Shown here: piece by piece, positions 1 through 64,000 of the stretch
Layout of the letters: each line of letters starts with the position of its first letter
Numbering within the stretch: the first letter of the stretch is position 1
DNA from: Quercus robur
Lineage: Eukaryota > Streptophyta > Magnoliopsida > Fagales > Fagaceae
Reading direction: 5' to 3'
NCBI RefSeq assembly: GCF_932294415.1
Contig: NC_065538.1
Span: forward strand, 52,488,343 to 52,552,342
Length of the DNA stretch: 64,000 nucleotides
Notes under the pieces: generated by a model
Database searches by the model: none
Seen by the model: only the letters and a program-made list of their open reading frames with translations
Told to the model about the DNA's origin: nothing
Program-made: the position numbers and the translations under genes

Positions 1-570
1 GCTGAAGCTACTAATAGGGTAATGTTGAAAATCCTTAAGAAAATGAAGCATGAGTATGGAGGGAAATGGAGTGACCATCTGGCAGATGTGCTTTGGGCAT
101 GTAGAAGCTCTGTAAAGACAGCCACAGGATTCTCCCCATTCTCCCTGGTCTATGGAACAGAAGCCATCAGCCCCGTGGAGTTAGTCATTCCTACACCAAG
201 GGTAGTTCTGGAGGAAAATCAAGGAGAAAGTGAGGACGCAAACAATGAAAAGAGGCTAGCAGATCTGGAAGGGGTAGAAGAAGAAAGAGAGCTGGCCAAG
301 AAAAGGAGCTAGAGATACCAGCAAAGAATGACCAGAGCATATGTACAAGCAGTACGCCCAAGAGTGTTCACTGAAGGGCAATTAGTACTAAGAATGGCGG
401 AGCACGTGAGGAGGAACCTGCCAGGGCCCTCCAAGTTCACCCCAAAATGGGAAGGACCCTACATCATCAATGCAGCTCATGAGAGTGGGTATTATTACCT
501 TGCCAAAGAAGATGGGACAGTCCTGACAGAACCCATAAACAGGAAATAGCTGAAGCAATACTATGCATAA
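1..570 (+). pseudogene. Integrase C-terminal end of Tat-type pol, with nonsense mutations
   Basis: The frame is open from base 1 and encodes the end of a Ty3/Gypsy integrase. It has the conserved VLWACRSS stretch, then TATGFSPFSLVYGTEA, then PVE, and further on the chromatin-side module with PRVF.EGQLVLR and KFTPKWEGPYII. Two in-frame TAG codons interrupt it, at 310-312 (after KKRS) and 547-549 (where family members read K-Y-L-K). The same frame continues to a natural-looking TAA at 568-570 after LKQYYA. Integrase inserts the cDNA copy into host chromatin; this copy cannot make a full-length enzyme. The catalytic core lies upstream of the window. The family call is firm and the lineage (Tat) is likely. 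Confidence 0.85.
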
Positions 571-1366
571 GGACAAGGGGATCTCGGTACCTCAGGGTCC
601 TTTTACCAGCTTCACTATCTGCTAAGTTCTTTTTTTTTTTTTTTTTTTTTTTTCAGCCTTTATCATGAATTCTGGTCTAAGATAATTTTGTTCAGAAACA
701 TGTGATAGATTGACACTTTGTGGTCAATACTGCACCAAATGATTTTTTCTTTGTTCCTTAAAAATGACCATGTCTTAATGAAGTTCCTGTTTCTTCAACA
801 TTTAAATCTTTCTGTAAATACTGCAAAGACCAAATTCGGATAGATTTAAGGAAGAATACCTGAGTCAAAAAAAAAAAAAAAGAGAGTATGTAATACCCTT
901 TTACATATGGCCCAGGATCCACTTCACAAATAATTTCAGATATCCCACAAACAGTTCCAAGTGCATAGGTCTAGGATCACAGAATAAAAGCAAAGTATCT
1001 AGGATACCTAGCCTAGCACTTGGCAAAAGGGGAACCTGTCAAAGTTCATGAACTGGGACCGTATCTCAAAAAAAATAATACATAGGAAAGGATACCAGCG
1101 TACCCAGTTCAGTACTTGCATAATAGATTACCGGGTACCTGGACCAGAATTTACAGAGAAGCCTGTGAAAACCATGGTCCAGGACTCAGGAAAGAAAAGA
1201 GTCATAGGAAAGAAAAGGCAATATATCAAAGAAAAAGACAGATTCACATACTAAGAAATGAGAAGCAGTTTTGAAACACAAAAAAAAAAAAAAAAGCAAA
1301 GAGTAGAGCAATGTTCAAAAAAAAAACTTATACAACCCCAAATTGTTTATGTAAATCTAAAATAAG
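571..1366. other. Spacer between pol and the antisense gene
   Basis: Non-coding internal part of the retrotransposon, with A and T homopolymers (for example a T-run near 631-653). Short open frames here have no recognisable similarity. It would contain the 3' untranslated part of the antisense gene. Confidence 0.5.
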
Positions 1367-4300
1367 CTAAGGAATGAGGCCGGCCAACAGGGAGGCATCC
1401 GGAGAAATAACAGGCACAGTCAAAGTAGAAAGGATCCTCTGCCGCTTGACCTTCAAGTCTTGTAAAACCTTGTGAGCATGAGCCAAAGCTTCCTCAGCAG
1501 CAGCTATCTCAGTGTCTATACTCTTGAATGATTGCCTCTAAAACAGCATATGAGCCAGCAGACGCAAGTGATCCAGCAAAAAAGACAAATTGAACTTGGC
1601 CTCCAGAAGGTCTTGCACCACCCCTCTCCACTCCAGAAGCTTTTCTTCAGACAAAGAATCTACAGAGGAATTCCTCAGGGAAACCAGCACGGCACACATC
1701 AACTCCATCAAAATATTGCCTAGAAAGATGCCTCCCCTAAAGCCACTGGTGAAATTCCCGTGACTCTTGAGCAAACTCTCTAGCAGCGGCAGGCCTTCCA
1801 CAGGAACAGAGAAGCGTAGGAAGCTGCCATAAGAAGACCCAAAAACATGAAAGTGGCTGGCAGGAAGACTGTTAAATTCCAAGAGATCAAAGCGAGTCAG
1901 GAAGGAGGAAAGCCCTGAATCAAGATCTGAGGCAGCCACTTTCGAGGCATCCCCCATCACTGTGTCACCACTTGCAGAGACAGGGGGACTCGCAACCTTT
2001 CGCTCTGGATGAAGGTCAGCAACTTGAACAGGTCTCACAATTCCTTCAGGGATAACAGGCTCAGAACCTGCAAAGCCTGTATCAATATTCAAAAAAAAAA
2101 GAAAAGGAAGAACAGATTTATTCTTAAAAAAAAAAAAAAAAAAGGAAAAAGAAGGACAAACCAGTTCCGGCTTCTTGGGGCAGAGCCTCTTCTTCCTGAT
2201 CCCCTGACTTCCCCGAGGATTCTGGGAAAGAACATAAGGCAAGTTGAAGAAAAGGTGAAGGACCAACGACAAAATGGCTAAAGGAAGGAATAGATGCAGG
2301 GGGCTTCGCCATAAAAGAAAAGGAAAGAGAAGGGCGAAGGAAAGGAAAGAAAAGAAATGGAAACACAATGGGAGCAGCTCGCACTCACCTTCTGAACTTT
2401 CTGATTCTAAAGAAGAGGCAACACTGGGAGCGGATTTCTCACTGGTTTGACCTAAAAGGGAGAAAGAAAAGGAGGAACTCAAAAAAAAAAACCGGAAAAG
2501 AAAATAAAGATACAACGCTATTTCAAGGAAACAAGGCTTACCTGTTTGTTTGGATAAAGGAGTGTCTCCCAAAGCGCCTTTATCTGACAAGGATTGAGGA
2601 AACACAGTCCTGATAGGACTAGGAGTACGTTCAAGATGGGGACTTTGAGACGAAGGGATCCTAGAGACTTTGGGATCCTGAGAATCCTGGGAATCTTGCA
2701 TCGGTTGCCCGGTTTCCTCAGCTGAACCACCAGTAGGGGACTCCTCCCCCACAGCAGGAAAAACAACAGAAAGAGTTGTGATAGCTTCCTCTCCCAGAGC
2801 CTTGCCAGTCATAGGAGGGGATACCTCCACCTAAAGGAAGAAGAAGAGGAAAAGGGCAGCGCCAAGTAAAAAAAAAAAAACAACAACGGGAAATGCTAAC
2901 AACACAATGTCAGAACAAAAGGGAGAAAACAAAAAAAAAGGGGGGCACACACATACCACATCGTCACCAGAAGATTGGCTTTTACCCTTCTTGTGATCAA
3001 ACTTGCGCTTGGACTGCAAAGGAAATCACCACTCGTCAGCAAAAATAGAAATAAGTGCAACAAGGTGAACAGGTAAAAAAAAAAAAAAAGAGAAGAAGGA
3101 AAGAAGTCTTGCCCTTCTCTCTCTCTCTACAGATTCTCTGGAAGTCTTTTGCTTACTACGAGTACGCCCAGAGGGTCCTAAAGGAGGCTGGGATACCAAA
3201 CCAGAGGATCCTAAAGAACCATGGACTGAAGCAGTCACAGGAACCTGGGAAAAAGAAGACTCTACCTTGGTCTTCTTCCGGGTCCTTGAAACCAAAGGTT
3301 CCCTGACATCCTTGCCTTCCTGAGATGCCAAGTGTGCTTGAGATTTCCCAGTTTTTCTTCTTTTCATCTCAGAACCTATCTCCACACCCCCTGTACTTTC
3401 ACCAACATCAACAGCTTTCATTTTCTTCGACCTGACATCCTTACCTTTACTCGGAGCAGTGGCAGCACTTATCGTCTCCATTGCACCTTTCTTGATGGGC
3501 ACTCCAGAGGAAGCGCCAATGATGAGAATATCACCCAGCCAAGTCTCAGGAAAGTCCTGTCCATAAGCCACCCAACCTCCCCTGGAGGCATGCCACTCTA
3601 CGAACCCAGTCTTGCTGCTTGCAGCAGCAGAAACAATCCCAGCAGTAGGAAGGGATAAACGTCTATTGGATGTCGGAGCAGAAACAATGCTAGGATTCAA
3701 GGCTTCCCGAACTGTACCAGAGCCAACATAGTCAACAAAAGACTTTTGTACTCTTCTCCAATAACTGGTATAGCCACTAGAAGCAAAGACTCCTCTCTGG
3801 GAGTTAGGCACTGCAAATTGGGGGCTCCTCCGTGACCAATAAGAAAAGGCCTGCAGCCTCAGGAAAGGATCCAAGGAAGGAAGGGATGGCACCACGTCCT
3901 TAAAGACTGGAGGAATGTCTTGGTCAAAACCAAATTGTCGGAGCACCCGGTGTGCTGAATAATGAGTATATTTTGCGCCACTTGAAGAAGGCATAGGAAG
4001 CCAGGAGGGGCTAATGCAGGCAAGATAAGCCATACTGCCCTCATCACCACGGCGCAAGTCAAAGGTATTACCTGTAGAAGATAAAAAAGAAGACAACACA
4101 GAATCACACGCAAAGCCAGGACCAAACTCACGAGGGGATCTCCAATGTAAGCTCCCTGCTTGATCAAATAACTCCACAAGATTGAGGCCACCACCTTTCA
4201 AGCTAATCCAACGAAAAATGATGGGAAAGGCATCGGTAGAATTGCCACAAAGACCCTTCACTATGTCGGGGGATCCTTGGAACTTGTCCTTCACAAATTT

Positions 4301-5329
4301 CAAATTCCTGCACTTGGCCAAAGTAGCTGCAGAATGGTCCCACATGAAAATCTGAAGAATAGCACAGTGAAGAGATGAAGTGATCACATAACAAGAATCA
4401 CCCTCAGTCTCATCTCCATGAAGCTGGTCCAATTGAGAGTAAACATGACCCAAAAACAGAGGGGCCAAAGGATACTGGGTGCCTCGAGTCAACTTGATTG
4501 CCAACGGAAAAAACGAAGACTTAACTCCATACCCAGGGAACTCACTAAACAAAAACTTACTAAGCCAAAAAGCCAGAAAACCGGCCCACCTCACTTCCTT
4601 ATCCTTCTCACGAGAAAGGGTCATCACCCATCTCCCCATCCTAGCCGGCTTACCACCAGAAGAGGCAGCGCGACCACCAAAATGACCAAACAATTTATCC
4701 TCTACCACGAGATCCTCACCAGAAAGGTTAATATCAAAGGGGCTCTCTTCACCAAACACCGGGAGGAGGAAGTTATTAACCACATCTTCCAAGGTGATCG
4801 TCAATTCAACAGCAGAAAAGAAAAAAGTATGAAGGGAAGGGCACCAACGACGTACCAGATGCCTGAGCCCTTTGGCGTCTCTGAAGCCCTCAAGGTTTCT
4901 GGAAATAGCCACTGCCTTTAGGATACCAGCGCGCTCCAAGCGACCCACAAACTCAGCGTCAGACAGTTCCTTGTCTACCCATATAGGCCAGCCCTGAATC
5001 TTTCCCGGAACAAAATCAAAGAAAATAGGAACCGCCTCTCGGATTCCTTGTCTAATCTGGAGATCGAAAATCTCTCTAGGGTCAGGAACCTGGGCGGAAC
5101 CAGCGAAACCCGCTTGGCCAGAAAACATCCAAACATGAGGGGATGGAGGAGCCTCACCATGAGATATATGAGGGAAAAATAAACTGGGAGAATACCAAGG
5201 ATCCCGTAAAGGGAAGGCCGGACGTCCGGTAACCTCGTGAGAATCACTCGGAGCAGAACCAGAAGAACCTTCACCCTCAGAAGGACTGGGAGTACGCTTT
5301 CTCCTCTTTCGAGAAGAAGAAGAAGCCAT
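1367..5329 (-). pseudogene. Five-exon antisense gene with plant mobile domain carried by the Tat element
   Basis: Read on the minus strand from ATG at 5329. I model five exons by GT/AG sites and frame continuity: 5329-3131, 3013-2957, 2830-2542, 2451-2389 and 2067-1367. The lengths join without a frame break to 1102 codons. Exon 1 starts with a basic stretch (SSSSRKRRKR). It then carries a region typical of the plant mobile domain (PMD, aminotransferase-like), including RRWCPSLHTFFF followed by ELTITLEDVV and LPVFGEES at about residues 155-190, and ends in a basic, nuclear-localisation-like tail. Exon 5 ends in a coiled-coil-like segment (AAAEEALAHAHKVLQDL). A single in-frame TAG at 1538-1540 cuts off the last 57 codons, the only lesion seen. 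PMD proteins are linked to silencing and transposon biology in plants; the role of this one is unknown. The internal frames extending into the T-rich introns are not separate genes. Confidence 0.75.
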
Positions 5330-5840
5330 CGGAACAACACGTACTATGAGAAGAAAGGAGATTGAAAGTGCGAAAAAGAGGAAGACCAGAGTAACAGAGA
5401 AGAAGAGAAAAAGAAAGAGAAACTCAAAGAGTGAAAGACTCAGAGAAGCAAAGTGATAAGATGAAACGGCTACAATAAAGGCGCAAATAGCAGTTGGGGA
5501 AAACAGTTCATGGAAAGACGCGCCAGTTGCAAAAAAAATTTAATTTGAAGAAGGGATTAATCAGCGGTTATTATGAGAGGTAACAAGAAACGAGAAAAGT
5601 GGGTAGAGGAGTTTTACCTTAAATACTCAACTGCCACGTCCCGTGTAAAGAGGAAGCTGCAAAAAGTAATAATTATACGGGAATGTGACACGCAAAAAGG
5701 AGGTGACCAAAAGCAGCAGAAAAGGGACGGGATCCCAAGTAAAAAGAAAGGGAACCCAGTAGAAGTTAAGAAAAAGGGGATCCCACGAAAATCTTAGGAA
5801 ACCTAAATCAGTCACGTGTGGGCTTCAAGCAACCCACGAG
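5330..5840. other. Leader and promoter region of the antisense gene
   Basis: Purine-rich on the plus strand (pyrimidine-rich on the antisense transcript). No further coding exon is recognised. The stretch just before the polypurine tract contains repeated GGGATCCC-like motifs. Confidence 0.4.
5617..5628 (-). promoter_or_regulatory. Candidate TATA box for the antisense gene
   Basis: On the minus strand this reads GAGTATTTAAGG, about 290 bases upstream of the antisense ATG at 5329, with a pyrimidine-rich leader (CTCT/TTCT) in between. This fits a dedicated promoter, but it is a single short match. Confidence 0.35.
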
Positions 5841-5854
5841 CTCGGGGGGCTAAA
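5841..5854 (+). promoter_or_regulatory. Polypurine tract next to the 3' LTR
   Basis: CTCGGGGGGCTAAA lies directly before the LTR start TGTTGAG. A run of six G next to the 3' LTR is where plus-strand DNA synthesis is primed in LTR retrotransposons, and the position fits exactly. Confidence 0.7.
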
Positions 5855-6542
5855 TGTTGAGGTCTAAAAAAAAAGGTCATAGTGAAATAAGCCCAAAAAA
5901 AAGAACAAGTCCAGCCCAAAAGGAAAATTCAAGCTAAGCCCAAAGTAATAGATACGGGAGACCCATGAGGGAATAAAAGAAAGGCCCAGAGGATCCTGAA
6001 GCCCAAAAAAAAGAAGCATCCAAAAAAAAAGAGGACCACGGCAAAGTATAAGAAGCAAAGATCCTCAGGAACCATCAATAAGCATGGATCCCTTCAGGCA
6101 CAAAGAAAAAGGAAGACTGGGACAGATCGATAGAAAGAAGACAGAAGAAGAAAACAAGAAATAAAAGCAAAACGCGAGCGACCTCTCATGGCACAGACAG
6201 AAAAGGCCTCGGGGAACCAAGACAGGGAAGAAGAATGATAACAAACGACTTTCAAAAATGGCAGAACAGGATTCCACCTAAATAGGAAAGAAAAGAAAAA
6301 GTGGAAGACGCCAGAAATGGGGATGCCGAGAAGGGCATACCTCAGCACGTCCCAAAGAAGATGGCCAACCAGAAGCTTTCAAAAGAACCAGAAGCTTTCA
6401 AAATAATCAGAACTGAGAGAAGGAAAGAATGAGAAAAAACGGAAAAGGGACTTACCGAGACGATGGGGACAGGACATGCTCTGTTTGCAAAAGAGCAAAA
6501 CAGGGGAACCAATGGTTCCCCGGGAAGCCCAGAAAACTCCAT

Positions 6543-6550
6543 TATAAAAG
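6543..6550 (+). promoter_or_regulatory. LTR TATA box
   Basis: TATAAAAG inside the LTR, about 300 bases before the AATAAA at 6848. This is the expected position for the retrotransposon's own RNA polymerase II promoter. Confidence 0.6.
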
Positions 6551-6847
6551 GAGGGGATGGGTTGTGAAGAAGAAAGCGGAGAAAAAGAGAGAAACACAAG
6601 AAAGAAGAAATTCTCCAGGAAAAAACTATCAAAAAAATCGAGAGTGAAGAGAAAATACTAAGGGAAAAACAAATATTGCTTCCCAGTATCCTGTAAAAGC
6701 CACTATTGCACATACTCGAATTCAACGAGAATCAAACTTTGCAAGTTTTGAAGGCTGAAATAGTCATTCAAGACTGCAATTTTTGAGCTTGATTGAACTT
6801 TGTATCACGTCTTAGTGAGCTTTCTGTAATCAAACAGATAATGTATT

Positions 6848-6853
6848 AATAAA
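6848..6853 (+). terminator. LTR polyadenylation signal
   Basis: AATAAA in a T-rich surrounding, downstream of the LTR TATA box. It probably marks the end of the R region. Confidence 0.5.
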
Positions 6854-7161
6854 ACATTGCCTCATATTTCCCAGGATCCCCACAGCATTAATTTTTTTTA
6901 TCGCTTTGCTAATCCTGTTTCTTTCCTTCTGAATTTACCTTGTTAATTTTTGGCACTCTTCGATGTCCTTGTTAATTTTTGGCACTCTTTGATGTCCTTG
7001 TTTGTCATTTTCTTTCTATTGTCAGAAGTATTCTCTGCATTTTACTTGATTCTTAAACAGCTCGTTAGCTGCGGTGAGTCAAGGCCCGGTCCACCAAATC
7101 CTCCTTTTCATTTAGGCCCGGGATCCTTGGGCCTGAGTGTCACGAAAAGGGCACTCTCACA

Positions 7162-8859
7162 AAGTCAAACATTTTGCAGTTGTAATTTGTAAATATAAGC
7201 TTTTACCTTGATCAAAAGATTGCGGCCCATAATCATATAGGTATAAAGTATAAACCCTCCAAAAACTCTTTTACCAGAAAAATGGAATGGTTGCTCGCTC
7301 ATAACCTGTGGGCCTTCTCCCAAAATTTAAAAAGAAAAAGTAAATAAATAAAAAAGGTCTTCTTAACATGAAACATTTAAGGGATTGGGCAATGAATAAA
7401 TCTCTCATTGTTCAGGCACTTATTTTTATAACATCATGCGGAAATCCGTTTAGGGAATACTTGCCTACCAAAAAATAAAAATAAAGATCAAAAGCACATG
7501 AAAAAGCATGGGCCCAATAAAATCACCTTACATAGAGAGTTGGGCTTTGATTCCCTCTAAAAATCATGTAGTCTTTTCTTCCCCCAACTAAAAATCATGT
7601 TGTTAAAAATCCATCATAACATACTTAGCCCAAAAGTCCATTGATTCAATTTCCTTTCTAGAATACATGATGTGGGCCAAAAAAGCCAAATAAATCTCCT
7701 CACCAACCGGGCGCAAAAAGCCCAAAAAACCGGCTTCACGCAAATCTAAATTAAAGGCTACCTAGGCCACCCATCTATTAAGCAAAATTTAGTTCACACT
7801 AAAATGATAGGCCATGAAAAAGAATGGCATAGCCTAGTCGAAGATGGGAAAATTATATAGCAAATGGAGAAACAGAATGGTAGCTATACTATTTAACTCA
7901 TTGTTTAGATAGAACCGAGTGCGCAGCAAGACAATCTACACTAAAGAACTATATATTAGGCTAAAGTATAAGAAGATGGACGCAAGGCAAACATGATTGT
8001 CTTCTCTATTTATAGGAGAATGGATGGCTTAGCTTTCTTCTGAAGTTAAGGGTGGAGATAAGCCTATTAGATAAGCTGGAACGGACTTGGTGTTGATCCC
8101 CATTTGAAATTTGAAAGGAAGTTCAAGATGATGCTCAACTTGTGTTACCTTTTGCACCTATTTGGTGTTTTGGCTACAACTTTTTACTCAAAATTCCAAT
8201 TGATTTGGAATTAGTATCTTTTGAATGGAAATTTAATTCTCTACAACTTTTCCAGAAATAAAGAAAACCAAATTTCAATTTTATCCAGGCCAAAAATGTG
8301 ATTCAAGTTGTTGCAAAAAACATTTTTTGAGCTTTTTTTGTTATTTTTGAATTTTTTTCATGGATCGTATCTTTTTCTCTATCCAACTTGTTTTTCAAAG
8401 AGCAAATAAGATGCCCTAAAGGAAAACCATTTTTATTATTTCTTAAAAAAAAAAAAAATCTAATCAAAATTTACATTTAATTAATTTTAAATTAATTCTT
8501 GTTGGAACCAATCAAAATGAAGTATTTAAATTAAGATGTGATCGGGGCCCATTGTATAGGTGAGCCACGATCATTGAAAATTATTTGTATGATAACTTTT
8601 GATTAGGTGGTTCGATCAAGGCCCATGACATACCATTGTGATCGTTAGAGCATCAAGATTTGTTTTGTATCACAGATCTGAAGGTCTAACTGTTGAAATT
8701 ATGATCACACCCTTGGCACAAAATTACTATTTTGCCTTGAATATCGGTTAAATGTAAGTTGTAAAATGGGGTGTCTACAGAATGCCTCTCATTGAAAGAG
8801 TTTGAAAAGCGAATGTCAATATAAAAGAAAGACACCAAATTCCACTGTGTGATGAAAAT
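7162..8859. other. Intergenic part of block A, no gene seen
   Basis: AT-rich and conserved at high identity in block B (36190-37900). Only short chance frames occur. I see no domain, RNA gene or transposon end. Confidence 0.6.
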
Positions 8860-10140
8860 TTGTGAAAGTATGAGATTTTCATTGCAATTTATGGATTTCA
8901 GAAAAATTTTGAATCTAAAAAATTTCTTGAAAAACTTTTGTGAAAGACTTGGTAAATTTTGTAAGAACTTGTTGGTTTTTTTGGTTTATAAAATTTTTGA
9001 ACCAAAATGTGTTGGCAATTTTTTTTTTTTTTTTTTTAAAAACTTGTAAGTTTTTTTTAAAAAAAATTTTATATATATATATTTTGAACCTGAAAATTAT
9101 TAAAAACCTTGTTGGGTTGTTTGAGGAAAAAATTTTTATTTTTTTATATATTTGAAAACTTTGTTGGGTTTTCTTGTGAAGATCTTGGCAAATTTTCTAA
9201 AAATTTGTCTTGTCTTTTTTTTTTTTGAAAATTTTTGAACTTGAAATTTGTTGAAAATCTTGTTGTATTTTTTTTTTTTTTTTTTTTAAAATAAACCTTG
9301 TGGTATTTTATGAAAGTTTTGATAATCTTGTCAAAATCTAGAATTTGTGAAAACATGTTGGGAATTCTTGGAATGACCTTGTCGTGTGTTTTGGAAAATG
9401 GATGAAAACCATGTTGGGTTTTTGTGAAAGCTGTAAAAACCTTGTGATTGTTTTGAAAACATTGTGGAGCTTAATTTGTTTGAGAGATGTTTAAAAATTT
9501 TGTAGGATTTTCCTCGATTTTTGAAAAAGATGCTGATTTTTTCTGAAAAACTTATTTGATTTTTCTAGAAAGTCATGAAACCATTTTTGAAAAATTGTTG
9601 AAAAACCTTTTTTTTTTTTTTTTTTTTGTTTTGAAAATTTTGTTTACAAACCTTGTTGGGTTTTGAGAATTTTATTAGGAAACTTGCCTGGCTTTTTGAG
9701 AATTTTTTGAAAAACCTTGTCAAATTATATTTGGATTTGTTGCATGAATTGTGAAACCCTTGTTGAGTTTTATTGAAAAATTGTTGAACTTCCAAAGTTT
9801 TGTGAAAATGTAGAAGTCTTGTAGAATATATTTTAAATTTGTATGAAAATCTTAATGCATTTTATGATTTTCTAAAAAATTTTGATTCAAAAATCATGCT
9901 GAATATTCTGGAATTTTGTGAAAACATTGTTGAGAATTTTTTTTTTTTGAAAAATTGTTAAAAAATCTTGTTTGGGGTTTTGAAAATTTTGTTTAAAAAA
10001 AAAAACCTAGTTTTTTTTTTTTTTTTGAAAATTTGTTACATGAATTATGAAAACCATGATGGTTTTTGTTAAAAATTTGTGAGAATTTCCAAAACCTTTT
10101 CAGTTTTTCTTGAGAAAAGTTATGAATTTTCTAAAAATTT
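8860..10140. repeat. Degenerate AT-rich minisatellite (block A copy)
   Basis: Dozens of irregular repeats of a motif close to TTTTGAAAACCTTGTTGGG, spaced roughly 25-60 bases apart and broken by long T runs. The matching array in block B is 37915-39012 and 41987-42060, split there by a hAT element. The minus-strand open frames (rich in K, F, Q, N) are translations of the repeat and not genes. Confidence 0.7.
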
Positions 10141-11689
10141 TGTTGGATTTTCTAAAGACTAACAAAGTCTGAGATGCTGGACAATACTCTGTTAGAGTCC
10201 AAGAATTGAAAATGACAAAGGCATCTAGTCGATCAATGTGAGACTTCTTAGTCAATCGAGGTGATGTAGATGTGAGGGACTTACAGACAACTTCAATGAA
10301 TGCAAAAGACTCCTTAGCCAAGCCTTGTGTGATGTAGGAGACTTCTTAGTCAATACATGTGAGATGTGAGACTTCTTAGTTGATTTAGTAATCTGGACTT
10401 GAAGTTTCTATTGAATGTTGAAATGAATGAGAAATCCTTGCTTAATTACTACAAAGATGAAAATTTCCCTTCTCAAGCTTGTTAGAAACCGGTTAATTTG
10501 GACCAATGCCCCTAGTATAAACATGTTTGCATAGAAAAATAGATGAAAAGCTTGCATATAAAAACTAATGGGCCAATACTCATGATTTTGGCATGCTTAA
10601 TGCAAATAAAAAAGCAAATGGGCCATGCCCCTAGTTTAAAGATATTTGCAAACAACTTTGGTCATTTTTTTGATTTGATGCTTATTGTTTACCGATCTTT
10701 TTAACAGGTTTCCTATGCACCTCTCTTCAAGAAGACCAGGTTAGACATAGTTCAAGTCTGTAAGGAAGACATCTAGTCCACTTAAAATATGATCATGGCT
10801 TCTAGCCAAACCTTGCATGGTATTTTCAAAATGGACATGTCCATGATTTTTTTTTTTTGTTTTGAAAAACCATTTGGTGCATAGTGGTGTCTTTTGAGAA
10901 AATTCTTTTTTCTTTTCCAAATGATCATGAGATAATCTTTTCAACAACTATTTTAGCTTATCATACTATTTAAGAGTCAAGTCAATTTTTTTGACTAAAA
11001 AGGATCAAAGCCATTAAATACATGTAACCAAATTTGCATCTTCTTTTGAACATTGTTGGATTAGGTCTTCAAAGTCAACCAAAGAAATGAAATGTGGAAA
11101 TGGTTGAGAGCCATGTATTTTTTTTTTTTTAGAGTGCTACAAGTTTGGGAATGACATTTTTTTGGGAAAGAAACAAAGAGGAGTGCCCCAAATTTGGGAA
11201 TCACATTTGTTGGAAACAAACAAAAGAGACTGCCCTCAGTTAGAGAATTCTTTCATGTCATTTGAGAATTTAAGAAACTATGTCATAGAGATTACTTGCT
11301 AGTGGGGCTTGATAACCTCAAGCATTTTCCTACTTAATCTAAGAGAAAATATTGCTAGAGTTAAGGGTGTGCCTATGACTAACAGAACTTCAAGGAGATC
11401 TTTATGCTTGGGTTGTAATGTAGGCTAGATTCAAGTTGTGAAAGAAAATATATAAAAAGGCTCAAAATCCCGTGTATGATATTCCCCTCAAGTGTGTATT
11501 ACGCAAAAGTTAGGCACTAGAAGAATTTTCTTGTTTCTCCCTTTCTAGACATTGTGTTGAAATTCTCATCATTCTTGTCATCTACTCATTGGTCAATATG
11601 GATCATTTGCATCAATGTTGATGGAGGATATAGGATTTATTTTGGTATTTTTGAACTGATACCTCTCATCTGTCTTTGGTTAGAAGACT
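10141..11689. other. Block A intergenic, partly deleted in block B
   Basis: Contains short local repeats of GAGACTTCTTAGTCAAT between 10240 and 10380. About 250 bases around 10870-11150 are missing from the block B counterpart (near 42720-42780). No gene recognised. Confidence 0.5.
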
Positions 11690-11960
11690 TCTCTTGGAGG
11701 CTTTGGGTCCACTCTTACTACTCGAACAAGATCCTTTAGAAGCACATCTTGAATTGGAAGTAGTATATTTCGTTCCTCCACACCTTTTGGTGCAACAAGT
11801 CAGTCTGCATCTGGTGCAAGCAACATCCCTGCCTTTGGTGTTACAACCATGCTTTCATTTAGCGCTATAAGCAACCCTGCAATAGGTGCCATGCCCACCC
11901 CTACCTTTGCGGTTAGCATCCCTACCTCAATCTCATTTGTATCATTTGACAATAAAAGAA
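11690..11960 (+). pseudogene. NUP98-like FG-repeat gene fragment (block A copy)
   Basis: From about 11690 one frame reads SLGGFGS, and after an in-frame TGA at 11749-11751 it continues as IGSSIFRSSTPFGATSQSA. Then come spaced units such as NIPAFGVTT, LSFSA, NPAIGAMP and TPTFAVS. Runs of (S/T)PxFGA are typical of FG-repeat nucleoporins such as plant NUP98, which line the nuclear pore. Here several F and G positions have decayed. The block B counterpart has G where this copy has the stop. It is a relic exon fragment without start or splice context. Any FG nucleoporin would fit; NUP98 is the best guess. Confidence 0.4.
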
Positions 11961-13540
11961 TAGTAGGATATAGGATTTATTTAGGCTTAGTGCAGATGCC
12001 AATTAAATATTAGAATAGTAGGCTATAGGTGTGCAGGTGTGTTTTGACGTATAGATTCATAGTAGGGTGCAGTGGAACAATATAAGTTTTGTATGTTTTT
12101 TATGTAATAAATTGGAGAAAAAAAATTAAAAAGTTAAGGAATTCTTACTATTGCAATATCAAATTTTATGTAATAAATTAATGAAACATGATGTTAAGGG
12201 TATCCATTTATTACAATACTAAAGTCTATGATAAGGGATGTGCGTGGTTTGGTTAAATTGGTTTTTTTCCAAATTTATAACCAAATCGATAAGTATCCAT
12301 TTCCCCATAATTAGAATCGATACACACCACCAAGGGTCAATTTTTTGACCTATAGTGGTGCGGTTTTATGAGGTCGGTTTAATTGGTTTGAAATTTTTTT
12401 TTAAAAAAAACTTGGGCTTTCGAGCCCAATATCCATACCTCAACTTGATCAAAACTTCAAGCAAATAAAAACTTCTATTTATTTAGCAAGCTGTACAATT
12501 ACATGGACAAGCTTAGACTCTAATTATTTAGCTAGCAACTTGTTAAATGTCCAATTGTCCATCTATCAAGTACTCATAAAAGAAAAGGTCCAATTATCCA
12601 TACAACAACCATACATCATACATAAAAAAATCATGTTCATACATGGTGAATGAAATAATTTCCACATATTTTATAAACTTGTTTATGTCATAAACTTGTT
12701 TATACATAAACGGATAAAACTTGTTCAAGTATTTATACACAAAACAATTCAAATTTGTTCATACTTAATAAATTTCATCATTTCATTCACTATGTAAAAA
12801 AAGCTTTGGAATTGCCTCAACAAGAATTAAACTCCAAAACATCATTGAAGCATATAATATCATTAAGTAACAATTCCATTTGTCGTTGTTCACAAATGCC
12901 AATATAAGGATATATAAATTAAATTAGTATTTAAAATATAATAATTTAGCTCAAAATCAAAATAAATGGGTAGAGAAGCTAAACTCTAAACTCCATGCAT
13001 AATGTAAAAGCTACTCAAATAACATACGTATCAAAGTAAATAAAATCACATTATTTATGCCCACAATAGTCTAAGCTAACTCTTTCTTTAGGTCTCTCAA
13101 AAAAAAAAAAAAAAAACTCTTTAGCTAAATATATCAACAAAAAAAAATGTATTTATGTCCACAATATCCTACTCTTCCTACACTCACTCTTTTTTTGTCA
13201 TAATAGACAAATGGTGATCACTAAATATCATCAACAATTTGGAAGTGAAAACCTATAACAAAAATCAACTTTTTTATTTTTTTGTGGGAAACAAAAATCA
13301 ACTTTTATTTCACTTCAAACACTAGTGATTTTTTTAATATATATATACTAATAAATTTATTTTATTTTTAGTGGGCTAGAAAATACTATATTTTATGTCA
13401 ATTTTGAAATTTTAATGATAATGGCCCATGTAAATGAGCATAGGCCCATATAGTTAAGCAATGATCCAAGTCCAACTACAAAATTCTTTTGAATTTCAAA
13501 ACATGTTACCGTTGAGTTGAGCAACATTCATATAGTTCTA
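11961..13540. other. Segment present in all three blocks, no gene
   Basis: Homologous to B 43510-45660 and C 53085-56130. At 12238-12420 it contains a dispersed plant repeat built on GGTTTGGTTAAATTGG and ending in GAGGTCGGTTTAATTGG. It is the target of the solo LTR in B and the LINE in C. No coding sequence recognised. Confidence 0.6.
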
Positions 13541-15110
13541 ATAAGAATCCCTCACATAAGCCGGCCTTTGTTTTAGATTTTGAAATATGAGAGAGAGAGA
13601 GAGAGGTATCAGCAATGGAGAGTTATTTTGATACATAGAGTGATGGGGCAAAAGAAGAGTGATGGAGCAAAAGGGTGAGGAGTGCAGAGAGTGTTGTCTT
13701 CGTTTGCTTCTCATAAAAAATAGACAAAATCTCAACCCATTCGCAACACAGGTCTCTCTCTCTCTCTCAACTTTGTTTCTATGCTTTGATCAAACTCAAT
13801 TACTTTCTCTATTAATTCATTCTCTTTTGGAATTGGGAAAAACCAAAAAAAAGAAAAGAAAAAAGAAAAGGGACTGGGCATCACTACTTTTTTTTCCCTT
13901 TTATCAATTGAAAAAAAAAAAAAAAAAACACTATAGAGTTTTTTTTTTTTTTTTTTTTTTTTTCTCTGTGTCTGTGACTCTAGTCTTATGTATTCCTTTG
14001 TCAAAACTCAAAAGATCACTTTGTTTGTTTGATGGGGCAAAAGGGTTTTGCTTTTGCCACGATCATGGGTTCTTGCACAGGTATTTCTTAATTCAGAATT
14101 TGGACTTTGATTTTCATGAACGAAATTCTTCTATGATATTTTGAGCAACTGTTAGATTAATAATTGACAACATAGATTTTTATTTTTAAAAATTGAAACA
14201 TTTGCATGTTTAGAGATTATTATCCCCAAGCTATATTCAAATATTAAAATGAGATTGTATCAAATTAAGTTTCTGCAAACAAAATTCTCAAGAATAAACC
14301 AAACTCAGTAAATAATATTTATAAGGATCTAGTCAAATTCCTAATTTGTCTCTGTAATGGTGATGATTCTGCTAAACAAAACTATAATCTTTGCACAAAA
14401 ATATGCATTTTTGTTTTTTATATTATCTTCACCGGATACTAGTGGGCCTATAAACTAGTTACTAATTAAAAATTTCCTTGTATTTACAAGGAAAAAATAT
14501 ATGTATTTACACCCACAATAGGTTAAACTAACTCTCTCTTTAGCTAAATACATCAACAACAAAAAAATTATACCCCTAACCAAAAATATCCTACCCTCTT
14601 TATACTATCACTTTTTTTTTTTTGTTACAATGAACAAAATGTGATCACTGAATATCATCAAAATCTGGAAGTGGAAACTTATCACAAAAATCAACATTGA
14701 TTTCACTTCATAGATTTTTTTTTAATATACTAATAAATTTAGTTTTTTTATTTTATTTTTGTAGTGGGCTAGAAAATACTCTCGTGTATCATTTATTTCA
14801 GTTTTTAATTTTTAATAATAATGGGCCTTCGAGTTGGACCCAAACTATCAGCAGCGGATCAATCACTTGGATCAACCACTTAAAAAGTTAAAACGAGAAA
14901 AGGCCCATAAGCTTAACAAAATGAAAATACGAGTGATCCAAGTCCAAAATTTTTATGAATTTCAAAAAAATGTTACCGTTGAGAAATTAGGCTATATTAA
15001 AAATCCCGTTGAGCACAAAGCCTCTGTTTTAGCTTTGAAAAACAGAGAGAGAGAGAGGTATCAGCAATGGAGGCGTTCGAGAAACTAAGAGAAAGCCTCT
15101 ATTAATCAAT
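12960..15110 (+). repeat. Diverged internal tandem duplication with GA-rich leader-like ends
   Basis: The stretch 13050-13690 (CCCACAATAGTCTAAGCTAAC ... GAGAGAGAG ... CAGCAATGGAG) is repeated in diverged form at 14500-15110 (CCCACAATAGG ... CAGCAATGGAGGCGTTCG). Both end in a GA microsatellite followed by AGGTATCAGCAATGGAG, which looks like a duplicated 5' leader with an ATG. The second copy reads MEAFEKLRESLY and then a stop. I do not recognise the parent gene. Block C holds both units (about 55630-56260 and 57350-57950). Confidence 0.55.
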
Positions 15111-15575
15111 TTAATGTTTAATTCTAATTCCAATTCTGGGGTTTCGGTTTATTTTAGTATAGGATTCTTCTTGGTTTCTTGTGATTGCTATTCACTTCCA
15201 TCACAACTAATCCATTATGGGATGTTAAGACCAGACTCCAGATTATGAATAATATTTTGACCTGCCCCCCTCCGGTGAGTTCAATGCCCATACAATAATT
15301 AAGGTAATCTCCAAATTTTCTCAATCTAAATGCTTCATTCATATTTATACACAGTTTCATGGAATTACCTGTTTATCATTTTCTTCTTTGGCACAAGAAT
15401 TTAATTTTTCTTCTTTTTTTCCTTTTGGCAACCACCGAGTATAATGGCTTTGTCTGAATAGGTGGTTAATTTTAGCACTTCAGGTGCCTCTGCACTTATA
15501 TAGTCCTCCTATTTTTCCCTAAAAATGCAATAAATTCTCATGGTTTCCTTGTTTATCCTATTACTTTTCTAACAG

Positions 15576-15654
15576 AAATATCATGACCTCAAGACTGACT
15601 TGAACAAACACCTCCAGAACTGAGGCAGGAAGCTTGGAATCTAGCAAATGATAG
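15576..15654 (+). pseudogene. Cyclin-L exon relic (block A)
   Basis: After an acceptor (TTTCTAACAG) the sequence reads KYHDLKTDLN, then in another frame TPPELRQEAWNLAND, ending at AG|GTAC. Both peptides match plant cyclin-L (the CYCL/RCY splicing-linked cyclin), where they lie some 30 residues apart. The intervening codons are therefore deleted and a frameshift was introduced. Cyclin-L pairs with CDK11-type kinases in nuclear speckles. Only this exon remains here, while block C keeps exon 1 (58755-58906). The call rests on recognition of the conserved TPPELRQEAWNLAND string. Confidence 0.65.
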
Positions 15655-18600
15655 GTACTTTTTGCAAATTAACTCATGGGCAAAAGTTATGCACTTTCTT
15701 TTCTTATTATTTGGTTATACATCTAACAAGGGAACTTTGCATCTAAAATTTGTATCCTTCACTAAGTCTTACTTATAAAAAAAAGTATCATTTAGTTTAC
15801 ATATCTATATAGATAGTATTCATAACTACCAAAAAAAAAAGTATTCATAGATGTCTTTAGTATCATATAGAATCTACATTGTATAATATTATATTTTTGT
15901 AGGAAGTGTTCATAATTCGACTAGTTTGTTTGAGTGTACACTAAATACTCTTTGGACTATAGTGCTTTTATTTTTGGTGGGCTACATAAATCCTTCTTCT
16001 CCAATCAGCCCTCTCTTTAATGCCTTTAGGTCCTTGAATCTATAAGTTGCCTATTTTTTATGTTGCACTGGCCATGCATATAATTTGATGCAGAAGACAT
16101 CTTGACTGTTATTTGTTTAGTTGGTAGTCACACTGTAGTATGTAAGACAATTGCATTCTTCTATGCTTCAGAATAACAGCTCGAACTCCAAAGCACTCAA
16201 TTTTTTTTTTTCTTTTTTTTTTGGTGGTGATTTATGTCTGCTGATTATTGTGGTGTGCTTCTGTTTGTAATGCCTTGTCTCATTTCAATAAATTTATTTA
16301 TACTTACATAATTATTCATACTTATATATGTGCTTCTGTTTGTAATGCCTTTAAATATGTGAAACGATGGTAGCTGTGTTTGAGTCAATTATTTTACCTG
16401 GTTTCATGCTCAATTTTCTCTTCAACCTTTTTTTCCCCTTTAAACAGTCAACTGACACATTTGAAGATACATTTTATAGCTGTGTTTAGTACTAGGTATT
16501 GTTTTTTCCAGTTGCAACAATATCTATCTCTTTTCAATTTTGAAATTGGGAAAACAAAACTTTTTCTCATACATTAGAAAGAGAAGCATTTGCCTACCTG
16601 TAGAGATGATAAGTTTGATTATTATGTGAATGTCAGAAGAAATTTTGCCTAGTAAGAAAAAAGAATAAACTTTTGACTGTCAGAATCCATTATTAGTCAG
16701 AATGATTAAGCTTTGCTGTGACATGGCATTCAGAGATGTGCAGGAATCTCTAAGCTAAACTGTCTTCTTTGAGTGCTTTACCCCTATTTTAACAGGAAAG
16801 TTTCTTTAGAATTGATCAAGTAGAGATTCTGTGGAAGACTGCTAGAAATGTTAATTCAATAGCAGCCCCTGGTGGTTGATGCTTAATCACTTTTAAGCTG
16901 GCAAGTTGTTTCTCTAAGATAATAACTCACTTTTAAGTTCTATACCCATACCCCACTATTCCGTTAACTGTCAGACAACATGATTTGGTCTCTCCCTTCT
17001 CTCTCTCTCTCTTCCATAAAGATAAGTTTAACTTTATCTTCAATCCTTGTAATTTGCAACCTGCCATACAAGATGAAGGGCTGTATAAGCCTGACATGGT
17101 AAGATGGGAAACAGAGTTTATATATGTTGATTTGTTGATAATATGATATCAATGGACAAATTGATTTTGGGAGAAGTGGTTGACTTTAGATAAGGGTATT
17201 AAAGAAAAAATTATAGAAAGGTGCCAAATTAATGATAGGGGAGCAATTAGAAGAATATCATCAACAAATTGACATATATAAACTCAGTTTTATATATATT
17301 CACTTTTTTATATAATTATAGTGTATGGCAGCATTGTTTTTATTGGTCAGTAAGATTTCCACCTATGACCTGTCCTGTCCCACCATTTTTACGGCCTAAA
17401 CCAGGCGCCTTAAAAATGGTTAGTAGCGTTGTGGTTTATTGTCTTAAGTAGTCTTAAAATCTAAGGCATGAGTTGATGATACTGTGCTTGAAAGCTGGTC
17501 AGAATATGTGTTGCCTTTCATAAAACGATATTGTAATGTAATAATATGATATGGCTGGTAATACCCAAGTTTCCCAATATATCACATTTTGTTTATGTTT
17601 CATTGAGGTGTTTTGGATATTCATTTCTTTTTCATCTTCATTCAGGCATAGGGAATGAGGCAGGATGTAATTCCGTAAAAAGATACGCTTTCTGCATTGA
17701 CAAGGATAGCACATGATTGTACATGTAAGTTCTTCCTTAGTTTGATGTGTGTTATGTGAGTTTGCAAATAAACTACTTATACTGTAAAATAAAAAAATAA
17801 AAAAATTGTTAAGAGTGATTGAGACCCATTCTGCCCAAAGCGATTACTAAAACATGCTTTCCACATCATTTAATTCAACAAAGAAAATCTTCATGCTGTG
17901 CTCTTTTTGTCATGATATTTTGTTGGTTTGAAACAGTGGCATTGTTTGGTTTGTTCCTTCATTGGCCGGGATAAGTCATGTTGCCATTCAATTTCGTACA
18001 TATGATAAGATCAAGTCTTATATGGCTAGAAGGGGGAGGTACATACAGTTTGATGAGGGCCCCTAGCCAACTTTAATAAATATGGGACTAAGGCTTGGTT
18101 GTTGTTTGCGATGACATATATGGTGGTGTTGGTTGTTAATGGTTGCAATGACTGATGATGGTGGAGGTTATGTAGTTGATGCTTATGTGGTCACTTCCTA
18201 GCATAATTTTTCATAGTGGTGGCAGTCTCATCAGATTCATGGAGTAGGTGGTGGAGATGTCATTGTGTGGTTGTTGATGAAACTGGCAGTGTCAAGCATC
18301 AACAAAAAATACTTGTTTTGAGTGAAAGAAAATTTTTCCTGTTTAGGTTGTGAGAAAGTCCTTTACCATTCATGCTATAATATCCTTCCAAAAATTTAAT
18401 GCTTTGAAATGCTATCTAAAGATTTAACAGGCTAGCTTAGTTAATATTAGACCTAGTAATCACAAATTACAATAGCAAGTAAGCAAACCCAAAAATTTTA
18501 TTGAATTTTGAAATTATGTAAACATAATAAGCAAGTTCATCCAAGTCCTTTAGAAACAAAATTGGAGTGGCTGAGATGAGCCTTTTGCTATTAATGAAAA

Positions 18601-19031
18601 TTCCAGTATTATTGATTAAAGCCATTTATGGTCTTGAATCCTTTTTATCATTTTTCATATGTCATATTATGTTCTGCCTTTGACATTTTCAGGAAAAGGA
18701 GGCTGGATGAGATAAGATTTCAGCAATACAGCCGAACCTTTGTTCAATCATGGATCCTACAAGGTAAGTGACATTTTTTACTATTATAACATAATGTGAT
18801 GCACTTCAGTGAATGAATATGATGACACATAGGGTTATGGATATCTTGTGGATTTTTTTAATAATGTATGTCAATATCTGTGACATGTGTATTTAGGCAA
18901 TTTCTTTGTTTATGGACCTTAGTGGTGAGAAAAACAAATAGCAAATGTTATGGTGGGAAAGTGGTTAAAGTGATACCCTAAGAAGTTGCTAGCTAATTAA
19001 CTGTAACTATGCATGTTTATCTTCAAATTAA
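15655..19031. other. Intergenic or decayed intron, no recognisable gene
   Basis: Absent from blocks B and C. It may be decayed introns of the cyclin-L or TOPLESS relics on either side. An exon-like stretch ending GGATCCTACAAG|GTAAGTG lies near 18694-18763, with no product recognised. A GGT/TGG-rich patch lies at 18110-18290. Confidence 0.4.
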
Positions 19032-20985
19032 AACAAGGAAGGGAATCTTCTCGCTGTTACAACAGCAGACAACGGATTCAAGATACTTGCAAATGCTGCT
19101 GGTCTCAGATCTTTAAGACCATTGAACCCCCCATCTTTTGATGCATTGAGATCGCCCATTGAATCGGCTGCAGCCAAGGTTTAAATAATTTCTTTTAGTT
19201 TTGCTTGCATGCTTTTAAAAATATTAAATAAAGATCTGTTGGGTCTATTCATTAGGTAGCTGGCTCTCCTGCCATCACAAATGACAATCCAGTCAATTGC
19301 AAAGTGGAAAGGAGCTCTCCTGTCAGGCCTTCTCCAATTATTGTATGCAGCTTGATCTTTCTAACTTGGAATGTGAAATTTTTGTTGAAGTTTATATTTT
19401 GACTGTAGCAGCAATTATGCATGTTGGTTAGCTTGCATTCAACATATCATAAATAAAGCAGTCAACTTCCCATCATGTATTAGTTTCTTGACACAGCTTC
19501 CTTTTATGGGCCTGCCTTTTTAAACTTTCACTTTTCGTGTGTGTGGTATGAAACATGACTAGTGACTGGTTCAAGGATGTGGCACTAGCTGTTTCAATGT
19601 TTTCCCCTGCTTATGATATTACCCCTTCATCATTTATAAAAGTTTTCTGATTACCTATCAAAAAAAAGATATTACCTCTTCTTCTTGGGAAAACCATTTT
19701 CTGTTAATTTTTCTATCCACACAGTCTTCCCCCTAAACTTTCTTTGTAAATGAGCCACTGCATTTTGGCAAATACATTCTGGCATAGTGTGGATTTTATT
19801 TTTTAACTTTTATATCTTTGAAGAATGGAGTTGATCCAAATGGTAGAAGCATTGAAAAGCCAAGAACCAAGGAGGATGTAACTGATAGAACCAAACCTTG
19901 GCAGTTGTCTGAAATTGTGGATGCTGTCCAGTTCTGATTAGTTACCATGCCTGAAGGCACAGATTCTTCCAGCAAGGTTTGTGAAGTATCTTGTATTTAA
20001 TACCTAATTTTCAATAAGTATTATAAATTTTACTAAAAGTTCAAAAGAATTAATACACAGGTTGGTTATAATGTGACCTCTCAACTCTGCAAGTTTATTA
20101 TATTTGACTTTTTATTATAAAGTTTATATACTTGATGATGCATTCTGTCCTATGTTTATACTTAGGTTGTTCGACTTCTATATGCAAATTCTGGCATTTG
20201 GGTCAGATGGTGTTCAGAAGCTGTGGAAATGGGCAGGGAACGAACGAAATCCAAATGGAAAGGTACTTGCTAGCTTAAAGCATGTTCACTTAGTTTTTTT
20301 TCCTTAATAACTTGTGTATGTCTGCTTGAGATTTTTCTTTCTTGGGGGAGATTTCTGAAGTCTGTGTGTGTTTAAAGGCCACTGCCAATATTGTTCCTCA
20401 ACACTGGCAACCAAACAGTGGTCTTCTTATGGCTAATGATGTCTCAGGTGTCATCCTTGAAGAATCAGTACACCATGTATAGCACTATCAAAAAATGACT
20501 CATGTGATGTCAGCCTGTGGTGAAAAGGTTTCATTATTTAATACGATGACATTCAAGGTAAGTCATTCCATACATGTCTTGCAAACTTCATCAGAATTGC
20601 GATTATTAATGGATTGCCATCAATTGCTCTAATTTGTAGGTAATGACAACATTTATGCCAGCACCCCCTGCTTCTACCTTCCTAGCATTTCATCCTCAAG
20701 ACAATAACACACATCATAGCTATTGGAATGGAGGATTCAACTATACACATATAATGTTAGAGTTGATAAGGTAATTACTTACTACATAGGTTAATCACAC
20801 TACCACTACCTCCCCCCCCCCCCCCAAAAAAAAAAAAGTGATTTCTTTTGCTCTCTTAATATAAAGTGGTGTGAATTATATGCTGTTTTAAGGTAAAATC
20901 AAAACTGAAGGGACACCAGAAGCGAATAACTGGTTTAGCTTTCTCATTGAATCTTAATATCCTGGTTTCGTGGGCTGATGCTCAA
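19032..20985 (+). pseudogene. TOPLESS-related (TPL/TPR) WD40 fragment, multi-exon pseudogene
   Basis: Seven exon relics keep GT/AG borders: 19032-19178 (NKEGNLLAVTTADNGFKILA), 19256-19342, 19824-19976 (KPWQLSEI, TMPEGTDSSSK), 20166-20262 (VVRLLYANSG then KLWKWAGNERNPNGK), 20378-20557 (VPQHWQPNSGLLMAND), 20640-20770 (PPASTFLAFHPQDNN) and 20893-20985 (VKSKLKGHQKRITGLAFS). These match the WD40 half of the plant TOPLESS corepressor family, which bridges EAR-motif repressors to histone deacetylases. Lesions: CGA to TGA stop at 19935-19937, frameshifts in the fourth, fifth and sixth relic exons, and loss of both gene ends (LisH/CTLH domain and last WD40 blades). Introns are kept, so it is not a processed copy. 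It is missing from B and C. Confidence 0.85.
20811..20837. repeat. Poly-C/poly-A homopolymer junction
   Basis: Fifteen or so C directly followed by a run of A, inside an intron of the TOPLESS relic. It is a likely sequencing or assembly weak spot. Confidence 0.7.
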
Positions 20986-23279
20986 GTAAGTGGCATATGT
21001 GGTTCTTTTGCTATTTAATACTATTACAATACAATAATAATTGTCAAAAAATTGTAAAGAAGTAAGATCCTTTTGGTAACATAAGGATGTTACTTCTTTA
21101 AAATCTGCTTAAAATTAGTAGGATTTTTTAAGGTGTTGAATGTCCTCAGCATGTTATTAAACAGTCTTTTATGAGATCTGTGTATGACTGAATTACTATT
21201 ATATGCAGTATAGCTTCCTCATCTTGTTTTAGACCTTTTGAATTTCAGGTTGTCATTCTTTAGGAGTGTTTTGTATATTGGAGCTATCTTTTCTTTTGAA
21301 TAAAGATTCTTTTACTTACGTTAGGAAAAAAATCATCATAGGCTTTTTACATGAATTATGCTCCTATCTTGAGACTTAGATACCAAAAATTGATATTTTA
21401 TTATAAACCTTAGAGCTTTACTTTCAGTGCTTTTTGGGTCTTAGAATGTAACACTCTCATTTGTTATTTTTTGTCCTATAAAAAAAACACTAAAAATATA
21501 TATTATGTCAAAATATTGCTGTAATATGAACTTCTGTTATGTTGTCTTTGTTTCTATTTTGTAGAAAATAATAAACTTTGATTCTGTTAAAAATTGAGTG
21601 GGATAAGGCTTAGATGTTAAGCCAATGAGCTCTAGTTCAGTTGGCACCTTCTCCCTTATAAGTGCTTGGTGAAATGCTAAGACTAGATTTTAAATAGGAT
21701 TGATCCTTACATTATGTTTCTGCAAGGCATGTTGAAAGTAGAGGAGCCCTGCACTGACAAATTGATATGGAATTTTGAGCTTATTTAGGCTAAAAGTAAC
21801 TTGTTTTCTTCTCTTGTGAATTTCAAGTAACAAAAGGTTAAACAAACACAAAATCATCGAGTGTTCTTTGGAAATTCCAAAGCTACAAGCTGATAGATAA
21901 CGGTTTTAATGGGAAAACTATAAATTCTTGAATTTGAATTGTAGTGAGGACAGAGTTATATAGATGATCAGGTTCGATTGCAAGTGTGTTTTCTTGAATT
22001 TGTTTATTACACAACTAGTGGTACTGAGCTTTTTTATCGCATTCAATTTGTTTATTAGAACTAATGGTTGTGTTTGTAGTGGACTGATTTAGATATGACA
22101 TCTAGCTGTTAGATATGCATAGCTGACAATTTGTCTTCCCTTTCTGATTGACAGCCTTGTTCAATGGGATTTGCTACTGGTGGAAAAACATTCTTAATGT
22201 GTGGTGGGTTTTGCTTTTTGCCATGGTCATGGAATCTTGCATGGGTAATTTTCCTTTGAAACTACTTGTCTTCCTTTGTTTGTTTTTTGTCTTCTCTATA
22301 TTCTTCTTGTGTTTATTAATATGTTGTGTGATACTGCAAGTAATTTTATTTTCATGGGAGTTCGCATAGCCATCTGTCGCTCCTAGTGAACATTGTTTTT
22401 TATTTTTATTGACCATACTTGACAAGTGTCCTCTAGTATATATATAAAGATTATAATATGAAAAACATGCATGAACTAAATGGATGATCTAAAAATTTAG
22501 AAAAAACTGTTTTCCACTAAACATAGCTTAATTAGCAAAAACTACTCGGAAATATTGTGTGTGTCAGAATTAGTAAAATTGGGTACAAGAAGAAAAATTG
22601 AGTACATTGGGTAAAATTGGGTACATTGTTTAGTTTTTTTAAACTAATCTTTGTTTTCACTTCCGTGCAATAATGTAGTAGACTCACTTTCTAGTTGGTC
22701 AGCTAGCTCTCTAGGTTCCTTAGGATCATCTAGAGCTTTCTAGTATGCATTGGAGAGATAGAATTTGCTCTTAAGGTTCATGGGTTTGATTAAATCATGG
22801 TTCCTCTCTCGTTGTGATTAGGCTTTACTAGTTCGGATCCTTCTTGGAGTTCTTCTTGGGAAAACTTGTGGTACCATTATTTTTTAATGTTCATGTTCCT
22901 TTGGAGTATGATTTTTGTAGGTGTTGAAGTTCTAGGATTGAGTGCAAAATTAAGCCCAATGTTGATTTTGAACCTTTTCATATATTCATCTGGTTGATTC
23001 TTACCAAAATTCTTATTTGCAATCAAATATGCAATTCTTATTTAACTATCTATCATCTATGACCATTATTTTCCTTTTTCTATTTCCACATGATTTTCTA
23101 TAAAGAATGGTGGTGTGAAGAGTCTTATTTGACGGTAAAAATAGCCAAATACCACTATTTTTCGAAATTATTAATATTTTATCATTGTTTGAGAAATATT
23201 TAATAATGTACCACTTTTTAAAACTCGAGTACATTGCAATGTGTTACACGAGTGTATGATACTTAAGTATTATGTAAAA
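20986..23279. other. No recognisable gene
   Basis: AT-rich. It contains a motif GTGTGGTGGGTTTTGCTTTTTGCCATGGTCATGG near 22200 that resembles a stretch near 14045 and 58268 (TTTTGC..CA.GGTCATG). It is probably a fragment of the same decayed leader seen in blocks A and C. Short chance frames only. Confidence 0.4.
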
Positions 23280-23700
23280 ACAATTCCCACTTCCACGGCA
23301 TTTACACAGTCAACAATTGTGACTTTAGGTTTCTCTTTTTTCTTTCTTTTGTCAGGGTCACATGGGAAAAGGTCGTGAAAAAGAAGCGAAAAAGTTTAAA
23401 ACACAAGCAATAAGTTATGGGTAGTGTTATGCCCGTCCGTTAATTCCCAACTTTTTTGCAGTCTTTTACACAGTTTTTATGTGTTTTTTATCAGATGGGG
23501 TCAACTTTATTGGAAAAGAGAAAAATCCACTTCCACAGCATTTACACAGTCAACAATTGTGACTTTAGGTTTCTCTTTTTTCTTTCTTTTGTCAGGGTCA
23601 CATGGGAAAAGGTCGTGAAAAAGAAGCGAAAAAGTTTAAAACACAGGCAATAAGTTATGGGTAGTGTTATGCCCGTTAATACCCAACTTTTTTGCAGTCT
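23280..23700 (+). repeat. Tandem repeat, 239-bp period, two copies
   Basis: The stretch starting CACTTCCAC(A/G)GCATTTACACAG near 23288 recurs at about 23527. Each unit contains TTTCTTTTGTCAG followed by GGTCACATGGGAAAAGG, which looks like an intron acceptor plus exon. In block C the same core is amplified with a different period (146 bp). Confidence 0.75.
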
Positions 23701-23854
23701 TTTACACAGTTTTTGTGTTTTTTATCAGATGGGGTCAACTTTATTGGAAAAGAGAAAAATAATAAAGAGACCAAAATACCCTTTTTCACGTCACTCACCA
23801 ACTCAGGCGTAGTCAAGCACTGAAGCATCTCACACAGGAAAACAACACCAAACA

Positions 23855-24036
23855 TGTTACAGGAAACAACCAACATAAAAAATAAAAAAAATCACAATCC
23901 TTAGGAAACAACCAGCATCAGTAGATCCCAAAAAAAAAAAAAACAACCCATCTCACAAGAAACATTTAACATCAATACATCCAAAAAAAAAAAAAAAAAA
24001 CATATCACAGAAAAACAACCAACATCAGTACATCCA

Positions 24037-24067
<31 letters not shown>
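23855..24067. repeat. Poly-A-separated minisatellite
   Basis: Four or so degenerate units of GGAAACAACCAACATCAGTACATCC, each followed by an A run of 14 to 32 bases. A related, shorter array lies in block C at 59740-59890. Confidence 0.7.
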
Positions 24068-24069
<2 letters not shown>

Positions 24070-25234
24070 CCATAAGAACATATGGGAGAACGTAAAATTT
24101 TTTTGAGGGAGATGAACTGGGTTGATGGAGGGGAAATGAAGGAGGAGACGAACTGAGTTAGAAAGAAAGCTGTGAAAAAAAAAATAGAAGACAAGGAAGT
24201 TCAGCCAAGAGTTTCATATGGGAGAAAATTTTAAAAGATAAGATGGGAGAAGCGGAAAGGATCTGTAATCAGTATTTAGTTACACCATTTAAAAAAAAAA
24301 AAATTTATCTCTCTCTCTCTCTCTTGAATTTTATATTATTTAAAGTCGGTTGTCTTTTTTTTTTTTTTTTTTTTTGGTTGGTCGGTTTTGGGGAGGTTAG
24401 AATAGAATTATAGAAAGCAGGATTACAGATGAGATGATCTACAGTGTTAAGTGAATTAGAAATAGCCGCCATTACTGTCTGCCACTGCCACTGAAACCCC
24501 GGACCTCTCTAGTCTCTTCTATTACAGGGGTGAAACAAAACGTGTGGTTGAGAAAAAAAAGGAGAAGTAAAGATAAATAAGTTAAAGTAAAAGGTGGCTT
24601 GATGAGATACGTGTCAATCATGGAAGAAATTTTGTAAAATAAAAATTACAGGACAACATATTATCACAAAATTTTCATAATAGTTGAGTCGTCAAATTTT
24701 TTATATGTGAAAATAAAATAATAAAATATTAGATTAGAATTGACCACAACTAAAAACAAAAAATATTGTGAAAATATTGTCACATTTTATTGTCAATAGT
24801 TATCTCATTAATAAATTTTTTAAATTCCAAATTTTTGTGGATTAAAATTATGCATAATATATACACTTTATTTCCTCAAAAAAAATTATGCATAATAAAA
24901 TATAAGTTTTTGTGGTTTTTGTGCTATTTACACAATATTTTCATAACAATTTCATAATAAAGTCTACGCAATAAGTTGTTATTAGTTTTTATCTGAATCT
25001 ACTAGTGACATTAATATTTTTTTTTTAACTACCATTAATGAAAAAGAAAAACTAATGAAAAAAATATAGGAAGATCAATTACAAAATTAAAAGACGAAAA
25101 AAGAAGACGAAGATTTGTAACTAAACAAATAAGGAAGGATAAGAGAACATAAATTCACAAGCGCATTAAAGGGAACTCAAATTTTAAATTATCTTTTTCA
25201 ACTCTTTACCCTTTACTTATTCTACTATAAGAGG
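24068..25234. other. Conserved between A and C, no gene seen
   Basis: Matches 59890-60800 of block C, apart from about 240 bases around 24270-24520 that C lacks. AT-rich, with a short CT run at 24308-24326. Confidence 0.5.
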
Positions 25235-25690
25235 CTAGGGGTGTCAACCAAGTCGTTGATCCACCAAAACCAAACTAATTCAACCTAACCTATCAGTTTG
25301 GGTCAGTTTTTAGAAGTTGATGAGTCAGTAAATTTGCCCAACCCGATCCACCTATATTTAATATATATTTTTTAAAAATATTACGTAATTTTATTATTTA
25401 TTCTTTTATTTATCAACCGAGTTAGGATAGAGATGTATGATATCCTACTAACTTTGAAGCACTAATAAAATTGTTTGTGTTAGTTTGGTAGTAAGCTCAG
25501 GCTTATTAGGTTATAAATTTTCTCTTATTTGTATCGGTGTTGTTTCTATTGGTATTGTTTGAATGCTCAATCATTTTTTTTTTTTTAATTCCAACCCGAT
25601 CTAGGTGGGCTAGGTTGGGTTAAATCTTTTTTCAACCTGAGGGTGGGTAGAATTGAAAATACTCCTCAACCCGAAGAAAAATATTAATTT
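25235..25690. repeat. Dispersed plant repeat, GGGGTGTCAACC type
   Basis: Starts AGGGGTGTCAACCAAG and carries several CCAACCCGA / GGTTGGGTT motifs. The right part (about 25440-25810) is deleted in block C. Such sequence is common as non-autonomous repeat DNA in plant genomes. I see no clear terminal repeats. Confidence 0.45.
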
Positions 25691-25708
25691 TGATTGAATT
25701 GTTTATGC

Positions 25709-26176
25709 TACAGGTACACCATAAGTATTATTAATTTTTCCATCATTTGAAAGCTCATTTAATTCAACACAATTCTTTGAAACACTTTCATGAACCTCAC
25801 TTGCAATCAAATCATCATCAACTTGTGCTATATTAAAACAAAAATTAAAAAAACAATCAACATCATATTATGTGATATATGAATTTTATTACAAATAAAA
25901 TGAAAATAATAATACATTCTTGAGACAATTCATTTAAGTCAAAACAATCCATTGGAACAAATTGATAAGCCTCACTTGCATCTACATTGTCATACATTGG
26001 TGCTATATTAAAACAAGATATTAAAATATAAACATCATATTCTATGATAAATGAAATGTAGATTTATAAATAAAATAAAATTATAATACCTTCTTGAAGG
26101 GGTTCATTTAAGTCAAAATAATATTTTGGAATAAAGTAATGGCTCTCACTTGCCACTACATTCTCATCTATTGATG
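25709..26176 (-). other. Array of 87-bp exon-like units with a DLNE motif (upstream of RLK1)
   Basis: On the minus strand, three units at 26176-26090, 26002-25916 and 25827-25741 are each 87 bases. The first two are bounded by TATAG| and |GTATT and separated by introns of 87-88 bases. All are in the same intron phase (1), so each would add 29 residues. Consensus: A-x-x-D-(D/E)-N-V-x-A-S-E, then F-V/I-P, then F-D-L-N-E-(P/L)-x-Q-E. The last unit has lost its donor and reads on to a TAA at 25709. DLNxxP is the form of the EAR repression motif, and the first unit has DLNEP. I do not recognise the gene; no start exon is evident. It is a decayed or unknown minus-strand gene end. Confidence 0.5.
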
Positions 26177-26560
26177 CTATAATACATGTATTAGAAATAA
26201 AAATTAACATCATATTAATTTTAGTGCTATATAAAAACAATTATAAAATAAGATTTGGTGAGAAATAAAAGTGGAAGGGAGAGAAATGTGTTAAGAGGGA
26301 AATTTTGTCCAAAGATTAAAGAGCCCTCAGTCGGCGCTAGTCGTGTCCCATATTAAGAGGGTAAATTTGTCCAATTCTTCCTTACAAGTCATGTAATGCT
26401 TTTTCTCTAATTTGCTTTTTATTTATGTAGGACCCACCAAGGAGAACCTCAACAAACAAGCACCCTCCGGTGCTTGTTAACATTCTCCATAAACATATAC
26501 TGTAGAAGTCCCTTGTGAGTTGTGATAGCCTCTGATACTCCAAACTCCAGAGAGCCTTCT

Positions 26561-29500
26561 ATGTCTCCCTTCACACTCATGATGCTAACTAAAAGGCGAT
26601 CCATTCTCCTGCTCTTGGCTTTTCTGTTAGTGCAACCATGCATACTTCACTTGTCTCACTCTTCCAACAACTTTACAGATCAATCAGCTCTCATTGCCTT
26701 CAAATCTGAAATCAGTTTTCATCCAAATGATACTATCTTCTCTGCTGGTAACTGGTCCACAACAACAAACTTCTGTGAGTGGTTTGGGGTCTCTTGCAGC
26801 CGACGCAGACAAAGAGTCACAGCCTTGAACCTTTCCTATGTGGATCTTCACGGCACCATCTCCCCTCATATTGGCAACCTCTCCTTCCTGGTCTCACTTG
26901 ATCTTCAAAGCAACAGCTTCTCTGGTTTTCTGCCACATGAGATTGGTAATCTACACCGCTTGAGGGAACTTCGGTTGTCAAACAACCTATTGGAAGGTAG
27001 TATTCCTCCGACTCTACATAATTGCCAGAAGCTTGAAGTTTTATTTCTTTATGGAAACAACTTAAATGGTAGCATACCTAAAGATTTAGGCATGTTACCA
27101 AGGGTTCGCAAAATAGCACTTAATTCAAACAAACTTATGGGTACAATTCCATCGTCCCTCGGCAATATGTCGTCATTAGAGTTCTTGTATTTGCATGACA
27201 ATAGCCTCACCGGTGCATTTCCTCTTGTCATCTTTAACTTGTCTTCTCTAAAGAGTATTTCTATTGGATTAAATAACCTCTCAGGAACCCTCCCAGTGGA
27301 TCTTTGTAGCCATTGTCCTAATCTTCAAGGACTGTATATTTCCCACAACAGATTCAGCGGTAAGCTTCCCTCACAGTTTAATAACTGCAGAGAGCTTTTA
27401 GATTTATCTCTATCATACAATATGTTTGATGGAAGTATTTCAAAAGGTTTTGGGAGTTTAAAAAAGCTTGAAAGCCTCTATCTTGGAGGTAACAACTTAA
27501 TTGGAAACATTCCTCCTATCATAAGCAATTTATCGATGTTACAAGGGTTTTATGCTGAAAGAAACAACATTAAAGGAAGCATGCCAAGTGATTTATGGCG
27601 TCTCCACAATCTGAAGAAACTGTATATTTTTTATAACGATCTCACTGGGACAATACCCCAAAATATTTTCAACATTACCTCTCTACAAACACTCAACTTG
27701 ATGGGTAATTCCTTGTCTGGAAATCTTTCATTAGATACTAGGATCCCTTGCCCTAATCTTAGAAGGTTGCTTCTTGATGACAACAACATTAGCGGTCGTA
27801 TCCCATCATATCTTTTAAATTGTTCCAACCTCGTCTTAGTAGATTTATCTGGAAATTTACTCTCTGGGCCTATACCTCGTCTTGGAAACTTGAAATATCT
27901 CAATTACTTGGGTCTAGGTGATAATCAACTAACAGAGGAGTCTGGGCATCAAGAGCATAGTTTTCTTACATCTTTAACCAGTTGCACATCTTTAGAGTTG
28001 CTAGATATTTCCACCAATCACTTGAATATTACAATTCCGGAAACCATTGGAAATTTTTCGGCTTCGCTTAAAATCATTAGTGCAGGTCAAAGCCAAATAA
28101 AGGGTCAAATTCCAATGGGAATCGGTTCCTTGAAAAATTTGACCTTGCTTGATTTGAGCTATAACAATTTGTCTGGAAATTTACCGTCAACATTAGGGGG
28201 ATTAGAGGAATTGCAAAGATTGCATCTTAGTGACAATAATATTGGAGGAAACATTCCAGAAGAGCTTTGTCAACTAAACAAGCTAGGAGAACTACTTCTC
28301 TCAAATAACAAAATTTCTGGATCCATCCCGAATTGCATTGGAAACCTCAATCTTTTGCAGAGATTAAACTTGAGTTATAACAAACTGACATCATCAATCC
28401 CATTGAATGTGTGGAATCTTGAAAATATGCTGTTCTTGGATTTATCATCAAATTCCCTCTACGGATCTTTGTCTCCAAACATGAAAAAACTCAGAGCTAT
28501 TGTGTACTTGAATTTATCTCATAACCAAATTACTGGAAAAGTTCCAAGTATCATTGGTGCTTTTGAAAGTCTTAGTAATCTTGATTTGTCAAAGAATTCA
28601 TTTCAAGGAGACATTCCAGATTCTTTTGGGCAATTGAAAGGAATGGATTTGCTGGACCTCTCTAACAATAATCTCTCAGGTGCAATTCCTAAGTCTCTTG
28701 AGGCACTTCGGTTTCTCAAGTATTTGAATTTGTCGTTCAATAAGTTATCAGGAGAGATACCATCTGGTGGACCTTTTGCAAACTTCAAGGCAAAATCATT
28801 TTTAGGTAATGAAGCACTTTGTGGGAATTCAATTTTTGGAGTTCCACCTTGCACAAGTCCCAGTTCTAAAGGAGCAAGGATGAAACAACTTTTGCTCAAA
28901 TATATTATTCCCAGCATTGCATCAATTATAATCTTTGCAATGCTTGTCATTATGCTAAGAAGACATCCACAACATAACATGCAAATTCCAAGTTCACTTT
29001 TCACATTACCTACAGTGGATTGGAGAATGATATCATATCAAGAACTTTGTCGTGGGACAAACAACTTTTGTGAAAGCAACTTGCTTGGAATTGGAGGGTT
29101 TGGTACTGTATACAAAGGGATACTGTTTGATGGGACTACTGTTGCTGTAAAAGTTCTAAACCTGCATTTGGAGGGTGCTTTTAAAAGTTTTGATGCCGAA
29201 TGCAAGGTGTTAAGGGCATTACGACATAGGAATCTGGTTAAAGTTATTAGTGTATGCTCCAGTCCCAAGTTTAAAGCTTTGGTGTTGCAGTACATGTCAA
29301 ATTATAGCCTTGAAAAGTGGATATACTCTCACAACTACTGCTTGAAGCTTGTTCAAAGAGTAGGCATTATGGTTGATGTTGCATCTGCATTAGATTATCT
29401 CCATAATGGTCAATTAGAATCCGTGGTGCACTGTGATTTGAAGCCTAGCAATATTCTTTTGGATGAGGACATGGTTGCACATGTTGGAGACTTTGGCATT

Positions 29501-30634
29501 GCAAAGATTTTAGCTGAAAACAAGGACGCAACCCAAACCAGAACCATTGGTACAATTGGCTACATCGCACCAGGTATACATGAAATCATCTCAATTCATT
29601 TAATTTCTTGGCTAATTTCGTGAATAACATTAGTAGTGGCTAATTTTAGGAATAAGAATGTTGCATGGTAGTTCAAACCAGCTCGTAATCTAGTTGCATT
29701 AGATTAATAATTTGTTTTATCTAGTCAAATACAATTTAATTCAACAAATACAATTTAATCCAATAGTACTTCAATACTAGTCTCGTAAATGCATCCATGG
29801 TATTGATATGGCTTATTGCTTAGTCTATGTAAAATAGAAAAAAGCCTCACATTTTACCTAATAAATCTCAAAAACCTCCTACATCAACCAATGTAAAATT
29901 GTGCAAAATTCTACCTTTGCTACAGTGTAAATATACACAATTCTGTAGCTTTGCAAATGCATATTTTAATAATTCTTTACTTCCCATGAGGAAGAGAGAG
30001 ATATGAATTAAACTAATAATAAAAAAATTAGTAAATAAATAGTATTTTAATGAAAAGTAGTGTAAAATAGATAATTTAATGTTGGGTATTTTGAAAAGTA
30101 AGTATGTAATATAGAAAAAAAATAATAGGTTCATATACCAAAATAGAAAACTTTTGAACGAGCTAATGCAAATGTTCTACCTGTTTATAGCCATCAACAA
30201 TATACAAAGGTATTACTCAAAAAAAGAAAAGAAAAGAAAAAAAACAATATACAAAGGTAATGATCTCAGTAGATTAGTTTTCCTAAATTGACTATAAAAG
30301 TTTAGTTATGGTGATCAATCTCCAAGGCACATTTTGAAGTCTAACTTAAATGAAGACACAAATGAATATGTAGATATGAAGGAGTGTTCATATTTGGCTC
30401 GGGAGCTAAACATAATTCCAAAAGTATATAACCAATATTGAGGACACAAATTTCTTCATAAATTTTCAATAAAAGTTTTACATAGACCTGCCACTAATAC
30501 CACTTTTATTATTTACAAATCACAACCTACCACATTAATGATTGTGAAAAAGTACACAACATTATGCATTAAGCCAGACAATCATTCCTAATAACAAAGT
30601 TAAACCATAAGGACATAATAGCAAATGGACACAA

Positions 30635-30665
<31 letters not shown>

Positions 30666-31207
30666 CAATTGATGGATTATGGATGGATACAGTTAAAATA
30701 TTTTTTATTTTATTTTATTTTAAATCCTTGTATGAATGGGGTGTGGGTGTGTGTACCCACTAAAAGTTTTTATTTGTAGAGTTTTTACTTTGTTTGGACA
30801 AACATGTGGATCATTAACTTAAAATTTTGTTGACATATATGAGTATGACAGAGTATGGTTCTGAAGGGAGAGTATTCACCAAATGTGACATTTATAGCTA
30901 TGGGATAATATTGTTGGAGATGATCACAAGAAAGAAACCTACCGATGAAATGTTTGTTGGAGAACTAGGTATGAGGCAATGGATTGCTTCACTTCCTGAC
31001 AGAATGGAAGTTGTGGATGATGGTTTGCTTAGTATAGAAGATGGAAGAAATGTAACTGTCATGCAAACTATCCTTTCATCTATCTTGGAATTAGGCTTGA
31101 GGTGTTCTGAAGAATTACCAGATGAAAGACCTGAAATCAAGGACGTGGTGGCCAAGGTTAACAAAATCAAATTGACACTACTTGGAAACAGAAATAGGGG
31201 TGTCTGA
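26561..31207 (+). CDS. LRR receptor-like kinase, subfamily XII type (RLK1), two exons
   Basis: Exon 1 is 26561-29573 and exon 2 is 30852-31207, joined at CCAG|GTATAC and GACAG|AGTATGG to restore the APE motif, giving 1122 residues. Signal peptide (KRR then a leucine-rich core, residues 11-30), LRR N-cap with C..W.GVSC near residue 79, 27 leucine-rich repeats with the plant L(S/D)G.IP pattern, C-cap, transmembrane helix near 781-800, then a kinase: GIGGFG 843-848, ATP lysine K864, HCD 957-959 (non-RD), DFG D977-G979, APE 1003-1005. This architecture, the non-RD kinase and the single intron at the APE match the class holding FLS2, EFR and Xa21, plasma-membrane immune receptors for microbial molecules. 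Closest named type: At3g47570-like. Its ligand is unknown. The frame before 26561 continues to a GTG but has no ATG in this copy. A near-identical second copy starts at 62064. Confidence 0.93.
29574..30851 (+). other. Intron of RLK1 (1278 bases)
   Basis: Starts GTATAC and ends ATGACAG. Reading through it would stop translation 14 codons later and remove the kinase C-lobe. It contains a TA microsatellite at 30640-30665. No element or gene is seen inside. Confidence 0.85.
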
Positions 31208-31381
31208 TATTTACGTTATTGCTCAATTTTTTTTTTCAAGGTGTAATTTTGTTACCCTAGTTTGGTATGTCATCTAATTTTATAAGCTTTACAAGTAGTA
31301 TGTTACTCGGGACCAAAATTAGTCAAAATTATCTCAAGTTATTAGTATTTGTAGTTAATATGCCAAGCTTTTAAATTATTG

Positions 31382-31387
31382 AATAAA
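31382..31387 (+). terminator. Candidate polyadenylation signal of RLK1
   Basis: AATAAA, 175 bases after the RLK1 stop, in T-rich DNA. Confidence 0.4.
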
Positions 31388-31649
31388 GATATTCGGTTTG
31401 ACATTCTAAAATCTTTTTGAATATGAAAATCCATACTCCTAGTTTCAATAGGAAAAGATTGACAAACGAAAAATTTCATACTCCACGCCCGCAATGCGTG
31501 TGGTTGTATGTGCTTGTAGCAGCTATATGAAGGGCATTAGTACCAACTGTATGAAGGACCGACAAATACAATTACACAAATGTTTGCTGGCAATAAGTTG
31601 AGCACGTTTTTTTTTATTTTTATTTTATTTTTTTGCTTAATAACCTAAG

Positions 31650-31890
31650 CACGATTTGAAAGAAGGTTTAGCTTGAACTTGATCTTCTAGAATTTAGCAA
31701 AAAGAAGCCCTTTAGTGAAAATATGGGCTAACTCGTGGGGTACATAGCATCATAATGCCACCATAAAAATACCCTTTCCTTAACAAAAAGGAAATCAATC
31801 TTAACTTGCTTCATCCTAGCTCAAAACACAAAATTTTATAGACAAATATATGTCATACCAATATTATCACAATAAAAATGATTAAACTTG
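31650..31890 (-). pseudogene. Ty1/Copia RNase H end, relic
   Basis: On the minus strand, fragments of the copia C-terminal region can be read: CDNIG.TYI, then an A-R-M-K-Q-V-K-I-D-F-FVKERV stretch (family form ART.HIEID.HFVR), and after decay a remnant of the A-D-IFTK-PL end. Several stops and frame changes are present. No LTRs are visible. It lies 450 bases after RLK1. Confidence 0.6.
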
Positions 31891-33495
31891 GAAAGAAACA
31901 TGTACAACATGTAATATTAGACGAAACTAAATTGTATCTCAGATATCAAACTAAATGCTAAAGAATAATATTCTCTGCTTTCATGTTCGATTTCTCATGT
32001 GTTTGTTTTGTTGTTTGTTAGTATTCATCTTATATGACTTATTCTCATTGATTTATTTTTCTATGAAAATAAGTTTTGGAAAAAATAATAATATGTAGAA
32101 AAAAAATTGAGCCTTTAAAAAATTATACATTTTTTGTTTCTTTTTTCTTCTTTTTAAAAAGATTAAACCAATCTTTTTATTTATTTATTTATTTTTTGAG
32201 ATGGATTAAACCAATCATTAACATAGCAAACTATGACAAAAGATTTTTCCGCCTAGAAAGTAGAAAGGTGCAATATACCAATACAGAGCATTTATGTAAC
32301 ATAAACAACCATTCCTATTAGCATTTGAATAAACTTTGCATTGGGGCTTTGTAATATTGTGAAACTTGGTCAATAGTATCCTTTTCCAAGGACCAAAGCA
32401 GAATTTTAGCTTTGGGGTTCAAAGTGTGAATCGGAATTGTTTACCCAGTATTAAAATTCAAAATTAAATTACAATATCAAAAATAAATCTAATTTCCATT
32501 CAATATAAATAAAAGAAAATACACAAAATAATCGTTTACCAATACATTTCATATCATTTATCAACCACGCTCATTTTTCGTTCAAGTTTAAAATCTTCTA
32601 CAGTTGTTTTTTTCTTAAAAAAGAAAATTGCAGCGTAATTTACTATAATGCCCAAGCAAATACTTTTATTACATTGGGTTTGGAGTTGAATTAGCGGTTA
32701 ATTGGAGTCAATGAGTAAATTTTAAACTTGTAGACTCCACTGAAATGAAGTTTCTGAATGAAATTTTAGAGAAAAGCCATGTCAGAAGCAACAAGCTAAC
32801 CGAAATGAAGTTTTTGTTTCTTAGGCTTTGCAATCCATATCTGAAAATTTTGAATTAAGGATTCTGAACTATAAACTTAATCCCAACTCAAGCACATAAG
32901 CATATATGATTCATGTTTGACTGCAATCCTATACTTATGCCATGCTCATAAATAGTTTAATAGCAGGTGTGAAGGCTATATTGGGACATTCTACAATGAA
33001 AGCACATCAAGACTTTATTGTACATTGATTTTCCATTATAACGCACACCATTCAGATCTATTGGGAATTGGGATAATGGGATATTTTTCTTACAATAGTG
33101 AAGCTGTTTCTGCATAATACCAACTACCTCAAGTAAAACAAGCTATATAATAAGACCCACCTTTACAAAACCAAATAAACAGTGCCTAAAAATATATAGT
33201 AATTAAATACCACCCTAAAAATAAACGGGCAAAGTTGCAAAGAAGCCAGTTTGGCAAAACCTTTGGAGCGCCACACTAACATGAACTCACAGCCCCTAAT
33301 CATCAGAACGCAAAGTCACGACAATTTTGGAAAAACTGAATCTTTACGAAGCTTTTCAACGAGCACTTTTTGTGCCGTTAAAAAAAAATAATAATAAAAG
33401 AACAAAATTGGTACTGACATTATTCCTGCATTCGAAGTCCTATCCTTAAATAATTAAACCAAAAGCCTAATTTGTGACCAAGTGATAACTCTTCT
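31891..33495. other. No recognisable gene
   Basis: AT-rich, without clear coding potential. There are local TTTATTTATTTA runs near 32180. Confidence 0.5.
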
Positions 33496-33497
33496 TA

Positions 33498-33678
33498 GAG
33501 TCTGTTTGGGATCCACTTATTTTGCTAAAAAGTACGGTAGATAAAAGTAAAAGTAAGCTGAAATAGTACAATGTAACCCATAAATAGTATCAAAAGTGCA
33601 GTGGGGTCCATGAATAATAATAAAAATACGTTAAATAGTAAAATAAGTTAGTAAAATTTTTTTTTGCCAAACAAACAC
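33498..33678. mobile_element. MITE-like element with short inverted ends
   Basis: Left end GAGTCTGTTTGG and right end CCAAACAAACAC are nearly inverted copies, flanked by TA on both sides. It is about 180 bases long and non-coding. The size and ends fit a miniature inverted-repeat element; the TA flank suggests a Tc1/mariner-like origin, but the duplication is too short to be sure. Confidence 0.5.
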
Positions 33679-34185
33679 TAAATATATATATTTTTTTAAT
33701 CTGAATTTAATCCAAGGTGGAGAAAGATTTTGTAAGGCGTGACAAATCGGACATTGATAAAAATAAAATAAAATAAATCAACCCAACCAAACAATCCGGA
33801 TCCTAATCAAACTATACACGTGATGTGGCTCTACATTAATTAATGATTGCTGAGAATTTTTTATCTCCTTATCAGTCTCTTTTATACATCTTCTCTCGCA
33901 GGTCAAGAGATAACACTAATCTTTTAAAAACGGCCTCAACTCGGCTCAATTTCTTTAAAAAGACACCTAGCCCGGCTTATTTCTCTAACAAGTAACAAAC
34001 CCAAGGCCAGCCTCACTACAAATCTGAGTCCAATCATCTACACAGCTAAACCCATCAAAATTCTTAAAGCCCAACCCAATTACAATAACCTAAACCCAGG
34101 CCCAAATCCCAACTCCCAACTTTACATATTTACACTGACAACCCCCAAATCCTAACAACTACACGAACACACCCTTCTCACCCAG

Positions 34186-34401
34186 GAAGTTTACCTGATG
34201 ACATTGAAGTTTGCATTGGGGGTATTGATTCCATTGCATCAGAAAATGCGTCAGCAGTAGAGATTAGCTTGTCAAGGGAAATAATAATTACAATTGGATG
34301 CTGGCTTGGTAACGAAGAACAAACAAAGACACTTCTATCTTCAAGAAGATTTTCCGACGGGACTTTTGGTGATCAGTTATTTGAGCAATTGGTTCGACAT
34401 G
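34186..34401 (+). other. Isolated 216-bp exon-like open frame
   Basis: Between CACCCAG| and |GTATGT the frame is open for 216 bases, starting SLPDDIEVCIGG and containing EISLSREIIITIGCWLGNEE and FGDQLFEQLVRHG. The GCWL and G-D-x-x-F-x-x-(V/L)-L-x-x-(H)-x-G spacing loosely recalls plant THADA-like (DUF2428) proteins, but I am not sure. No neighbouring exons are found, so it is probably a gene fragment. Confidence 0.3.
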
Positions 34402-34904
34402 GTATGTATATGCTGATTTATATTCTTTATTTTACTGTTGATAATTTTTTTCTATCAATATATATTTTTTCCTTGGGAGTTTGAATGGGAAGCCTTTAAA
34501 AGCTTCTGGCTTGTCATTTCCACAAAGCTAATGATACTGCATTACTTTTAATTATCAGTATCATCTCCACCACTACTACTACTACCAGATTTCATATATT
34601 TTTCTTTCCAAACCTCTGATTCTTTTGTTTCAATGCAAACTATGCTTTGATCATTTTAGTTCTGTTTTTGAATCTTTTCCTGATATGTTAAACTCTTGAC
34701 GTTTGCATTTTGCATGTGTTTTGATTTTCAAAAGATTATTTGTTGTTGGTAGTCGATACTTGTTTAGCACACCACAATTTAACTTGATCCACTTTCACAC
34801 TGTATCTGTATGGTTCTTCTATCTTTTAAGCTTAATTCCTCTCCCCTTCCAACCCTTCTCCCCTTTCCGTCACCCGGTGTAGGGTATCCCCAGGTGAAAT
34901 GCTA

Positions 34905-35125
34905 AAAACTAGACATGGAAAAATGGGTCAAAATTATCTGACCCGACCTGAATCGAACCTGATTTTTGACCCAAAGCAAAAATGGATTGACCCGTGACCC
35001 AACCAGTGTTTTTTGCGGGTCAACCCAGCCTGACCCGAACTCAATTTTTTTGACCTGAAGCAAAAACGGGTTGACCCGTGACCCAACCGGTGTTTTTTGC
35101 AAGTCAACCCGACCCAAACCGAACC
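34905..35125. repeat. GGGTCA-type dispersed repeat with internal duplication
   Basis: Two copies of about 85 bases containing TTGACCCGTGACCCAACC(A/G)GTGTTTTTTGC, in DNA rich in GACCCG and GGGTCAA. The minus-strand frame over it is a by-product. Confidence 0.6.
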
Positions 35126-35364
35126 AGAACCATTTTTTTAAAACTTTTTTTTTTTTGGTAAAAAAAAAAGTAAAATTAAGACAATATTGGTTTAATTGTT
35201 TGTTGTAAGTTCTAAGGAAACAATTGATACATTTACATAATTGCATGTAAATTAATTGAAAAATAAATGGTTGAGTATTCTGTAATGAGTAAAGATTTTT
35301 AGATATCAAATAGCAAAATACATGCCAAGATAATTTGGTTACAGTAGAGTTAAAAACATAAATT

Positions 35365-35590
35365 TAAAATTGTAGACATATGTGAGAAACATTTACAAGT
35401 GTGAAAATAGAAAAAAAAAAGTCAGAAAATGATTACATTGACCATTAACTTAGAGAACCTAACATATATGAAATTTTAAATTGTATACATATGTGAGAAT
35501 CATTTACAAGTGTGAAAATAGAAAAAAGGAGTTAGAAAATGATTACATTGACCATCAACTTAGAGAACCTAACATATATGAAATTGTATT
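35365..35590. repeat. Two-copy tandem repeat, 111-bp period
   Basis: ACATATGTGAGAA(A/T)CATTTACAAG at 35376 recurs at 35487, followed in both by AGAGAACCTAACATATATGA. Non-coding. Confidence 0.75.
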
Positions 35591-36189
35591 CCTAACATAA
35601 TTTATTCCTTTTATCTTCTTCTTCTTCTTTTACCTCTTTATTTTAACTTAAGAAAAGAGAGGGTTGCACTCACTATCCTCCAAAGTAATATTGTACAGAG
35701 ATCTTTGTCTGTCTTGCTATTTTCTACTTACTATTTGAGTTTGTGTAGGTGGCATACCCTTGCCAATATTTTCTGAGTGATGACTAGCCAAAGAAAAGTT
35801 CTCTTTGGTTGATTTATTTATTCTCTCTTCATTTCCTGGTGCAACATTCCAAGGATGCAATGGATTGAGTGTCAAGTATCAGGTAAAATTAATAATGGCT
35901 TTGGGATACTAGTTGCAATTCAAATACGTCTTATGTTTCTTGGTAGAAATGATAAGCATACCTGGTCACTTATCCATATAGGCGATCTTTTCCACGTTCA
36001 CTGCTTGCTCATCAAGCTGACCAGTGTTTTTTGTAATCTCTTCATGAGGTATGGTCATCTTCTTGAACCATTTCACAAACAATTCATGAGGAAAATTCAA
36101 CTGATGCATGCATCTCGTGTTCTTGTTCGAGTTCGACTGACAAGGTTTTTAGGCCCGTTGTAATTATCAAAGAAGTGGTACATTGTATG
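35591..36189. other. Left flank of block B, no gene seen
   Basis: No recognised gene. Its end (CATTGTATGT before AAGTCAAACC) is the uninterrupted equivalent of the Tat insertion point in block A, if the duplication extends this far. Confidence 0.4.
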
Positions 36190-37914
36190 TAAGTCAAACC
36201 TTTTGCAGTTGTAATTTTCAAATATAAGCTTTTACCTTGATCAAAAGATTGTGGCCCATAATCATATAGGTATAAACCCTCCAAAAACTCTTTCACCAGA
36301 AAAATGGAATGGTTGCTCGCTCTTGACTTGTGGGCCTTCTCCCAAAATTTTAAAAGAAAAAGTAAATAAATAAATAAAAAGGTCTTCTTAACATGAAACA
36401 TTTATAACATCATCTGGGAATCTGTTAGGGGAATACTTGCCTACTAAAAAATTAAAAAAAAAAAAAAGATCAAAAGCATATGAAAAAACATGGGCCCAAT
36501 AAAATCACCTTACACTAGAGGGTTGGGCTTTGATTCTCTCTAAAAATCATGTAGTCTTTTTTTCCCCCTACTAAAAATCATGTTGTTAAAAATCCATCAT
36601 AACATATTTAGCCCAAAAGCCCATTGATTCAATTCCCTTACTAGAATACATGATGTGGGCCAAAAAAGTGCAATAAATATCCTCACCAACCGGGCGCAAA
36701 AATTCCAAGGAACCGGCTTCACGCAAATCCAAATGAAAGGCTACCTAGGCCACCCATCTATTAATCAAGATTCAGTTTACACTGAATGATAGGCCATGAA
36801 AAAGAATGGCATAGCCTAGTCGAAGACAGGAAAATTATATAGCAAATAGACAAACCGAACGGTAGTTATACTGTTTAACTCCTTGTTTAGTCCAATCAAA
36901 AAAAAAAAAAAAAAACTCCTTGTTTAGATAGAACCACGTGCGCAGCAAGACAATCTACAATAAAGAACAATACATTAGGCTAAGGTATAAGAAGATGGAC
37001 ACAAGGCGAACATGATTGTCTTCTTTATTTATAGGGAAAGGGATGGCTTAGCTTTAAATCTAAGTTTTTAACTTTCTTCTGAAGCTAAGGGTGGAGATAA
37101 GCCTATTAGATAAGCTGGAACGGGTTTGGTAATGATTCCCATTTGAAATTTGAAAGGAAGTTGAAGATGTTGAACTTATGTTACTTTTTGCACCTGTTTG
37201 GTGTTTTGGCTACAACTTTCTACTCAAAATTCCAATTGATTAGGAATTGGTGTTTTTTGAAAGGAAATTTAATTCTCTACAACTTTTCTAGAAATAAAGA
37301 AAACCAAATTTCAATTTTATCCAAGCCAAAAATGCGATTTAAGTTGCTGCTGAAAATAGTAACATTTTTTAGCGTTTTTTGTTATGTTTGAATTTTTACA
37401 TGGATTGTATCTTTTTTCTATCCAACTTGTTTTTCAAAAGAGCAGATAAGATGCCATAAAGGAAAACCCCTTTTATTATTTTTTAAAAAATAATAAAATA
37501 AAATGAAATACAATCAAAATTCACACTTAATTAATTCTTGTTGGAACCAATCAAAATTAAGTATTTAAAATAAGATGTGATCGGGGCCCATTGTGTAGGT
37601 GAGCCACGATCATTGAAAATTGTTTGTATGATAACTTTTGATTAGGTGGTCTGATTAAGGCCCATGACATACCATTGTGATCATTAGAGCATCAATTTTT
37701 GTTTTGTATCACATATTTGAAGATCTAACTGTTGAAATTATTATCATACCCTTGGTGCAAAATTACTATTTTGCCTTGAATATCGGTTAAATGTAAGTTG
37801 TAAAATGGAGTGTCTACAGAATGCCTCTCATTGACAGAGCTTGAAAAGCAAATGTCAATGTAAAAGAAAGACACCAAATTCCAATGTTTGATGAAAATTT
37901 GTGAAAGTACAGGA

Positions 37915-39012
37915 TTTTCATTGCAATTTGTGGATTTCAGAAAAATTTTGAATCTGAAAAATTGCTTGAAAAAACTTTTGTGAAAGACTTGGTAAATTTT
38001 CTAAGAACTTGTTGGTTTATAAAATTTCTGAACCAGAATGTGTTGGCAATTTATTTATTTATTTATTTTTTAGATATTTGAAAATTTTGCCGGGTTTTCT
38101 TGTGAAGATCTTGGCAAATTTTCTAGAAACTTGTCTTTTTTTTTTTCTTTTTTTTTTTTTTGAAAATTTTGAACTTGAAATTTGTTGAAAATCTTGTTGT
38201 ATTTTCTTTAAAAAAACCTTGTGGTATTTTACGAAAGTTTTGATAACCATCTCAAAATCTAGAATTTGTGAAAACATGTTGAGAATTCTTGGAATGACCT
38301 TGTCGTGTGTTTTGGAAATGGATGAAAACCTTGTTGGGTTTTTGTGAAAGCTAAAAAAACCTTGTGATTGTTTTGAAAACATTGTGGAACATTATTTGTT
38401 TGAGAGATGTTTAAAAATCTTGTAGGATTTTCCTTGATTTCTGAAAAAGATGTCGAAATTTTTCTAAAAATCTTATTTGATTTTTCTAGAAAGTCATGAA
38501 ACCTTTTTTGCAAAATTGTTGAAAAACCTTTTTTTTTGGGGGTTGAAAATCTTGTTTAAAAACCTTGTCGGGTTTTGAGAATTTTACTTAGAAACCTTGC
38601 CTAGCTTTTTGATAATTTTTTGAAAAACCTTGTCAATTTATATTTGGATTTGTTGCATGAATTTTGAAAACCTTGTTCAGTTTTATTGAAAAATTGTTGA
38701 ACTTCCAGAGTTTTGTGAAAATGTAGAAGTCTTGTCGAATATCTTTTGAATTTGTATGAAAATTTTATTGCATTTTATGATTTTCTAAAAATGTTTTAAT
38801 TCAAAAATCATGTTGAATATTCTAGAATTTTGTGAAAACATTGTTGAGAATTTTTTTTTTTTTGAAAAATTGTTGAAAAATCTTGTTTGGGGTTTTGATT
38901 TTATTTTTTTTAATAAAAAAACCTAGTTTTTTTTTTTTTTTGGTTGAAAATTTGTTACATGAATTATGAAAACCATGATGGTTTTTGTTAAAAATTGTGA
39001 GAATTTTGAAAA
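37915..39012. repeat. Degenerate AT-rich minisatellite (block B copy)
   Basis: Counterpart of 8860-10140. It resumes at 41987-42060 after the hAT insertion. Repeated TTGAAAACCTTGT motifs; not coding. Confidence 0.65.
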
Positions 39013-39113
39013 CGTTTTTACAGGGCCAGCTCAACAACTTTTGGGGCCTTAGGCAAAAATTTTAAATGGGGCCTTTTTATAATTAAGTATTAATCAAATA
39101 ATATATTATTTTA

Positions 39114-39505
39114 AATGGGCATTTCTACTAATAAATCTCTTCATTTTGTATCAATATTTTCCCATTGACTTGGATCATAGATATTATTAGTAAGTAGGTT
39201 AGTCATTTTTTCATTTTCTTCTAAATTATTTTGTTTTTCATTATCAATTATTGTTAGATTAGATGTTTGAACATTATTAGGACTATTTTTATTATTCTCT
39301 TTTTGTTGTATAATTTCATTATCTCCCAACTCTTTTTGATAAGTTTCTTGTTCATTTGTAATATTTTCACCCAAAATTTCTATTGTGTTTTTTTTATACT
39401 AGTAACAAATTTGTCCATATATCCTTTTTGAGATTCAATTTGTTTTTCAATTTTTCTCTTTTTTAGAAGTTTTTCATATCTGGATAAATATTTTCTAGTA
39501 GACAT
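39114..39505 (-). pseudogene. hAT transposase N-terminal relic
   Basis: The minus-strand ATG at 39505 begins MSTRKYLSRYEKLLKKRKIE, then SQKGYMDKFV, like the N-terminus of plant TTF/MYM-type zinc-finger hAT transposases. A TAG at 39380-39382 and a frame change follow, probably an indel in the adjacent T/A run. The second frame reads to IYDPSQWENIDTK, a conserved hAT N-terminal block, then TGA and a remnant RDLLVE before the left inverted repeat. The zinc finger, the catalytic RNase H-like core and the dimerisation region are all missing. Confidence 0.7.
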
Positions 39506-39999
39506 TTATAATGAGAAAATATTTATAGATAAATAAAACACAATTTATAATTAAAAATGATAATTTAACTAAAAATAAAATTTAAAGTATAGAACAATAG
39601 AACCTGATTATTGCAATTTTTCTAAAGTCGTGACCACTTTAAAGTTTAAACCTGCACAAAAAAAAATTAACTTAGTACATGATTTAAAAAATTAGTGTCA
39701 CTATAATATAAATGAATTAATATGATACACATCAAATTATTAATTGGTATAATAATTTATAATAATAGATAAAGTATCAGATTAAAAAAAAAAAAAAAGT
39801 GAGAAACCGTGTAAGTTATAAAACTGTGGTCTGTGGGCTGTACTTGTACTCCTATAAAAAAAAAGTGAGAAACTCCAGCCTTTAATCCACTGCTCCTATC
39901 ATCCTATGGCTAAGTTAAAAAAACAAAAAAAAAAAAAAAACAAAAAACGTGTCCTATCAATTCTCATGGTTGAAAAGGGTCCAAAGAGGGGCATAATTA

Positions 40000-41195
40000 G
40001 AGCATCTGTAGCAACTGTTGCAAAAATTATGTCATTTTACCACACCAAATGCCTATTTTATTATTTTACCACATCATTTTACAACATCCCATTTATCAGA
40101 TGTTTTATCATTCAATTCTATACATTAAAATAATATTTACTACACATTAAAATAATATATTATCTCATTCCTATTATCATCAACAACAGCCACAACATCA
40201 ATGGCACAACCACCGGCCACCAATATCCACTGCCGCAACAAAACCTCTACTGCAAACCAACCACCACAATTACTCACCAATATCAGATCAACTCAAATTG
40301 CAATAAAAAAAAAAAAAAAAACCCACAACCAAAGAGAGGTAGAGTGAAAGGCGGACAGAGAGGAGAGGGAAGAGGGTGAGATCGACGGCGGCCTCGGGGT
40401 GAGATCACCTGCCAAACCCAAACCTATCACTGGCTAAAACCCATCTCCATCGAGCCTAACGTTGTAGCGACGTTCTTGAAGGCGATGGTCGGTGATGGTC
40501 TCCGCGGTGGTTGGCGATGGTCGGCGATGGTCTCCATAGAGCGTGGGTCTACGGTGGTTTATGGTTTTGGTTTGTGGTTGTGGTCTCAAGTAATGGATCT
40601 GTGGGCTGAGTTTGATTTGCAGTGGGGGTGGTTGTGGGTTCCGATGGAGTGGTGGGTTTACTACAAGTTTTTTGGATTTAAGTTCTGTTGAAGGATTTGG
40701 GTTTTGTTGCTGTGGATTTGGCTAAGTTTTGTGGTCAATGGTGGTTGTGGGTTAAGATATGGTGGTGCCATGGTGGGTTTGTTGGGTTTTTTTTGGATTT
40801 GGGTTTTGTTGCTGAGGTGGTGGTTGTGGTTGGTTGAGGTGGTGGTTATGGAGGATGACGATGATTGGCTGCCGCTGCCGCCTTCTTCTTGCTCACATCC
40901 GATTGTGGGAAGAGGAAGAACACGGGTTGGGAACTTAGGAGAGAGAGAGAGATTCTGAGAAGGGAGAGAGAAAATCAAATAAAGAAATGAGTGGAGAGAG
41001 AAAAGTCGAATAAAATAGTATTTTTCAGTTTACCATTTGTGTCTGTACCGTTGCAAATTTGCAACGGTACGGACACAAATGGTAAAAATTTGGCACATAT
41101 AGAACATCTGATGGGAGGTGTTTTTTGTGTTTGGTGTGGCAAATGTGTCAAATATTTGGCATTTGCCACATTTGCCACATCTGCTGTGGGTGCTC
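40000..41195. mobile_element. PIF/Harbinger-like non-autonomous element nested in the hAT
   Basis: Left end GAGCATCTGTAGCAACTGTTG, right end (reverse complement) GAGCACCCACAGCAGATG; both are flanked by TTA (39997-39999 and 41196-41198). A 3-bp TTA duplication with GAGCAYC ends is characteristic of PIF/Harbinger elements. The interior includes a GC-rich stretch (40330-40960) with GGTGGT repeats, and no transposase. Confidence 0.7.
41031..41084. repeat. 54-bp near-perfect palindrome
   Basis: TACCATTTGTGTCTGTACCG and seven more bases are followed directly by their reverse complement, with one mismatched pair and no spacer. As a result both strands translate to the same peptide here. Confidence 0.9.
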
Positions 41196-41699
41196 TTAGA
41201 AAAGCCATCATAGCAAAGCTGCAAAAAACGTGTCCCATCCCATCAAGTTAACAATTGTGCAGTGAGTGTGAAACCAACTAAAAATATATATAATTTAAGT
41301 TAAATAAATAGAAGACCAGAAGTCTTCATTTTCGGAAAGACAAAGAGAAAGAGGGGAAGAACTGAAGAAGAATACCTCTGGCTCCAGTGACTGGTAGACT
41401 AGTACGCTGGAATCAACGAAGAAAAATTTCAACTTTCAAGCTAGACTGACTGACTGAGTTGATAGAAAAAGATCAAGAATCAAGATGAAGATGAAGAAAA
41501 GAAAGGTAAGACCGTAAGAATATAGATGGAGAGGTAGAGGGACAGAGAGATGAGAGGTTTTTCTTTTGTTTTTGAAATTTATATTCTCTATTTTAGCATA
41601 TTTCAAGACAATTACAATGTATTATTAATGAATTTGTCTGCTATTAATTTTGATTTTAACATATTTCAAGAATGAATTAATAAATTTGTCTCCTAAAAT

Positions 41700-41846
41700 T
41701 TAATTTTGTTAGCTGAAGTTTGACTTTTTTTTTTTTTTTTTTTCCTTTTTAATCTTTTACATTTTAGGATACAATGAGGCCTTTTTAATGCATTTTATTG
41801 ACCAATAAAAGGGCTTAATTTTTTTTAATTAAAATATATAGATAAA

Positions 41847-41898
<52 letters not shown>

Positions 41899-41900
41899 GC
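41700..41900. repeat. Poly-T and TA microsatellites
   Basis: T runs at 41726-41744 and 41884-41898, and (TA)n at about 41853-41883, near the right end of the hAT element. Confidence 0.7.
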
Positions 41901-42060
41901 AAGTGGGGCCTTCTTTTATTCGGGGCCTTAGGCGATTGCATCAATTCCATCACCTATTGAGCCGGCCTTGCCATTTTAGTTTTCCTTGAGAATAGTTATG
42001 AATGTTATGAAAATCTGGTTGGATTTTTTGAAAACCTTTATGTGATTTTCAGAAAGTTAT

Positions 42061-43300
42061 CAAGCCTTAGAGTCTAAGATAATGGACAATACTCTATTAG
42101 AGTCCAAGGATTGGAAATGAGAGAGACTTCTAGTCGATCAATGTGAGACTTCTTAGTCAATCGAGGTGATGTAGAATGTGAGGGACTTACAGTCAACTTC
42201 AATGAATGCAAGAGACTCCTTAGTCTAGCCTTGTATGATGTAGGAGACTTCTTAGTTGATTTAGTGATCTAGACTTGAAGTTTCTATTGAATGTTGAAAT
42301 GAATGAGAAATCCTTGCTTAATTACTACAGAGATGAAAAATTTCCCTTCTCAAGCTTGTTAGAAACCAGTTAATTTGGACCAATGCCCCTGGTATAAACA
42401 TGCTTGCATAGGAAAATAGATGAAAAGCTTGCATATGAAAACTAATGGGCCAATACTCATAATTTAGGCATGCTTAAAGCAGATAAAAGAGCAAATGGGC
42501 CATGCCCCTTGTTTAATGCTATTTGCAAACAACTTTGGTCATTTTTTTGATTTGATGCCTATTGTTTACCGAGCTTTTTAACAGGTTTCCTATGCACCTT
42601 TCTTCAAGAAGACCAGGTTAGACATAGTTCAAGTCTGTAGGGAAGACATCTAGTCCACCTAAAAGATGATCATGACTTCTAGCCAAACCGCATGGTATTT
42701 TCAAAATGGACATGTCCATGATTTTTTTTTTTTTTTTTTTGAAAGAAATTGATTTTCTTTTTGTTTCTTTTGAGGAAAGAAACAAAGAGGAGTGCCCCAA
42801 ATTTGGGAATCACATTTGTTGGAAACAAACAAAAGGGAGTGCCCTCAGTTAGAGAATTCTTTCATGTCATTTGACAATTTAAGAAACTGTGTCATAGAGA
42901 TTACTTGCCAGTGGGGCTTGATAACCCCAAGCATTTTCCTTTTTAATCCAACGGAAAATATTGTAATGTAGGCTAGATTCAGGTTATGAAAGAAGTATAT
43001 AAAAAGGCTCAAAATCCCGTGTATGATATTCCCTCAAGTGTGCATTATACAAAAGTTAGGCATTAGAAGAATTTTCTTGTTTCTCCATTTCTTGACATTG
43101 TGCCGAAATTCTCATCATTCTTGTCATCTGCTCACTGGTCATCATGGATCATTTGTATCAATGTTGATGGAGGATATAGGATTTATTTTAGTATTTTTGA
43201 ACTGATACCTCTCATCTGTCCTTGGTTAGAAGACTTCTCTTGGACGCTTTGGGTCCACTCTTGCTTAAACAAGACCCTTTAGAAGCACAATTTAATAATC
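42061..43300. other. Block B intergenic, no gene
   Basis: Counterpart of A 10160-11750, with a deletion near 42740. Confidence 0.5.
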
Positions 43301-43500
43301 ACATCTGGAATTGGAAGTAGCATATTTTGTTCCTCCACAACTTTTGGTGTAACAAGTCAGTTTGCATCTGGTGCAAGTAGCACCCCTGCCTTTAGTGTTA
43401 CAACCATGCTTTCATATAGTGCTACAAGCACACCTGCAATAGGTGCCATGCCCACCCCTACCTTTGAGGTTAGCATCCCTGCCTCAATCTCATTTGTATC
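43301..43500 (+). pseudogene. NUP98-like FG-repeat gene fragment (block B copy)
   Basis: Reads TSGIGSSIFCSSTTFGVTSQ, then units SSTPAFSVTT, STPAIGAMP and TPTFEVS. It is more intact than the block A copy (G instead of the stop) and keeps several S-T-P-A units. It is a relic fragment of an FG nucleoporin-like gene with no start or exon borders visible. Confidence 0.4.
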
Positions 43501-43711
43501 ATTTGACAATAAAAGGATAGTAGGATATTGGATTTATTTAGGCTTAGTGTAGATGCCAATTAAATATTAGAATAGTAGCCTATAGGTGTGCGGGTGTGTT
43601 TTGACATTTAGATTCATAGTAGGGTGCAGTGGAACAATATAAGTTTAGTACGTTTTTTATGTAATAAATTGGAGAAAAAAAATTAAAAAGTTAAGGAGGT
43701 CTTATTGTTAC

Positions 43712-44319
43712 TGTACGGCCCTGTGATATCCGGACACATTCGGGTTTCGGGCTTCAACTTGACAACATGGCCCGTATTGCCCCTAGGCCCAAGCCACAAG
43801 TCACCTTTAAGCCCATTGAACAAAATGATCTTCATCAATTCGTACCACGCTACACCTCTAGGATCCCATTCGGTGATTTGCTTCCCTAACAAGAAAGTGA
43901 TTGCTCAGTTGTATTGTCTCTCGGTTGCTCGGCAGTGCCGGGATTACCACTGCCGAGCATACCTCCTGAAGTGGGAACCATTTCCAAAGCCACTCCCACC
44001 TAAACACCCACCTACGATCAACGATATTGGACCTCCTATTGCACTAACTCTGAAAGCAATCATAATCCCTCCACTAATGCTTGGCTATATATATGAGAAG
44101 CTAAAGAAAGAGTGGGGGTTGTTGAAAGGTTCTGAGGGGAGCTTAGAACTGAGAGCGATAGAGTCACAAGAGTGTAGGGAAAAGAACACAAAGTTTTGAG
44201 AGTTGTTGTTGGGCCTCTGAGCAAGAATCACCCAGAGTAGGAAATCCAAAGCCCACATCACAAATAGATTGTGAGCCCAAGGTAGAGTCAGCCCATTAGT
44301 CTCATTTTGGGTGCACACA
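43712..44319 (+). mobile_element. Solo LTR of an LTR retrotransposon
   Basis: 608 bases beginning TGTACGGCCC and ending GTGCACACA (TG...CA), flanked by the 5-bp duplication GTTAC (43707-43711 and 44320-44324). A TATATATA promoter motif lies near 44087. Block A shows the uninterrupted site near 12150 (ACTATTGCAATATC). No internal domain remains, so this is a product of LTR-LTR recombination. The orientation is inferred from the TATA. The open frames inside are not genes. Confidence 0.88.
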
Positions 44320-45660
44320 GTTACAATATCAAATTTTATGTAATAAATTAATGAAACATGAAGTTAAAGGTATCTATTTATTACAATACTAAAGTATATG
44401 ACAAGGGGCGTGTGTGGTTCGGTTAAGTTGATTTTTTTTTTCCAAATTTGTAACTGAATCGATAAGTATTAGTTTCCTCATAACCAGAATCGATACACAC
44501 CACCAAGGGTCAATTTTTCAACCTACAGTGGTCCAGTTTATGAGGTCGGTTTAATTGGTTTGAAGATTTAATTTTTTTTTTTTTAAATGATTTGTTCTTT
44601 CAAGCCCAATATCCATACCTCAACCTGATCAAAACTTTAAGCAAATAAAAACTTCTATTTAGTTAACAAGCTCTCCAATTACATGGACAAGCTTAAACTC
44701 TAATTATTTAGCTAGCAACTTGTTAAATGTCCAATTGTCCATCTATCAAGTATTCATGAAAGAAAAAGTCCAATTATCCATACAACAACCATACATCATA
44801 CATAAAAAAATCATGTTCATACATGGTGAATGAAATAAGTTCCGCATATTTTATAAACTTGTTCATACATAAACGTATAAAACCCGTTGAAGTATTTATA
44901 CACAAAACAATTCAAATCTATTCGTACTTAATAAATTTCATCATTTCATTCACCATGTAAAAAAAAGTTTTGGAATTGCCTTAGCAAGAATTAAACTCCA
45001 AAACATCATGTAGCATATAATATCATTAAGTAACCATTCCATTTGTTGTTGTTCACAAATGCCAAAATAAAGATATATAAACTAAATTAGCATTTAAAAT
45101 ATAATAACTTAGCTCAATGAAATCAAAATAAATGGGTAGAGAATCTAAACTCTGAACTCCATACATAATGTAAAAGCTACTCAAATAGCATATATATCAA
45201 AGTAAATAAAAACACAATATTTATGCCCACAATAGTCTAAGCTAACTCTTTCTCTTTCTTTAGGTTTCTCAAAAAAAAAAACTCTCTTTAGCTAAATGTA
45301 TCAACAACAACAAAAAAAAAAAACAAAAAAAAAAAATTTATTTGTGTCCACAATATCCTACTCTCTCTACATTCACTCTTTTTTGTCATGATGGACAAAT
45401 GATGATCACTAAATATCATTAACAATTTGGAAGTGAAAATCAATAACAAAAATCAACTTTTTTTATTTATTTATGGGAAACAAAATCAACTTTTATTTTA
45501 CTTCAAACACAAGTGATTTTTAAAAAATATATTTATACTAATAAATTTAGTTTTTTTTTAGTGGGCTAAAAAATACTATAGTTTATATCAATTTAAAAAT
45601 TTTAATAATAATGGCCCAATTAAATGAGCATAGGCCCATATAGTTGAGCAGTGATCCAAG
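44320..45660. other. Block B intergenic, no gene
   Basis: Counterpart of A 12155-13470, with homopolymer A and T runs. Nothing coding. Confidence 0.5.
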
Positions 45661-47514
45661 GATTAACTAGAATATACTTGAAACAATGGGAATTTTTTCG
45701 AGTTCAGAATAATGGCTGTGCCCGTCTCTGTATGTGATGGAGGGTTGGACTAAAATGTTCTTCTTTCACATGATAGCTTATTTCACCAACTAGCTAGTTC
45801 AATATGCAAACCCAACAAGTATGTGCAAACAGATTCTTATCAGTCAAGCATGTCGGCCCACATCACCCTAGTGATGTTGCATCTGTGTTTTTTAAGTTAA
45901 AGCAAAGGAAAAATGGTTTTGCTGCTTCTATCATTTTCTGTGATTTGATTGGAGCAGCCAGAAGTGCACCAGTTAGCAAGAACTTGTTGCGTCCTTTTAA
46001 CATTACGTAAAGAAGAATTTGTGGTGTCTATATTTGTTAGGGGAATTCCACTGTAAGCATAAACTTCCTGTAGCTGAGTGTTTTGGCAATTGAAAGTGTG
46101 GTTGGTGGGGCATGCCTTCATTGGCCATGTACTTATGAATCAGGTTGAATGGATAAACGAAGTGGATGCACCAAGTAGGCCATTTACTAGAAATATAATT
46201 GGAGACTACTCCCTGGAAACCTAAAGATTTGAAGCATGGTGGTAGTTGAGCTTATCTATAATGGAAATCTAGCACTGGGAGATATCATTGTCGCTAATGA
46301 TGATAACAGGACATCTATAATTCTTATATCAGATATTAGCTACTTTGTCTGTTCTACTTGATACCTTCCTTGATTTTCACTTGGGTGCCTCGGCCAACCC
46401 ACAAAAGTAGTGGGGGAGAAGATAAATTTAAAGTCAAAAAAAAAAAATCTGTATGACCAAATAAAGGAGAATTTCTCTTGGGTCTAAAGTTCGGCTAATA
46501 CAAACTGCTTATTAAATGTTGGGATTTTGTTTTGGGAGACTAATAACTGGCTGATAGTTTCCTTCCGTCTTTAATTTCTTTCTTCATGGCATAGGTAGCT
46601 TGTGTGTGTGACATAACATCGTGAGCAGGGGCTCTTCAACACATGAACCGTGTACCGATTCTGGTCATTAGAATTTAGAACTTCTTGGTCGGCAATGAAG
46701 CATTTGCAACAACATTCAATGTCTTAATTTTATTCCTCTTTTTTCTTGATTTTATTGCGGTCATTGGTTGGTCAAGACTGTCCAGTCACCATCTAATTCT
46801 GATGCTTAGTAATCTAAGTTGCTGCACTTTGCTTGGTACCCCTTTGTGCTCAACTTGGACTTTTCCTATTAGGATGGTTACGTTTGTCATTGATCCATGC
46901 CTCTTGGAGTGAAGTCCATGGATGTCATGCACCAAAGGACCACCTCTGCCGTCCTGCTAAGAACAAGTCAAACAAGAGATGAACAAGAAGTTCCTAAAAC
47001 CTTTGCATCCTTCTCTTTACTTATTCATCAACTAGGTTAGATAATTTTACTTGGAAATTCCGCAATTCAAATGAGGTTGGGTATTTTTATGTTGCATCAT
47101 AGGCCTGCTTGTATCAATTCAGCCAATGACAATTATTCTAGAATGGCAACACTTTCTTATGAATGAGCAGTAAGCCAGTAACACAAACTTTAGTATTATT
47201 AGATTCTTATTCGACTTTACTATCTGATTTATTATTGAAGAAACGTACGGACATAGAATTATTTTTATATAATGAAATCAAAGTGAATAATACTACGTAA
47301 AAGGCTAATTTGAGAATTTTTAGCTCCTCCTTTTTGCCACTAGAGTTCCAATATTCTTCCAAATTTCGAGATCTTAAAATAAATTTCAAACTTTGTTTAG
47401 TTGGAATGATGAAAAAATAGGAAGATGGAAAATATTGGGATGATTGAAAAGATAGTTTCCATCATGTGTTTGGCACAAAAGATGAAAAAGTGAAAAGAAT
47501 ATTGAAAGAGAATA
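45661..47514. other. Segment unique to the B-C interval, no recognised gene
   Basis: Not homologous to A or C. The longest plausible frame, 45804-46010 (+), contains ANRFLSVKHVGPHHPSDVAS and VFFKLKQRKNGFAASIIF. It looks protein-like but is unrecognised. Another at 46139-46220 reads QVEWINEVDAPSRPFTRNII. These may be fragments of one decayed gene. Confidence 0.35.
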
Positions 47515-47740
47515 TATTAGGGTAAATTACATATTTGGCCCCTACTTTTTACACTCTATGTCAATTTGGTCCTTAACGTTTCAAATGTGCCAGTTTAGTC
47601 CCTAAACTTTTGTTATTGTGTCAAAATAGTCCCTATTATTAGATAATGGATGGAAAATACTGACGTAGCTAACGGTGATATTAAAATATTATTATTTTTG
47701 TCAACTAAGCTGCCACATCAACAGCCACGGGTCCTTAATT
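47515..47740. repeat. Dispersed repeat with 'TTTGGTCC / TTTAGTCCCT' motifs
   Basis: Starts GGGTAAATTACATATTTGG and carries TCAATTTGGTCC, CCAGTTTAGTCCCTAAAC and AAAATAGTCCCT. Sequences of this style are abundant repeats in plant genomes. No ends are defined. Confidence 0.45.
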
Positions 47741-49190
47741 TATATAAATAAATAAATAAAAAGAAATTAGAGGTTTGAATAATAGCATCTGTCTAATTGG
47801 TATCACTTGTGAACCTTGCGCCATGAATATCAATGGTTGTAAGTTGTAACAGCCTTGCTTGTTTGACGAAGATTGGGGTCCTGCTCCATGAATCTGGACA
47901 TTCGGCTTAGACAATCAAGTAGTTGCTGCATACATTTTGCCATTAATGTGGTTAGCTGAGTTGGTGCAGTGCATTAAATGTAGAGGTGATGGATGCTTTA
48001 TCTGGAAGTTTCCTCGCGTTGCTTGCATGCCTTTACTTCCTTCCTCGATCTTCAGTCCTATGGCCTTGGTAGTTCATCGACAGTCTCTCGAGGAGTGTAT
48101 GCTCCTCAGGCTCCTTGGGCGGGTCGATTTCCTCAGTTTCACTATCTGGATTATTCTTATTATGCTGGGCCTGAGATAATAAGTAGCCAGGCCTAACTGC
48201 TCCTTGGGCCGAATCTATTTGGTAATATTCCTTCTTTAAACCTCCCCCTCCCACAAATATTATTTCAACTTTTTTTTTTAAAGTACCAAATTAATACTTC
48301 CCATAAACATTACCTATAACATATACCAATGGCAAACTAGGTTGATGGCTTGTGGTCGACGATTATGCAGAATCTAGCTGCGAGATTAGCATTTATAGAG
48401 GTGGCGGCCAAGGGAATATATGAATGATTTGATGACAACTTGATTTGACCAAATCATCATGAACATTGGCCCTTTGCAGAGTCGTCGGATTGTAAGCGTA
48501 GATGATGATGCGAATGGATGAAGAGCTCGATCCACCTCGGTAGTGACTCAAATGGGTACAAAGGGGAAAAGTTGTAATTGCATCTCTAGCCCAAGTTTTC
48601 TCCACTTTCCTCCCAATTTGGAGAAATTGAGATTTGTGGGCCTAGGTGAAACCCACTCTATTTTCTTTCCCCTCTCTTTTCTCTCCTTAACCAAATAGTG
48701 AAAAACACCAATTTCCCTTATCCCCTTATTATTATTTTTTTCCATCCTCTCATTTTCACCCCAATCAAACGTAATGTCAATAATTCAGTGTATTTGGCTG
48801 TTAGCTTATAACAATTGATGTATGACACAAAAATTAACCTTGATTCAAACCTACTCAAATGGCTCCTAGGTTGGTAATTATAAAATGCTCTAGGAATACG
48901 ATAATATCGTTCTCCCTTCTTTTACATAATAGTTGGTCTCTTTAATTAAATTTATGATAGGACCCATTATTCATGGGAGAGAAAGAAGCACTATATTATT
49001 GTACTCTGGAAATATTATATAATTTTATAATACTTCAGTGAAAAATCTTAGTTCTATTATTTTATGTTTTTAATTTTCATGATATGATAGTCATGTTCAA
49101 GTTTATTTTTTGAAGCAAAATGGAACCATTCCTCATTGTTCTTGCCCTCTTACCTCCGAACATAATGATTGTATATAACGCAAACACTGT
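47741..49190. other. No recognised gene
   Basis: Frame 47993-48196 (+) reads YGLGSSSTVSRGVYAPQAPW and then FPQFHYLDYSYYAGPE, a Y/P/G-rich composition unlike random AT-rich DNA. I cannot name a family. The remainder is AT-rich and featureless. Confidence 0.35.
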
Positions 49191-49985
49191 CATATCTTAG
49201 ATGTTCTCTAGGACTCTCATATGTTCCCTTTACTACTTGTTACACTATTTATCATGTTCCCTTACCCGCCATTCACAACAAAACACAATGCAAACTTCTC
49301 TATGGCACCGTCCATGACTACTCACTTTCTATCTTTGGCTGTGCTTATTTTGTCACACTTCCTTCAGATGAACATTTCCAAATTGAGTCTCATTTCTTAA
49401 TTATGTTGCTTGCTTGGTTATGAACCCAAAAAGACTATCGTTACTACAACCTCATATTCAAATATCTTTGCATCTCCCATCATGTGGAATTTTGGAATCC
49501 AACCTGTCTGTTGTCTATGGAGTTTCAACCAATCTTCCTCTAATCTTCTATATTCATTAATCCTTCTATCACCCTCTATTGCAAGTCCTTAGAAGAACCT
49601 AGTAGGGATGCCAGCTCAAGGAATACTCCTTTTTAGGTCATTCTCAATGTATTTGATGTGTTTAATTTTGATCTTGCTAATTTACACAATTTTGAGCCTT
49701 CCTAAGCTCTTGATATTCGTCGCTCTGGTTGAGTAAGATCTTCTTCTTATCACCATAATGATTATTATTGTTTCTTTACTCTCTTCATGAGCATTGTACC
49801 TTCCGTGATACTACATTACTACTATTGACCCATTTTTGGCAGAAAGTTATGTTTGATAAGCTTAATGCCTTCCAAGGCATCTATGCTTTGAACATGGTTA
49901 ATTTACCTTATTTGTAAGTCTACAATTGGGTGTAAGTGAATCTACAAGATCAAGACACAGTTCGATGGATCAAAATTCTTAACTT
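49191..49985 (+). pseudogene. Ty1/Copia pol relic (integrase end to reverse transcriptase start)
   Basis: A chain of decayed matches in the copia order: LLYGTVHDYS followed by L-S-IFGCAYFVTLP (family form LYG..PDYS.LRVFGC.CFV.LP), then a LCISHHVEFWNP piece (family VSRHV.F.E), and later WQKVMFDKLNAFQGIYALNM followed by VNLPY (family W..AM..EL.AL....TW.LV.LP). Frames shift several times. Copia integrase and reverse transcriptase insert and copy the element; this copy is dead. No LTRs are recognised around it. Confidence 0.65.
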
Positions 49986-50747
49986 TGTACAAATCCAAAT
50001 CATAGATGAATTATATAATAGTACAACACAAAATGAAACAATATGAAATTGAAACCAATATAAAACTATAACAACTATCTAAGACAAACAAATTATAAAA
50101 TAACTGATATTTCATTGAGAACATATAGATAAAAATTGCACCTTGAATCATTTCCTAAATTAAACATCTCCTATACATTTCGAAAATCAAAAACAAAATC
50201 ACAATAAGAACAAGATTTATCATACAATAAGATCCAAGTACCTACAACTACAATACTGTGCAATCTATAATTTGAAATGCACATAGTAAGTTTCTCTTTC
50301 AATTTGAAGCGAAGTATTCAAAAACTTAAATATAACCTCCACACTTTCTGAGCAACCAAACAAAGACAAAAGCTGACATAATCAAAACTTGCAAAAGGTG
50401 AATGAAACAAAGATTGAGCAAAAATTTCATTGAGGTTACATAGAGCAAGATCCAATCCTTGTTTTCAAAATCATTTTTTCAAGAAACAAACAAATCGTAA
50501 GGAGAGATATAGTAGTTACCTAATGGATGAGAGAGAAGAGGTCGGACTAGACTAGCAAAAGGCAATTGAGCAATCCATCTTTTTCTTCTTCTTCCACTTC
50601 CTTACACCAATCCTCTTTCTCTGAAAAACTGAGATTCTTCATATCCAAGGGTTTTGAGAACCTTCCACCATTATTGTACTTGTTGTTTTTGTTGTTGGAT
50701 ACGTCTCTCAATGGCTTCCTTACCGTCTTCGACTTCGATTTCTCTTC

Positions 50748-50807
<60 letters not shown>

Positions 50808-50911
50808 TTGAATTTATTGTGAAAGGCGGGCTATTTTTATTTTGTGTGATTTTTCATTGTTCGGAGTAATGAGTCATGACTCGGAGTTGCACTCAACTAA
50901 GTTTGCTGAGG
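49986..50911. other. No clear gene; CT microsatellite near the end
   Basis: The plus-strand frame 50566-50811 is rich in S, F and L and runs into the CT repeat. It is probably not a gene. On the minus strand the GA run followed by purine-rich DNA could be a 5' leader. Confidence 0.4.
50752..50803. repeat. (CT)n microsatellite
   Basis: About 25 perfect CT units. Confidence 0.95.
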
Positions 50912-51130
50912 CAAAATTGGGAGAAATTATAAGATCCACGTGGTGGACAAGTGATGTGGTCTACCATTCCATTAAAAAACTTCCACCTGTTTAAAATTGT
51001 TAGTTAGAAAAATTTTTTAAACAGAAATTAATTACTGACTCAGCAATTTTAAACAAGTGGAAGTTTTTTAGTTGAATGGTGAACAAGTGTCGTGGTCCAC
51101 TAGAGGACTCTATAATTTCTCCAAAATTGG
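50912..51130. mobile_element. Fold-back (hairpin) element, MITE-like
   Basis: The left arm (50913-51000) and right arm (51044-51130) are inverted copies at roughly three-quarters identity. They share GAGAAATTATA at the outside and AAAAAACTTCCAC near the loop. No target duplication is clear. It could be a fold-back MITE or a source of small RNA. Confidence 0.6.
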
Positions 51131-51583
51131 GTAGGCTCAGACACTCGGTAGCATAGTTAGTAAGATATGTTATGAGTATAATATGGTAAGTATACGAATG
51201 GATATAATTCAGCATTTTTTTAATAAGTACGTTTTAAAAATTCGGCAAAAAAATACGTAAATGGGAAAATAACAGTATATGTATCTTACGTGTATAATAT
51301 GTTTATATTTTGAAACTTCGCAAAAAAAAAGGGATATATTTGTCATTTTATTTTGAGATAACTAAAATAATCCAACAAATTACAATCATATAGAAATAAT
51401 CTACTTAACAAAGAAAATTATTTCAATAACCGTATAGAAATTTCTTAACAATCTAACACATTACAGGACAAATACAAATATATTGTATACATAAAAACAA
51501 TAAATTCAATAAAGCAATACTAAATGATATATAGGTACATGAGAATGGATGCATATATAATATTAGATGAAAGAGATTTAGCA

Positions 51584-51584
<1 letters not shown>

Positions 51585-51616
<32 letters not shown>
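51585..51616. repeat. (AAT)n microsatellite
   Basis: About ten AAT units. It produces a meaningless poly-asparagine frame. Confidence 0.95.
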
Positions 51617-52608
51617 GTTTTATTTGTTTCGCTGGAAACCTTCTGTAAATATAGTTTTCCACATTTTCCAGTGTCTGGTAACATAAAAAAAATTGGTCAA
51701 TGGAAAACTATCTTTGGTCAACGGAAAACACTAATAAATATAAGGCTTATTTTCTATAGGTTGTTTTCCAATTTTTTATTTTTGAAAAGCAATCTCTCTC
51801 TCACGCGTTGTATCTCTTATAAATATTTTCTTTGTCTGTAGCTGTGAGAAACATAATTTTTTGGCTCATTCTCTCTCTCATGGTAAGCTTTTTCTCTTCC
51901 ATTTGCTTTTTCTCTCCTCACACTCTCACTATCACTAACTCTAGTCTCTCCTCTTTTCATAGATCTCTCTCTCTCTCTCTCTCTCTCTAACTGTCTCTCT
52001 TCTCTATTTTCTCCATGTTTCTTTTTCCTTCACTAATCCTTCAATAGCTCTGACTTGCAAAGGAGAACAAATTTGCAGCAGTAATTATTTCATTACTCTC
52101 TACCAAAATCCCAATTCTTTGCTTTGAATTTCAAGTTTGATTTTTTTTTTTCTACAAGAAATTTTTGGTTTGATGGATTCCAGGCAAAAGTTACTTATTT
52201 TTCGTACATAAAGTGCAAATAAATAAATAAATAAATAAATAAAGAAGAAGAAGAAGAAAGAATGAATGAAGTAAAAGATGAAAATTTTAAACATAGTACC
52301 TATATTGCTCTAAATTTCTTTTACATGGGACAGTCTTTTCCCTGGACTAATAATATTGTTATATAATGAATGATAATTGTTTAGGGGAATTGTATTTGTT
52401 GGCAAATACTTTTTTTTGTTGGCAGATACTTTATGCAAATACTATGTAGTGATGATATATTATACAATACATTATGTAAATACACAATTTAGAGTAATAT
52501 TGAAGACTTGTGGTTAACCATAGTAGGCAATTAGTATACCAACAAAAAGAGTAGAAAATTAAAAGTTATTGTCATTTATACTTATTGAAAATGTATTCCC
52601 CTCTCAAA

Positions 52609-52610
52609 TT

Positions 52611-52648
<38 letters not shown>

Positions 52649-52690
52649 TGCACACACAAATGGTTGATATCTATGTGTGTGTGTGTGTAC
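52609..52690. repeat. Compound TA / CA / TG microsatellite
   Basis: TATATA followed by CACACA, a short spacer, and TGTGTG. Confidence 0.9.
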
Positions 52691-53268
52691 GTACATACGT
52701 TACTGTCTATATATATATAAGCAAGATGAGTGGTAGAGATCATGAAAATTTGACAACTAATTAATTTTGATTGTATCTATTGTCAAAATTTTAGTATGAA
52801 AACCAAATTCATTCTTGGTTTTTTATTTATAATGATTACATTAGTTGGTTTACATAATATACATGTTTTAAATTATACAATAAATATTTTTTAAAAATTG
52901 CATACCAAACACCAAAAAACATTCTCAAACTCATTTTCAAGGTCGTTACCAAACACTGGAAAATGAGACAGTTTTTTAGAAAATGCTCTTTAAAAAATGA
53001 ACCATTTTCTAGAAAGCGTTAATGCTAAAACGTACCGAGCGTAATAATATAATTTAGAAACAATAAAATATGACAATAAAAGAATAGCAGGATATAAGAT
53101 TTATTTAAGCTATTAGAATAGTAGCCTATAGGTGTGCAGAGGTGTTTTGACACATAGATTCATAGTGGGGTGTAGCGGAACAATATAAGTTTAGTACGTT
53201 TTTTTATGTAATAAATTGGAGAAAAAAAAATTAAAAAGTTAAGGAGGTCTTACTATTACAAAATCAAA

Positions 53269-53284
53269 TTTTATGTAATAAATT
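53269..53284. repeat. Left target-site duplication of the LINE
   Basis: TTTTATGTAATAAATT, repeated at 54709-54724. Confidence 0.9.
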
Positions 53285-54708
53285 TTTTTTTTTTTTTTTT
53301 GAAAGCCACCTCAGTGATGTATCATGCATTAATATGAATAGAGTCAAAGTACAAAGCAGCTACGGCTGGGGGAGGGGAGTCTTCTATCCAAAACATCCCA
53401 TCAATAGTATTCTTAGCATGTCTAGCTAGTACATTAGCTACTTCATTACCCCCCCTCTTTACACTGTTAACAGAAAGCACTTGCAAACCACGCATAAGCC
53501 ATTTAATATCATCATAAATATTACCCAGCCAAGAGTGGTTCTTAGACGAAGAAGAAATAGTCCGCATAACAGTTTCATTGTCCCCTTCAAGCATCACGTT
53601 TGAGAAGCCTGCATCCACTGTGAACTCCAGCGCCTTCCTGCAAGCAAGAACTTCTGCCTCTTCGCTACAGGTAACAGGTGGTCCTTTAACAGACATAACT
53701 GCCATCACCTCCCCTTTATCGTTCCGGATAATTGCACCAAAACCTGAACAGTTCAACTCTGAAAAAATGTTGGCATCAAAGTTTACTTTATAGACAGAAA
53801 CTGGAGGAGGTTGCCAACTATTTCTTGACACCGTGGGAGTTGAAGTAGACAGCTGCACTTGAGAGTTATGAAACTCGTCCAAGAACTCAGTTGCTCTTTT
53901 GTTAAGCCAACCCGGTTCCTTAAAAGCCCCACCATGAACCACTGTATTTCTTTGATTCCATATAAACCAAGCCTGTACGAGAAATAGCTCAAACTCCGGC
54001 CGTGAAAGTCTATCCATAAGATCTTCAAACAGCTGCAAGGTGTCACGCTGGTTATTAGGAATTTTTTGAATTCTAGTCAAGCACCCCGCCCACACGTTTT
54101 GGGCAGCACCACACTCCCATAGTGCATGCACTCCTGTTTCAGGGCAGCTTCTACAGCAGTGACATAAGTTATCAGGGATAATTCTTCTTTTGGCTAGATT
54201 CACCCGGGTTGGGAGGATTTCCTGACAAGCTCGCCACCCAAACACCTTGATCTTATTAGGGACTCTAAGATGCCATAATTTCGACCAAACCCGCATACCA
54301 CTTGGACCAGACGAACACTATGTCCAGCCATCCTCTCCCAACAACCGTCTTGCCACCTGATACCCAGATTTGCAAGAATACACTCCATCCTTAGTGTGCA
54401 ACCAGTATAAAGAGTCCGGAACCTGTCTACGGCTCAATGGAATCCTGCAAATTGCCTCAGCATCTTCTCTATGGAAGCTTGACATGATTAGCTCTTTGTT
54501 CCACCAATTAAGGTCCGAGTCAATAAGATCTTCTACCATCCAATCCTCCTCCACCACGAGACTAGGATATAGCACTTTGTTAACAGGTTGGTTGGGTATC
54601 CATTTATCCAATTTAACTCTAATTGATGAGCCATTACCCACCCTCCAACAGCATCCTTGCTTCAGGATCGGCATTGCTGCCATTATACTTTTCCAAGTAT
54701 AAGAGCAG
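53285..54708 (-). mobile_element. 5'-truncated LINE (L1-like non-LTR retrotransposon)
   Basis: Minus-strand insertion of 1424 bases with a 3' poly-A tail (the T run from 53285), flanked by a 16-bp target duplication. Blocks A and B both have the single uninterrupted site (near 12167 and 44331). Only the last third of ORF2 is present, which is typical of incomplete reverse transcription. Confidence 0.93.
53322..54706 (-). pseudogene. LINE ORF2 C-terminus: zinc-binding region and RNase H
   Basis: The frame starts truncated at SYTWKSIMAAMPILKQG, followed by WRVGNGSSIRV, then the zf-RVT-type region (LWHLRVPNKIKVFGWRAC, and a C-H-C-C..C....H.LWEC cluster). It ends in an RNase H domain with the acidic residues D (VNFDAN), E (EEAEVLA) and D (LEGDN). 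The last conserved region reads NEVANVLARHA, with N where many members have D or H. One in-frame TAG at 54315-54317 interrupts the zf-RVT part; otherwise it is open to the stop at 53322. RNase H would remove template RNA during copying. The reverse transcriptase and endonuclease are absent. Confidence 0.9.
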
Positions 54709-54724
54709 TTTTATGTAATAAATT
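54709..54724. repeat. Right target-site duplication of the LINE
   Basis: TTTTATGTAATAAATT, identical to 53269-53284. Confidence 0.9.
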
Positions 54725-56925
54725 AATGAATCATAAAGTGAAGGGTATCTATTTATTACAATACTAAAGTCTATGACAAGGGACGTCCGTGGTCCGGTTA
54801 AATTGGTTTTTTTTTTTTTTTTTTCTTCTTCTTCTTCTTCTAAATTTGTAACTGAATTGATAAGTATCAGTTTCCCCATAACCAGAACCGATACACACCA
54901 CCAAGAGTCAGTTTTTAGATCTACAGTGGTGCAGTTTTATGAGGTTGGTTCAATCGGTTTGAAAATTTTTAAAAAAAAATTGGGCTTTCAAGTTCAATAT
55001 TCATACATCAACCTGATCAAAACTTCAAGCAAATAAAAATGTCTATTTATTTAGCAAGTTGTCTAATTACACAGACAAGATTAAACTCTAATTATTTAGC
55101 TAGCAACTTGTTAAATGTCCAATTGTCCATCTATCAAGTATTCATAAAAGAAAAAGTCCAATTATCCATACAATAACAATTCATCATACATAAAAAAAAT
55201 CGGGTTCATACATGGTGAATGAAATAAGTTCCACATATTTTATAAACTTGTTTATGTCATAAACTTGTTCATACATAAACAAATAAAACCTGTTCAAGTA
55301 TTTATACACACAACAATTCAAATCTGTTCATACTTGATAAATTTCATCATTTCATTCACCATGTAAAAAAAGTTTTGGAATTGCCTCAACAAGAATTAAA
55401 CTCCAAAACATCATGTAGCATATAATATCATTAAGTAACAATTCTATTTGTCGTTGTTCACAAATGCCAATATAAAGATATAAATTAAATTAGCATTTAA
55501 AATGTAATAATTTAGCTCAATGAAATCAAAATAAATGGGTAGAGAATCTAAACTCTAAACTCCATACATAATGTAAAAGCTGCTCAAATAGCATATATAT
55601 CAAAGTAAATAAAAATACATTATTTACACCCACAATAGTCTAAGTTAACTCTTTCTTTAGGTTTCTCAAAAAAAAAAAAAAAAAAAAAAAACTCTCTTTA
55701 ACCATATATATCAACCAAAAAAATATATATATATTTACGTTTGCAATATCCTACTCTCCCTACACTTACTCTTTTTTGTCATGATGGACAAATGGTAATC
55801 ACTAAATATCATCAACAATTTGGAAGTGAAAACCTATAACAAAAATTGTCTTATTTATTTATTTATGGAAACAAAAATCAACTTTTATTTCACTTCAAGC
55901 ACAAGTGATTATTTTGTTACAGTGTTTTCAGTTTTCACTTTTCAGTTTCAGCAACAATAAGCTCAATCCAAACGGACCCTATATATATACACACACACTA
56001 ATAATTTTTTTTTTTTTAGTGGGTTAGAAAATACTATAGTTTATATCAGTTTTAAAATTTTAATAATAATGGCCTAATTAAATAAGCGTGGGCCCATATA
56101 GTTTAGCAGTGATCCAAGTCCAAGTACAAAGTTCTTTTGAATTTCAAAACATGTTACTGTTGAGTTGAGCAACATTCAAAAATCCCAGGCCAAGCGATCC
56201 CCATATAGTTCTAAATAAGACTTTGTTTTAGATTTTGAAATCAGAGAGAGAGAGAGAGAGAGAGGGTTATTTTGTTCCGAAAAGTGATGTAGCAAAAGGG
56301 TGAGGAGTGCTATCTCCGTTTGCTTCTCATAAAAAACAGACAAAATCTTAACCCATTCACAGCACAGCTCTCTCTCTGTCTCTCTAAAATTTGTTTCTAT
56401 GCTTTGATCAAACTCAATTACTTTCTCTATTAATTCATTCTCTTTTGGACTGGGCATCATTGCTTTTTTTCCCTTTTATCATCTGGAAAAAAAAAAACAC
56501 TATAGAGTTTTTTTTTTTTTTTTTTTCATATTATTTTCTGCGTCTGTGACTATTCTTATGTATTCCTTTGTCAAAATTCAAAAGATCACTTTGTTTGTTT
56601 GATGGGGCAAAAGGGTTTTTCATTTTTCCACGGTCATGGGTTCTTGCGTAGGTATTTCTTAATTCAGAATTTGGACTTTGATTTTCTGTGATATTTTGAG
56701 CAACTATTAGATTAATAATTGATAACATAGATTTTTATTTTTAAAAATTGAAACAATTGCATGCTAATAGATTATTATCCCCAAGCTATATTCAAATATT
56801 AAAATGAGATTGTATCAAATTAATTTTCTATAAACAAAATTCTCAAGAATAAACCAAACTCAATAAATAATATTTCTAAGGATCTTATCAAATTCCTAAT
56901 TTGTCTCTGTAATCGTGATGAATGA
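54725..56925. other. Block C intergenic, no gene
   Basis: Counterpart of A 12175-14365. A truncated MITE-like tail lies near 55915-55980 (ends CCAAACGGACCCTA). GA microsatellite at 56243-56265. Confidence 0.5.
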
Positions 56926-57324
56926 ATTTCTATCACTAAAATAAAAATAAATTTTTATCGTTATAGAAGATGACATTTTTTAGTAGTAGACATTTTTTGG
57001 TAGTAATAATAAATAGGTATGAATAGAACAAAAGAGGGGCTTATATAACTTTTTTATAACCTTTTATATACTACCGCCCCCCTTTTTTTGTTCTATTCAT
57101 TAATTGAATTTAATTTGTTGATTAAGGCAAAGTTCCATAAAAACTCCCTCCTTCTTTGAAATATCATGAACAATTCCCGTAGGTTAAGCGCCCCTTTCAA
57201 GGAAATATAGAATAGCAGGAACATTTAAATAGATTTGATTCTTTAGCAGATCATAAAAGCCCACTTTCTGAAGAGTTCTTCCTTCTCTTCGGCATTGAGC
57301 ATCAATTGCAACGATTCGATAAAC
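56926..57324. mobile_element. Plastid DNA insertion (NUPT)
   Basis: About 400 bases, absent from block A, which has some 90 different bases at this place between CTGTAATGGTGATGA and ACTAGTTACTAATT. The insert contains chloroplast rps16 exon 2 and its 3' flank, with the typical AATAGAACAAAAGAGGGG. Insertion with loss of target bases fits end-joining capture of organelle DNA. The left edge is approximate. Confidence 0.85.
57100..57324 (-). pseudogene. rps16: Plastid rps16 exon 2, nuclear copy
   Basis: The minus strand from 57324 reads [16 protein letters not shown], then [20 protein letters not shown] and YFLERGA, then a stop at the codon where plastid genes have Q, then PTGIVHDISKKEG, ending at TAA 57100-57102. 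This is exon 2 of the chloroplast ribosomal protein S16 gene, 75 codons without a frameshift. Exon 1 and the group II intron are missing. One nonsense change (CAA to TAA) and several replacements show it is no longer functional. S16 belongs to the plastid 30S subunit. Confidence 0.92.
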
Positions 57325-58754
57325 TAGTTGGTAATTAAAAATTTCCTTGTATTTACAAGGAAAAAATATATGTATTTACACCCACAATAGGCTAAACTAA
57401 CTCTCTATTTAGCTAAATACATCAACCAAAAAAAAAAAAAATTATACCCCTAACCAAAAATATCCTACCCTCCTTATACTATCACTTTTTTTTGTTACAA
57501 TGAACAAAGATTGATCACTAAATACCATCGAAATCTGGAAGTGGAAACTTATCACAAAAATCAACATTGATTTCACTTCATAGATTTTTTTTAATATACT
57601 AATAAATTTAGTTTTTTTAATTTTTGTAGTGGGCTAGAAAATACTCTCGTTTATCATTTATTTCAGTTTTTAATTTTTAATAATATTGGGCCTTCGAGTT
57701 GGACCCAACTATCAGCAGCGGATCAATCACTTGGATCAACCACTTAAAAAGTTAAAACGAGAAAAGGCCCATAAGCTTAACATAATGAAAATACGAGTGA
57801 TCCAAGTCCAAAAATTTTTTGAATTTCAAAAAAATGTTACCGTTGAGAAATTAGGCTATATTAAAAATCCCGTTGAGCACAAAGCCTCTGTTTTCAAAGC
57901 TAATTCAGCAATGGAGGCGTTCGAGAAACTAAGAGAAAGCCTCTATTAATCAATTTAATGTTTAATTCTAATTCCAATTCGTGGGTTTCGGTTTTTTTTA
58001 GTATAGGTTTCTTGTGATTGCTATTCAATTCTCCTAAACGTTGAAAAGATTGTTTCCAATTTTGTCAGAAACAACACTGATCTCAATTCTCAAGAAATTC
58101 TCAAGAGGATATTCAAGTTATAGTCGTTAAGGTTATTAGTATCATACATTGAAAAGTCTATTGTTATCGGTTATGACTTATATTTCTCTCAAAGTACTCT
58201 GTCTTCTTATTCTATTCTTTATATGATCAAATTTTTTGGTGACTTTTTTGACGCAGAGTTTAATGTGGGTGTTGCTTTTTGCCCACGGTCATGAAATCTT
58301 GCACAGGTAATTTCCTTTAATTAAGGTTAAGATCCTTAAAATTATTAACATAAGTTGAGTCAGTGACTACTGAAAACAGTTTTGGTTTAAGGAAAATCTC
58401 ATGTATAGTATTTATAAAGAGAGAGTTAGTTTAGCCTATTGTGGGTTCATCGCACATGGTCTACACTAGGGAATTATTGGTTGGTATCATTAAAACTTAT
58501 TAAGTGAGAACATAATTTCATTTTGGATGCTATTAATGAGATTATTAGTAATTTCATTCAATAAGATTATACTGTAATTTCATACAATAATTAAGGTAAT
58601 CTCCAAATTTTCTCAATCTAAATGCTTCATTCATGTTTATACACAGTTTCAAGTTTGTGACTTGAAAAATAAAAATAATAATTTGATGGGTATGTTACAC
58701 TAAAATTTTGTATTTGTTATGTTGTGGCACTTTTGTTGAGTTATTTGGTTTAGA
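57325..58754. other. Block C leader repeat and decayed sequence
   Basis: Counterpart of A 14460-15110 up to about 57960, including CAGCAATGGAGGCGTTCG. Further on is a stretch like A 15286-15356 (ACAATAATTAAGGTAATCTC) just before the cyclin-L exon. No intact gene. Confidence 0.45.
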
Positions 58755-58906
58755 ATGATATACACAGCGATTAACAATTTCTACTTAACCGATGAGCATC
58801 TAAAGAACTCACCTTCTAGGAAAGATGGTATTGATGAAGATACTGAAACTACCTTACGAATCTATGGCTGTGATCTCATCCAAGAAAGTGGCATCTTGCT
58901 TAAACT
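58755..58906 (+). pseudogene. Cyclin-L exon 1 relic (block C)
   Basis: ATG at 58755 reads MIYTAINNFYLTDEHLKNSP, then SRKDGIDEDTETTLRIYGCD and LIQESGILLKL, ending at CT|GTATCC in phase 2. This is the start of plant cyclin-L (CYCL1/RCY1 type), the regulatory subunit of CDK11-like kinases acting in pre-mRNA splicing. It is open and well conserved, but no following exon is present: repeats begin 60 bases later. Block A instead keeps a later exon (15576-15654), so each block retains a different remnant of what was probably one gene. Confidence 0.8.
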
Positions 58907-58969
58907 GTATCCTGTTTTTTTTATTTCTTTATATGTTGGGTTTATGAAATTGTTTACTTTTCTTAAAAT

Positions 58970-59505
58970 TGTGATTGTACTCACACAGTCAACATTTGTG
59001 ACTTTGGGTTTCTCTTTTTTCTTTCTTTTGTCAGGGTCACATGGGAAAAGGTAGCGAAAAAGTTTGAATATGTAAAAACAATTCCCACTTCCACAGCATT
59101 TACACAATCAACAATTGTGATTGCACTCACACAGTCAACATTTGTGACTTTGGGTTTCTCTTTTTTCTTTCTTTTGTCAGGGTCACGTGGGAAAAGGTAG
59201 CGAAAAAGTTTGAATATGTAAAAACAATTCCCACTTCCACAGCACTTACACAATCAACAATTGTGATTGCACTCACACAGTCAACATTTGTGACTTTGGG
59301 TTTCTCTTTTTTCTTTCTTTTGTCAGGGTCACGTGGGAAAAGGTAGCGAAAAAGTTTGAATATGTAAAAACAATTCCCACTTCCACAGCACTTACACAAT
59401 CAACAATTGTGATTGCACTCACACAGTCAACAATTGTGACTTTGGGTTTCTCTTTTTTCTTTCTTTTGTCAGGGTCACGCGGGAAAAGGTAGCGAAAAAG
59501 TTTGA
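58970..59505 (+). repeat. Tandem repeat, 146-bp period, nearly four copies
   Basis: TCACACAGTCAACA recurs at 58981, 59127, 59273 and 59419, exactly 146 bases apart. Each unit holds TTTCTTTTGTCAG and GGTCAC(A/G)(T/C)GGGAAAAGG. The copies are almost identical, so the amplification is recent. The minus-strand frames over it (MCKCCGSGNCFYIF...) are repeat translations. Confidence 0.93.
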
Positions 59506-61080
59506 AACACAGGCAATACGTTATGGGTCGTGTTATGCCCATTAATACCCAGCTTTTTTGCAGTCTTTTACCCGGTTTTTAGGTGTTTTTTATCGGATGT
59601 GGTTCAGCTTTATTGGAAAAGAGAAAAATTATAAAGAAACCAAAATACCGTCATTCACGTCTCTCACGGTCTCACCAACTCAGGCGTAGTCAAGCACTCA
59701 AGCATCTCACACAAGAAAACAACACCAAATATCTTACAGGAAACAACCAACATATAACAAAAAAATAAAATAAAATAAAATCACAATCCTCAGGAAACAA
59801 CCAGCATTAGTATTTAAAAAAAAAAAAAAAAAAAACCATCTCACAGAAAAACAACCAACATCAGTACATCCAAAAAAAAAAAAAAAAAACCCATAAGAAC
59901 ATATGGGAGAACATAAATTTTTTTTGAGGGAGATGAATTGGGTTGATGGAGGGGAAATCAAGGAGGAGACGAACTGAGTTAGAAAAGAAAGCTGTGAAAA
60001 GAAAAATAGAAGACAAGGAAGTTCAGCCAAGAGTTTCATATGGGAGAAAATTTTAAAAGATGAGAAGGGAGAAGCAGAAAGGATGGGTAAGTGTAAGGGT
60101 GAAACAAAACCGTGTGGTTGAGAAAAAAAGGAGAAGTAAAAATAAATAGGTTAAAGTAAAAGGTGGCTTGATGGGATACGTGTCTATCATGGAAAGAATT
60201 TTACAAAATAAAAATTACAAATTGTATTACAATACAATATATTATCACAAATTTTTCACAATAGTTAAGTTGTCAAATCTTTCATATGTGAAAATAAAAT
60301 AATAAAATATTAGATTAGGATTGACCACAACTAAAAACAAAAAATATTGTGAAAATATTGTCACATTTTATTGTCAATAGTTATGTCATCAATAAATTTT
60401 TTAAATTCCAACTTTTTGTAGATTAAAATTATGCATAATATATGCACTTTATTTCCTCAAAAAAAATTATGCATACTAAAATATAAGTTTTTGTGGTTTT
60501 TGTGTTATTTACACAATATTTTCATAACAATTTCATAATAAAGTCTACGCAATAAGTTGTTATTAGTTTTTATCTGGATCTACTAGTGACATTAATATTT
60601 TTTTTATCTACCATTAATGAAAAAGAAAAACTAATGAAAAAAATATAGGAAGATCAATTACGAAATTAAAAGACGAAAAAAGAAGACGAAGATTTGTAAC
60701 CAAACAAATAAGGAAGGATAAGAGAACATAAATTCACAAGGGAACTCAAATTTTAAATTTTCTTTTTCAACTCTTTACCCTTTATTTATTCTACTATAAG
60801 AGGCTAGGGGTGTCAACCAAGTCGTCGATCCGCCAAAACCGAACTAATTCAACCTAACCTATTGGTTTGGGTTAGTTTTTAGAGGTTGATGAGTCGGTAA
60901 ATTTGCCTAACCCAATCCACCTATATTTAATATATATTTTTAAAAAAATTATTATTTATTCTTTTGTTTATCAATTGAGTTAGGATAGAGCTATATTAAA
61001 ACAAAAATTAAAAAAACAATCAACATCATATTATGTGATATATGAATTATATATTACAAATAAAATGAAAATAATAATAC
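59506..61080. other. Block C upstream region, no gene
   Basis: Counterpart of A 23640-25900 with deletions. It contains a short poly-A-separated minisatellite at 59740-59890. Confidence 0.5.
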
Positions 61081-61529
61081 ATTCTTGAGACAATTCATTT
61101 AAGTCAAAACAATCCATTGGAACAAATTTATGAGCCTCACTTGCATCTACATTGTCATACATTGGAGCTATATTAAAACAAGAGATTAAAATATAAACAT
61201 CATATTCTATGATAAATGAAATGTAAATTTATAAATAAAATAAAATTATAATACCTTCTTAAAGGGGTTCATTTAAGTCAAAATAATATTTTGGAGTAAA
61301 GTAGTGCTCTCACTTGCAATTACATTTCCATCCATTGATGCTATAATACATGTATTAGAAATAAAAATTAACATCATATTAATTTTGGTGCTATATAAAA
61401 ACAAGAGTTTAAAAATATTCTATGATAAATGAAATGTAAATCACAACTAAAATAAAATTACAATACCTTCATGAAGTGGTTCTTTGAAGTTAAAGCAATC
61501 TTTTGCAACTACACCCTCATCCATTAGTG
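61081..61529 (-). other. Exon-like DLNE array upstream of RLK2
   Basis: Minus-strand units at 61529-61467 (63 bases, in-frame 24-base loss, reads ALMDEGVVAKDCFNFKEPLH), 61340-61255 (86 bases, one-base deletion breaking the frame) and 61167-61081 (87 bases). They match the A array 25741-26176, bounded by ATAG/TATAG acceptors (GTAG in the 61529 unit) and GTATT donors. The unit corresponding to A 25741-25827 is deleted here, and an additional upstream unit is kept. The decay suggests a relic. Function unknown. Confidence 0.5.
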
Positions 61530-62024
61530 CTACAATATACATGTATCAAAAATAAAAATTAACAACATATTAATTTTAACCTATTTTTTAAAAATAACTA
61601 CGAATCAACTAAAATACAATAGTGGTACCTTGTTTAATTATTCCTCAATCAAAAATTGACATTTATTCATCTCTTCTTCTCTTTGATATTGGTAAAGGGG
61701 AAGAAGTTTAGTTTGCTATTGGTAAAGTGAAAGAAAATGGATGGTAAAATATTGGTAAAATAAGATTTAGTAAAAAATAAAAAGTGGAATGGAGGAAAAT
61801 GTGTTAAGAGTGCAATAGAAGGAAAAAGTGCCCTCAACTACTGCCAGCCGTGTCCCATATTAAGAGGGCAAATTTGTCCAATTTTTCCCCACAAGTCATG
61901 CCATACTTTTTCTCTAATTTACTCAATTTTTTTTATTTATGTGGGACGCACTTAAGGAGAACCTTAACAAACAAGCACCGGAACATTCTCCATAAACATA
62001 TACCGTAGAAGTCTCTTGTGAGTT
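61530..62024. other. RLK2 upstream region
   Basis: Includes sequence not present in A (61530-61750) and the promoter-proximal stretch conserved with A 26270-26520 (GTGTCCCATATTAAGAGGG). No W-box cluster or other clear element is seen. Confidence 0.4.
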
Positions 62025-62063
62025 ATGATAGCCTCTGATACTCCAAACTCCAGAGAGCCTTCT

Positions 62064-64000
62064 ATGTCTCCCTTCACACTCATGATGCTAACTAAAAGGC
62101 GATCCATTCTCCTGCTCTTGGCTTTTCTGTTAGTGCAACCATGCATACTTCACTTGTCTCACTCTTCCAACAACTTTACAGATCAATCAGCTCTCATTGC
62201 CTTCAAATCTGAAATCAGTTTTCATCCAAATGATACTATCTTCTCTGCTGGTAACTGGTCCACAACAACAAACTTCTGTGAGTGGTTTGGGGTCTCTTGC
62301 AGCCGACGCAGACAAAGAGTCACAGCCTTGAACCTTTCCTATGTGGATCTTCACGGCACCATCTCCCCTCATATTGGCAACCTCTCCTTCCTGGTCTCAC
62401 TTGATCTTCAAAACAACAGCTTCTCTGGTTTTCTGCCACATGAGATTGGTAACCTACACCGCTTGAGGGAACTTCGGTTGTCAAACAACCTATTGGAAGG
62501 TAGTATTCCTCCGACTCTACATAATTGCCAGAAGCTTGAAGTTTTATTTCTTTATGGAAACAACTTAAATGGTAGCATACCTGAAGATTTAGGCATGTTA
62601 CCAAGGGTTCGCGAAATGAACCTTAGTCAAAACAAACTTATGGGTACAATTCCATCGTCCCTCGGCAATATGTCGTCATTAGAGTTCTTGACTTTGGAAT
62701 ACAATAGCCTCACCGGTGCATTTCCTCTTGTCATCTTTAACTTGTCTTCTCTAAAGAGTATTGGTATTGGAGGAAATAACCTCTCAGGAACCCTTCCAGT
62801 GGATCTTTGTAGCCATTGTCCTAATCTTCAAGGGCTGTATATTACCGACAACAGATTCAGCGGTAAGCTCCCCTCACAGTTTAATAACTGCAGAGAGCTT
62901 TTAGATTTATCTCTATCATACAATATGTTTGATGGAAGTATTTCAAAAGGTTTTGGGAGTTTAAAAAAGCTTGAAAGCCTCTATCTTGGAGGTAACAACT
63001 TAATTGGAAACATTCCTCCTATCATAAGCAATTTATCGATGTTACAAGGGTTTTATGCTGAAAGAAACAACATTAAAGGAGGCATGCCAAGTGATTTATG
63101 GCGTCTCCACAATCTGAAGAAACTGTATATTTTTTATAACGATCTCACTGGGACAATACCCCAAAATATTTTCAACATTACCTCTCTACAAACACTCAAC
63201 TTGATGGGTAATTCCTTGTCTGGAAATCTTTCATTAGATACTAGGATCCCTTGCCCTAATCTTAGAAGGTTGCTTCTTGATGACAACAACATTAGCGGTC
63301 GTATCCCATCATATCTTTTAAATTGTTCCAACCTCGTCTTAGTAGATTTATCTGGAAATTTACTCTCTGGGCCTATACCTCGTCTTGGAAACTTGAAATA
63401 TCTCAATTACTTGGGTCTAGGTGATAATCAACTAACAGAGGAGTCTGGGCATCAAGAGCATAGTTTTCTTACATCTTTAACCAGTTGCACATCTTTAGAG
63501 TTGCTAGATATTTCCACCAATCCCTTGAATATTACAATTCCGGAAACCATTGGAAATTTTTCGGCTTCGCTTAAAATCATTAGTGCAGGTCAAAGCCAAA
63601 TAAAGGGTCAAATTCCAATGGGAATCGGTTCCTTGAAAAATTTGACCTTGCTTGATTTGAGCTATAACAATTTGTCTGGAAATTTACCGTCAACATTAGG
63701 GGGATTAGAGGAATTGCAAAGATTGCATCTTAGTGACAATAATATTGGAGGAAACATTCCAGAAGAGCTTTGTCAACTAAACAAGCTGGGAGAACTACTT
63801 CTCTCAAATAACAAAATTTCTGGATCCATCCCGAATTGCATTGGAAACCTCAATCTTTTGCAGAGATTAAACTTGAGTTATAACAAACTGACATCATCAA
63901 TCCCATTGAATGTGTGGAATCTTGAAAATATGTTGTTCTTGGATTTATCATCAAATTCCCTCTACGGATCTTTGTCTCCAAACATGAAAAAACTCATTGC
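62064..64000 (+). CDS. LRR receptor-like kinase, subfamily XII type (RLK2), cut by window end
   Basis: Open from ATG 62064 to the window edge (645 codons). It covers the signal peptide, LRR N-cap and LRRs 1 to 23; the kinase lies outside. It is almost identical to RLK1, with about 17 amino-acid differences and only about six silent ones by eye. Most are in LRRs 4-8, at exposed positions of the LxLxxN strands (for example IALNSN to MNLSQN, LYLHDN to LTLEYN, ISIGLN to IGIGGN, YISHN to YITDN). Here an in-frame upstream ATG at 62025 could add 13 residues (MIASDTPNSREPS); RLK1 has GTG at that place, so 62064 is the start shared by both. It is likely a cell-surface immune receptor with a ligand range different from RLK1. 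Integrity of the 3' half is unknown. Confidence 0.88.
   Translation, partial: MSPFTLMMLTKRRSILLLLAFLLVQPCILHLSHSSNNFTDQSALIAFKSEISFHPNDTIFSAGNWSTTTNFCEWFGVSCSRRRQRVTALNLSYVDLHGTISPHIGNLSFLVSLDLQNNSFSGFLPHEIGNLHRLRELRLSNNLLEGSIPPTLHNCQKLEVLFLYGNNLNGSIPEDLGMLPRVREMNLSQNKLMGTIPSSLGNMSSLEFLTLEYNSLTGAFPLVIFNLSSLKSIGIGGNNLSGTLPVDLCSHCPNLQGLYITDNRFSGKLPSQFNNCRELLDLSLSYNMFDGSISKGFGSLKKLESLYLGGNNLIGNIPPIISNLSMLQGFYAERNNIKGGMPSDLWRLHNLKKLYIFYNDLTGTIPQNIFNITSLQTLNLMGNSLSGNLSLDTRIPCPNLRRLLLDDNNISGRIPSYLLNCSNLVLVDLSGNLLSGPIPRLGNLKYLNYLGLGDNQLTEESGHQEHSFLTSLTSCTSLELLDISTNPLNITIPETIGNFSASLKIISAGQSQIKGQIPMGIGSLKNLTLLDLSYNNLSGNLPSTLGGLEELQRLHLSDNNIGGNIPEELCQLNKLGELLLSNNKISGSIPNCIGNLNLLQRLNLSYNKLTSSIPLNVWNLENMLFLDLSSNSLYGSLSPNMKKLI

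Follow-up and report, generated by a model that had tools for sequence, protein, structure and literature searches.

A recent tandem duplicate of an XII-type LRR receptor kinase gene in Quercus robur, with an exchanged promoter and LRR faces that probably reflect older diversity of the family

The rice Xa21 family consists of tandem XII-type kinases in which recombination breakpoints lie in the conserved 5' end of the coding sequence, with exchange of promoters, and in which the LRRs show adaptive change. Its comparison with the oak gene pair described here involves another plant and other family members and is drawn from description, not from sequence. LRR-RLK subfamily XII, a class of immune receptors, is marked by an LRRNT domain, a long series of 24-residue LRRs, and a kinase domain in a single protein, the kinase being of the non-RD type, with no R before the catalytic D; its receptors perceive a microbial ligand through the LRR surface together with a SERK co-receptor. 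In Quercus robur itself, the main text of Plomion et al. (2018; PMC6086335) reported an expansion of LRR-RLK subgroup XIIa to 102 copies, positive selection in 19 of 24 expanded oak LRR-RLK groups, and more than 78% of 260 selected sites in LRR domains, mostly at four residues of the LXXLXLXX strand. Expansion and positive selection on these four strand residues were therefore already known for oak XIIa, and the terms gene conversion and recombination do not occur in that main text. Species and selected strand residues are the same in the array analysed here, to which the present pair adds the age of a duplication, a promoter switch, and a mosaic at the level of single LRRs. The OAK receptor-kinase cluster of Arabidopsis (Smith et al., 2011; PMC3136440), a gene name unrelated to oak trees, is a comparable published array, likened here by description alone. 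A search of the open-licence literature returned no title on the pair, which does not show that none exists. We regard the pair as one more clear case of a known phenomenon, in which the duplication, the breakpoint, and the mosaic are resolved to the limit set by a single haplotype.

The window, that is, the whole 64,000-nucleotide stretch of the Q. robur assembly that was analysed, contains two neighbouring, near-identical receptor kinase genes, RLK1 and RLK2:

26561..29572, + strand: RLK1 exon 1, encoding LRRNT, 27 LRRs, a predicted membrane helix, and the first part of the kinase (from open frame, Pfam, and AlphaFold2 model)
30851..31207, + strand: RLK1 exon 2, encoding the remaining kinase; start approximate, in frame from EYGSEG to NRGV and the stop
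62064..64000, + strand: RLK2 exon 1, cut by the window end; open to codon 1004

In RLK1 exon 1, LRRNT_2, LRR_1/LRR_8, and Pkinase all scored above the Pfam cut-off, and 26 repeats were placed by their N (one with S), with one further repeat preceding them. The E codon of RLK1 exon 2 is seemingly split by the intron, and the C-terminus of RLK1 is that of Q. robur proteins, single residues excepted. An in-frame exon 2 of RLK2 is present beyond the window. The motif HCDLKP, with HCD replacing HRD, was found in 11 of 11 open copies of the family, which therefore encode non-RD kinases. Among the 120 protein relatives listed of 5,356, the names, taken as names only, included Xa21-, EFR-, and FLS2-like, and RLK-Pelle-LRR-XII-1 was the name on Rosa proteins such as P0053. 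Judged by these sequence features, RLK1 and RLK2 are assigned to a tandem array of XII-type (FLS2/EFR/Xa21-like) LRR receptor kinases.

The AlphaFold2 model of RLK1 had a mean pLDDT of 79.8, mostly at least 90 in the LRR domain and poor in the kinase part. Predicted strands at residues 184-186, 208-210, 232-234, and 257-259 carried the variable residues on or just behind them. The nearest solved structures included the ectodomains of GSO1, FLS2, MIK2, and PEPR1; those of FLS2 and PEPR1 (PDB IDs: 4mna, 4mn8, and 5gr8) have other LRR receptor ectodomains within a few Z units, and since a shared fold shows no function, the likeness says nothing on function. A search of a plasmid collection gave no match, which is uninformative for a plant.

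Over 645 compared codons, RLK1 and RLK2 differ at 23, comprising 17 replacements and 6 silent changes without any indel; the initial annotation had estimated about 17 and about six over 1.9 kb, and the recount gave exactly these numbers. The differing codons are clustered, 16 of the 22 among codons 1-644 falling within 96 codons, a concentration reached by 0 of 20,000 shuffles. With LRRs numbered by the N of LxLxxN (N190 being that of LRR5), the divergent stretches are as follows:

62583..62870, + strand: RLK2 divergent tract, codons 174-269, LRR4-8, 8.0% from RLK1
27080..27367, + strand: RLK1 counterpart of the tract, codons 174-269, from the codon-by-codon comparison
63996..64000, + strand: RLK2 second divergent patch, codons 645-672, mostly beyond the window end

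The tract holds 13 replacements and 3 silent codon changes, with 23 of its 288 bases differing, so that the clustering described at first was reproduced with a higher count than the ten or so replacements given for LRRs 4-8; other blocks up to codon 644 diverge by 0-1.2%. Eleven of the 13 replacements occupy the four exposed offsets of xLxLxxN, which make up 16 of the 96 codons (hypergeometric P = 3e-9), in agreement with their original placement at the variable x of LxLxxN. They lie at offsets -6, -4, -2, and -1 in LRR5, -4, -2, and -1 in LRR6, -4 and -1 in LRR7, and -2 and -1 in LRR8, and the two non-exposed replacements are K174E, after the IP turn, and I185M, at the buried L position. The multi-base codon changes first reported (GCA/AAC, TCA/CAA, and CAT/GAA) are present, together with TAT/ACT, TCT/GGT, and TTA/GGA. 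In terms of single bases, the tract differs at 19 of 48 exposed and 4 of 240 frame positions; for codons 1-644 outside it, the counts are 1 of 216 exposed and 5 of 1,428 frame positions. The sequence that follows was likewise said to be nearly identical, which is true until codon 644 and fails at the window edge, where the second divergent patch begins. An indel after codon 644 was considered there, and the continuation past the window consists of plain substitutions.

For the pair taken alone, the NG86 estimates for the tract (dN 0.093, dS 0.055, ratio 1.68) were not significant (Fisher P = 0.32), and the pair therefore cannot carry a claim of selection by itself. RLK1 and 11 further copies with 93.6-98.6% identity to it are located on the window's contig (C5), 10 of the 12 between 51.76 and 52.69 Mb and two at 63.55 and 63.60 Mb; distant copies (81-83%) were found on contigs C1, C2, and C4, and broken pieces on C3. 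These counts are lower bounds, with 40 of 69 candidates scored. Exon 1 is open in 11 copies, and the frameshifted copy L020 was left out of the codon counts. In L018 nothing matches the ~53 codons with which the gene usually begins, and the exon 1 translation of L014 agrees with the Q. robur protein P0003 at 100% of 1004 residues.

Across the 55 pairs of the 11 copies, the 104 exposed codons gave dN 0.249, dS 0.075, and dN/dS 3.33, compared with ratios of 0.39 for the 547 other LRR codons and 0.30 outside the LRRs (codons 60-89 and 741-1004). Bootstrapping returned dN above dS in 200 of 200 replicates at exposed codons and in 0 of 200 at other LRR codons. Within the tract, the family-wide ratio was 4.87 at the 16 exposed and 0.48 at the 80 other codons. 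Each exposed offset was variable in 14 to 17 of 26 LRRs, other offsets in at most 10, and the N in none. Resolved by LRR, diversity at exposed codons was concentrated in LRR5-18, where the ratio rose to 7.4 (0.468/0.063), again above 1; it was lower in LRR2-4 (0.154/0.062), and LRR19-27 were nearly without diversity (0.033/0.103). A three-class site model compared with a two-class model over codons 60-1004 gave a 2dlnL of 496, and 36 of the 37 sites that it called were at exposed offsets. Recombination can mislead site models, and this home-made model used a single tree per region despite it; because its upper class lay at the grid edge (12) in three of four regions, we relied on it for the contrast between classes only. 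In LRR19-27 the model also called three codons of the second divergent patch of RLK2 (645, 648, and 672).

Given this pattern across copies, the initial statement that the two genes differ almost only at exposed LRR positions describes the whole array. Codon counts strongly support positive selection at these positions as a family-wide process (3.33 vs. 0.39), and the original attribution of positive selection to the pair stands at that level but not for the pair alone. In codons 781-1004, 8 of 55 pairs differ by less than 0.8%, and seven of these differ at 50-61% of the 56 exposed residues of LRR5-18, compared with 20% for RLK1 and RLK2. L012 and L016 are identical in all 672 bases of codons 781-1004, which are mostly kinase, but differ at 61% of the 56 surface residues.

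Two tandem duplications were seen in and around the window:

26401..52614, no strand: RLK1 copy of the recent tandem duplication, with its partner running from 61908 to 25.8 kb past the window end
7162..63996, no strand: older tandem duplication, 7162-28493 vs. 36191-63996, from self-comparison

The recent duplication shows 255 differences in 26,084 aligned bases (0.98%) and consists of two pieces, 26401-47932 vs. 61908-83457 (98.3% identity) and 47933-52614 vs. 85097-89765 (96.7%), in coordinates continued past the window. Since the sequence behind RLK1 is repeated behind RLK2, both genes belong to this recent duplication, whose repeat unit is ~35 kb. Identity in the older duplication is 80-91% in the longer pieces outside the RLK genes and 93-96% in two short ones.

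The tract was the top island of the recently duplicated block, with 22 differences per 289 bases against a median of 2 and a 95th percentile of 8; when differences were placed at random, 0 of 5,000 trials reached 22 and the highest value was 15. The next most divergent stretches were an intron stretch at 30634-30922 (15) and one with 11. At the 0.9% divergence of the duplication, 2.6 differences would be expected in the tract where 23 were seen, so positive selection since the separation of RLK1 and RLK2 fits poorly. That such selection on new point mutations made the tract is improbable, although 11 of the 13 replacements are exposed, the family dN/dS there is 3.3, and the frame bases of the tract are not clearly above the block background (4 of 240, with 2.2 expected at 0.9%; P = 0.17). 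The exposed codons would need a dN/dS near 78, with two or three changes in several codons; silent changes are also raised (3 vs. 0.6 expected, P = 0.02), and for 14 of the 16 differing codons, the RLK2 version is already present in other copies at that position. Relaxed constraint, by which LRR4-8 of one copy would no longer be under selection, can draw on nothing beyond the number of replacements. It is hardly conceivable in view of 11 replacements at 16 exposed codons against 2 at 80 frame codons, family tract ratios of 0.48 (frame) and 4.9 (exposed), and exons 1 and 2 that are open in both genes.

Compared with the other 44 pairs of ten copies, the exposed tract codons of RLK1 and RLK2 are divergent (0.396; median 0.312, with 40 of 44 pairs below) and the frame tract codons are not (0.017; median 0.033, with 11 of 44 below). 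In codons 270-644 the exposed codons of RLK1 and RLK2 are identical, where the medians of the other pairs were 0.21, 0.33, and 0.07 in three blocks. Relative to these 44 pairs, the body up to codon 644 is unusually alike outside the tract, and the tract itself is within the family range. The break in divergence at the tract, as sought for gene conversion, was pronounced at exposed codons but weak at frame codons. Differing frame bases were more frequent in the tract than in the remaining coding sequence (P = 0.03), and fewer than the 7.9 expected if the full length of the tract had the family median divergence of 3.3% (P = 0.10). Because frame bases were barely raised, it is chiefly the exposed codons and the silent changes that argue for an old tract. 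Short patches would fit the tract better than one long tract; the frame-codon counts fit neither picture fully and speak for short patches or for more room for selection on new mutations.

Upstream of the genes, the relationships were different. The initial annotation had described the preceding sequence as nearly identical, which holds only from near the start codon onwards; over 1,200 upstream bases, RLK2 and RLK1 differ by 13.3%. Upstream divergence of RLK2 was 0.9% from L012 and 1.9% from L015, and that of RLK1 from L013 was 2.2%.

62014..62138, + strand: RLK2 5' recombination breakpoint interval; promoter L012/L015-like to -50, RLK1-like from coding base 75

At upstream sites separating RLK1 from L012, RLK2 was of L012 type at 103 of 106, the last at -50, and it was of RLK1 type at 11 of the 11 first discriminating coding sites, from base 75. 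Throughout codons 1-644, discriminating bases were of RLK1 type at 88 and of L012 type at 16 positions, 12 of the latter in the tract. The join, within ~125 bp around the start codon, therefore makes RLK2 a combination of an L012/L015-type promoter and an RLK1-type body. Such a switch of the nearest relative between promoter and body was sought as the mark of unequal crossing-over in a tandem array, and RLK2 shows it. Because the promoter was exchanged, RLK1 and RLK2 may be expressed differently.

Within the tract, the LRR faces of RLK2 matched different copies of the array:

62613..62630, + strand: RLK2 LRR5 face, codons 184-189; the four exposed codons equal those of L015, buried codon 185 differs
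62691..62702, + strand: RLK2 LRR6 face, codons 210-213 (and codon 208); the four exposed codons equal those of L012
62763..62774, + strand: RLK2 LRR7 face, codons 234-237 (and codon 232); the four exposed codons equal those of L017
62844..62849, + strand: RLK2 LRR8 exposed codons 261-262, S to T and H to D; face without exact match elsewhere

Each of these matches comprises four codons only. For LRR5-7, exact face matches occurred in 3 of 30 comparisons involving RLK2 and in 0 of 135 among other copies (Fisher P = 0.0055); with LRR8, whose omission from that count was made after the fact, the numbers were 3 of 40 and 1 of 180 (P = 0.02). RLK2 and L017 also show no base difference in codons 221-243. 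At the differing tract codons, the RLK2 version recurred at that position in one or more of the 9 other open copies in 14 of 16 cases and the RLK1 version in 9 of 16, leaving two private codons in RLK2 and seven in RLK1. The nearest tract matches of RLK1 were to L011 in codons 210-220 and to L015 in codons 234-243, with one base difference each. In the second patch, RLK2 carries N660 and I661 (N660 otherwise in L019, both together in four aligned distant copies) and G672, which also occurs in L011, L014, L018, and L019. Two of the three face matches of RLK2 are in the lineage of its promoter type and could be a remnant of an earlier gene at that place; repeated selection of the same residues is a possible source of such matches.

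A PHI-type test for recombination in the array gave P = 0.0002 on all sites. On frame codons the values were 0.003 and 0.0004 (0.005 and 0.0004 without RLK2 and L018), and silent sites gave a weaker signal (0.012 and 0.035; 0.079 and 0.049 without these two copies). The similarity of neighbouring LRRs was correlated at 0.106 across the 11 copies, with 23 of 2,000 permutations as high; no correlation was left without RLK2 and L018 (-0.034), which fits reshuffling and also saturation. A third paralogue carrying the RLK2 version of LRRs 4-8, proposed at the outset as a conversion donor, was not found in the whole assembly (785.7 Mb, 42 contigs, one haplotype; 20 places scored per tract), where the best match to either whole tract was 95%. 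Likewise, the whole assembly together with a local comparison with 19 loci yielded no donor for RLK2 codons 640-680 (best match 96%). Of the original proposal of conversion from a third paralogue, recombination is retained as the better reading for the pair, and the single donor is not.

The genome-wide heterozygosity of Q. robur is ~1% (PMC6086335), to which the 0.98% divergence of the duplicated block is equal. This makes former alleles in tandem a live alternative: an unequal crossover between homologues would have set two alleles side by side, and the tract would be old allelic polymorphism at the recognition surface. Among the copies, RLK1 is the nearest to the Q. lobata protein P0002 in the tract, with 10 differences where the next copy has 12, and again in codons 531-760, with 7 compared with 9. 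P0002 also shares with RLK1 residues K184 and H262, which are absent from the other 10 open Q. robur copies; the RLK1 variant may therefore predate the species. In codons 340-530, however, P0002 is closest to L016 (21 differences, compared with 28 to RLK1), and the promoter of RLK2 is of another copy type. We consider this origin possible, though less probable than the more general one given below, of which it is a special case; the two overlap and are not exclusive.

A block divergence similar to that of alleles would also be produced by an assembly artefact, in which the two haplotypes of one locus were placed in tandem or similar copies were joined into a chimera, and such arrays are hard to assemble. 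Identity along the unit nevertheless drops from 98.4% to 92-96%, and the longer upstream stretches of RLK2 and RLK1 are 81-91% alike (one 416-base piece 96%), both less expected of two alleles; RLK2 also runs past the window with its in-frame exon 2. An artefact is, on this evidence, very improbable.

Recombination is a more likely reading for the pair than mutation since the duplication. The tract and codons 645-672 probably represent older family diversity that came to distinguish the two genes through patchy recombination after a recent duplication, with selection acting family-wide. Positive selection on the exposed beta-strand residues of LRR5-18 would have built the diversity over a longer period, with constraint maintained on the kinase, the LRR frame, and the last LRRs. 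The gene body and the flank behind it were, by the repeat structure, duplicated recently within the ~35 kb unit, and the join around the start codon put the other promoter type before the RLK1-type body. The islands in LRR4-8 and codons 645-672 were probably brought in or left behind by patchy ectopic recombination and not produced by point mutation since the duplication. Such recombination would be gene conversion or unequal exchange involving different copies or haplotypes, and its patches were probably short, each around the face of one LRR. Possible routes for the tract are conversion from a copy outside this haplotype, a leftover of the earlier occupant, and the joining of two haplotypes. 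RLK1 and RLK2 would be expected to signal alike and to present different recognition surfaces in LRR5-8.

A bolder form of this proposal, which we put forward tentatively and consider rather unlikely as a whole, is that the array serves as a germline store of interchangeable LRR faces. Cassettes of single LRRs (~24 codons or less) would be swapped by short ectopic exchanges, refitting a uniform frame, co-receptor end, and kinase with fresh combinations of old, selected surfaces; three successive LRRs of RLK2 would derive from three copies, and duplication would also fix former allelic surface variants side by side. Trees live for centuries against short-lived microbes, and the pair suggests that, within one locus, new receptor surfaces can be assembled from existing variants with the signalling part kept constant, through recombination that mixes these variants and does not depend on new mutations. 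Sharing almost the whole frame but differing in the faces of LRR5-8, RLK1 and RLK2 form a natural pair suited to mapping what these LRRs bind. For analyses of other recent paralogues, the pair is a caution that a dN/dS between two genes can reflect imported old diversity and not selection after the duplication.

A protein search with the RLK2 tract, in a database clustered at 90%, gave the Q. robur protein P0001 (isoform X2) as the sole exact match among the 120 listed of 1,527. P0001 was considered as a donor, being equal to RLK2 over codons 1-330 with the whole tract included, and was rejected because it agrees with RLK2 throughout the first 330 codons and with L017 throughout those after codon 305. 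RLK2 and L017 are located 37 kb apart on the same contig, and P0001 was taken not as a third gene but as a gene model or transcript in which the two are joined. In the stretch common to RLK2 and L017, GGAG/GTAAC could serve as both splice sites.

Within the recent tandem duplication that holds the receptor-kinase genes RLK1 and RLK2, the intron stretch of RLK1 at 30634-30922 ranked second in divergence, after the LRR4-8 tract. The comparison contained some 60 gap columns, and the region holds a dinucleotide-like run. The best matches elsewhere differed between the two versions, that of RLK1 being to L019 and that of RLK2 to L016, both further RLK copies on the same contig.

Comparison of L016 with another copy, L012 (both on G000:C5), showed that codons 781-1004 (672 bases) were without any base difference, and that 61% of the 56 exposed residues of LRR5-18 differed. 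A frameshifted copy, apparently dead, was located 56 kb from copy L014 in a second array at 63.5-63.6 Mb, and its nearest copy in both flanks was L019:

G000:C5:63603546-63606665, frameshifted copy (L020)

The array appears to have broken repeatedly at the 5' end of the RLK genes. Two consecutive truncated copies of this end precede L016, and both end at coding base 235 of the RLK gene:

G000:C5:52058406-52058681 (L016:1121-1355), truncated RLK 5'-end copy 1
G000:C5:52060251-52060527 (L016:2967-3201), truncated RLK 5'-end copy 2

Copy L018 presented the opposite case, as nothing in it matched the usual first ~53 codons of the gene.

A public Q. robur protein, P0001 (named isoform X2), joins RLK2 with the neighboring copy L017, 37 kb apart, the junction lying within RLK2 codons 306-330. 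This protein could come from a gene model that fused the two copies or from genuine read-through transcription, or it could point to a different haplotype.

Other features were also found in the window:

3026-5539, minus strand, open frame of 837 codons matching the plant mobile domain (PMD)
53322-54317, minus strand, retroelement remnant with RVT_3 and zf-RVT domains
58967-59506, short tandem repeat built of ~146-base units that are 98-99% identical
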